Shown: one piece after another, positions 1 through 40,752 of the stretch
Layout: every line of letters begins with the position of its first letter
Position numbering within the stretch: the stretch's first letter is position 1
Source: Desulfarculus sp.
GTDB taxonomy: Bacteria > Desulfobacterota > Desulfarculia > Desulfarculales > Desulfarculaceae
Length of the DNA: 40,752 nucleotides
Assembly: GCA_016218705.1 (NCBI GenBank)
Contig: JACRDC010000009.1
Span: 1-40,752, forward strand
Direction: 5' to 3'
Translations under genes and position numbers: made by a program
The notes under the pieces: generated by a model
Databases searched by the model: none
Told to the model about the DNA's origin: nothing
Seen by the model: the letters and a program-made list of their open reading frames with translations, nothing else

Positions 1-148
1 CGCATCGGCAAAGCCAGTATGGCCGGGCGGCTCTAGCGGGACACAAAAAGAAACCGCTTAGGCTTTCTTGGGCCGCCTATACCGTAAGGGCTGTACCCAG
101 AGGAAACCTGACGAGAAAACCATACGTCTGATCTGAAATGCGTATCAG
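1..148. repeat. Intergenic structured repeat, copy 1 (window starts inside it)
   Basis: This segment matches 14099-14245 in the same orientation. The first 72 bases are identical. The remaining ~76 differ by about a dozen substitutions and one single-base indel. It contains short self-complementary arms: AGCGG/CCGCT, TTAGGC/GCCTA and ATACG/CGTAT. The last 16 bases form an imperfect palindrome (CTGA...TCAG). It lies just 3' of the E1-like gene, whose stop codon is 14 bases away. The left part of the element is outside the window. Function and transcribed strand are unknown. Confidence 0.9.
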
Positions 149-162
149 GGGCCGGGGCCGCT

Positions 163-900
163 TCAGGGCAGCAATTCATATTGGCCACGGCAGGCCGGGC
201 AGGCCATCCGGTCCCAGTTCCGGTGCTCCACCCTTTTTATGCGCAGCGGCCACAGGTTCAGGCTGAGCATCCCCTCCAAAATCTGGTCCTGGGCGCCCAG
301 CATGATTTTCAGGGCCTCGGCGGCCTGCAGGCTGGCCAGGCAGGCCGCGGCCGGGCCGATGATGCCCAGTTGGGCCGAGCCCGCCGGCGGCTCGCGCCGG
401 CTGGGGAACCAGCAGCGCAGGCAGGGTCCCTGGCCGGGGCGCACCACCACTAGCTGCCCTTTAGCCTGCACCACCCCGGCGTGCACCAGGGGGATGCCCA
501 GCTTGAGGCAGGCCTCGTTGAGCAGGTGCCGGCCACTGGCGTTGTCCAGGCCGTCCAGGACCACCTGGCAGCCGGCCACCAGCTCCAGGGCGTTGCCCGG
601 CCCCAGGGCCACCTGGTGGGCCTCGATGGCTATCTGGCTGTTGAGCGAGCGCAAGTAGGACTCGGCGGCCTGGGCCTTGGAGCGCCCGGCGGCCACGTCC
701 TGTTCGTTGTACAGTACTTGGCGGTGCAGGTTGTCCAGGCTGGGATGGTCCGGGTCCGCCAGGCGCAAGGACCCCACGCCGGCCCGGGCCAAGAGCATGG
801 CCGCGGTGCCGCCCAGGCCGCCCAGGCCCACCACCAGGGCCCGGCCCTGGCGCAGGCGCTCCTGGCCGGACCGGCCCCAGGGGCCGAAGCGCTCCTGCAT
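163..900 (-). CDS. ThiF/MoeB/HesA-family E1-like adenylyltransferase
   Basis: Predicted ATP-dependent activating enzyme of 245 residues that adenylates the C-terminal glycine of a ubiquitin-like sulfur carrier (family knowledge). Near the N-terminus is the Rossmann nucleotide loop VVGLGGLGG (about residues 23-31), followed by LADPD and NLHRQVLY, which match the Asp and Arg positions that bind ATP in MoeB/ThiF. Two CxxC pairs, PCLRC and CPAC near the C-terminus, fit the structural zinc site. The open frame extends upstream to 975, but that would overlap the sulfur-carrier gene. The ATG at 900 is preceded by GGAGGGG at a spacing of nine and is preferred; ATG 918 has no ribosome site. It is the last gene of the Mo-hydroxylase operon, so Moco (MoaD/MoeB) or enzyme-specific sulfur transfer is the likely job. 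Which pathway it serves cannot be read from sequence alone. Confidence 0.88.
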   Translation of the reverse strand: MQERFGPWGRSGQERLRQGRALVVGLGGLGGTAAMLLARAGVGSLRLADPDHPSLDNLHRQVLYNEQDVAAGRSKAQAAESYLRSLNSQIAIEAHQVALGPGNALELVAGCQVVLDGLDNASGRHLLNEACLKLGIPLVHAGVVQAKGQLVVVRPGQGPCLRCWFPSRREPPAGSAQLGIIGPAAACLASLQAAEALKIMLGAQDQILEGMLSLNLWPLRIKRVEHRNWDRMACPACRGQYELLP

Positions 901-926
901 CTGGTAACGCCCCTCCATGGGGGGAC

Positions 927-1148
927 TCAGCCGCCAAAGGCGGGGTGGATCAGCTCCACCCGGTCGCCATCGCATAGAATAACGGCCTCGTAGTCGCGGG
1001 GGTGCACGAAGCGGCCATTGACCTCCACCACCAGGTCCTTGTGCTGGGCCTGCTGGCGAAGGATGAGCGCGGTCAGGTTAACGCCAGCCGGCAGGCGCTC
1101 GGCAAAGCCGTCCACCATCACGATTATCTCCGGCTCGCCGTGGTCCAA
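927..1148 (-). CDS. ThiS/MoaD-like ubiquitin-fold sulfur carrier protein
   Basis: Short protein of about 73 residues ending in the Gly-Gly that E1-like enzymes adenylate and thiocarboxylate. It starts with a beta strand (EIIVMVDG), has the central LVVEVNGRFV strand typical of ThiS, and finishes DRVELIHPAFGG. The start is uncertain. The TTG at 1148 keeps the first beta strand complete and follows a G-rich stretch. GTG 1121 or ATG 1118 would cut into that strand. The ATG-initiated frame from 1262 overlaps the upstream gene and its extra N-terminus looks like shadow sequence. It sits 26 bases before the E1-like gene, so the pair almost certainly works together. It could feed molybdopterin synthase (MoaD role) or thiamin synthesis (ThiS role). 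Its position behind a Mo enzyme favours the former. Confidence 0.82.
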   Translation of the reverse strand: MDHGEPEIIVMVDGFAERLPAGVNLTALILRQQAQHKDLVVEVNGRFVHPRDYEAVILCDGDRVELIHPAFGG

Positions 1149-1167
1149 CCCTTGCCCCCGCCGCCCT

Positions 1168-1371
1168 TTAGTCCAGGCGGATGATCTTGACGTGCTTGCC
1201 GCACCACTCGTAGGGCAGGTACACCCGTCCGCTCTTGCCGCTGCGGGTGACGGTCTTGTCAATCATCTCCAGGCCGCTCAGCTCGAACTTGGCATTGGGC
1301 GGCCGGGAGGCGGCGGCCCCCCGCGCCGCCGCCACCGGCCAGTCATGTCCGCTCTGGGCCTTGCCCGCCAT
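1168..1371 (-). CDS. DUF2080-like small protein
   Basis: A 67-residue basic protein. Its C-terminal half (KTVTRSGKSGRVYLPYEWCG and then KHVKIIRLD) resembles the short DUF2080 family, which databases label 'putative transposon-encoded protein' and whose core resembles an AbrB/swapped-hairpin strand pattern. The N-terminal ~30 residues are low-complexity and Ala-rich. It is 12 bases downstream of the Mo-subunit gene and 19 bases upstream of the sulfur-carrier start, so it is co-transcribed. No transposase or terminal repeat is nearby, so the 'transposon' label probably does not describe its role here. Function is unknown; a small assembly or regulatory factor for the Mo enzyme is speculation. 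Family assignment is from memory of the motif. Confidence 0.72.
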   Translation of the reverse strand: MAGKAQSGHDWPVAAARGAAASRPPNAKFELSGLEMIDKTVTRSGKSGRVYLPYEWCGKHVKIIRLD

Positions 1372-1383
1372 GCCGGTCCCCGC

Positions 1384-3738
1384 CTAGCCCTGCTTGGCCT
1401 GGGCCAGGGCCTTGAGCACCCGCTCTGGCGTCAGCGGCAGCTCGTCAATGGCCACGCCGATGGCGTCGTGCACGGCGTTCAAGATGGCGGGGATGGTGGG
1501 CATGATGGCGCCCTCGCCCACCTCCTTGGCCCCGAAGGGTCCGTTGGGCTCGCCGGTCTCCACCACGATGCACTTCATCTCCGGCATGTCCAGCACCGTG
1601 GGTATATGATACTCCCCCAGGGAGGGGTTGAGCACCCGGCCGTCCTTGTCGAACTTCACCTCCTCGAACATGGTTTCGCCCAGGCCCATGGAGACCGAGC
1701 CTTCCATCTGGGCCTCCACCGAGGTCAGGTTGATGGCCTGGCCGCAGTCGTGGGCGTCGGTTATGCGCTCCACCTTGATCTGACCGGTCTCCAGGTCCAC
1801 GCTCACCTCGGCCACCTGGGCCGAGCAGCCATAGGCCGGCGAGGTGCCCACCGCCGCGCCCTTGTGCAGACCGCCCAGGACGGGGGGCTTGTACTTGCCG
1901 GTGCCGACGATGGTGCCGTGCTTCAAGAAGGCCACCCGCGCGGCCTCGGTGAAGGTCAATTGTTCGCCGTCGGGGTGGTCGGTCCAGCCCCGGTGCTCCT
2001 TTATGTACTTGGTGCGCAGGGCGCTGAAGTCCACCGGCTCGCCGCTGATCTGCACCAGGCCCTTCTTGAGGTCCAGACGCTGGCGCTCGATGCCCAACTC
2101 CTGGGCCAGGGCCGTCAGCACCGTCTCCTTGACCGCCAGGCCGGCTTCCTTGGTGGCGTGGCCGGTCATCAGCGTGGTGCGCGAGGAGTAGGCCCCCAGG
2201 TCCACGCCGTAGTCGGTGTCACCGCTGACCAGGCGCACGGCCTCCAGGGGGATGCCGATGGCCTCGGCGGCGATCATGGCCATGGTGGTGTCGGAGCCCT
2301 GGCCGATCTCGGCCGCGCCGGTCTTGACCAGCACGGTGCCGCCGTCCTCCTGCACCTTGATGGTCACGGTGCAGTGGAAGGTGTCGGAGCGGTAGATAGG
2401 GTAGCCGGCGCCCGAGACGAAGAAGCCCGAGGCCATGCCGATGCCCCGGCCAGGGGGGAGCTTGCCGCGCTTTTCCTGCCAGTCCGAGCCGGTCTGCACG
2501 GCCTGGATGCACTCCTTCATGCCCAGGGAGGACATGGACATGTGGTTGCAGGTGACGTCGCCGTTCTCCATGATGTTCTTGAGCCGCATCTCGATGGGGT
2601 CCAAGTCGAGCTGCTTGGCCACGATGTCCAACTGCTGCTCGAAGCAGGCCCGCGCCGCCACGCAGCCGTGGCCGCGCTGGGCCCCGCAGGCGGGCTTGTT
2701 GGTGTAGACCCGGTAGCCGTCGTAGCTCATGTGCTTCATGCGGTAGGGACCGCCCAGCAGGGAGCCGGCGTAGTAGACCGTGGCGATGCCAAAGGAGCTG
2801 TAGGCCCCGCCCTCCAGGTGGCACTGGTGAGCCAGGGCCACGATGGTGCCGTCCTTCTTGAAGCCGGTCTTCATGGTGTGGAAGAATTGGTGCCGCGCCC
2901 GGCTGTGCAAAAAGACCTGGGCGCGGGTGTAGCCCATGCGCACCGGCTTGCCCGTGCGCATGGCCAGGAAGGAGGCGCACAGGTCCAGGGGGTTGGCCTC
3001 GGCCTTGGGGCCGAAGCCGCCGCCCACGTAGGGCTTGACCACCCGCACCTTGCCGATGGGCACCCCGGTGACCATGGACAGGGTGCGCTGCACGTAGTGG
3101 GGCACCTGGGTAGAGCTGTAGAGGGTGAGTTGCCCCGTGTGGTCATAGACGGCGATGGAGTGCTGGGGCTCGATGAAGCCGCCGTCCTGGCGCTTGTTGA
3201 CGAACTTGTGCTCGTGGATCAGGTCGCATTGGGCGAAGCCCGCCGCCAGGTCGCCGAACTCCTGGTGCACCTCGGCGCAAAGGTTGCCGGGATACTCGTC
3301 GTGCAACTGGGGCGCGCCCGGGGCCAGGGCCTCATCCACTGTGAGCACGTGGGGCAGGGGCTCGTAGTCCACCTTGATAAGCTCGATGGCCTCTAGGGCG
3401 GTCTCAAGGTCCACGGCGGCCACGGCGGCCACCTCGTCGCCCACGTAGCGCACGCGGTCAATGGCGAACACCGTCTCGTCGTAGCGGGCCGGCGAGACCC
3501 CGTAGCGGGTGGCCGGCACGTCCTTGTGGGTTATCACCGCCTTGACCCCGGGCAGCTTGAGCGCCCGCGAGGTGTCTATGTTCAGCACCCGGGCGTGGGG
3601 CAGGGGGCTTTGCAGCAGGGCGCCGTGCAACTCGCCCACAAAGCGCAGGTCCTCGGCGTAGATGGCCTTGCCGGTGGCCTTGTCCACGGCGTCCACGCGG
3701 CGGGCGCGGCCGCCGATAACGTCGTACTTCCCGCCCAT
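1384..3738 (-). CDS. Molybdenum-binding catalytic subunit, xanthine dehydrogenase family (hydroxybenzoyl-CoA reductase-like)
   Basis: Large subunit (784 residues) of a three-subunit Mo/FeS/FAD hydroxylase. Visible features include the N-terminal a/b hammerhead region (DKATGKAIYAEDL), the cofactor-binding loop VGGGFGPKAE (~238-247), the active-site loop CGAQRGHG (351-358), the GAAEIGQGSDT molybdopterin loop, and the C-terminal KEVGEGA with the expected catalytic Glu742. It lacks the AYxCSFR loop of form I CO dehydrogenase, so it is not CoxL. The 2Fe-2S subunit gene ends three bases upstream. Next to a CoA ligase and TRAP importer, a CoA-thioester substrate like that of 4-hydroxybenzoyl-CoA reductase is the best inference. 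Other N-heterocycle or aromatic substrates remain possible. Confidence 0.9.
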   Translation of the reverse strand: MGGKYDVIGGRARRVDAVDKATGKAIYAEDLRFVGELHGALLQSPLPHARVLNIDTSRALKLPGVKAVITHKDVPATRYGVSPARYDETVFAIDRVRYVGDEVAAVAAVDLETALEAIELIKVDYEPLPHVLTVDEALAPGAPQLHDEYPGNLCAEVHQEFGDLAAGFAQCDLIHEHKFVNKRQDGGFIEPQHSIAVYDHTGQLTLYSSTQVPHYVQRTLSMVTGVPIGKVRVVKPYVGGGFGPKAEANPLDLCASFLAMRTGKPVRMGYTRAQVFLHSRARHQFFHTMKTGFKKDGTIVALAHQCHLEGGAYSSFGIATVYYAGSLLGGPYRMKHMSYDGYRVYTNKPACGAQRGHGCVAARACFEQQLDIVAKQLDLDPIEMRLKNIMENGDVTCNHMSMSSLGMKECIQAVQTGSDWQEKRGKLPPGRGIGMASGFFVSGAGYPIYRSDTFHCTVTIKVQEDGGTVLVKTGAAEIGQGSDTTMAMIAAEAIGIPLEAVRLVSGDTDYGVDLGAYSSRTTLMTGHATKEAGLAVKETVLTALAQELGIERQRLDLKKGLVQISGEPVDFSALRTKYIKEHRGWTDHPDGEQLTFTEAARVAFLKHGTIVGTGKYKPPVLGGLHKGAAVGTSPAYGCSAQVAEVSVDLETGQIKVERITDAHDCGQAINLTSVEAQMEGSVSMGLGETMFEEVKFDKDGRVLNPSLGEYHIPTVLDMPEMKCIVVETGEPNGPFGAKEVGEGAIMPTIPAILNAVHDAIGVAIDELPLTPERVLKALAQAKQG

Positions 3739-3741
3739 GGC

Positions 3742-4218
3742 TTAAGCCCTCCCCATCTTCTGCGCCGCGTCGGCCACGGCCTCCACGATCTTTTGGTAGC
3801 CCGTGCAACGGCACAGATTGCCGCTCAAGGCCTGGCGGATATCGCCGTTGCTGGGGTCGGGGTTCTTTTCCAGCAGCGACTTGGCCGAGAGGATCATGCC
3901 CGGCGAGCAGAAGCCGCACTGGATGGCCCCATGCTCCACCATGGCCTCCTGGATGGGGTGCAGGCGGTTGCCGTCGGCCACGCCCTCGATGGTGCGCACC
4001 CGCCGGCCAGTGACCTGCGCGGCCAGCACCAGGCAGGAGTTGACCGGCTCATCGTCCAGGAGCACGGTGCAGGAGCCGCAGTCCCCCACCTGGCAGCCCT
4101 GCTTGGTGCCGGTCAGTCCCAGGTCCTCCCTGAGCACCTGGGCCAGGGTGCGGTTGGGGGCCACCAGCAATTCGTGTTCGGTGTCGTTCACCACCAAGGT
4201 GATCGCAAGCTTTTTCAT
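3742..4218 (-). CDS. 2x[2Fe-2S] subunit of molybdenum hydroxylase
   Basis: Electron-transfer subunit of 158 residues, the normal size for CoxS/HcrC-type proteins. The N-terminal plant-ferredoxin domain has GCQVGDCGSC followed by a later SC, giving four Cys ligands. The C-terminal helical domain has QCGFC and CRCTGY for the second cluster. Start ATG has GGAGG upstream. It lies between the FAD subunit gene (12-base gap) and the Mo subunit gene (3-base gap), so the order FAD-FeS-Mo is in one transcript. It passes electrons between Moco and FAD. No TAT signal is visible, in line with a cytoplasmic enzyme. Confidence 0.93.
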   Translation of the reverse strand: MKKLAITLVVNDTEHELLVAPNRTLAQVLREDLGLTGTKQGCQVGDCGSCTVLLDDEPVNSCLVLAAQVTGRRVRTIEGVADGNRLHPIQEAMVEHGAIQCGFCSPGMILSAKSLLEKNPDPSNGDIRQALSGNLCRCTGYQKIVEAVADAAQKMGRA

Positions 4219-4230
4219 GGCTGTTGCCTC

Positions 4231-5109
4231 CTAATCCTGGCGGGCGGCCTGCCAGGCCTGCTGCAAGGCCCGGCGGGTGAGCACTAGCACTTCCTGGCGG
4301 CGGAAGTCGGCCGACCCCCGGTGGTCGTCAATGGGCCGGGCGTCGGCGGCGGCGGCCTGGGCGGCCTGGCGGATCAACTCCTCGCTGATGACCTGGCCGG
4401 TGAGCGCCGCCTCGGCTCCGGGAGAGAGTATCGGCGTGGGCGCCACGGCGCCCAGGGCCACCCGGGCGGTCTTGACCGTTTGGCCGTCGTCCTCCAGGGC
4501 CACAAAGGCCGCCACGTTGACCAGGGCGATCTCCAGGGCCTGGCGCAGGCCCAGCTTCTGGTAGCCGCTGCCCACCCCCGGTCCACCGGCGGGCAGCTTG
4601 ACCCCGCACAGCAGCTCGCCGGGGGTTCGCACCGTGCGCCCCGGCCCCAGGAAGAACTCGCTCAGGGGCACCTCGCGGGCGCCGTGCGCGCTTTGCAGCA
4701 GGGCCGTGGCCCCCAGGGCCAACAGGGGCACGCACATGTCCGCCGCCGGCCGGGCGTTGCACACGTTGCCGCCCACGGTGGCCCGGTTGCGCACCTGGGG
4801 CGAGCCCAGCACCCCGGCGCCCAGGGCCAGGGCCGTGGCCCGCGCCCGCACCCCGGGCTCGCCGGCTAGGGCCGAAGCGGTTAGCATGGGTCCCAGGAGG
4901 AGCATGCCCTCCTGCTCCTGTATCTGGCCAAAACCCTCCAGGGCCTCCAGGCCCACCACATGGGCGGGTTTCATCAGCTTGTGCTTCATGCCCACCAACA
5001 GGTCGGTGCCGCCGGCCAGCACCGCGGCCTGGCCCTGGTGCTGGGCCAGGATGGCCAGGGCCTCGTCCAGGCGGGCTGGGCGGTGATATTCAAAGCGCGG
5101 TAACAGCAT
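4231..5109 (-). CDS. FAD-binding subunit of molybdenum hydroxylase (CoxM/HcrB-like)
   Basis: 292-residue medium subunit. The two flavin motifs of the family are present: LAGGTDLLVGMK near residue 31 and TVGGNVCNARPAADM near residue 113. The C-terminal CO_deh_flav_C-type region follows (ARVALGAVAPTP). In true 4-hydroxybenzoyl-CoA reductase the beta subunit carries an additional ~40-residue loop with four cysteines for a [4Fe-4S] cluster. No such Cys-rich loop is visible here, so this enzyme is not a standard HcrB. AAGGAG precedes the ATG. It is the first of the three enzyme subunits, about 94 bases after a small ORF. Confidence 0.92.
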   Translation of the reverse strand: MLLPRFEYHRPARLDEALAILAQHQGQAAVLAGGTDLLVGMKHKLMKPAHVVGLEALEGFGQIQEQEGMLLLGPMLTASALAGEPGVRARATALALGAGVLGSPQVRNRATVGGNVCNARPAADMCVPLLALGATALLQSAHGAREVPLSEFFLGPGRTVRTPGELLCGVKLPAGGPGVGSGYQKLGLRQALEIALVNVAAFVALEDDGQTVKTARVALGAVAPTPILSPGAEAALTGQVISEELIRQAAQAAAADARPIDDHRGSADFRRQEVLVLTRRALQQAWQAARQD

Positions 5110-5203
5110 GGTACGTCTCCTTGCGGCCGCTCCCCAGTGTATTGACTGTCCCTGGCGGCGGGCATGCCGCCTATCCAGGCCGCTGGGCCGGGAAGCGGCG
5201 CGG

Positions 5204-5404
5204 TTAGCCTTGGTCGTCCGGGCGCGGCCCGGCCGGCAGGGTCAGCAGGCCCAGGTCCATTTCCATCATCTTGAGGCTGGCCAAGGCCCGCCGGCAGTTG
5301 CATTGCAGGGCCGGGAAATCCTCGGCCTGCTCCAGCAGGGCCTGCCCGTGCTCCTTGAGCAGACTCAGGCGCACCATGAGCCCCTCGATCTTGTAGCTGT
5401 CCAC
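5204..5404 (-). CDS. Small conserved-looking hypothetical protein, 66 residues
   Basis: This gene is hidden in a longer open frame. Its start is set by a GTG at 5404 with GGAGG six bases upstream, right after the CoA-ligase stop codon (20-base gap). The protein is alpha-helical in character (MVRLSLLKEHGQALLEQAED) with a CNCRRALASLKMMEMD segment and a Pro-rich, acidic C-terminus. Nothing resembles a known enzyme domain. Its position between the CoA ligase and the Mo hydroxylase, plus a good ribosome site, argues for a real gene. Function is not recognised; a small accessory or metal-binding chaperone of the ligase or hydroxylase is only a guess. Confidence 0.6.
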   Translation of the reverse strand: MDSYKIEGLMVRLSLLKEHGQALLEQAEDFPALQCNCRRALASLKMMEMDLGLLTLPAGPRPDDQG

Positions 5405-5424
5405 GTGTCGCCTCCGCTGCCGGC

Positions 5425-6759
5425 TCAGTGTTGCTGGCGCAGGTCCTTGAAGCGCCGGGCCTTGCCCTCGTAGCGGGTCAGGGAGCCGGGCCGGTGGACC
5501 TCGATGATATAGCCCAGGTTGGTCTCCAGGCGCAGCTCGTCCTTGAGCCGGCCCAGGATGTCGTCGCCCAGGCAGTCCTGGCCGGCGCAGGGCTCCACCT
5601 TGAGGGTGATGCGGTCCTGGCCGGCGATCCTCTCCACCACCACCTCGTACTCGTCGGACAGGGCGGCGCAGCCCCGCACCACCGCCTCGATGGCCGAGGG
5701 CGAGAGCAACACACCCTTGACCTTGGTGATGTCGTCGGCGCGCCCCTGCACCCCGCCTCTTATCAGGCGATAGGTGCGGCCGCAGGGGCAGGGGGCCGAG
5801 TCCCACTCGATGATGTCCTTGGAGTCGAAGCGCAGGCAGGGCTGGGCCAGGCGGTCGAAGGCGGTGATTATCATCTTGCCCGGCCGCCCCGGGGTGGTGA
5901 TGGTCTGGCCGGTCACCAGGTCCTCGATCTCCACCAGGAACAGCCCCTCGTTTACGTGCAGGCCCCCGGGCTGCTCGGCGCACTCGTAGCTCCAGGCGCC
6001 GATCTCGGTGGCGCCGGCGTGGTCAAAGACCTTGGCGCCCCAGGCCTTCTCCAGGCGCTGCTTGGTGCCGGGGATGGAGGCCCCGGGCTCGCCGGCGCAG
6101 GTGATCTTCTCGATGGTCAGCTCCGCCGGGTCCAGGCCCAGCCTGCTCCGGGCCACGTCGGCCATGTTGAGCAGGTAGGTGGGGGTACCCATCATGGCCG
6201 TGGCCTTGAGCTCCTGTATCTTGAGGATGCGGGCCGTGGTGTCCAGCACGCCGCCGGGAACCACCTCGCAGCCGATCTTCTCGGCGGCGTAGTGGCCGGC
6301 CCAGAAGGCCACGAAGATGTTGTAGCCAAAGGGGAGGAAGACCCGGTCGCGGGGGCGGTAGCCCTGGGACCACAGGATGTAGCACCAGGCCTCGGACCAC
6401 CATTCCCAGTCGGGCCAGGAGTCGGCCTGGTAGATGGGCTTGCCGGTGGTGCCCGAGGTCTGGCGGAACTCCACCACCTCCTCCAGGGGCAGGCACAACA
6501 ACTCGCCGTAGGGGAAGGGCTCGCCGGCCTGGGCCGTCTTGAGCATGGCCTTGTCCACCTTGGGCACCCGGGCCACGTCCTCCATGGTCTTGATGTCTCC
6601 CGGCTCCAGGCCCGCCTGGCGGTAAAGCCGGCGGTAGAAGGGAGAGCGCTCGTACCCCCAGGCCACGATGCCCTGGAACTTGCGCAGTTGCACCTGGCGC
6701 AGTTTCTCGAGGTCCATGGTTTCCAGGTAGGGGTTCCAGTATTTGCTGCCCGTGGCCAC
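5425..6759 (-). CDS. Phenylacetate-CoA ligase family (PaaK-like) AMP-forming acyl-CoA ligase
   Basis: 444-residue adenylate-forming enzyme that makes a CoA thioester from an (aryl) carboxylic acid, ATP and CoA. It shows the phosphate loop TSGTTGKP (101-108), the GATEIGAW adenine/Mg region (~250), LRFDSKD (A8-like hinge area) and the CPCGRTYRL zinc-type motif found in PaaK proteins. The N-terminus (SPFYRRLYRQAGL, then the PKVDKAML region) is also PaaK-like. The GTG start has AAAGGAG five bases upstream. It is co-directional with a TRAP importer upstream and a Mo hydroxylase downstream, so it probably activates the imported acid before the ring reaction. The exact acid is unknown; benzoate, hydroxybenzoate and phenylacetate types are all possible. 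Confidence 0.9.
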   Translation of the reverse strand: MATGSKYWNPYLETMDLEKLRQVQLRKFQGIVAWGYERSPFYRRLYRQAGLEPGDIKTMEDVARVPKVDKAMLKTAQAGEPFPYGELLCLPLEEVVEFRQTSGTTGKPIYQADSWPDWEWWSEAWCYILWSQGYRPRDRVFLPFGYNIFVAFWAGHYAAEKIGCEVVPGGVLDTTARILKIQELKATAMMGTPTYLLNMADVARSRLGLDPAELTIEKITCAGEPGASIPGTKQRLEKAWGAKVFDHAGATEIGAWSYECAEQPGGLHVNEGLFLVEIEDLVTGQTITTPGRPGKMIITAFDRLAQPCLRFDSKDIIEWDSAPCPCGRTYRLIRGGVQGRADDITKVKGVLLSPSAIEAVVRGCAALSDEYEVVVERIAGQDRITLKVEPCAGQDCLGDDILGRLKDELRLETNLGYIIEVHRPGSLTRYEGKARRFKDLRQQH

Positions 6760-6786
6760 GCCTACTCCTTTCCCGTATCAAGAGGG

Positions 6787-6802
6787 GGCCGCCGCAGCGG
6801 CC
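6787..6802. other. Intercistronic hairpin
   Basis: Perfect 6-bp arms GGCCGC/GCGGCC with a four-base loop, in the gap between the cytidylate-kinase-like gene and the CoA-ligase gene. No T-run follows, so it is more likely an mRNA processing or stability element than a terminator. Confidence 0.4.
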
Positions 6803-6830
6803 ATCCCCGCCGTCCCGTCATGGCGGCGCC

Positions 6831-7655
6831 CTAGCCGCCGTAGCCGAAGACGGAGTATCGCAGTTGATTGACGACTTCTGTCACCCCGGGCTGCCGGGCG
6901 GCCATCTGCTCCACCGCCTGGCGGTCCTTGCGGCTGGGCACGCTGCCGGTCAGGATGAGCCTGCCGCCGGCCTCGCCTTGGGCCGAGACATGGCGCGCTC
7001 CCTGCACCTCCAGGCGCAGTTTGGCCTCCACGCGCTTGCCCAGGGCCAGGGCCAACAGGGCCGGCGGGGCCTCCTCCAGGGGGAACAGGCGCTTGATCTG
7101 TTCCACCGCCAGCCTGATGGCCTCCACTGCCGCCTGTTCGTCCAGGCGCTCGGTGTTGAGGACCAGGTCGTAGAGGCGCCAGTGCTCGGGGTCCTTGGCG
7201 TAGATCTGGCGCACCAGGGCCTCGCGGCGGTGGTCGTGCTCGCGGATGAACTCCAGGGCGCCGTCGGGGTCCATGCCGTGGGCGCCGCACAGGTGCAGCA
7301 CCCGGCGCCGGGTGGGGGCCACCACCCGCACCCGGAGCACCTGGGGCACGTCGCGCAGCACGATCTGGGCGCCTCGACCCATGATGATGACCCTGCGCTG
7401 GGCGGCCAACTCGAAGACCAGGGCCTCGTAGAGGCTTAAGTAGGCGGGCCGGCTGAAGAACAGGCGCTCGAAGAAGCCCGGCCCCTCCTCGCGGAAGAAA
7501 TGCTCCAGCCGCGAGGCCAGCTCGGGGTCGTGGCGCGAGGCGGCCTCCTGGAAATCGGCCGGCTCCAGCAGCCGGTAGCCGTCCTGGGCGGCCAGGGCCC
7601 GGGCGATCTCGTCTCCCAGGCTGCCTGCCAGGCGCGAAATGGTGATGATGGCCAT
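6831..7655 (-). CDS. Cytidylate-kinase-like protein with C-terminal BON-like domain
   Basis: 274 residues. The N-terminal ~195 residues resemble the cytidylate kinase-like family (AAA/P-loop fold): MAIITISRLAGSLGDEIARALA replaces a normal GxxGxGKS loop and lacks the Walker Lys, which is usual for this family. Further motifs are RRVIIMGRGAQIVL, RVRVVAPTRRRV and YDLVLNTERL. The C-terminal ~70 residues read like a BON domain (RLILTGSVPSRKDRQAVEQM followed by a PGVTEVVNQL motif). Such a kinase-BON fusion is uncommon to my knowledge. It starts at an ATG with AAGGGGG five bases upstream and lies between dctM and the CoA ligase. The substrate is unknown, and a regulatory or sensing role in this operon is more plausible than CMP salvage. 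Confidence 0.75.
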   Translation of the reverse strand: MAIITISRLAGSLGDEIARALAAQDGYRLLEPADFQEAASRHDPELASRLEHFFREEGPGFFERLFFSRPAYLSLYEALVFELAAQRRVIIMGRGAQIVLRDVPQVLRVRVVAPTRRRVLHLCGAHGMDPDGALEFIREHDHRREALVRQIYAKDPEHWRLYDLVLNTERLDEQAAVEAIRLAVEQIKRLFPLEEAPPALLALALGKRVEAKLRLEVQGARHVSAQGEAGGRLILTGSVPSRKDRQAVEQMAARQPGVTEVVNQLRYSVFGYGG

Positions 7656-7683
7656 GCTTACCCCCTTGCGGTTGGTTGTGGCC

Positions 7684-8988
7684 TCACAGGCCCATGAAGC
7701 GCCGCGGCAGCCAGAGAGAAATCTCGGGGAACAGGAGCAGGATCAACAGGCACAGGGCCATGCCCACCAGGTAGGGATAAATGCCCTTGTAGATGGTGCC
7801 GATGGGCGTGCCCGTCACTCCCGCCACCACGAAGGCGTTGATGGCCACCGGCGGCAGGATGATGCCGATCATGGTCACCACGCTGATGATGATGCCAAAC
7901 CATATGGGGTCGTAGCCCATCTTGAGCACCACCGGCAGGAAGATGGGGGTGGCCAGGATCAAGAAGGCCAGGTCCTCGATGAAGGAGCCGCCGATGAGGT
8001 ACACCATGACGATGATGAGCATGATGACCAGGCCTGGGGCGTTGAGGCTCTCCAGCCAGGCGGCCACGATGAAGGGCGTGCGGGTAATGAGGAAGAAGTG
8101 CCCCAGGATGGTGGCCCCGGCGATGAGCGAGAGCACCATGCAGGCGATGCGCAGGGTGTCCTTCACGGCGCGCACGAATTTTTTCAGGTTCATCTCGCGC
8201 TTGCTCAGGGTGAGCAACAGCACCGCGAAGCTGCCCACGCTGCCGGCCTCGGCCGGGGTGAAGAAGCCCTGCATGAGCCCGCCCACCACCAGCAGGAAGA
8301 TGACCGCCACCGAAATCACCGGCAGCAGGGACTTGAAGCGCTCGCCCCAGGTGGAGCGCTCGCCCTTGGGCCCCAAGGCGGGGTTGAGGCGGCACCAGAT
8401 GAACAGGGTGACCGCGAAGGAGAAGGCCAGGAGCAGGCCCGGGATGATGCCGGCCAAAAAGAGCTTGCCGATACTGGTCTCGGTGAGCACGCCGTAGATA
8501 ATGAGCACCACGCTGGGCGGTATGAGGATGCCCAGGGTGCCCACCGTGGCCACGGTGCCGCAGGACAGCCGCCGGTCGTACTTGTAGCGGTCCATCTCGG
8601 GTATGGCGATGGTGGCGAAGGTGGCGGCGGTGGCCGGCGAGGAACCGCAGATGGCCTTGAAGGCCGTGGCCGCCGCCACGGTGCCAATGGCCAGGCCGCC
8701 CGGGATGTGCCCCACGAACTTAAAGGCGGCGTTGTATAGGTTGCGCGCCACCCCGCCGCTGGCCCCCAGTTGGCCCATGAGCACGAACAGGGGTATGACC
8801 GTGAGGCTGTAGGAGGTGAAGACGCTGAAGATGTCCTTGGCCACCAGGTTGAAGGCCGCCTCCACGTTGACGATGGCCGCGAAGCCGATGAACCCGGCCA
8901 GGGCCATGGCGAAGCCGATCTCCAGACCCATGAGGAACAGGACGAACAACAGCCCGATGACCAGGGCGCCGATTTCTCCGTATCCCAT
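7684..8988 (-). CDS. dctM: TRAP transporter large permease (DctM family)
   Basis: 434-residue inner-membrane protein with about 12 hydrophobic segments, the ion-coupled translocation subunit of a tripartite ATP-independent periplasmic transporter. Family hallmarks include the GLEIGFAMALAGFIG start, the PLFVLMGQL stretch, GTVATVGTLGILIPPS and a second IILPPVAINAFVVAG repeat. The open frame extends upstream, but the ATG at 8988 lies two bases after the dctQ stop and has GGAAGGAGG upstream, so it is chosen. It forms a complex with DctQ and receives substrate from DctP. Confidence 0.95.
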   Translation of the reverse strand: MGYGEIGALVIGLLFVLFLMGLEIGFAMALAGFIGFAAIVNVEAAFNLVAKDIFSVFTSYSLTVIPLFVLMGQLGASGGVARNLYNAAFKFVGHIPGGLAIGTVAAATAFKAICGSSPATAATFATIAIPEMDRYKYDRRLSCGTVATVGTLGILIPPSVVLIIYGVLTETSIGKLFLAGIIPGLLLAFSFAVTLFIWCRLNPALGPKGERSTWGERFKSLLPVISVAVIFLLVVGGLMQGFFTPAEAGSVGSFAVLLLTLSKREMNLKKFVRAVKDTLRIACMVLSLIAGATILGHFFLITRTPFIVAAWLESLNAPGLVIMLIIVMVYLIGGSFIEDLAFLILATPIFLPVVLKMGYDPIWFGIIISVVTMIGIILPPVAINAFVVAGVTGTPIGTIYKGIYPYLVGMALCLLILLLFPEISLWLPRRFMGL

Positions 8989-8990
8989 GC

Positions 8991-9464
8991 TCAGGCTGCC
9001 TCCTTCCGGGCCAAGTCGGTAATCAGCACCAGGCACTGCACCAGGCAGCAGAAGGCGATGCCATAGGCCAGGGGGTACTGGGGTAGATGCAGGGTCAGCG
9101 AGACCTCGCTCTTGTCCAACAGGTCGTTGCCCATGAGAAAGAGGTTCCAGGCGATGATGGCGAACAGGCCCACTCCCAGCAGGCGGGTGGCCACGTACAG
9201 GGCGCGCCCGCCCAGGCCCTTCAGGCGTTCGGTGAGGAAATCCATGAGCACGTGCCCGCGGTCCAAGGAGGTCTGGGGAATGGCGAAACCGATGGTCAGC
9301 GCCCCCAGAAAACCCACAAGCTCATAGGTGCCCAGGATGGGCCGCTTGAACAGGCGCAGCACCACGTCGGCCACGGTGAGGAACATCATGGAGGCCAGGG
9401 AGGCCCCAGCGACCCAGTACAAATAGCGGCAGAGGTTTTCCACCAGTCTGATGAACCCGCTCAT
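8991..9464 (-). CDS. dctQ: TRAP transporter small permease (DctQ family)
   Basis: 157-residue membrane protein with four predicted transmembrane helices, the standard layout of the DctQ subunit (RYLYWVAGASLASMMFLTVA, YELVGFLGALTIGFAIPQTS, ATRLLGVGLFAIIAWNLFLM and AYGIAFCCLVQCLVLITDLA). The VADVVLRLFKRPILGTYELV signature of the family is present. It overlaps no neighbour: dctM starts two bases after its stop. dctP is 117 bases upstream with a strong hairpin between them. Confidence 0.93.
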   Translation of the reverse strand: MSGFIRLVENLCRYLYWVAGASLASMMFLTVADVVLRLFKRPILGTYELVGFLGALTIGFAIPQTSLDRGHVLMDFLTERLKGLGGRALYVATRLLGVGLFAIIAWNLFLMGNDLLDKSEVSLTLHLPQYPLAYGIAFCCLVQCLVLITDLARKEAA

Positions 9465-9545
9465 GCGATTGCCCCGCCCAGGGAGGGTGTTCTGTTGGCC
9501 AGGCCGCTGATTGCCCTAGGCCTGGCGGCCATGGAGGCTGGACAA

Positions 9546-9572
9546 GGGGCCGCCCCAGGGGCGGGCGGCCCC
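9546..9572 (-). other. GC hairpin between dctP and dctQ (attenuator/mRNA stabiliser)
   Basis: Perfect 10-bp arms GGGGCCGCCC/GGGCGGCCCC with a 7-base loop, 10 bases downstream of the dctP stop. No T-run follows. This is the classic place for a 3' stabilising stem that gives the binding protein more mRNA than its permeases. The same layout occurs after urtA. Confidence 0.65.
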
Positions 9573-9581
9573 TCCTTGGGC

Positions 9582-10592
9582 CTAGGGGTTGGACTTGAGC
9601 CACTCCTGGCAGAACTTCAGGGCCTCCTCGCCGGGCAGGCCCTTGGCCTTGGTGGAGGCCACGTACTCGGCCAGCACCGGCTGCACCTGCTTGGCCCAGC
9701 GGGCGTCCTCCTCCTTGGACAGGGCCACCACCTGGTTGCCCTTGGCCAGGGTGAACTCCACGCCGATCTTGTCGAAGTCGTCCCAGGCCTTGCCGGTCTT
9801 GTCAATCCACTCCTGGTTGATCTGGGTGATGGTCTCCTGGATGTCCTTGGGCAGGGAGTCCCACTTCTTCTTGTTCATGGCCACGAAGAAGGCCAGGGAG
9901 TAGGAGGAGCCGAAGTTCTGCACCGAGCACTTGACGACCTCGGCGAACTTCCAGCCCTTGAGGGTCTCGATGGGCGAGACCACGCCGTCCACCACGCCCT
10001 TTTGCAGGGCGTCGTAGGTCTCGGTCTGGGGCATGGCCACCGGCGTGGCCCCCAGGGCCGACACCACCCTGGCGCTGGTGCCGGTGCAGCGGATCTTGAG
10101 CCCCTTCAGGTCCTCAAGCTTGGCCACCGGAGTCTTGGTGTGCAGGATGCCCGGCCCATGGCCGTGCAGATACATCACCTTGACATCGTCCAGCTCCTTG
10201 GGGGCCATTTTCTGGTAATAGGCGTTGGCCAACCGGGTCACCTGTAGGCCGCTGGTGTAGCCCAGGGGCAGGTCCACGACCTCGGTGAGGGGGAAGCGGC
10301 CCTTTACGTAGCTCAAGACCGACATGCCGATGTCGGAGATGCCCTTGACCACCCCGTCGTAGCACTGGTCGGCCGGGGTGAGCGTGGCGCCGGGGAAGAC
10401 GTCAATCTTCACCGCGCCATTGGTGCGTTTCTCCACCTCCTTGGCCCACTCCATGGCCAAAATGCTATGCCCATGGGAGGCTGGGAAGAACACCGAATAG
10501 GTAAGCTTGACCGTGGGTGCCGCCCAGGCCATTGACCAGGTCATCGCCACCGCCAATAGGACCACCAAAGCCGTCAACGATTTTTTTGCCAT
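9582..10592 (-). CDS. dctP: TRAP transporter periplasmic solute-binding protein (DctP family)
   Basis: 336 residues with a Sec signal peptide (Lys-rich start, hydrophobic core ALVVLLAVAMTWSMAWA, likely cleavage after AWA). The mature part is a DctP-type binding protein: ISDIGMSVLSYVKGRFPLTE, then LEDLKGLKIRCTGTSARVV, whose Arg in the KIR motif usually binds the substrate carboxylate, then YDALQKGVVDGVVSPIETLK. The frame opens at 10667, but the ATG at 10592 has AAAGGGG eight bases upstream and begins the signal peptide. First gene of the catabolic operon, 76 bases after a -24/-12 promoter. Ligand is likely an organic, perhaps aromatic, acid. Confidence 0.94.
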   Translation of the reverse strand: MAKKSLTALVVLLAVAMTWSMAWAAPTVKLTYSVFFPASHGHSILAMEWAKEVEKRTNGAVKIDVFPGATLTPADQCYDGVVKGISDIGMSVLSYVKGRFPLTEVVDLPLGYTSGLQVTRLANAYYQKMAPKELDDVKVMYLHGHGPGILHTKTPVAKLEDLKGLKIRCTGTSARVVSALGATPVAMPQTETYDALQKGVVDGVVSPIETLKGWKFAEVVKCSVQNFGSSYSLAFFVAMNKKKWDSLPKDIQETITQINQEWIDKTGKAWDDFDKIGVEFTLAKGNQVVALSKEEDARWAKQVQPVLAEYVASTKAKGLPGEEALKFCQEWLKSNP

Positions 10593-10667
10593 GCGCCCAT
10601 CCCCTTTGCCATGCCCGTTTGCACGGGATTGAAGTGCTGAACGCCATCCCAAACACGTATATCCCAC

Positions 10668-10683
10668 CGCAAGTTTCGTGCCT
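10668..10683 (-). promoter_or_regulatory. Sigma-54 (-24/-12) promoter of the dctP operon
   Basis: The minus strand reads AGGCACGAAACTTGCG, close to the consensus TGGCACG-N4-TTGC with the invariant GG and GC exactly ten bases apart. The expected start site is near 10657, giving a leader of about 65 bases before dctP. The adjacent upstream genes encode a sigma-54-type activator and its kinase, so the fit is functional as well as sequence-based. A near-palindrome, GGAACTATAGTCC at 10726-10738, lies ~45 bases upstream and may be an activator site. Confidence 0.85.
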
Positions 10684-10795
10684 GGGAGTAGGGGCCTCAG
10701 CCCCGAGAGTAGCTTACTGATTTAAGGAACTATAGTCCAGGGGGCCGGAGGCCGGGGCATGGGAGGGGTGGAAAGCCTGGAGCCACCGTGGCTGA

Positions 10796-12169
10796 TTACT
10801 TGGCAGGCTGGGCGGCGGCCTCGGGACTGGGGGGGCGGGTCAGGCCGTGGCGGGCCAGGCGGGAGCGCAGGGTGGGGCGGCTGACCCCCAGGGCCTGGGC
10901 GGCGGCGGTGACGTTCCAGCGGGTGGTCTCCAGGACCTGTTGGAGGTGCCGCTTCTCGGCCTCGGCCAGGGAGAGTATCTCCAGCGAGGGGGCGCGGGCC
11001 GTCTGCCCCAGGGACAGGGCGGCCTTGACGGCGTCGGCCAGCAGCACAGGCCCCCGGGAGTCCAGGGCGGCCTTGGTGAGGATGTTGAGAAGTTCGCGCA
11101 CGTTGCCCGGCCAGCGGCTGGCCGTCAGCAGATCCATGGCCGTCTTTTCCACCTGGACCACCCGGGTGTGCATCTCCCGGTTGATGCGCCCCAGGAAAAA
11201 GGGCACCAAGTCGGCGATGTCCTCCCGGCGCTCCCGCAAGGGGGGCACCTTGATGGCCGTGACCTGCAAGCGGAAGAGCAGGTCGGGGCGGAACTGGCCC
11301 CGGCTGGCCATCTCCTCCAGGGGGCGGTTGGTGGCGGCGATGATGCGGGCCTGGGAGCGCAGGGTCTTGACCCCGCCCACCCGGGTGAACTCCCGGCGCT
11401 CCAAAAAGCGCAGGAGCTTGGCCTGCAAATGCAGGGGCAGCTCGCCCACCTCGTCGAAGAAGATGGTCCCCTTCTCGGCCAGCTCCAGGCGCCCCCGCTT
11501 GGCCAGGGCGGCGCCGGTGAAGGACCCCTTCTCGTGGCCGAATAGCTCGCTCTCCATCAGGTTGTCCACCAGGGTGGAGCAGTCTATGGTGAGGAAGGGC
11601 TGCTGGCCAAAGGGCGAGTTGTCGTGGACGGCCCGGGCGATCACCTCCTTGCCGGTGCCGGTCTCCCCCTGGATGAGCACCGTGGCGAGGTTTTGGCTCA
11701 ACAGGCCGATGGCCTTGAATATCTGGCGCATGGCCCGGGAGTTGCCCACCAGGCGGTTGGGCTGGCCGTCCCCCGGGGGTGGCGGCGCCAGGGGGGCGGC
11801 CGTCAGCTCGGGCACGTGGGCCGCCCGCCGCACGCACTGCTCCAGCTCGTCAATGTCCAGGGGCTTGTGCAGGTAATCGAAGGCCCCCAGGCGCATGGCC
11901 TGGATGGTGGTCTCCATGTCGTGGAAGGCGGTGATGACGATGACCCGGCACTGGGGCAGCATGGACTTCAAAGGCCCCAGCATGTCCAGGCCGCTGGCGT
12001 CGGGCAGGCGCACGTCCAGGACCACCACCGCGGGCAGGAAGCTGCGCGCCAGGGCCAGGCCCTCGGCCACCGTGGAGGCGGTGCGCACCTCGTGGCCCCG
12101 TTCGCTCAAGAACAGGGCCAGGGACTTCTGGAGGTTGACCTCGTCGTCTATGATTACCAGGCGGCTCAC
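10796..12169 (-). CDS. Sigma-54-dependent response regulator (NtrC family)
   Basis: 457 residues. The receiver domain (1-~120) has the acidic pair IIDDE, phospho-acceptor Asp52 (VVLDVRLPD), Thr80 and Lys102. The AAA+ domain (~140-375) has Walker A GETGTGKE (168-175), the sigma-54 contact loop in the variant form GSFTGA (215-220; usually GAFTGA) and Walker B TIFFDE (235-240). A Fis-type helix-turn-helix is at the C-terminus (WNVTAAAQALGVSRPTLRSR). The GTG start overlaps the kinase stop as GTGA, so the two are translationally coupled. It very likely activates the -24/-12 promoter of the dctP operon just downstream. The Ala-to-Ser change in the loop is tolerated in some family members. Confidence 0.93.
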   Translation of the reverse strand: MSRLVIIDDEVNLQKSLALFLSERGHEVRTASTVAEGLALARSFLPAVVVLDVRLPDASGLDMLGPLKSMLPQCRVIVITAFHDMETTIQAMRLGAFDYLHKPLDIDELEQCVRRAAHVPELTAAPLAPPPPGDGQPNRLVGNSRAMRQIFKAIGLLSQNLATVLIQGETGTGKEVIARAVHDNSPFGQQPFLTIDCSTLVDNLMESELFGHEKGSFTGAALAKRGRLELAEKGTIFFDEVGELPLHLQAKLLRFLERREFTRVGGVKTLRSQARIIAATNRPLEEMASRGQFRPDLLFRLQVTAIKVPPLRERREDIADLVPFFLGRINREMHTRVVQVEKTAMDLLTASRWPGNVRELLNILTKAALDSRGPVLLADAVKAALSLGQTARAPSLEILSLAEAEKRHLQQVLETTRWNVTAAAQALGVSRPTLRSRLARHGLTRPPSPEAAAQPAK

Positions 12170-13755
12170 GGATGCCTCGGCATTATCAGGCTGAACTTGG
12201 AGCCCTTGCCCGGGGTGCTCTCCACGGCCACCTCGCCGCCATGGGCCTCGGCGATACGCTTGACATTGGTCAGGCCCAGGCCGGTGCCGTGGGCCTTCCT
12301 GGTGAAGAAGGGCGTAAATACCTGGGCCAGGTCCTGGGCGGACATGCCGGCCCCGTTGTCGCGCACCGACAGTTCCCAGGCCGGCCCGGCGGGCGAGGTG
12401 GTCAGGCGGGTGGCCACGGTGATGTAGCCGCCGTCGGCCACGGCGTCCATGGCGTTGAAGAGCAGGTTGACCAGGGCCTGCTCCAGCTTGCCCTGGTCCA
12501 TGGACTGGGGCCCCAGACTGGGCTCCAGCAGGCGGCGCAGCCTGATGCCCCGCTCGGCCAGCTTGGGGCGCAAGAGGTCCAGGCAGCCCTGCACCAGGGC
12601 GTTGGGGTCCTGGCGGGCCAGGCTAAGAGACAAGGGCTTGGCCACGTCCAGCAACTGGCGCAGGATGCCCTCCAGGCGGCTGACCTCGGTGACGGCCATG
12701 TTCAGGCGCTGGCGGTCCACCTGGGGCAGATAGTCCTGGCGGGAGAGGACCTGCAAGTTCACCTTGATGATGGACAGGGGGTTGCGCAGCTCGTGGGACA
12801 GCGAGGCCGTGAGGTGCCCCACGTAGGCCAGGCGCTCGCTCTCGCGCATCTTGCGCTCCATCTCCACCCGCTGGGTGAAGTCGCGGCAGATGCCGATAAT
12901 CACCGGCCCCTGGCCCAGGTCCACCACCCTGGCCCTGATCTCGGTCACCCCCCGCTGCCCCTGCTTGCCCAGGCGCTGGTACTCCAGGGCCGGGGTGGCC
13001 GGCCCTCCGGCCAGGGTCTGGCGAAAGACCAGCAGCACCTTGTCGCGGTCCTCGGGGGCCACGAAATCCAAAAAGGGCTGGCTGACGGTCTGGTGCCAGG
13101 AGGCCTGGTGCATCTCGCAGAAGGCGCGGTTGGCCAGGGCCACGCGCATGTCCTGCACCGCCACGTAGCCGTCGTTTATCTCCTCCACCAGGGTCTTGTG
13201 CTGGCGCTCGCTGGCCGCCAGCTCCCGGCTGCGCAAGAGCACCTCTTTTTTGAGGTGCTCGGCGTGGCGGCGAATGGCCGCCTCGTGGCGCTGCTGAAAC
13301 TGGTCGGAGAAGCAGTAAATCTGGTGGGAGACCACGGCGTTGACCGCCTCCAGGGCGGCCAGGGGGTCAAAGGACTGGGCCTGGGCCAGGACCTTGGGCA
13401 GCAGAATGACCCGGTAGAGGTCAAAGGCCTTCTGCACCTCCGAAAGCGAGAAGCCGGCCTCCAGGCGCAGGCGGGTGATGAACTCCACGAAGCTGTCCAG
13501 GGGCGCCGTGCGGCCCTGCTCCATGGCCATCCGGTTGGCCTGGTAGGACTGGGAGATGGTCGTGTTCAGCTCTTCGGTGCTGCGGCCGCGGTAATGGGGG
13601 CTTAGGCGCGAGACCCGGTCCACCCACTCGGGGACGATGTCGTCGGCCATGGCCTGAAGCCAGCGGATAAAGGCCGGCGGGGCCTGGGGCAGGCTGGCGG
13701 GAGCGCCGGCGGCGGGCGCCTCCGGGTGCCCGTGGCTGATGCCTGGGGAGTTCAT
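12166..13755 (-). CDS. Cytoplasmic PAS sensor histidine kinase
   Basis: 529 residues without transmembrane helices. An N-terminal helical region (~30-155) resembles the RsbRD/'RsbT co-antagonist N-terminal' globin-like sensor fold. A PAS domain follows (~185-295), then HisKA with His321 in SHELRNPLS, and a HATPase domain with N box NLLFNAMDAV, DNGAGM and GTGLGL. It is the partner of the response regulator encoded immediately after it with a 4-base overlap. Being soluble, it should sense an internal signal such as the imported acid, its CoA ester, or redox/oxygen state through the globin-like or PAS domain. The ribosome site (TTAAGGT) is very close to the ATG. Confidence 0.9.
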   Translation of the reverse strand: MNSPGISHGHPEAPAAGAPASLPQAPPAFIRWLQAMADDIVPEWVDRVSRLSPHYRGRSTEELNTTISQSYQANRMAMEQGRTAPLDSFVEFITRLRLEAGFSLSEVQKAFDLYRVILLPKVLAQAQSFDPLAALEAVNAVVSHQIYCFSDQFQQRHEAAIRRHAEHLKKEVLLRSRELAASERQHKTLVEEINDGYVAVQDMRVALANRAFCEMHQASWHQTVSQPFLDFVAPEDRDKVLLVFRQTLAGGPATPALEYQRLGKQGQRGVTEIRARVVDLGQGPVIIGICRDFTQRVEMERKMRESERLAYVGHLTASLSHELRNPLSIIKVNLQVLSRQDYLPQVDRQRLNMAVTEVSRLEGILRQLLDVAKPLSLSLARQDPNALVQGCLDLLRPKLAERGIRLRRLLEPSLGPQSMDQGKLEQALVNLLFNAMDAVADGGYITVATRLTTSPAGPAWELSVRDNGAGMSAQDLAQVFTPFFTRKAHGTGLGLTNVKRIAEAHGGEVAVESTPGKGSKFSLIMPRHP

Positions 13756-14035
13756 ACCTTAACTCTATACAATCTAACCCGGCCCATGGGAAGGCCCCAA
13801 ACGCCCGCTCGCCCCCATGCCCCGCCTGGCGGCCCCGGGGCGGGACATCGCTCCCACCATGGCAGGGCTCATACCATTTTAACAACAAAAATATAGTAAT
13901 AAACTGTTGGCCCTTGATTCGGGCATCCTCTGGCCGGCGGGCTTTGATCTTTGGCCCCCCAAGCCCCGTGTCCCGCTCTTAGCCCGGCCATTCTTAGGGC
14001 AACGGCAGGGGGCTGCTATGATCCACATAGGAAGG
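13756..14035. other. Non-coding gap upstream of the kinase gene
   Basis: No convincing gene. It contains the start region of the kinase transcript. An AT-rich patch around 13878-13906 (TTTTAACAACAAAAATATAG) could hold a sigma-70 promoter for the kinase-regulator pair on the minus strand, but no clean -35/-10 pair could be defined. The weak -24/-12-like match near 13854-13878 deviates at several consensus positions. Confidence 0.4.
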
Positions 14036-14245
14036 GATGCGGGGTCCCTGCGGCCCCTGCCCACGCCAGGGCGGAGAGTCCACCCCGCGCCGGCACCCCG
14101 CATCGGCAAAGCCAGTATGGCCGGGCGGCTCTAGCGGGACACAAAAAGAAACCGCTTAGGCTTTCTTGGGTCGCCTAAACGGCAAGGGTTGTATCCAGAG
14201 GAAACCCGCCGAAAAACTATACGTCTGGTCTGAAATGCGTATCAG
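14036..14245. ncRNA. Candidate structured RNA element containing repeat copy 2
   Basis: A perfect 10-bp helix pairs GATGCGGGGT (14036-14045) with ACCCCGCATC (14095-14104) and encloses a CCCTG/CAGGG hairpin. Downstream follow GGC-AAA-GCC, AGCGG/CCGCT, TTAGGC/GCCTAA, CGGC+GGGTT/AACCC+GCCG and ATACG/CGTAT stems. The 3' part (14099-14245) is the repeat shared with positions 1-148. Where the copies differ, the penultimate stem is still formed in copy 1 by a shifted CGT/ACG plus AGG/CCT pairing. The strand is undetermined: on the plus strand it would be a stand-alone RNA, on the minus strand a 3' UTR of the barrel-protein operon. I do not recognise the family. Confidence 0.45.
14099..14245. repeat. 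Intergenic structured repeat, copy 2
   Basis: Direct-orientation copy of positions 1-148, with the first 72 bases identical. The stop codon of the barrel-protein gene (14242-14244) lies inside the last four bases of the repeat, so the element abuts or invades the gene end. Both copies lie directly 3' of a minus-strand operon. Confidence 0.9.
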
Positions 14246-15555
14246 AAATACCAGCGCACCCAGAACTCGGCGCGCAGGTCGTCCAGCTTCTCGCCGAACT
14301 CCGTGCCCGCGCCGCCCAGGGGGAATATCAGGCGCGTGTTCAGCTCCAGGTTGGTGACGGGCTGGTAGGAGGCCCCCGGGGCCAGGCTGAAGGAGAGGTC
14401 CTCCAGATTGGCCATCAAGGCGGCGTAGGGGGTGAGATAAAGGATGTCCCAGGGCTCCTTCTGGGAGACCTTGAGATATAGATAATCCTGGCCGTAGTTC
14501 TTCTGGCGGTAATAGGAGCGGGTCTTGGCGTCGGCCTGCTGCATCACCAGCGGGTTTTGGGTCTTCAGCCACTGGCGCCAGGCCATCTCCTGAAAGGCGA
14601 AGAAGCCGTCCACCTGCCCGCCGTCGTAGCCGGCGCCGTTGTGGTAGTACTCCAGGATATAGGTGGTGTCCTGGGCGGTCAGATAGCGCAGGCCCAGCAG
14701 ATAGCTGAGCTGGTTCTCGCGCTCGATGTTCACCCCGCCGCCGGAGCCCACGCTCTGCTTGCGGGCGTCCTTGACGTAGGCCAGCTCGCCGTGCACCTCC
14801 AGGTTCTCCAGGAGGTTCTTGGAAAAATCCAGGCCAAAACTGTCGGGCTGGTTGGGGCCGCCGTAGTACATCAGGTCCAGGTCGGTGTCATAGAGCAGCA
14901 GATATAGCTTGGCCGCGCGGTTGAGGTCGCCGGTCTGGCCCAGCTCGGTGTTCTCGTTGTTGAACACCGGCAGGAACAGGGGGGTGAAGGCCACGGTCTG
15001 CAACCCCTGGCCGCCGAAGCTCTTGATGAAGTCGGCGCCCAGGGCGGTGTAGCCCTCCAGGTTGAGCTCCGGGTCGTCGGGGTCCTTGGGACGGTTGACG
15101 AAGCCGGCCGGGTTCCAGGCGTAGCCCTTGCCCCAGGAGTAGGATTTCTTGCCCGCCTCGATGGTCACCCCGGCGCTGGGCTTGAGCGACAGGTAGCCCT
15201 CGTAGACCCGGCTGAAGGACTCGTGCTCGGTCTGGAACTCGCGGTACTCGTGGTGGGTGTGCAGGTGCAGATGGGCTATGCCCTGCCGGTAGTCGGCCTT
15301 CAGTTCCAGTTGGGGCCGCCACTCCTCGGTGTAGGCCCCGGGATTCTGGTTGTAGTACTTGAGCCGGTAGAGGGCCGAGTCCTGCCGGAGCTGGTGGTTG
15401 ACGTAGCGCATCTCCAGCATGCCGTGCAGCTCCAGGGGCTTTTTCTCGGCCTCGGGAATGCTCAGGTCCAGCTCCTCGGCCTGGGCCAGGCCCGGCCAGG
15501 CCAGGGCCAGGCCGAGGACCTGGACCAGGGCCGGCAGCCAGGAGCGGAGTCTCAC
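14242..15555 (-). CDS. Outer-membrane beta-barrel protein of a Lol-like export operon
   Basis: 437 residues starting at a GTG that overlaps the preceding stop as GTGA. A Sec signal peptide (LVQVLGLALAWPGLAQA, cleavage near AQA) is followed by alternating aromatic/polar strands and a terminal Phe in FWVRWYF, the usual barrel-assembly signal. Motifs such as AGKKSYSWGKGYAWNPAGF and a tyrosine-rich strand series resemble DUF1302/porin-like or alginate-export-like barrels; I cannot name the family firmly. Open sequence upstream to 15768 is shadow. It is the last gene after the ATPase, permease and LolA-like carrier, suggesting it is the outer-membrane acceptor or exit for what they export. Confidence 0.82.
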   Translation of the reverse strand: MRLRSWLPALVQVLGLALAWPGLAQAEELDLSIPEAEKKPLELHGMLEMRYVNHQLRQDSALYRLKYYNQNPGAYTEEWRPQLELKADYRQGIAHLHLHTHHEYREFQTEHESFSRVYEGYLSLKPSAGVTIEAGKKSYSWGKGYAWNPAGFVNRPKDPDDPELNLEGYTALGADFIKSFGGQGLQTVAFTPLFLPVFNNENTELGQTGDLNRAAKLYLLLYDTDLDLMYYGGPNQPDSFGLDFSKNLLENLEVHGELAYVKDARKQSVGSGGGVNIERENQLSYLLGLRYLTAQDTTYILEYYHNGAGYDGGQVDGFFAFQEMAWRQWLKTQNPLVMQQADAKTRSYYRQKNYGQDYLYLKVSQKEPWDILYLTPYAALMANLEDLSFSLAPGASYQPVTNLELNTRLIFPLGGAGTEFGEKLDDLRAEFWVRWYF

Positions 15556-16292
15556 CGCAGGTCCTTGACCCGGGGCAGGTAGTTGATGGTGAAGACCTCG
15601 TCGGGGATGGCGCGCTTCTTGAGCTTGGCCGAGACCATCACCGACCTGTAGCCCTTGTAGAGCGGGCTGTCGGTCTCGATGACCGTGGGACCCACCACCC
15701 CGTCGCCCAGGTCCTTGACGTCCTTGAAGTAGAGCGTCTTTATCAACAGGCCGGTGGCGGAGTAGCACTCAACCCTGAGCGGCATCAGGTCCTTCTTCTC
15801 CACCCACATCTTGAGCTTGTCGTAGGCCACCTGGTTGGTCTTGGCCTTTAGCGACAACAGGTGCTGACCCCCTTCCTCGGCCAACTCGGCCACGTCGTAC
15901 TCCACGTGGTAGTCCAGGCGCATGATGTCGGCGTTGTTGAACACCCCGCCCACCACCGATTGCAGGCTGGTGATGCGGATGGGCTTGCCCACGTTGGGGA
16001 TAAAGAGCCACATGTTCTCGCCCAGGCGCAGGGTGGCGCGGCCGTTGTCGCTGGCCGGGGCCAGGAAGAGGGTGACGATCTTATCCTTGTCCTTGCGCAG
16101 GAACCAGTAGGTGTATTCCTTCTTGGTGCCGTCGGGCTCGATGTTGATGAGCTTGCGGTATAGCTCCAGGTCGCCAGGTTGCAGCTTGGCGTCCACGGCC
16201 TGGAGAATCTCCGGGCCGCTGAGGGCCTGGGCGGCGGCGGGCAGGGTCAGCAAGACCGCCAGGACCGACAGCGGTACGATGAGCTTGCGCAT
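15552..16292 (-). CDS. Periplasmic outer-membrane lipoprotein-sorting-like protein (LolA superfamily)
   Basis: 246 residues. The signal peptide starts at ATG 16292 (AGGAG seven bases upstream), with core LIVPLSVLAVLLTLPAAAQA. The mature protein has the half-barrel pattern of the PF17131-type 'outer membrane lipoprotein-sorting protein' family: KKEYTYWFLRKDKDKIVTLF, then GENMWLFIPNVGKPIRI, with MPLRVECYSATGLLIKTLYF near the end. This family carries hydrophobic cargo across the periplasm, as LolA does for lipoproteins. It is flanked by an ABC permease gene (11-base gap) and a barrel gene (4-base overlap). The cargo is unknown and may be a lipid rather than lipoproteins. Confidence 0.87.
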   Translation of the reverse strand: MRKLIVPLSVLAVLLTLPAAAQALSGPEILQAVDAKLQPGDLELYRKLINIEPDGTKKEYTYWFLRKDKDKIVTLFLAPASDNGRATLRLGENMWLFIPNVGKPIRITSLQSVVGGVFNNADIMRLDYHVEYDVAELAEEGGQHLLSLKAKTNQVAYDKLKMWVEKKDLMPLRVECYSATGLLIKTLYFKDVKDLGDGVVGPTVIETDSPLYKGYRSVMVSAKLKKRAIPDEVFTINYLPRVKDLR

Positions 16293-16302
16293 GGCGTTAC
16301 TC

Positions 16303-17550
16303 CTATACATGGCGCAGGGCCTCCACGGGCTCCAGGCGGGCGGCCTTCATGGCCGGTTGCAGGCTGGCCAGGGCGGCCACGGCCACCACGATCAGGCAGA
16401 CGCCAACCACCGTGCCGGCCCCCACGGTGGGGGCCAGGACGATACGCTGGCCCATGCCGAAGAGGAAGCTGACCTTGGTGGCGTGCAGGGCGGCGATGAC
16501 CCCCACCCCCAGGGCCGCGCCGGCCAGGGAACTGGCCAGGCCCAGGATGAAGCCCTCGGCCAAAAAGAGGCGGGCCACCTTGCCGGGGGTGGTGCCGATG
16601 GCCATGAGGGTGCCGATCTCGCGCACCCGCTCGAAGACGCTCATCATCATCACGTTGAGGATGCTTATGAGCACCACCGCCACCAGGATGGCCTTGATGA
16701 AGATGGTCATGAGGTCTATGAGGCGGGCTATGTGGGCGAAGGGGGCCAGGTCGGCCCAGGTGTGCAGCTCGAACATGGGCAGGCCCTTGGGGTTCTTGCC
16801 CTGCTCCAGTTCGGTCTTGAGGCGGCCGGCGACCTCTTCCAGCTTGTTGAAGTCCTTGACGCGCACGACCACCTCGCTGATCTCGGGCTTTGGCATGCGC
16901 AGCAGCTCGGCGGCGTCGTCAATGTGCATGTAGCCGTCGCGGCCGCCGGGTCCCATGACGCTGGCCACCACGCCGCCCACCCTCAGGGGCAGGCCGTTGA
17001 CCGAGCCCTCCCGGTTGGTGGCCACCACCACCACCTCGGCGCCCGGCTGGAGGTCCAGGCCCCGGGCCAGCACCTCGGGCAGCAGTATCTCCCCGCGCCC
17101 CACCAGGGCCTGGCCCGGCTGGCGCCCGCTGACGCGGCCCCGCAGGTCCGGTACCACCTGGTCCTCGGCCTGGGGCTCGATGCCGTTGATGCGCACGGCG
17201 GTGGTGGTCTCGAAGTTGCTGAGCATGCCGCCCAGTTTGAGCCGGGGGGCCAGGGCGGCCACCCCAGGCTCGGCCTCCAGCATGGCCTTGACGCGCTGGT
17301 AGGCCTGGGGCGGCAGGTTGAGGTTCAGCGGCAGGTTGTCTATGCTGGCCACGTAGCCCTTTTTATGCACCTGCAAATGGCTGAGCATGGAGTCGGTGAT
17401 CTGGCCGATCATCAGGCGCTTGAAGGAGTCGGACAGGCCCGAGAAGACGATGACTGCCCCCACTCCCAAGACGATCAAGAGGCCGGTCAGGAGGCTGCGC
17501 CGCTTGTAGCGGGTGAGGTTCTTGAAGGCCAGGCGCAGGGTGTTAAGCAT
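16303..17550 (-). CDS. ABC transporter permease, FtsX/MacB/LolE-like
   Basis: 415 residues with the MacB-type layout: one N-terminal helix (RSLLTGLLIVLGVGAVIVFS), a large periplasmic domain (~45-270), and three C-terminal helices starting at FIKAILVAVVLISILNVMMM and ending before the terminal LEPVEALRHV. The ERVREIGTLMAIGTTPGKVARLFLAEG segment is the conserved FtsX coupling region. The start codon overlaps the ATPase gene by eight bases. Mechanotransmission permeases of this kind extract lipids or lipoproteins from the inner membrane instead of importing solutes. Confidence 0.92.
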   Translation of the reverse strand: MLNTLRLAFKNLTRYKRRSLLTGLLIVLGVGAVIVFSGLSDSFKRLMIGQITDSMLSHLQVHKKGYVASIDNLPLNLNLPPQAYQRVKAMLEAEPGVAALAPRLKLGGMLSNFETTTAVRINGIEPQAEDQVVPDLRGRVSGRQPGQALVGRGEILLPEVLARGLDLQPGAEVVVVATNREGSVNGLPLRVGGVVASVMGPGGRDGYMHIDDAAELLRMPKPEISEVVVRVKDFNKLEEVAGRLKTELEQGKNPKGLPMFELHTWADLAPFAHIARLIDLMTIFIKAILVAVVLISILNVMMMSVFERVREIGTLMAIGTTPGKVARLFLAEGFILGLASSLAGAALGVGVIAALHATKVSFLFGMGQRIVLAPTVGAGTVVGVCLIVVAVAALASLQPAMKAARLEPVEALRHV

Positions 17551-18259
17551 GACCCACCTCCTGGCCCCCGGCCAGGCCGGCCTTGGTGTCCACCAGACGT
17601 CCGTCGCTCAGGGTGAAGAGGGTCTCGGCCTGCTCCACGATGCGCGGGTCGTGGGTGGAGAAGATGAAGGTGGTGCCCAACTGGTCGCGCATCTGCCTCA
17701 TCAGGGCGATGACCATGCCGGCGGTGGCATGGTCCAGGTTGGCCGTGGGCTCGTCGGCCAGCACCAGGGCGGGGCTGCCCACCAAGGCCCGGGCCACGGC
17801 CACCCGCTGGCGTTGGCCGCCGGAGAGCTGGTCGGGATACTTGTCCCTCTGGTCGCTGATGCCCACCGCCTCCAGCACCCTGGCCACCGCCTCGCTCCGC
17901 TGGACCTTGGGCAGGCGCTTGACCATCAACAGCGGGTACTCCACGTTTTCGTACACCGTCAGCACGGGCAGCAGGTTGAATCCCTGGAAGACGAAGCCCA
18001 GGTTCTGGCCGCGGAAGATGGCCGCCTCGCGCCGTCCCAGGCGGCTGGTGTCCTGGCCGGTGACCAGCACCCTGCCGCTGCTGGGCTGGTCCAGGCAGCC
18101 GATGAGGTTGAGCAGGGTGGTCTTGCCGCTGCCCGAGGGCCCCACCAGGCAGGCGAAGGCCCCCTCCTTGACCGACAGGTTGATATCCCACAGGGCCGCG
18201 ATCTCCACCTCGCCCAGGCGGTAGGTCTTGCCGGCCCCTTCCACGCTTACCAAATCCAT
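17543..18259 (-). CDS. ABC transporter ATPase, LolD/MacB-like
   Basis: 238 residues. Walker A GPSGSGKT (40-47), signature LSGGQRQRVAVARAL (from 145), Walker B LVLADEP (165-171), D-loop and H-loop STHD (201-204) are all intact. The spacing and the ANLD motif are those of the LolD/MacB/FtsE group. Upstream in-frame codons to 18319 precede a better ATG at 18259 with GGGAG nine bases upstream. First gene of the four-gene envelope operon, 50 bases after a sigma-54-type promoter. Confidence 0.94.
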   Translation of the reverse strand: MDLVSVEGAGKTYRLGEVEIAALWDINLSVKEGAFACLVGPSGSGKTTLLNLIGCLDQPSSGRVLVTGQDTSRLGRREAAIFRGQNLGFVFQGFNLLPVLTVYENVEYPLLMVKRLPKVQRSEAVARVLEAVGISDQRDKYPDQLSGGQRQRVAVARALVGSPALVLADEPTANLDHATAGMVIALMRQMRDQLGTTFIFSTHDPRIVEQAETLFTLSDGRLVDTKAGLAGGQEVGHA

Positions 18260-18308
18260 GGACCATGTCTCCCAGTGACGGGTGGATGACGGGTTTCGGC
18301 CCCAGCCC

Positions 18309-18324
18309 AGCAAGATCAATGCCT
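18309..18324 (-). promoter_or_regulatory. Sigma-54-type promoter of the LolD-like operon
   Basis: The minus strand reads AGGCATTGATCTTGCT: GG and GC are ten bases apart and the -12 TTGCT is perfect. The expected transcription start is near 18299, about 40 bases before the ATPase ATG. An inverted repeat at 18408-18430 lies 85-105 bases upstream, the normal distance for an enhancer-binding protein. Based on motif only. Confidence 0.7.
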
Positions 18325-18407
18325 ATTGCATAATATACAGCCAATCACCAGCGCCGTTGGGGTTTTAGCGGGCCGGGGCGCCCCCCGTCCCCGGCTGGCG
18401 GCCCCCT

Positions 18408-18430
18408 GGTGCGGATAATTTTTATGCACC
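18408..18430. promoter_or_regulatory. Inverted repeat GGTGC-N13-GCACC, possible activator site
   Basis: Perfect 5-bp arms flank a very AT-rich 13-base centre in an otherwise GC-rich spacer between the divergent LolD-like and urtA genes. It could serve as an operator or enhancer for the -24/-12 element at 18309-18324. The arms resemble NtrC half sites but face the opposite way. Confidence 0.4.
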
Positions 18431-18632
18431 CCCGGCCTGGCCCGCAAAAAAAGTATGCAGCGGCCGGGCTGGCTACGGCCTGGGAGGAGGGCCGCCCGCC
18501 CAAGGCGCGGGGCTTGCCGATGAAAGATACCCATGGGTAAGTAACAATGGTTTTACAAACCGTTTGGTAACATAATTGCTGCACACAATCCTCACCGTAG
18601 GCTGCCCTGGCTGGGGGACTCTTCAGCATTAT
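18431..18632. other. Intergenic spacer, no gene seen
   Basis: Non-coding by inspection: short frames without ribosome sites. It separates the divergent envelope and urea operons and becomes AT-rich around 18535-18585 (GTAACAATGGTTTTACAAAC and the following bases), which may be regulatory. No gene or RNA family was recognised. Confidence 0.4.
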
Positions 18633-18661
18633 CTTGTTTAATTAATAGTTTAACTAACAAG
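18633..18661. promoter_or_regulatory. AT-rich inverted repeat CTTGTT-N17-AACAAG upstream of urtA
   Basis: Six-base perfect arms around an AT-rich centre that also contains GTTTAA twice. It lies immediately upstream of the candidate -24 element of urtA. It might be an IHF-type bend or an activator site; no specific protein can be named. Confidence 0.35.
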
Positions 18662-18669
18662 GTTCCCGC

Positions 18670-18686
18670 TTGGCATGGGCCTTGAA
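18670..18686 (+). promoter_or_regulatory. Weak sigma-54-like promoter candidate for the urea operon
   Basis: TTGGCAT-N5-TTGAA has a -24 half identical to that of nifH here, but the -12 GC is GA. That is a change at a critical position, so activity is uncertain. It would give a leader of ~100 bases before urtA. Urea genes are often under NtrC/sigma-54 control, which makes the candidate worth keeping. Confidence 0.35.
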
Positions 18687-18799
18687 GTAGATTCAGGCAA
18701 CCAGACGCCCAAGGCCCGGCCAACGAATCCCCCCGGGAGATGCCGCCGGGCGCAAAAGGGTGAGGTGCGCGGAGGCTTCAACCAGGAGGGAATACGAGG

Positions 18800-20107
18800 A
18801 TGAGAAAAAGTGCGTGGCGATCATTGGGAGTGAGTCTGCTGCTATTGGCCCTGGCCCTGGGCGGTCCCTTGGTGGGGGCGGCCAAGGCCGCCGAGACCAT
18901 CAAGGTGGGCATCCTGCACTCGCTGTCGGGCACCATGGCCATCAGCGAGACGTCCCTAAAAGACGTGGCCCTGATGACCATCGAGGAGATCAACAAGGGC
19001 GGCGGTCTCTTGGGCAAAAAACTGGAGCCCGTGGTGGTGGACCCGGCCTCCAACTGGCCGCTGTTCGCCGAGAAGGCCCGCGAGCTGATCGAGAAGCACA
19101 AGGTGGCCGTGACCTTCGGCTGCTGGACCTCGGTGTCGCGCAAGTCGGTGCTGCCGGTCTTCGAGGAGCTCAACGGCCTGCTCTTCTACCCCGTGCAGTA
19201 CGAGGGCGAGGAGTGCTCGCTAAACGTCTTCTACACCGGCGCCGCCCCCAACCAACAGGCCATACCCGCCGTGGATTACCTGATGAGCAAGGACGGCGGC
19301 GAGGCCAAGCGTTTCGTGCTGCTGGGCACAGACTACGTCTACCCGCGCACCACCAACAAGATACTGCGCGCCTATCTGCAGACCAAGCAGGTGGCCGAAG
19401 CCGACATCATGGAGACCTACACCCCCTTTGGCCACGCCGACTATCAGACCATCGTGGCCAACATCAAGAAGTTCGCCGTGGGCAAGCGCACGGCGGTCAT
19501 CTCCACCATCAACGGCGACTCCAACGTGCCCTTCTACAAGGAGTTGGCCAACCAGGGGCTCAAGGCCTCCGACATCCCGGTCATCGCCTTCTCGGTGGGC
19601 GAGGAGGAGCTGCGCGGCATAGACACCAAGCCCCTGGTGGGGCACCTGGCGGCCTGGAACTACTTCATGTCCATCAAGTCGCCCGAGAACCAGGCCTTCA
19701 TCGCCAAGTGGAAGGCCTATGTCAAGGAGCACAACCTGCCCGGCGGCGACAAGCGAGTGACCAACGACCCCATGGAGGCCACCTACATCGGCATCAAGAT
19801 GTGGGCACAAGCCGTGTTGCAGGCCGGCACCACCGAGGTTAACGCCGTGCGCCAGGCCGTGGCCAACCAGAAGGTCAAGGCCCCCTGCGGCTACGAGATA
19901 GTCATGGACGCCAAGAACCACCACCTGCACAAGCCGGTGCTCATCGGCGAGGTGAAGGCTGACGGCCAGTTCGAGATCGTCTGGCAGACCAAGGGACCCA
20001 TCCGGGCCGACGCCTGGAGCCCCTTTATCCCGGACAGCGCCAAGAAGGTGGCCGACTGGACCTATCCCTGGGTCTGCGGCAACTGCACGGCCCCCAAGTA
20101 CAAGTAA
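18800..20107 (+). CDS. urtA: Urea ABC transporter substrate-binding protein
   Basis: 435 residues with a Sec signal peptide (LGVSLLLLALALGGPLVGAA, cleavage near AKA). The mature sequence is typical UrtA: ETIKVGILHSLSGTMAISE, then KARELIEKHKVAVTFGCWTS, LLFYPVQYEGEECS, and GNCTAPKYK at the very end. An AGGAGG ribosome site precedes the ATG. It captures urea in the periplasm for UrtBCDE. A strong hairpin follows its stop, which would let this gene be expressed above the rest of the operon. Confidence 0.97.
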   Translation: MRKSAWRSLGVSLLLLALALGGPLVGAAKAAETIKVGILHSLSGTMAISETSLKDVALMTIEEINKGGGLLGKKLEPVVVDPASNWPLFAEKARELIEKHKVAVTFGCWTSVSRKSVLPVFEELNGLLFYPVQYEGEECSLNVFYTGAAPNQQAIPAVDYLMSKDGGEAKRFVLLGTDYVYPRTTNKILRAYLQTKQVAEADIMETYTPFGHADYQTIVANIKKFAVGKRTAVISTINGDSNVPFYKELANQGLKASDIPVIAFSVGEEELRGIDTKPLVGHLAAWNYFMSIKSPENQAFIAKWKAYVKEHNLPGGDKRVTNDPMEATYIGIKMWAQAVLQAGTTEVNAVRQAVANQKVKAPCGYEIVMDAKNHHLHKPVLIGEVKADGQFEIVWQTKGPIRADAWSPFIPDSAKKVADWTYPWVCGNCTAPKYK

Positions 20108-20128
20108 CCAACTGTAGCCAACCCTTTC

Positions 20129-20155
20129 GGCGCCCCCGCCTGGAGCGGGGGCGCC
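20129..20155 (+). other. GC hairpin between urtA and urtB
   Basis: Perfect 11-bp arms GGCGCCCCCGC/GCGGGGGCGCC with a five-base loop, 21 bases after the urtA stop. No T-run follows, so partial termination or 3'-end protection of the urtA message is more likely than full termination. Confidence 0.65.
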
Positions 20156-20167
20156 CTAGGAAAGACC

Positions 20168-21808
20168 ATGCACCTGGCGCGACCATGCCACCTGATTGTG
20201 CTGGCCCTCTTGGCCTGGCTCATCCTGCTGCCATCGCCGGTGGCCGTGGCCGATAGCCAGCAACTGCGCCAGGCCGCCGCTGGCCTGGGCGGCCAAAGCC
20301 GCGCCGAGGTGATCGCGGCCATCGAGGACCTGGGCCGCCTGGGCGACCCCGTGGCCCTGCCCCTGCTGGAGGCCCTGCAGGCCGGCAAGCTGCGCCTGGA
20401 CCATGAGGGCCGGCCCCTGATCGTGGAGGAGGGCCAGCCCAGCGGCCAGGACGCCTTCACGGGCGAGACGGTACCCCTGGGTGGGGACCTGCGCGCGCCC
20501 CTGGTCAACAACCTGGTGCGCCGCTCCCTGGAGCCGGTGATGGCCCGGCTGCGGATTTTCTCGCCCGACCCGGGCCTGCGCCTTACGGCGGCCCGCCGCC
20601 TGGCCGAGGAGCCGCCCGAGGCCGGCCAGGCCCCCATGCTCACCGCGGCCCTGGAGAAGGAAAGCGACCCGGCGGTGCGCCAGGTGCTGGGGCTGGTGGT
20701 CTCGCTGGCCGACCTCAAGAGCCCGGACAAGGCCCGCCGCCTGGCGGCCATCCAGACCCTGGGCGCCTCCGGGGATACCAACTACCTGGAGCGCCTCAAG
20801 CCCCTGACCCAGAAGGACCCCCAGGGCCAGTATCTGGAGCCCGACCCCGAGGTGCGCCAGGCCGCGCGCTGGGGCATGCAGATAATCTATTTTCACACCC
20901 TGCCCGCCGACATCGCCCAGTGCCTGTTCTACGGCCTGAGTCTGGCCAGCGTGCTCTTGCTGGCCTCCCTGGGCCTGGCGATCACCTTTGGCCTCATGGG
21001 CGTCATCAACATGGCCCACGGCGAGATGCTGATGCTGGGGGCCTACGCCGCCTACGTCACCCAGAACGTCTTTCGGGCCTGGTGGCCGGGCGCCCTGGAC
21101 TGGTACCCCCTGGTGGCCCTGCCGGTCTGCTTCGGCCTGCCGGCCCTGGTGGGGGTGGCCCTGGAGCGCGGCCTGATCCGCCACCTGGTGGGCCGGCCCC
21201 TGGAGACGCTTTTGTGCACCTGGGGCATCAGCCTGCTCATCATCCAGGCCGTGCGGCTTATCTTCGGCGCCCAGAACGTGGAGGTGGCCAACCCCTCCTG
21301 GCTGGCCGGCGGCTGGCAGGTGGGCCAAGGACTCCTGCTTACCTACAACCGCCTGGCCATCATCGGCTTCGCGGACCTGGCGGTGCTGTTGGTGTGGTTC
21401 ATATTGAACCGCACCCCCCTGGGCTTAAGGGTACGCGCCGTGACCCAGAACCGGGGCATGGCCTCGGCCCTGGGGGTCAAGGCATCGCGGGTGGACATGT
21501 GGACCTTCGGCCTGGGCTGCGGCATCGCCGGCCTGGGCGGCCTGGCCCTGTCGCAGATCGGCAACGTGGGGCCGGAGCTGGGCCAGTCCTACATCGTGGA
21601 CTGCTTCATGACCGTGGTGCTGGGGGGAGTGGGCAAGCTGGCCGGCACGGTGTGGGGCTCCCTGGGCCTGGGTGTGATAAACAAGGTCCTGGAGCCCTTC
21701 TCCGGGGCGGTGCTGGGCAAGATCGCCATCCTGGTCTTCGTCATCCTCTTTATACAGAAGCGTCCCCAGGGCATCTTCGCCCTCAAGGGCCGCCTGGCGG
21801 AGGGCTAG
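20168..21808 (+). CDS. urtB: Urea ABC transporter permease UrtB
   Basis: 546 residues: signal-like N-terminus, then a ~200-residue extracytoplasmic HEAT-like helical domain (residues ~30-235; AVRQVLGLVVSLADLK), then the LivH-type permease core starting near residue 250 (LFYGLSLASVLLLASLGLAI, then GVINMAHGEMLMLGAY). This extended N-terminus distinguishes UrtB from amino-acid LivH permeases. AGGAAAGACC precedes the ATG. It pairs with UrtC, whose gene starts three bases after the stop. Confidence 0.96.
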   Translation: MHLARPCHLIVLALLAWLILLPSPVAVADSQQLRQAAAGLGGQSRAEVIAAIEDLGRLGDPVALPLLEALQAGKLRLDHEGRPLIVEEGQPSGQDAFTGETVPLGGDLRAPLVNNLVRRSLEPVMARLRIFSPDPGLRLTAARRLAEEPPEAGQAPMLTAALEKESDPAVRQVLGLVVSLADLKSPDKARRLAAIQTLGASGDTNYLERLKPLTQKDPQGQYLEPDPEVRQAARWGMQIIYFHTLPADIAQCLFYGLSLASVLLLASLGLAITFGLMGVINMAHGEMLMLGAYAAYVTQNVFRAWWPGALDWYPLVALPVCFGLPALVGVALERGLIRHLVGRPLETLLCTWGISLLIIQAVRLIFGAQNVEVANPSWLAGGWQVGQGLLLTYNRLAIIGFADLAVLLVWFILNRTPLGLRVRAVTQNRGMASALGVKASRVDMWTFGLGCGIAGLGGLALSQIGNVGPELGQSYIVDCFMTVVLGGVGKLAGTVWGSLGLGVINKVLEPFSGAVLGKIAILVFVILFIQKRPQGIFALKGRLAEG

Positions 21809-21811
21809 GCC

Positions 21812-22923
21812 ATGCTGGCGCGCCTGATGGCAATGCACTCCCGGCGGGCCTGGCTGGCTTTTGCCCTGGCGGCGCTGGTGGCCCTGGTGCTGGTGCCGGC
21901 GCTCAACCTGGCCGTGCCAGCCGGCTGGCCGCTGCGCCTGCCCGACTACCTGGTGCCGCTGTTGGGCAAGTTTTTGTGCTACGCCCTGGTGGCCTTGGCC
22001 ATGGACATGGTCTGGGGCTTCACCGGCATCCTGAGCCTGGGGCATGGCGTGTTTTTCGCCCTGGGCGGCTACGCCATGGGCATGCACCTGATGCGGGTCA
22101 TGTCCGGCGAGGGGCACTACCGCAGCCAGTTGCCCGACTTCATGGTCTTTCTCAACTGGAAGGAGCTGCCCTGGTTCTGGCAGGGCTTCGACCAGTTCTG
22201 GCTGGCGGCCCTGGTGATCCTCTTGCTGCCGGCCTGCGCGGCCCTGGTCTTCGGCTTCTTCGCCTTCCGCTCGCGCATCAAGGGCGTGTACTTCTCCATA
22301 ATCACCCAGGCCACCACCTTTGCCCTGATGCTGCTCTTCTTCCGCAACGAGACCGGCCTGGGCGGCAACAACGGGCTCACCGATTTCAAGCGCCTGCTGG
22401 GCTTTTCGCTGTCCACGCCCGCCACCAAGCTGGGGTTGTATTTGACCACGGCCCTGGTGCTGCTCCTGGCCTACCTGGCCTGCCGCTACATCGTCACCAG
22501 CAAGCTGGGGCGCCTGCTGTGCGCCATCCGCGACGGCGAGAGCCGGCTGCTCTTCTTGGGCTACGACGTGCTGCGCTACAAGCTCTTCGTATGGACCTTC
22601 TCGGCCTTTTTGTGTGGCATCGCCGGGGCGCTGTACGTGCCCCAGGTGGGAATAATCAACCCCAGCGAGCTGCACCCGGCGGGCTCCATCGAGATGGCCA
22701 TATGGGTGGCCGTGGGCGGGCGGGGCAGCCTGGTGGGCGGGCTGTTGGGGGCCTTTTTGGTCAACGGCGCCAAGAGCTGGTTCACGGTGGCCTGGCCGGA
22801 GTTGTGGCTCTTCTTCCTGGCCGCCCTGTTCATCGGCACCACCATGTTCCTGCCCCGGGGCCTGGCCGGACTCAAGGACCTGCTGCCCTGGGCCAGGCGC
22901 GGCGATTCCACGGAGGTGAGGCG

Positions 22924-22927
<4 letters not shown>
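21812..22927 (+). CDS. urtC: Urea ABC transporter permease UrtC
   Basis: 371-residue LivM-type inner-membrane permease with the family segment MDMVWGFTGILSLGHGVFFA and the EAA-like RDGESRLLFLGYDVLRYKLF region. A long hydrophilic insertion with the FLNWKELPWFWQGFDQFW segment between early helices is characteristic of UrtC. GGAGGG lies upstream of the ATG. Its stop overlaps the GTG of urtD as GTGA. Confidence 0.96.
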
Positions 22928-23724
<797 letters not shown>

Positions 23725-23726
23725 CC

Positions 23727-24410
23727 ATGCTTGCGATCAAGGGCCTGAACCAGTTCTACGGCGAGAGCCACATCCTCTGGGACATCTCCCTGGAGGCCCG
23801 GGAGGGTTCGTGCCTGTGCCTCTTGGGGCGCAACGGCGTGGGCAAGACCACCCTGCTTAAAACCATCATGGGCCTGCTTCCCGCCCGCAGCGGGGTCATC
23901 GCCTTCAGGGGCCAGGACCTGACCCGCCGGCCGGCCTCGGACCGCGCCCGCCTGGGCATCGGTTACGTTCCCCAGGGCCGCGAGATATTCCCTCTGCTCA
24001 GCGTGGAGGAAAACCTGCGCGTGGGGCTCAGGCGCGGGGCGGAGATACCGCCGGCCATCTTCGAGCTTTTCCCGGTGCTGAAAAGCATGCTGCATCGCCG
24101 GGGCGGTGACCTCTCCGGCGGTCAACAGCAGCAATTGGCCATCGGCCGCGCCCTGGCCCTGGAACCCCGGCTGTTGATCCTGGACGAGCCCACCGAGGGC
24201 ATCCAGCCCAACATCGTGCGCGAGATCGGCGAGATCATCAGGCGCTTGAACCGCGAGGCCGGCATCGGGGTCTTGTTGGTGGAGCAGAAGCTGGCCTTTG
24301 CCCGCCGGGTTGCCGAGAGCTTTTGCCTCATGGACAAGGGGAGGGTGGTTACCTCGGGAGCCATCGAGGCCTTGAGCCAGGAGATGGTCGCCCAGCACTT
24401 GAGCGTGTGA
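23727..24410 (+). CDS. urtE: Urea ABC transporter ATPase UrtE
   Basis: 227-residue LivF-type ATPase beginning two bases after the urtD stop. Walker A GRNGVGKT (34-41), YVPQGREIFPLLSVEENL Q-loop, canonical DLSGGQQQQLAIGRAL signature, Walker B LLILDEPTEGIQP, and VEQK in place of the H-loop His-Asp as in most LivF/UrtE proteins. Together with UrtD it forms the heterodimeric nucleotide-binding pair. Confidence 0.96.
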   Translation: MLAIKGLNQFYGESHILWDISLEAREGSCLCLLGRNGVGKTTLLKTIMGLLPARSGVIAFRGQDLTRRPASDRARLGIGYVPQGREIFPLLSVEENLRVGLRRGAEIPPAIFELFPVLKSMLHRRGGDLSGGQQQQLAIGRALALEPRLLILDEPTEGIQPNIVREIGEIIRRLNREAGIGVLLVEQKLAFARRVAESFCLMDKGRVVTSGAIEALSQEMVAQHLSV

Positions 24411-24436
24411 GCATGGGCATGCGTCAGGGAAACGCC

Positions 24437-25276
24437 ATGTCGGCCCCGCCGGAAGGAGAAGGTTGGCACGCCAGCCTGGAGCTGGGGTTACGCCTGCGGG
24501 AAGGCCGCACGGTCTTGGTCCATAACCGCCACCAAGGCCCCCTCATGGTGCAGCGGCCTTTTTATCCCGAGGGTGAGCAGGGCTGCCACCTCTACATTCT
24601 GCACCCGCCGGGGGGCGTGGTGGCCGGCGACATGCTCAGGGTGTCGGCCAGCCTGGCGGAGGGTGCGCGCGCCCTGCTCACCACCCCCGCCGCCGGCAAG
24701 GTCTACCGCAGCCATGGTCCGCAAGCGGCGGTGGAGCAGACCCTGGCCGTGGCAACGGGCGCGGTCCTGGAGTGGCTGCCCCTGGAAACCATCGTCTACG
24801 ACCAGGCCCGCGCCCATCTGCGCACCCGCGTGAACCTGGCGCCGGGCGCGGCCTTCCTGGGTTGGGAGATCATCTGCCTGGGACTGCCGGCGGCGGGGCA
24901 GGCCTTTCGGGCCGGCCAGGTGCGCCAGGACCTGGAGGTCTGGCGGGCGGGGCAGCCCCTATTGTTGGAGCGGGGCCGTTATCAGGGGGGCAGTCCGGTC
25001 CTGGCCGCCCCCTGGGGCCTGGGGGGCTTTTGGGTAAGCGGCACCATGTTGGCCACCGGCGGTGGCCCCGCCCTCCTAGCCGAGGTGCGGGCCAGGGTGG
25101 CGTCGGCGGGCCTGCCCGGCCGCTTCGCCGCCACCCTGGTCAGCGGGCTCATCGTCTGCCGCTACCTGGGCTGGGAGGCCGAGGCGGCGCGCGGTTGTTT
25201 TCTGCGGGCCTGGGAGGTCCTGCGTCCGCAGGTGGCCGGCCAGACGGCCCGGCCGCCGCGCGTCTGGGGACAATAG
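24437..25276 (+). CDS. ureD: Urease accessory protein UreD
   Basis: 279 residues if the ATG at 24437 is used (AGGGA seven bases upstream). ATG 24413, two bases after urtE, is an alternative that adds eight residues. Family motifs are GPLMVQRPFYPEG, LYILHPPGGVVAGD, TTPAAGKVYRS, LEWLPLETIVYDQA and GWEIICLGLPAAGQAF. UreD forms the scaffold that binds apo-urease and delivers nickel with UreF and UreG. The operon order urt-ureDABCEFG links uptake directly to hydrolysis. Confidence 0.93.
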   Translation: MSAPPEGEGWHASLELGLRLREGRTVLVHNRHQGPLMVQRPFYPEGEQGCHLYILHPPGGVVAGDMLRVSASLAEGARALLTTPAAGKVYRSHGPQAAVEQTLAVATGAVLEWLPLETIVYDQARAHLRTRVNLAPGAAFLGWEIICLGLPAAGQAFRAGQVRQDLEVWRAGQPLLLERGRYQGGSPVLAAPWGLGGFWVSGTMLATGGGPALLAEVRARVASAGLPGRFAATLVSGLIVCRYLGWEAEAARGCFLRAWEVLRPQVAGQTARPPRVWGQ

Positions 25277-25309
25277 GCGTCAACCACCCTGTGCTGAAAG
25301 GAGCCGGGC

Positions 25310-25612
<303 letters not shown>

Positions 25613-25628
25613 ACCCAGGAGCCAAGCC

Positions 25629-25955
25629 ATGCTTCCCGGAGAGATCATCACCGCCTCGGGCGATATCGAGCTCAACGCGGGCCGTCCCACCCTGGTACTC
25701 ACGGTGGCCAACAGCGGCGACCGGCCCATCCAGGTGGGCTCGCACTATCACTTCCACGAGACCAACCCGGCCCTGCAATTCGACCGCGCCGCGGCCCTGG
25801 GCCAACGGCTCAACATCCCCGCCGGCACGGCCACGCGCTTCGAGCCTGGTCAGCGCCGCCAGGTGGAGCTGGTACCCTACGGGGGAGCGCGCCAGGTCTT
25901 CGGCTTCCGGGGCCGGGTCATGGGGCCGTTGCCCCAGGGGGAGAGCGCGTCATGA
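25629..25955 (+). CDS. ureB: Urease beta subunit
   Basis: 108 residues with the UreB pattern [46 protein letters not shown] and [15 protein letters not shown]. Its end overlaps the ureC start by four bases (ATGA), so the two are translationally coupled. Structural subunit without catalytic residues. Confidence 0.98.
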
Positions 25956-27652
25956 AGATCAGCCGCCAGGCCTACGCCGAGATGTACGGCCCCACCACCG
26001 GCGACCGCGTGCGCCTGGCCGACACGAGCCTGATCGTGCGGGTGGAGGAGGACCGCACTCTTTATGGCGAGGAGGTCAAGTTCGGCGGGGGCAAGGTGAT
26101 CCGCGACGGCATGGGCCAGGGCCAGGCCGGCTGCCTGCTGGCCATGGATACGGTCATCACCAATGCCCTTGTGTTGGACCACTGGGGCATCGTCAAGGCC
26201 GACATAGGCATCAAGGACGGACGCGTCGCCGGCCTGGGCAAGGCCGGCAACCCCGACGTGCAGCCGGGGGTGGACCTGGTCATCGGGGCCGGCACCGAGA
26301 TCATCGCCGGCGAGGGGCTCATCGCCACGCCGGGGGGCATAGACGCGCACATCCACTTCATCTGCCCCCAGCAGGTGGAAGAGGCCCTGATGTCCGGCGT
26401 GACCACCATGATCGGCGGCGGCACCGGCCCAGCGGCCGGCACTAACGCCACCACCTGCACCCCCGGCCCTTGGCACCTGGCCCGCATGCTTGAGGCCGCC
26501 GAGGCCCTACCGGTCAACCTGGGCTTCTTGGGCAAGGGCAACGCCAGCCTGCCCGGCCCCTTGGCCGAGCAGCTCGAGGCCGGGGCCATGGGGCTCAAGC
26601 TGCACGAGGACTGGGGCACCACGCCGGCGGCCATAGACAACTGCCTTAACGTGGCCGAGCAGCATGATGTGCAGGTGGCCATCCACACCGACACCTTGAA
26701 CGAGTCGGGCTTCGTGGAGGACACCCTGGCCGCCTTCAAGGGCCGCGCCATCCACGCCTACCACACCGAGGGCGCTGGCGGCGGCCACGCGCCCGACATC
26801 ATCAAGGCCTGCGGCCAGGCCAATGTGCTGCCCAGCTCCACCAACCCCACGCGGCCCTACACGGTCAACACCGTGGACGAGCACCTGGATATGCTCATGG
26901 TCTGCCATCACCTGGACCCGTCCATCGCCGAGGACGTGGCCTTTGCCGAAAGCCGCATACGGCGCGAGACCATCGCCGCCGAGGACATCCTGCACGACCT
27001 GGGGGCCTTCAGCATGATCTCCTCCGACTCCCAGGCCATGGGCCGCGTGGGAGAGGTCATCATCCGCACCTGGCAGACCGCCCACAAGATGAAGACCCAG
27101 CGCGGCCCGCTGGCCCCCGATGGCGAGCACAGCGACAACTTCAGGGTTAGGCGCTACCTGGCCAAATACACCATCAACCCCGCCCTGACCCACGGCATCG
27201 CCGGCGAGGTGGGCTCCCTGGAGCCGGGCAAGCTGGCCGACATCGTGCTGTGGAAACCGGCCTTCTTCGGGGTCAAGCCGTCCCTGGTCATCAAGGGCGG
27301 CATGATCGTGGCCGCGCCCATGGGCGACGCCAACGCCTCCATCCCCACGCCCCAGCCGGTGCACTACCGGCCCATGTTCGGGGCCTTGGGCGGGGCCTTG
27401 GCCGCCACCTGCCTGACCTTCGTCTCCCAGGCCGCCCTGGCCGCCGGCCTTGGCCAGCGCCTGGGCCTGCGGCGGCGGCTGGTGGCGGTACAAGGCACCC
27501 GCGCTCTGCGCAAGACGGATCTGATTCACAACGGCTATTTGCCGGCCATCGAGGTTGACCCCCAGACCTACCAGGTGCGGGCCGACGGCGAACTCCTCAC
27601 CTGCCAGCCGGCGGCGCGCCTGCCCCTGGCCCAGCGCTACTTCCTTTTCTAG
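25952..27652 (+). CDS. ureC: Urease alpha (catalytic) subunit
   Basis: 566 residues. Nickel ligands and active-site residues are all visible: His133/His135 (DAHIHF), carbamylated Lys216 (GLKLHEDWG), His245 ([12 protein letters not shown]), His271 ([11 protein letters not shown]), flap Cys318 and catalytic His319 (MVCHHLD), and Asp359 (SSDSQAMGR). The enzyme hydrolyses urea to ammonia and carbamate. No frameshift or missing catalytic residue. GGGGGAGA precedes the ATG within ureB. Confidence 0.98.
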
Positions 27653-27663
27653 GAGAAGAAGCC

Positions 27664-28119
27664 GTGCTGGAATTAACCACCAGGCTAGCCAAGACCGACG
27701 GCGTCCTGTCCCGGGCCACACTCAGCCTGACCTGGGAGCAGCGCCAGCACAGCCGCCAACGAGTGCTGTTGGAGGACGGCCAGCCGGCGGCGCTCTTGTT
27801 GCCCAGGGGCACCAGGCTGCGCGACGGCGATCTGCTGGCCAGCGCCGGGGGCCAGGTGGTGCGTGTGCAAGCGGCCCTGGAATATCTGTCCCTGGCGCCT
27901 TGCGCCGACGGCCTGCGGTTGGCCCGGGCCTGTTACCACCTGGGCAACCGCCACGCGCCGGTGCAGATAAGCGCTGGCGGGGTGATGTATCAGCGCGACC
28001 ACGTGCTGGATGAGATGCTGCGCGGCCTGGGCCTGGAGCCCCGGGCCATCAGCGCCGCCTTCGAGCCCGAGGCCGGGGCCTACCACGGTCACGGCGGCGG
28101 TCATCAGCATGGGGCCTAG
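27664..28119 (+). CDS. ureE: Urease nickel chaperone UreE
   Basis: 151 residues from a GTG start with AGGAG nine bases upstream. The N-terminal peptide-binding domain is followed by the metal domain with RACYHLGNRHAPVQI and DHVLDEMLRGLGL. The C-terminal tail carries a short His-rich stretch ([12 protein letters not shown]), much shorter than the His10 tail of Klebsiella UreE. Its end overlaps ureF by 11 bases. Confidence 0.94.
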   Translation: MLELTTRLAKTDGVLSRATLSLTWEQRQHSRQRVLLEDGQPAALLLPRGTRLRDGDLLASAGGQVVRVQAALEYLSLAPCADGLRLARACYHLGNRHAPVQISAGGVMYQRDHVLDEMLRGLGLEPRAISAAFEPEAGAYHGHGGGHQHGA

Positions 28120-28822
28120 GGGACGCGAACCGCAGGGCGGCGAGCCGCCCGGGGACCTGGGCGCCAGCCTGCAACTACTGCGCTTGTGCAGCCCCGCCCT
28201 GCCTATCGGTGCCTACAGCTATTCCCAGGGCCTGGAGTGGGCCGTGGAGGCCGGCTGGGTCAGCGACGAGGAAGGCGCGGGCCAATGGCTGATGGGGCTC
28301 TTGCGCTTTTCCTGGACCTATCTGGAAGTGCCGTTGATGGCCCGCCTGCACCAGGCCTGGCGGGATGGCAGCCAGCCGGCGGTGCGCCGGTGGAATGCCT
28401 TCCTGCTGGCCAGCCGCGAATCGGCGGAGATGCAGGCCGCCGAGTTGAATATGGGCCAGGCCCTGGCCCGCCTGCTGGCCGATCTGGGCTCTGCCGAGGC
28501 CCAGGCCTGGAGCGGGCGCGCCCAGACCAGCCTGGCGGCCATGTTCGCCCTGGCGGCGCTAAGCGGAGGCATAGGGCAGGGCCAGGCCTGCGCCGGCTAT
28601 CTCTGGACCCTGGCCGAGGGCCTGGTGAGCGCCGCCCTCAAGCTGGTGCCCCTGGGGCAGACCGCCGGGCAGCGCCTGCTCAACCGCGCCTGCCAGGCCA
28701 TTCCCCAGGCCTTGTCGGTGGGGCTGTCCCTGGAGGACGGCGAGATCGGTTATATGGCGCCGGGACTGGCCATGGCCAGCGCCCTGCACGAAACCCAGCG
28801 AACTAGGCTGTTCCGCTCATGA
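28109..28822 (+). CDS. ureF: Urease accessory protein UreF
   Basis: 237 residues. The hallmark segment [20 protein letters not shown] is followed by WAVEAGWV, the [20 protein letters not shown] helix and a C-terminal region rich in Leu/Ala helices ([15 protein letters not shown]). It acts as the UreG-regulating partner in the UreDFG activation complex. The ATG start overlaps ureE. A later start is possible because the first ~20 residues are polar and poorly conserved. Confidence 0.92.
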
Positions 28823-28860
28823 GCGGGTCGCCCTTGGCCAACGGACAACGGGAGGCAAAC

Positions 28861-29484
<624 letters not shown>

Positions 29485-29522
29485 GCGCGCGGCCGGAAGC
29501 GGGTTGCGTTCCGGCCGCGCGC
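29485..29522. terminator. Strong hairpin between convergent ureG and nifB
   Basis: Perfect 14-bp arms GCGCGCGGCCGGAA/TTCCGGCCGCGCGC with a 10-base loop, starting directly after the ureG stop and ending 12 bases before the nifB stop. It probably ends transcription from both sides. TCGTTTCTC follows on the plus strand, so a weak U-rich tail exists there. Confidence 0.75.
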
Positions 29523-29533
29523 GGCATCGTTTC

Positions 29534-30793
29534 TCAATAGCAGGACCCGCCGGCGCCGCCCTGGCAAGGCTTGACCTTTCTCACCTTGAGCAACGAGGCG
29601 TCCAGTCCCTCGTAGACCGCCCGCAGCCCCTGGTCAATGAAGCCCTCCATCTCCAGGGTGGTGACGCCTGATTCCTCCAGTATCAGCCCTGGCGTTTCGC
29701 CGATGCCGCTGACCAGCACCGCGCGGCAATCCTTAAGCAACTCAGCCAGACGGTACCAGCGCTCCACACCGCCGCCCGGCGCCGGGGCCTGGCGCTCCTC
29801 GATCAGGGCGTAGCCGCCCGGGGCGGGGCCCCAAACCTGGAAGCGCGCGGCCTGGCCAAAATGCAGGTTGACCAGCGCCCCCTCGCGGCTGGCCACGGCC
29901 ACGTAGGGGCGATCCGGCGGGGCTGGTTCGGGCAATTGGGAGCAGGACACCAGGCAACCGCGCATCTGGGGCGAACGGTCTTGGCCCAACAGGCCCACGG
30001 CGTCGGCCCGGCAGCGGGTGCAGTGGCTCATCTGGGGCAGATGGCCGGCGCATATCTGGCGCAGAGCATCCATCTGCTGGGCACCTGGTTCGGACACCTC
30101 GGCGAAGGGCGTATCGGCATTGGGGTAGAGGGGCATGAGGTTGTGCAGGTCGGCGCCCAGGCCGGCCACCCGCCCCGCCACCTGGGCCACGTGTTGGTCG
30201 TTGACCCCGGGAATGATGATGGTGTTGACCTTGACCATGACCCCGTGCTCCTTGAGGCCGGCCAGGGCCTCCATCTGGCGCTCCAGCAAAAGCTCGGCCG
30301 CCGCGCGGCCCCGGTAGACCACCTTGCCCTGGCGCGCCCAGGCGTAGATGCGCGCGCCCACCTCGGGGTCCACGGCGTTGATGGTCAGGGTGACGTGGCT
30401 GGCCAGAGCCGCGACCTCCTCCAGGTGGTCGGGCAGGGCCAGGCCGTTGCTGGACAGGCAGATCAATAGCTCTGGGAAGCGCTGGCGCACCAGGCGCAGG
30501 GTTTGCAAGGTGGCCTGGGGATTGGCCAGGGGATCGCCCGGCCCAGCGATGCCGGCCACGGTGATGCGCGGTTCCTCGGCCAGCACGCGGGCCAGATACT
30601 CCACGGCCTGATGGGGTGTGAGCAGGCCCGAGGTGACTCCGGGGCGGCTCTCGTTGGCGCAGTCGTACTTGCGGTTGCAGTAGTTGCAGCGCAGGTTGCA
30701 AAGGGGGGCCACCGGCAGGTGCACGCGGCCGCAAGAGCCCTTGACCTCGGCGTTGAAACAGGGGTGAAGGCTTGCGTGGGGATTGGCGCTCAT
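29534..30793 (-). CDS. nifB: NifB, radical SAM FeMo-cofactor biosynthesis protein
   Basis: 419 residues. The radical SAM motif CNLRCNYC (Cys32, 36, 39) is preceded by the NifB-typical HPCFNAEVKGSCGRVHLPVA. Further landmarks are GPGDPLAN, LSSNGLALP, NTIIIPGVND, and CTRCRADAVGLLG for additional cluster ligation. A C-terminal NifX/NafY-like domain is fused (VAVASREGALVNLHFGQAAR) and the tail ends GGAGGSCY. NifB makes the NifB-co [8Fe-9S-C] precursor. AGGAAGG precedes the ATG. Last gene of the nif transcript, 39 bases after nifN. Confidence 0.96.
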   Translation of the reverse strand: MSANPHASLHPCFNAEVKGSCGRVHLPVAPLCNLRCNYCNRKYDCANESRPGVTSGLLTPHQAVEYLARVLAEEPRITVAGIAGPGDPLANPQATLQTLRLVRQRFPELLICLSSNGLALPDHLEEVAALASHVTLTINAVDPEVGARIYAWARQGKVVYRGRAAAELLLERQMEALAGLKEHGVMVKVNTIIIPGVNDQHVAQVAGRVAGLGADLHNLMPLYPNADTPFAEVSEPGAQQMDALRQICAGHLPQMSHCTRCRADAVGLLGQDRSPQMRGCLVSCSQLPEPAPPDRPYVAVASREGALVNLHFGQAARFQVWGPAPGGYALIEERQAPAPGGGVERWYRLAELLKDCRAVLVSGIGETPGLILEESGVTTLEMEGFIDQGLRAVYEGLDASLLKVRKVKPCQGGAGGSCY

Positions 30794-30814
30794 GATGCCA
30801 CCTTCCTGAAGTTG

Positions 30815-30831
30815 CCGGCCTAAAAGGCCGG
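30815..30831 (-). other. Hairpin between nifN and nifB
   Basis: Perfect arms CCGGCC/GGCCGG with a five-base loop (TAAAA on the plus strand, so the transcript loop is U-rich). It directly follows the nifN stop. It may attenuate nifB relative to nifEN or mark an mRNA processing site. No -24/-12 promoter is visible for nifB. Confidence 0.5.
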
Positions 30832-30832
30832 T

Positions 30833-32200
30833 CTATAGATAGCCGTAGCCCACCGGGTTGTCGGCTTGGCGCTTTTTCAGCAGCGTGTTTATGAGCACAT
30901 CCAGCAGGGACAAGGCCCCGCGGTAGCCCAGGGTCTGTATGCGGCCGGCGCCGAAGCGGTCGTGGATGGGGAACCCCACGCGCAGCAGAGGTACTCGCAA
31001 CTGGCGCGCCAGGGCATGGCCCTTGGAGTTGCCGATGAGGATGTCGGGCTGGAGAGCCCGGGCCTCCTCACCGATCTGGTAAAAATCCACGCCGCTCCTG
31101 ACCTGGGGGTCTTGCGGGGCCAGGCCGCGCGAGGCCTGGGCCACGGCCTGGGCCAGATCGGGCGACTGGCCGCCGCTGGCCGCCAGCACCACCTGCACGC
31201 CCACCTCGGCCAGGAAGGAGCAAAGGCCCAGCACCAAGTCCTCCTCGCCATAGACCACGGCCTTGACACCGGCAAGATACTTGTGGCCGTCCACGAAGGC
31301 GTCCAGGAGCTGGCCGCGTTCGCGGGCGTGCCGCTCTGGGGTGGGGCGCCCGCCGTGCCGCTCCAGGCACTGGAACAGGGTATCGGAGGCCCGCAGCCCT
31401 AGGGGTTGGTTGAGGCTGACCAGGGGCACCCCGAAGCGGCTGGCCAGGATTTGGCCGGCGCTGGGGTTGGGCATGGCGAAGCACCCCAGTTGGATGGTGG
31501 CCGCCGATGAACCCATGGCGGCGATGTCGCGCAAGGGGGTGCCGCCCTCGGGGATCAGCTCGTACTCGGCCTTGGCCACGCCGTCCAGGGTGAGGCTCAA
31601 GTCGGGCAGCAGCACGCCGGTCAGGCCGAAGTCGGCCAACACCTCCTTGAGATAGCGGGCGTCGGCCGGGCTGACCAGGCCGGGCAGCAGGTTTACCTGG
31701 CCGTTGGGCGGGCCAGCGGCGGTGGCCAACTGATCCACCAGGGCGGCCACCGCCCGGTGAAAGCCCTGCAAGTGGGTGCCGCCGAAGCTGGGGGTGCTCA
31801 CGGCGATGACCGGCGGCACGCTTGCGCCGCCCTCCACCTTGGCCTGGCCCATGAACTCGCGCACCAGGCCGGGCACGTCGTCACCGATGGTCTCGGTCAG
31901 GCAGGTGGTGGCCACCCCGATGGCCTGGGCCTGGTACTTGTTCATGACGTTGACCAGGCCCTGCTTGAGATTGGGGCCGCCGCCGTAGATGGCCTGCTTC
32001 TCGCCCAGGGACGACGAGGCGATGTCCACGGGCTCGCGGTAATGGCTGATGAGATAGCGCCGCATGTAGGTGGCGCAGCCCTGGGAGCCGTGCAGGAAGG
32101 GCACGCAGCCCTCCACGCCCTTGAAGGCCAGGCAGGCGCCCAGGGGCATGCAGGCCTTGCAGGCGTTGGTGGTGGAGACGTAAGCTGGCGCGGTGCTCAT
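30833..32200 (-). CDS. nifN: NifN, FeMo-cofactor scaffold subunit
   Basis: 455 residues from the ATG at 32200, which overlaps the nifE stop (ATGA) and has AGGAGGG upstream. N-terminal cluster ligands sit in NACKACMPLGAC and GSQGCATYMRRYLI, with TTCLTETIGDDV further on. The SHYREPVDIASSSLGEKQAI segment is NifK/NifN-like. It forms the NifEN scaffold with NifE, on which NifB-co matures to FeMo-co. Confidence 0.95.
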   Translation of the reverse strand: MSTAPAYVSTTNACKACMPLGACLAFKGVEGCVPFLHGSQGCATYMRRYLISHYREPVDIASSSLGEKQAIYGGGPNLKQGLVNVMNKYQAQAIGVATTCLTETIGDDVPGLVREFMGQAKVEGGASVPPVIAVSTPSFGGTHLQGFHRAVAALVDQLATAAGPPNGQVNLLPGLVSPADARYLKEVLADFGLTGVLLPDLSLTLDGVAKAEYELIPEGGTPLRDIAAMGSSAATIQLGCFAMPNPSAGQILASRFGVPLVSLNQPLGLRASDTLFQCLERHGGRPTPERHARERGQLLDAFVDGHKYLAGVKAVVYGEEDLVLGLCSFLAEVGVQVVLAASGGQSPDLAQAVAQASRGLAPQDPQVRSGVDFYQIGEEARALQPDILIGNSKGHALARQLRVPLLRVGFPIHDRFGAGRIQTLGYRGALSLLDVLINTLLKKRQADNPVGYGYL

Positions 32201-33567
32201 GCCGCCCTCCTGGCCCCCAGGGGGGCGCCGCCGATGCGCGGCACGAAGTTCCACACGGGGCTCAAGACCGTGCGCTCGATCTCGCGGGCGAAGTTGACGA
32301 TGCCCACGAAGCCCTCCAGGGCCAGCTTGCGCTCGTGGTTGTGATCGCAGAAGCCGATGCCCAGCTTGTAGGCGATGGGCCGCTCCTTTACTCCGCCCAC
32401 GAAGACGTCGGCGCCCTTCTCCTTGAGGATGGTCATCAGCTCCAGGGGATTGGCGTCGTCCACGATGACCGTGCCCGGGTCGGTGATGGCCGCCAGCTCC
32501 TGGTAGTCCTCGTCGGTGCCGGTCTGGGAGCCCACCAGCACCGTCTGCATGCCCAGCAGGCGGAAGGACTTGACCAGGCTAAAGGCCTTGAAGGCCCCGC
32601 CCACGTAGATGGCCGCCTTCTTGCCGGCCAGGCGGCGGCGGGCCTCCATGATCTGGGGGTAGACGGTGGCCAGTTCCTCGCGCACCACCTGCTTGGCGCG
32701 CTCCATCAGCTTGGGCTCGCCGAAGTGCTCGGCGATGTCGTAGAGGGCCTTGGCCATGTCGTCCACGCCAAAATAGCTGGCGCGGATGGAGGGCACCCCA
32801 AAGGCCTCCTGCATCATCCTGGCCAACTCCATGGTGGAGCCGGAGCACTGCACCACGTTCAGCCCGGCCCCGTGGGCGCGCATGATATCGGCCACGCGGC
32901 CATCGCCGGTTATGTTGGCCACCACCTCCACGCCCATGCGCTCCAGGTAGCCGCGGATGATCCATATCTCGCCGGCCAGGTTGAAGTCGCCCAGCAGGTT
33001 GACGCTGTGGGGGCTGATGCCGGCGGTGTCGCCGCTGCCCACCAGCGAGAACATGGCCCGGCAGGCGGCGGCGTAGCCGGCGCGCTTGTTGCCCTTGAAG
33101 CCCTCGCTCTGCACGGGGATGACCGGGATGCCCTTGGCCTCCTGCACCCGCTTGCACACCGCCGCCAGGTCGTCGCCGATCAGGCCCACGATGCAAGTGG
33201 AGTAGACAAAGGCCGCGTTGGGGCCGTGCCGGTCAATCAGCTCGATCAGGGCGCGCTCAAGCTTCTTCTCGCCGCCGAAGATCACGTCCTGCTCACGCAG
33301 GTCGGTGGAAAACGAGAGCCGGTGCAGCTCCGGTCCCGAGGACAGGGCGCCGCGGATGTCCCAGGTGTAGGCCGCGCAGCCCACGGGGCCGTGCACCAGG
33401 TGCAGGGCGTCGGCGATGGGATAGAGCACCACCCGCGAGCCGCAGAACACGCAGGCCCGCTGGCTGACCGCGCCGGCCAGGCTTTCCTTGTCGCAACTGA
33501 TCCTGAAGGGCGCCTCGCCCTTGGTGACCACCTGGTCCCGCCGCTCCTCGAAGATCACGCTAGTCAT
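32197..33567 (-). CDS. nifE: NifE, FeMo-cofactor scaffold subunit
   Basis: 456 residues. P-cluster-like ligands lie in RACVFCGSR, HGPVGCAAYTWDIRG and YSTCIVGLIGDD. The NVVQCSGSTMELARMMQEAF segment holds the Cys equivalent to the NifD cofactor ligand. It is a NifD paralogue that ends in the normal NifE region (GFCDHNHERKLALEGFVGIV). GGGGAGG precedes the ATG. Overlaps nifN by four bases. Confidence 0.96.
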   Translation of the reverse strand: MTSVIFEERRDQVVTKGEAPFRISCDKESLAGAVSQRACVFCGSRVVLYPIADALHLVHGPVGCAAYTWDIRGALSSGPELHRLSFSTDLREQDVIFGGEKKLERALIELIDRHGPNAAFVYSTCIVGLIGDDLAAVCKRVQEAKGIPVIPVQSEGFKGNKRAGYAAACRAMFSLVGSGDTAGISPHSVNLLGDFNLAGEIWIIRGYLERMGVEVVANITGDGRVADIMRAHGAGLNVVQCSGSTMELARMMQEAFGVPSIRASYFGVDDMAKALYDIAEHFGEPKLMERAKQVVREELATVYPQIMEARRRLAGKKAAIYVGGAFKAFSLVKSFRLLGMQTVLVGSQTGTDEDYQELAAITDPGTVIVDDANPLELMTILKEKGADVFVGGVKERPIAYKLGIGFCDHNHERKLALEGFVGIVNFAREIERTVLSPVWNFVPRIGGAPLGARRAA

Positions 33568-33597
33568 GGCTGCCTCCCCGCCGCGTTTGCCCGCTGG

Positions 33598-33903
33598 CTA
33601 ATCCAGCAGGTGCGCCTCGGACGGTCGCCCCTTTTCCAGGGCGTCCAGTATCTCGTCCACCACGTCCTCGCTGTCCACGCCGCCGTACCACCAGTTCTGG
33701 GGTTGCACCACCAGGGCCGGGCCGCGGTCGCAGAGCTTAAGGCAGGTGGTGCCGGCCACCGCCGCCGAGAGCCCCCGGTTGGTCAGCTCCTCCTCCAGAT
33801 AGGGCAACAGCCCCAGGGATCCCTTCTTGTGGCAGATGCCTTGCGATTCCTTGCCGGCGCGGAAGCTGCCGCAGACCAATATGGTGTAGTCGGGCTTTTC
33901 CAT
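33598..33903 (-). CDS. Thioredoxin-like [2Fe-2S] ferredoxin of the nif cluster
   Basis: 101 residues of the Shethna-type thioredoxin-fold ferredoxin family. Cluster ligands are the Cys pair in ILVCGSFRAGKESQGICHKK and the TTCLKLCDRGP pair. ALVVQPQNWWYGGV gives the conserved C-terminal loop. It is placed between nifK (12 bases before) and nifE (30 bases after), so it is in the nif transcript and may donate electrons to nitrogenase or aid cofactor assembly. AAAGGAG precedes the ATG. Confidence 0.92.
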   Translation of the reverse strand: MEKPDYTILVCGSFRAGKESQGICHKKGSLGLLPYLEEELTNRGLSAAVAGTTCLKLCDRGPALVVQPQNWWYGGVDSEDVVDEILDALEKGRPSEAHLLD

Positions 33904-33915
33904 GTCTCGTCTCCT

Positions 33916-35295
33916 TTACATGACCAGTTCGAAGCTCTGCTCGGGGTCATCGCGGTCCTTGCGGTCCAGCAGGGCGCCCAGGATTTTCTCCAGCAAGCGC
34001 AGGCCGCCCTTGTAGCCCACGCTGGGGAAGTACTGGTGCCCCACGCGGTCCAGGATGGGGAAGCCGAAGCGCAGCAGGGGTATGTCCTCGTCGCGGGCGA
34101 TGTACTTGAGGTAGGTGTTGCCCAGCAGGAGGTCCACGGGGTCGTTCTTGATCCACTGATGGAAGAGGAACAGGTCGGCGCCGGCCCCGGCCTTGACGTT
34201 GACCTGATAGGGCAGGCCAGCGGTGATCTGCCGGATGCGCTCCTCGAAGGCCCGGCCTGGGGTGCCGGTGACCACGTGCCTGGGCCACATGTCTATGGAG
34301 ACCAGGAACTCGCACAGGGCGATGAGCTGGTCGGGGTCGCCGGCCATGGCCACCTGCTTGTGGTAGAAGTACTGGTGCATGTCGGAGATCATGTCCACCA
34401 ACTGGCCGCGCTCGTGGTTGATCTCGTCGCCCACGCTCACCCCGGCGATGGTGCGCAGGGCGTCCACGAAGCGGTCGGTGGCCTTGAGGCCATAGGGCAT
34501 CTCCAGCACCCGGCAGGGCACCTTGCAACTGGTGTCCAGCAAGCGCGCCGCCTCGGCCGAGCACCACTCGCCCAGGGCCAGGGTGCCGGTGGAGTCGCCG
34601 GTGGACTTCAGTTCATCCATGGTCACGCCTCCCGGGGGGTACATCTGGAACTGGCCGTCCAGGGGGCCGTTGAGCACCCCCGAGGTATCGGGGAAGAGGA
34701 TGATCTCCACCCCCAACAGCGCGGCCAGGCGCTTGATTTCCTCCATGTCCGCCGGCTCCACCCAGCCGGGGATGACGTTGACCTTGCCGTTCTTCTGGCC
34801 GCTCTTGCGGGCCGTGGCGGCCATGCCCTTGACCATGTTGGAAAAGCCGGTGACGTGGCTGCCCACGTAGCTGGGGGTGTTGGCGTAGATGACCCGCCGG
34901 CCCGGGGGTATCTTGCCGGCCTTGTCGGCCTTGTCTATGATCTGCGGCAGGTCGTCGCCGATGGTCTCCGACAGGCAGGTGGTGTGCACGGCGATGACCT
35001 CGGGGTCGTAGACCGTGAAGATGGTCTCGATGGCCTGCAAGAGGTTGGCCTGGCCGCCGAAGACCGAGGAGCCCTCGGTGAAGGAGCTGGTGGCGGCGCT
35101 GATGGGCTCCTTGTAGTGCCGGGTGAGTGTGCTGCGGTGATAGGCGCAGCAGCCCTGGGAGCCGTGGCTGTGGGGCAGGCAACCGTGGATGCCCAGGGCT
35201 GCGTACATGGCCCCGATGGGCTGGCAGGTCTTGGCCGGGTTGATGGTCAGCGCCCCGCGCTCGCCGATTTCCTTGGGTGTGTGTCTCAGTAGCAT
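33916..35295 (-). CDS. nifK: Nitrogenase MoFe protein beta chain
   Basis: 459 residues, the short form lacking the ~50-residue N-terminal extension of Azotobacter NifK. P-cluster ligands are in KTCQPIGAMYAALG, GSQGCCAYHRSTLTRHYKEP and TTCLSETIGDD. SSFTEGSSVFGGQANL is typical NifK. Short NifK with long NifD is characteristic of the clostridial/methanogen-like group III Mo nitrogenases. GGAGAGGA precedes the ATG. Confidence 0.97.
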   Translation of the reverse strand: MLLRHTPKEIGERGALTINPAKTCQPIGAMYAALGIHGCLPHSHGSQGCCAYHRSTLTRHYKEPISAATSSFTEGSSVFGGQANLLQAIETIFTVYDPEVIAVHTTCLSETIGDDLPQIIDKADKAGKIPPGRRVIYANTPSYVGSHVTGFSNMVKGMAATARKSGQKNGKVNVIPGWVEPADMEEIKRLAALLGVEIILFPDTSGVLNGPLDGQFQMYPPGGVTMDELKSTGDSTGTLALGEWCSAEAARLLDTSCKVPCRVLEMPYGLKATDRFVDALRTIAGVSVGDEINHERGQLVDMISDMHQYFYHKQVAMAGDPDQLIALCEFLVSIDMWPRHVVTGTPGRAFEERIRQITAGLPYQVNVKAGAGADLFLFHQWIKNDPVDLLLGNTYLKYIARDEDIPLLRFGFPILDRVGHQYFPSVGYKGGLRLLEKILGALLDRKDRDDPEQSFELVM

Positions 35296-35315
35296 GTCGC
35301 CGTCCTCTCCTGGAT

Positions 35316-36956
35316 TTACTCCCAGACGTAGGTGGCCGAGAGTTCCGGGTTCTCCTGCCAGGGGGCCTTGAGATAGCCCCAGACCTTGCTGTTCACCAAA
35401 CGGTCTATCTCATGGTAGAAGTTCACGGCCCCCTTGAAGCCGGCGTAGGGACCGCCGGAGTCGTAGCTGTGCAGTTGCTTGAGGGGGATGCCCATCTTTT
35501 GCACCGAGAACTTCTCCTTGATGCCCGCGCAGAAGATGTCGGGCTTGACCAACTCCACCAGCTTCTCGGCCTCGTATTGGTTCAGGTCGTCAATAATCAT
35601 GGAGCCGGGCTCCATGTCGGGGATGAGCCCCTCGTAGTCCTTCATGGGCAGGCCGGATTGGGCCAGCTCGCCGATCTTCTCGGGGGCCTTGCGCGCCCGG
35701 TAGCGTTGGGGATCAGGCTCCACCTCCAGCTCCTCGATGTTGCGGCTGTCGGCGTCCACCGTCAGGTTGGGAATGACCTGGCGCCCCTCGTAGTCGTCGC
35801 GGTGGGCGAACTCGTAGCCGGCGCTGATGGTCTTCATGCCCATCTCCTTGAACAGCTCCTGGTAGTGATGGGCACGAGAGCCGCCCACGAAGAGCATGGC
35901 CGTCTTGTCCTGGGTGCGCGGCTTGACCTCGGTCAGGGCCGCCCGCACGGCGGGCATCTCCTCGGCGATCACCTCCTCCACTCGGGCCGTCAACTCCGGG
36001 TCGTCGAAGTACTGGGCGATCTTGCGCAGGCTCTTGGCCGTGGCCCCCGCCCCGATGAAGTTGACCTTGATCCAGGGCACGCCGAACTTGGTCTCCAGCA
36101 TGTCGGCCACGTAGTTGATGGAGCGGTGGCACATGACGCAGTTCAAGTCGGAGGTGTGGGCCGAGGCGAACTGGTCGTAGGTCGAGTTGCCCGAGAAGGT
36201 GGCCAGGTTGGTGATGCCGCACTTGTTCAGCACGCGATCAATCTCGAAGCCGTCGCCGCCTATGTTGTACTCGCCCAACAGGGAAATCTTGAACTTGCCA
36301 GGCTTGGACTCGTCGTTGTTGCCCACCACGTGGCGGAAGACCTGGTTGTTGGCGATGTGGTGGCCGGCCGACTGGGACACGCCCTTGTAGCCCTCGCAAG
36401 AAAAGGCGAAGACGTTGCAGTCGCCGAACTGCTTCTTCATGCGCGCGGCCACGGCGTGGATGTCGTCGCCGATGAGCCCCACCGGGCAGGTGGCGAAGAC
36501 GGCGATGGCCTTGGGGTGGAACAGGTCGTAGGCCTCGCTTATGGCCTGCTCCAACTTCTTCTCGCCGCCGAAAATGATGTCCTTGTCCTGCATGTCGGTG
36601 GAGAAGGAGTAGGTCATGTAGTTCTCGGCCCCGGGCGCGGACGCGTCGGTCTGGTTGCGGCGGGTCAGCCAGGAGTAGAAGCCGCAGCCGATGGGGCCGT
36701 GGGTGATGTTGACGATGTCGCGGGTGGGGCCCATGATGACGCCCTTGCACCCGGCGTAGGTGCAGCCGCGCATGGTGATGATGCCCGGGATGGTGCGCAC
36801 GTTGGCCATGATCTCGGGCGAGCCGTCTGGCCGCGGCTGATTAATGACCATCTGCTTGGCGCGCTTGCGGGCCACCTTGGGAGGATACTGCCGGAGCATC
36901 TCCTCCTTGACGCTCGCCGGGTCCCAGCCCGGCAGCCCGTTTTCCTTGGTCGCCAT
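35316..36956 (-). CDS. nifD: Nitrogenase MoFe protein alpha chain
   Basis: 546 residues from ATG 36956 (AGGAGG eight bases upstream); upstream open sequence is shadow. P-cluster ligands Cys65, Cys91 and Cys157 (TCPVGLIGDD), FeMo-co ligands Cys276 (NCVMCHRSINY) and His496 (KQLHSYDSGGPYAGF), and the catalytic-site CEGYKGVSQSAGHHIANN with His199 are all present. An insertion of ~50-60 residues around 385-455 (the DADSRNIEELEVEPDPQRYR region) matches the extra segment of Clostridium-type NifD. It binds FeMo-co and reduces N2. Confidence 0.98.
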   Translation of the reverse strand: MATKENGLPGWDPASVKEEMLRQYPPKVARKRAKQMVINQPRPDGSPEIMANVRTIPGIITMRGCTYAGCKGVIMGPTRDIVNITHGPIGCGFYSWLTRRNQTDASAPGAENYMTYSFSTDMQDKDIIFGGEKKLEQAISEAYDLFHPKAIAVFATCPVGLIGDDIHAVAARMKKQFGDCNVFAFSCEGYKGVSQSAGHHIANNQVFRHVVGNNDESKPGKFKISLLGEYNIGGDGFEIDRVLNKCGITNLATFSGNSTYDQFASAHTSDLNCVMCHRSINYVADMLETKFGVPWIKVNFIGAGATAKSLRKIAQYFDDPELTARVEEVIAEEMPAVRAALTEVKPRTQDKTAMLFVGGSRAHHYQELFKEMGMKTISAGYEFAHRDDYEGRQVIPNLTVDADSRNIEELEVEPDPQRYRARKAPEKIGELAQSGLPMKDYEGLIPDMEPGSMIIDDLNQYEAEKLVELVKPDIFCAGIKEKFSVQKMGIPLKQLHSYDSGGPYAGFKGAVNFYHEIDRLVNSKVWGYLKAPWQENPELSATYVWE

Positions 36957-36975
36957 GTGGTTGTCCTCCTGATGG

Positions 36976-37350
36976 TTAGACGATGGCCTTGGGGCCCTTT
37001 TCGCCGGTGCGCACGCGCAGGGCGTTGTCCACCGGCAGCACGAAAATCTTGCCGTCGCCGGGCTGGCCGGTCTGGTTGGTGGCGATGAGCGTCTTGACCA
37101 ACTGGGGCACGTCCTTGTCGGGCACCACCACGCTGATGAGCCGCTTGGGATAGAGCTTGCCCTTCTCGCCCAAGAGGGCCACGGCCTCCTCATGGCCTGC
37201 CTTGGCCCCCTCCAGCACCAGGTCGTTGACCAGGCCCTTGCCCCGGCCCAGCACCTCGTGGGCGAAGAAGGCGGCGATGCCCGCCTCGGTCAAGGCCTTC
37301 TTGTTCTGGTTCATCATGTTCATGCGCACCACGGCGATCACTTCCTTCAT
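36976..37350 (-). CDS. nifI2: NifI2, PII-like nitrogenase regulator
   Basis: 124-residue PII-family protein (MKEVIAVVRMNMMNQNKKAL start; LISVVVPDKDVPQLVKTLI; PGDGKIFVLPVDNALRVRTG). Long T-loop of the NifI2 kind. It overlaps nifI1 by four bases and precedes nifD by 19. With NifI1 it forms a complex that binds NifDK and blocks NifH docking when ammonium is available; 2-oxoglutarate and ATP relieve it (known from Methanococcus). Confidence 0.95.
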   Translation of the reverse strand: MKEVIAVVRMNMMNQNKKALTEAGIAAFFAHEVLGRGKGLVNDLVLEGAKAGHEEAVALLGEKGKLYPKRLISVVVPDKDVPQLVKTLIATNQTGQPGDGKIFVLPVDNALRVRTGEKGPKAIV

Positions 37351-37700
37351 GCCGGGGCCTCCTTGGACTCCGCCGCGGGCTCGCGCACGCCGCTGCTGAT
37401 GGTGTAGACGTCCTCCACCTGGCTGACGAAAATCTTGCCGTCGCCGAAGTGGCCCTCCTTGCCCGAGCGGGCGGCCTTCATTATCACGCCGATGACAAAG
37501 TCCTGGTCCTCGGCCCTGATGACGCTCATGAGCATGGTCTTGGGTATCTCGTCGTAGGTGACCTCCCCGATCTTGATGCCGCGCTGCTTGCCGCGGCCGG
37601 CCACCGAGTACTTGGTCACCGAGGGATACCCCGCCTCCATGAGCGCGGCCAGGACCTCGTCGGCCTTCTCGGGTCTTACGATGGCGCGCACCATAATCAT
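37347..37700 (-). CDS. nifI1: NifI1, PII-like nitrogenase regulator
   Basis: 117 residues, PII fold (IMVRAIVRPEKADEVLAALM; RGKQRGIKIGEVTYDEIPKT; EGHFGDGKIFVSQVEDVYTI). The T-loop region is the shorter NifI1 type. AAAGGAG precedes the ATG, 15 bases after the nifH stop. Location between nifH and nifD is diagnostic for nifI genes. Mediates fast post-translational ammonium switch-off. Confidence 0.95.
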   Translation of the reverse strand: MIMVRAIVRPEKADEVLAALMEAGYPSVTKYSVAGRGKQRGIKIGEVTYDEIPKTMLMSVIRAEDQDFVIGVIMKAARSGKEGHFGDGKIFVSQVEDVYTISSGVREPAAESKEAPA

Positions 37701-37715
37701 GCGATCATCTCCTTT

Positions 37716-38630
<915 letters not shown>

Positions 38631-38655
38631 TTAACTTGCCAAGATGACAAGTTAA
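38631..38655. promoter_or_regulatory. Inverted repeat TTAACTTG-N9-CAAGTTAA upstream of nifH
   Basis: Perfect 8-bp arms centred ~43 bases upstream of the -24 element and followed by an AT-rich run (TAATAAATTAATATATC). It is palindromic enough to be a dimeric regulator's operator; an IHF site in the AT run is also possible. It does not match the NifA site TGT-N10-ACA. Confidence 0.5.
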
Positions 38656-38733
38656 TAAATTAATATATCTGGAGAGGCCCCGTAATGACGGCCGCCGGGA
38701 GGCCAGGTTTTGTGAGAGCCTTTGACAATTATG

Positions 38734-38750
38734 TTGTACACACTTTACAA
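38734..38750. promoter_or_regulatory. Possible degenerate NifA upstream activator site
   Basis: TTGTA-N7-TACAA is a palindrome containing TGT-N9-ACA, one base short of the classical NifA spacing. It is ~160 bases upstream of the predicted nifH start. A second near-site with N11 spacing lies at 38711-38727. Either could be used by a divergent NifA. Confidence 0.35.
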
Positions 38751-38881
38751 ATGCGGCTTGGGCACGTGTGTGCCGGGAAAGGCTTGGCCAAGGCCGAGGG
38801 GCACCGGGGTGGGGCGAATTCCGCCCGTCCCGATGCCGAGAACCGGGTTGGTGCGCGAGGGGAAGGGGTGGGGCTTGAAGG

Positions 38882-40441
38882 CTACAGGCCGCCCGAGACC
38901 ACCTGACGGCGCTGCACGCGCACCATCTCGGTGAGCCCGTATTTTTGCAGGCGGTAGTTGAGCTGGCGCAGGGTGATGCCCAGCACGCGGGCCGTGCGCG
39001 ACTGCACCCAGTCGGCGCGCTCCAGGGCGCCCAGTATCTCCTGGCGGGCCAGGTCGTCCAGGCGCGACAGGCCGCCGGCCTGGACGGCGGATGGGGCCTC
39101 GGACTGGTGCTGGGTCAGGTAGCCCGGCAACTGGGCCGGGCCGATGACCGGCTCCTCGCAGAGGATGGCCAGGCGCTCCACCAGGTTTTCCATCTCGCGC
39201 ACGTTGCCGGGCCAGCGGTAATCGGTTAGCACCTGCCGGGACTGGGGGGACAGGGCCAGGCGGCGGTTGTACTCGCGCGCGTACTTGTCCAGGAAGTGAT
39301 CCAGCAGAAGCGGTATGTCCTGGCGGCGCTCCCTTAGGGGCGGCAGCAGGATGGGCAGCACGTTGAGGCGGAAGAAGAGGTCCTCGCGGAAACGCCCCTC
39401 CCTGACCGCGGCGTTCAGGTCGGCGTTGGTGGCGGCGATGATGCGCACGTCCACCTTGCGGGTCTTGGTGCCGCCCAGGCGCTCGAACTCGCGGTCCTGC
39501 AAAAAACGTAGCAGCTTGGCCTGCAAGGGCAGGGTCAGCTCCGCCACCTCGTCCAAAAAGATGCTGCCGCCGTGGGCCTCCTCCACGCGGCCGCTCTTGG
39601 CCTCGCTGGCGCCGGTGAAGGCCCCGCGCTCGTGGCCAAACAGCTCCGACTCCAACAGGTTCTCGGGCAGGGCCGCGCAGTTGATCTTGACAAAGGGCGC
39701 GCTGGCCCGGCTGCTGAGCGTGTGGATCACCCGCGCCACCAGGGTCTTGCCCGTGCCGGACTCGCCCAACAAGAGCACCGAGGCCTTGCTGGGGGCCACC
39801 TTCTTGACCAGGTTGTGCAGGCGGGCCATGGCCAGGCTCTGGCCCACGATGAAGAAGTTGTTGTAGCGCTCGGATATCTCGGCCTTCAGCAGGCGGTTGT
39901 TGCGCCGCAGTTCCTCCTCCCGGGCCTCCACCTGCTTGTTGAGGCTGAAGAACTGACCTATGAGCTGGGCCACCACGGTCAAAAAGCGTAAGTCCTCCCC
40001 GGGCGCGACCTCCTCGCCGAAGAGGCGGTCCACGGTCAGCACCCCCACCGGCCGGCCGTGCACGTGGATGGGCACCCCCGCGAAGGAGATGAACTCCCGC
40101 TCGATCTTGCGCGCCCCGGTCTTGTTTAGGAAGCGCGGCTCCTGGCTCACGTCGGGCACGTACAGGGGCTGGCCGCTACGGAAGATATGCCCGGTGATGC
40201 CCTCCTCGGGGCGGTAGACCCCGCGGCTCATCTGGTCCTTGCTCAGGCCGTGGGAGGCGCGAATGGCCAGGTTGCCGGAGTGCTGGTCCTCCAGGAACAC
40301 GGTGGCCCGCTTCATGGCCATGGAGTCGGAAAGTATCTCCAGGATGCGCGCCAGGGCCAGGTCCAGGTTGAGGGCCTGGCCCATGATCTGGCTGATCTCG
40401 AAGAGGACCTTTATCTCCAGCTCTGTGATGGCGGTTCTCAT
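38882..40441 (-). CDS. nifA: NifA, sigma-54-dependent nif activator
   Basis: 519 residues from ATG 40441 (a GTG six codons upstream is possible; neither has a strong ribosome site). An N-terminal GAF domain (~15-165) is followed by the AAA+ domain with Walker A GESGTGKT (226-233), canonical GAFTGA (273-278) and SIFLDEVAEL. The C-terminal helix-turn-helix (VQSRTARVLGITLRQLNYRL) closely matches NifA. The linker holds a single Cys, so the C-x4-C oxygen-sensing motif of rhizobial NifA is absent. It lies upstream of nifH in the same direction with a 335-base gap. Confidence 0.93.
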   Translation of the reverse strand: MRTAITELEIKVLFEISQIMGQALNLDLALARILEILSDSMAMKRATVFLEDQHSGNLAIRASHGLSKDQMSRGVYRPEEGITGHIFRSGQPLYVPDVSQEPRFLNKTGARKIEREFISFAGVPIHVHGRPVGVLTVDRLFGEEVAPGEDLRFLTVVAQLIGQFFSLNKQVEAREEELRRNNRLLKAEISERYNNFFIVGQSLAMARLHNLVKKVAPSKASVLLLGESGTGKTLVARVIHTLSSRASAPFVKINCAALPENLLESELFGHERGAFTGASEAKSGRVEEAHGGSIFLDEVAELTLPLQAKLLRFLQDREFERLGGTKTRKVDVRIIAATNADLNAAVREGRFREDLFFRLNVLPILLPPLRERRQDIPLLLDHFLDKYAREYNRRLALSPQSRQVLTDYRWPGNVREMENLVERLAILCEEPVIGPAQLPGYLTQHQSEAPSAVQAGGLSRLDDLARQEILGALERADWVQSRTARVLGITLRQLNYRLQKYGLTEMVRVQRRQVVSGGL

Positions 40442-40660
40442 GCGCCTAGGCTGATGCACGATTGGTACCAGCGACGGTAACTATCTAACATTACATGTAT
40501 AAGCCAAAGCGATCCCCGCCGGCGGCCCCGTATCGGCCACCGGGCGGGCCGGCGGGACGCACAATGGCCTACCGTCAGGAAGTTTTTCCTGTTTTATGCT
40601 CCCTGATGGTGGGTTTAGGGCGTTAGGAGGCCACCCACAGCAGCCAGGCCGTGCACACCA
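40442..40660. other. Spacer upstream of nifA, no gene seen
   Basis: Should contain the nifA promoter. An AT-richer patch (TTATACATGTAATGTTAGAT on the minus strand) near 40480-40505 is the best candidate, but no firm -35/-10 or -24/-12 element can be defined. Frames here lack ribosome sites and familiar protein sequence. Confidence 0.4.
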
Positions 40661-40705
40661 ATACCAAGTTGCGATCAACCGAGTAGTTTGATCGCAACTT
40701 GGTAT
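40661..40705. repeat. Perfect 18-bp inverted repeat
   Basis: ATACCAAGTTGCGATCAA (40661-40678) is exactly repeated in inverse at 40688-40705 around a 9-base spacer. The arms are distinctly AT-richer than the surroundings. No T-run follows. It could be a cruciform or operator, a terminator for a gene to the right, or the end of a mobile element. Confidence 0.85.
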
Positions 40706-40723
40706 GCGGGCCATTCCCCGGGG

Positions 40724-40752
40724 TCCCCAAGCAAACGCAGTTTGCTTGGGGA
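40724..40752. repeat. Perfect 12-bp inverted repeat at the window edge
   Basis: TCCCCAAGCAAA/TTTGCTTGGGGA with a five-base loop (CGCAG), ending at the last base of the window. It may be longer outside. It is 18 bases from the other inverted repeat, so two hairpins stand in tandem. Confidence 0.8.

Follow-up and report, generated by a model that had tools for sequence, protein, structure and literature searches.

The reverse-strand gene cluster at the beginning of the window (the whole 40,752-nucleotide stretch that was analysed, which is one entire contig and has a Desulfarculus MAG as its closest public relative) very probably encodes the import of 4-hydroxybenzoate, its activation to the CoA thioester and its reductive dehydroxylation to benzoyl-CoA by a 4-hydroxybenzoyl-CoA reductase (HBCR) whose FAD subunit has no [4Fe-4S] loop. 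The sequence of import, thioesterification and dehydroxylation had been suggested in the first-pass annotation by likeness to 4-hydroxybenzoate degradation, and is well supported by orthology and genomic context. An apparently uncharacterised molybdenum (Mo) hydroxylase module can thus be linked to a step already known from the anaerobic breakdown of aromatic compounds. The pathway itself is ordinary; the loopless form of HBCR is widespread but poorly recognised.

The genes form an operon-like run in the order histidine kinase, NtrC-type regulator, dctP, dctQ, dctM, cytidylate-kinase-like/BON gene, PaaK-like ligase, a 66-residue gene, the FAD, FeS and Mo subunits, ThiS and ThiF. From dctP onward, neighbouring genes either overlap or are separated by gaps of under 125 bases. 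The dctPQM, ligase and FAD–FeS–Mo genes are all present where the first-pass annotation had placed them; it had missed the cytidylate-kinase-like/BON gene, the 66-residue gene, ThiF and the upstream kinase/regulator pair (10796–13755). Locus L013 of G003, a closely related MAG of the same genus, has a Mo subunit 95% identical to that of the window and an identical gene order, so the arrangement is not a matter of chance. In L013 the ligase and FAD genes (9638–10929 and 11247–11997) are each split into two frames by frameshifts that may be assembly errors.

The most upstream gene encodes a PAS-domain sensor histidine kinase (12166–13755, reverse strand; Pfam HisKA, HATPase_c and PAS) that is the probable sensor of the operon. 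It overlaps by 4 bases the gene for an NtrC-type sigma-54 response regulator (10796–12169, reverse strand; Response_reg, Sigma54_activat and HTH_8), and it adjoins the operon in L013 too. A possible sigma-54 (−24/−12) promoter, AGGCACGAAACTTGC, precedes dctP at 10669–10683 on the reverse strand and has 10 of the 11 consensus bases. This was the one candidate for a pattern that would be expected to match 1.4 times by chance in the window, and at so near to chance level it is suggestive only. A similar match precedes dctP in L013 and is not clear in more distant TRAP loci.

The transporter genes, again on the reverse strand, comprise dctP for the TRAP solute-binding protein (9582–10592 from an ATG, with an in-frame GTG that would lengthen the gene to 10667; Pfam DctP, 175.8 bits), dctQ for the small membrane subunit (8991–9464; Pfam DctQ) and dctM for the large permease (7684–9036; TIGR00786, above cut-off). 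The closest solved structures to DctP are the TRAP binding proteins 4n6d, 4pgn and 4nap. The cytidylate-kinase-like protein with a BON domain (6831–7655, reverse strand; Pfam Cytidylate_kin2 and BON) is also a neighbour of the reductase in L013, L008, L019 and L154. Enzymes of the Mo hydroxylase family often carry a cytosine-dinucleotide Mo cofactor, and it is conceivable that this protein is linked to the cofactor through the supply of CTP.

At the downstream end lies a ThiS/MoaD-like sulfur carrier (927–1262, reverse strand; TIGR01683, 39.9 bits, above cut-off) whose C-terminus has the Gly-Gly ending FGG. Its gene overlaps by 49 bases that of a ThiF/MoeB-like E1 adenylyltransferase (163–975, reverse strand; Pfam ThiF, 216 bits) with two CxxC pairs. 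The pair is kept in L013, L020, L059, L061 and L095, and would probably serve in sulfuration of the Mo cofactor. The rest of the contig carries a branched-chain-type/urea ABC transporter (UrtE) with the urease genes ureD, ureC and ureF (18800–28822, forward strand), and nifB, nifN, nifE, nifK and nifD with a NifA-like regulator (29534–40459, reverse strand); the NifD protein has an insert of ∼50 residues relative to its model.

The catalytic Mo subunit (1384–3738, reverse strand) is the predicted HBCR subunit on three grounds: its profile scores, its resemblance to PDB 1rm6 and its position in the tree. Its best model was TIGR03194 (HBCR alpha), at 869.5 bits against a cut-off of 994.55, followed by the XdhA model NF043082, at 587.6 bits against a cut-off of 780. 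On TIGR03194, Thauera HcrA scored 1389.1 bits, and the homologues L097 and L098 scored 1168.9 and 1181.1 bits, both above the cut-off. HcrA in 1rm6 was also the best PDB match. A profile search of the window genome found no HBCR alpha above the cut-off, so the window locus is the best HBCR candidate of its genome. In the alignment, the HcrA columns E726 and Tyr326, which we take to be catalytic-site residues with E726 as the catalytic Glu, and the CGAxRGHG motif with its Arg are all conserved; the motif reads CGAQRGHG in the window, as it does in L097 and L098.

Wider relatives of the Mo subunit were gathered by whole-genome searches, a contig-level search having given only four loci. Identity to the window subunit ranges from 63 to 95% among orthologues across the phylum and then falls sharply to ∼51%, with the next homologues at 41–46%. 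In a maximum-likelihood tree, whose rows do not include the characterised XDH, CoxL and NicB proteins, the window Mo clade has a support of 100/100, and its sister (100/99) is the group that exceeds the HBCR-alpha cut-off (L097 and L098 being the members scored). These two groups and Thauera HcrA together form a clade of 22 rows (100/98), within which the exact place of HcrA is uncertain because it is a long branch. The first-pass annotation had named a position inside the HcrA clade as evidence against its own proposal of a novel enzyme, and this is largely the position observed. What counts against the HBCR reading is that the Mo, FAD and FeS subunits all score below the NCBIfam HBCR equivalog cut-offs. 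Since the scores are below the curated cut-offs and the loop is missing, we have filed the module as HBCR-like, in a loopless sister lineage, rather than as a certified HcrABC.

The FeS subunit (3742–4218, reverse strand; Fer2 and Fer2_2), predicted to carry two [2Fe-2S] clusters, scored 182.4 bits on TIGR03193 (cut-off 257.8) and has all eight canonical cluster-ligand cysteines. The FAD subunit (4231–5109, reverse strand) gave 136.6 bits on TIGR03195 against a cut-off of 404.55, and its highest scores were with xanthine-dehydrogenase models. Residues 98–150 of the FAD subunit align without the ∼38-residue insert of Thauera HcrB (1rm6_B) and of the loop-bearing homologues, confirming the earlier observation that the Cys-rich [4Fe-4S] loop is absent. 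The subunit has just three cysteines (117, 126 and 168), none conserved within the clade, so no replacement cluster is evident. The insert is also absent from every full FAD subunit read from the window clade and from those of the above-cut-off sister group; it is present in L105, L107, L108, L110, L111, L112 and L114. As judged from these alignments, absence of the cluster is a genuine feature of the variant, and a widespread one.

From the missing loop, it had been argued that the redox chain, and probably the substrate or direction, would differ from those of HBCR. The first part of this argument holds, in that the chain leading into the FAD must, on the aligned sequences, differ from that of the Thauera enzyme. 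The second part fails because Mo subunits above the HBCR-alpha cut-off, those of L097 and L098, also pair with loopless FAD subunits. The Mo subunits with loop-bearing partners that were scored reached 758–853 bits, which puts them at a greater distance from HcrA than the loopless group above the cut-off. On the Mo tree, the loop is gained or lost at least four times; together with the loopless partners of above-cut-off Mo subunits, this means that the loop is no marker of substrate. We also rejected the loop as a marker of lineage, on the same two loci. It should therefore not serve to recognise HBCRs in strict anaerobes. In the literature searched, we found no statement on the absence of the loop from HBCRs of strict anaerobes, but such papers may exist.

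The assignment of the substrate draws on a cluster in Desulfatiglans anilini (H567DRAFT_02049–02059), the proteins of which are more abundant in phenol-grown cells; the evidence for its role is thus induction in the proteome (PMC6114531). The PaaK-like protein of this cluster was proposed to be a 4-hydroxybenzoate-CoA ligase, and the presence in it of small and medium subunits of a ‘CO dehydrogenase’ puzzled the authors (PMC6114531). Locus L071 of genome G198 has the gene order of 02059–02049, and the computed masses of its ligase (50.501 kDa), PpcB (52.24 kDa) and Pps-beta (39.928 kDa) agree with the published values in every digit. Pps-alpha gave no exact match, probably through a difference in start codon. 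From the gene order and the three exact masses, we infer that L071 is the D. anilini phenol cluster. Position and similarity suggest that the supposed ‘CO dehydrogenase’ proteins belong to the reductase, the small subunit being its FeS protein and the medium subunit its loopless FAD protein, which would probably explain the published misannotation. The window Mo subunit shows more than 60% full-length orthology to the D. anilini-type clade, within which the FAD subunit is loopless and the support is 100/100.

The ligase gives a second connection. The window enzyme (5425–6759, reverse strand), a PaaK-like AMP-forming ligase that we predict to be a 4-hydroxybenzoate-CoA ligase, has PaaK-family matches that are below all equivalog cut-offs (on the PaaK model TIGR02155, 211.7 bits against 646.3), and its best PDB match is 2-hydroxyisobutyryl-CoA synthetase, with PaaK second. 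It is 68.5% identical to the L071 ligase and falls in a clade (99/99) with the ligases of phenol and TRAP clusters. Directly after it is the gene for the conserved 66-residue protein (5204–5404, reverse strand), which has no Pfam or NCBIfam match. Homologues are found directly 3′ of the orthologous ligase in L013, L059, L061, L062, L068, L071, L086, L095 and L154, and a counterpart in L097 was assigned by position, at 14% identity; none follows the ligases of L151 and L153. Members of this family have 55–68 residues and a FPAL..N..R..ASL motif, and always follow this PaaK-like ligase, whether the cluster is of the phenol or of the TRAP kind.

Two neighbourhoods recur around the Mo clade of the window. 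In the phenol-cluster type (type A), the FAD–FeS–Mo genes are found with PpcB, an AMP ligase, UPF0261, UbiX, two Pps-like genes and sometimes a PaaK-like ligase; the PpcB of L016, for example, scored 595.3 bits against the phenylphosphate carboxylase beta cut-off of 468.95. In the window-like type (type B), they are found with dctPQM and PaaK, and often with ThiS and ThiF. The context switches at least five times on the Mo tree, a count that includes a few more distant TRAP-linked homologues. In L154 both contexts are joined in a single run, PpcB-ligase-UPF0261-PAC_bac-UbiX-dctPQM-PaaK-CytK-FAD-FeS-Mo-ThiS-ThiF. The UPF0261/PRK02399 protein is nearly constant in phenol clusters, and PAC_bac (PF21758, proteasome-assembly-chaperone-like) adjoins UbiX in many of them (L015, L016, L063, L064, L074, L075 and L154).

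The complete genome G273 has a copy of each type, L060 (type A) and L061 (type B). The two Mo subunits show 100% identity across 783 residues, whereas FAD and FeS are 72% and 86% identical; at the DNA level, the copies hardly differ from around the FeS gene up to where the Mo gene ends. The simplest explanation of these sequences would be that the gene for the catalytic subunit was recently duplicated or converted between the clusters, and the shared stretch is a likely gene conversion tract. The identity of the Mo subunits argues for the same chemistry in both contexts; given the differing FAD and FeS subunits, it is not proof of the same substrate.

These data bear on whether the module might instead act, by the same reductive dehydroxylation, on another hydroxylated benzoate, for instance 3-hydroxybenzoate or a 4-hydroxybenzoate with further substituents. 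Ligase specificity is not fixed by sequence alone, in G273 the two contexts have diverged FAD and FeS subunits, and several TRAP-type genomes, including that of the window, lack PpcB, so that their tie to 4-hydroxybenzoate runs through orthologues. Nevertheless, the phenol route yields 4-hydroxybenzoate, the phenol cluster of G273 has the identical Mo subunit, the L154 run unites both contexts, and the orthologous ligase belongs to the D. anilini phenol cluster. We therefore regard a different hydroxybenzoate as unlikely for the window. Some members of the clade may act on other substrates, since L015 has UbiX in a genome without PpcB above the cut-off, and several others (e.g. L065, L066, L073 and L081) show neither of the two neighbourhoods within the stretches read. 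Two further dctPQM-linked Mo hydroxylase modules, one in L153 (8054–15793 and on) with a PaaK-like ligase of 28% identity and one in L110 that has ThiF and an FAD subunit with the loop, probably serve other aromatic or heteroaromatic acids.

4-Aminobenzoate was considered as a substrate, as the levels of a PaaK-type ligase and of two TRAP binding proteins rise in D. anilini on aniline, and the organism also has ‘HBCR’ homologues that are specific to aniline (PMC7500099). However, the Mo fragment of L162, which lies at the edge of a second Pps/UbiD cluster in G198 and was assigned to the aniline cluster by gene content, is 99% identical to L151 and only ∼33% identical to the window clade. L151 has its own dctPQM-PaaK-Mo-FeS-FAD set, the ligase of which is 36% identical to that of the window. 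Moreover, the reported aniline-specific reductases were not seen during growth on phenol; the window orthologue, by contrast, belongs to the phenol-induced cluster. With the aniline-type Mo subunit in a different lineage, we rejected 4-aminobenzoate as the main reading and consider it quite improbable for the window. L151 (4850–11776) and L162 (2–922) are a candidate module for the import and reductive deamination of 4-aminobenzoate.

The least probable reading is the novel aryl- or heteroaryl-CoA hydroxylase of the first-pass annotation, running oxidatively like 2-furoyl-CoA or nicotinate dehydrogenase: many members of the XDH family with loopless FAD subunits are hydroxylases, and the window FAD subunit scores best with xanthine-dehydrogenase models, but the Mo subunit clusters with HcrA and the HBCR group above the cut-off rather than with more distant XDH homologues, that group has loopless FAD subunits too, and the context is that of phenol degradation, so we set this reading aside as highly improbable on context and on a tree that does not include a furoyl-CoA dehydrogenase.

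In the preferred reading, of 4-hydroxybenzoate degradation, the TRAP transporter would import 4-hydroxybenzoate, the PaaK-like ligase would convert it to 4-hydroxybenzoyl-CoA at the expense of ATP, and the Mo/FeS/FAD enzyme would reductively remove the para-hydroxyl group. The resulting benzoyl-CoA would enter ring reduction and ring cleavage, for which the host genome has marker genes: BamA (512.8 bits; cut-off 464.45) and Had (458.6 bits; cut-off 338.65), adjoined by a Dch-like gene that is below its cut-off. It is thus plausible that benzoyl-CoA is processed in the host. PpcB above the cut-off is absent from the window genome and from its TRAP-type relatives G003, G312, G349 and G438, which for the window genome fits uptake of 4-hydroxybenzoate and not its formation from phenol; in G273, G061 and G322, PpcB and a TRAP-type copy are both present.

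Electrons would pass from the FAD through the two [2Fe-2S] clusters to the Mo cofactor and on to the substrate. In the Thauera enzyme, the [4Fe-4S] loop that is missing here adjoins the FAD, so in the loopless form the donor would have to make more direct contact with the FAD. It is possible, although on balance we rather doubt it, that the loopless clade is a distinct form of HBCR, common in Desulfobacterota, in which the FAD is reduced directly by some donor outside the ferredoxin route of Thauera (e.g. NAD(P)H or a dedicated partner), with the 66-residue protein and ThiS/ThiF as its specific parts. Were the donor of this kind, aromatic dehydroxylation would come at a different energy price.

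Among known systems, Thauera aromatica HcrABC (1rm6/1sb3) shares with the window the set of subunits and a Mo subunit that is 40% identical over its full length; the window differs in its loopless FAD subunit, in scoring below all three equivalog cut-offs and in having Q in its motif in place of the M of HcrA, as in the above-cut-off loopless group. That group (L097–L104) is alike in its sister position and loopless FAD, and in L097 a PaaK-like ligase 58% identical to that of the window and Pps genes adjoin the reductase. Its Mo subunits are, however, only 45–49% identical to that of the window, and no TRAP or ThiS/ThiF genes are adjacent in the stretches read. The D. anilini phenol cluster has orthologues of four of the window proteins (Mo 69%, FeS 65%, FAD 50% and PaaK-like ligase 68.5% identical), but its reductase follows phenylphosphate synthase/carboxylase genes, in contrast to the TRAP, kinase-like and ThiS/ThiF genes of the window. 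In the p-cresol/4-hydroxybenzoate cluster of Geobacter metallireducens (Gmet_2134–2140), HBCR genes lie near pcmV and pcmW, which are annotated as possibly involved in biosynthesis of the HBCR molybdenum cofactor (PMC2700814). These two genes are a possible parallel to ThiS/ThiF, likened by annotation and not by sequence, and a sigma-54 response regulator is listed among the p-hydroxybenzoate proteins of that organism. Finally, a TRAP system for phenylacetate has been described in Desulfococcus multivorans, so the import of an aromatic acid by a TRAP transporter has a precedent in sulfate reducers.
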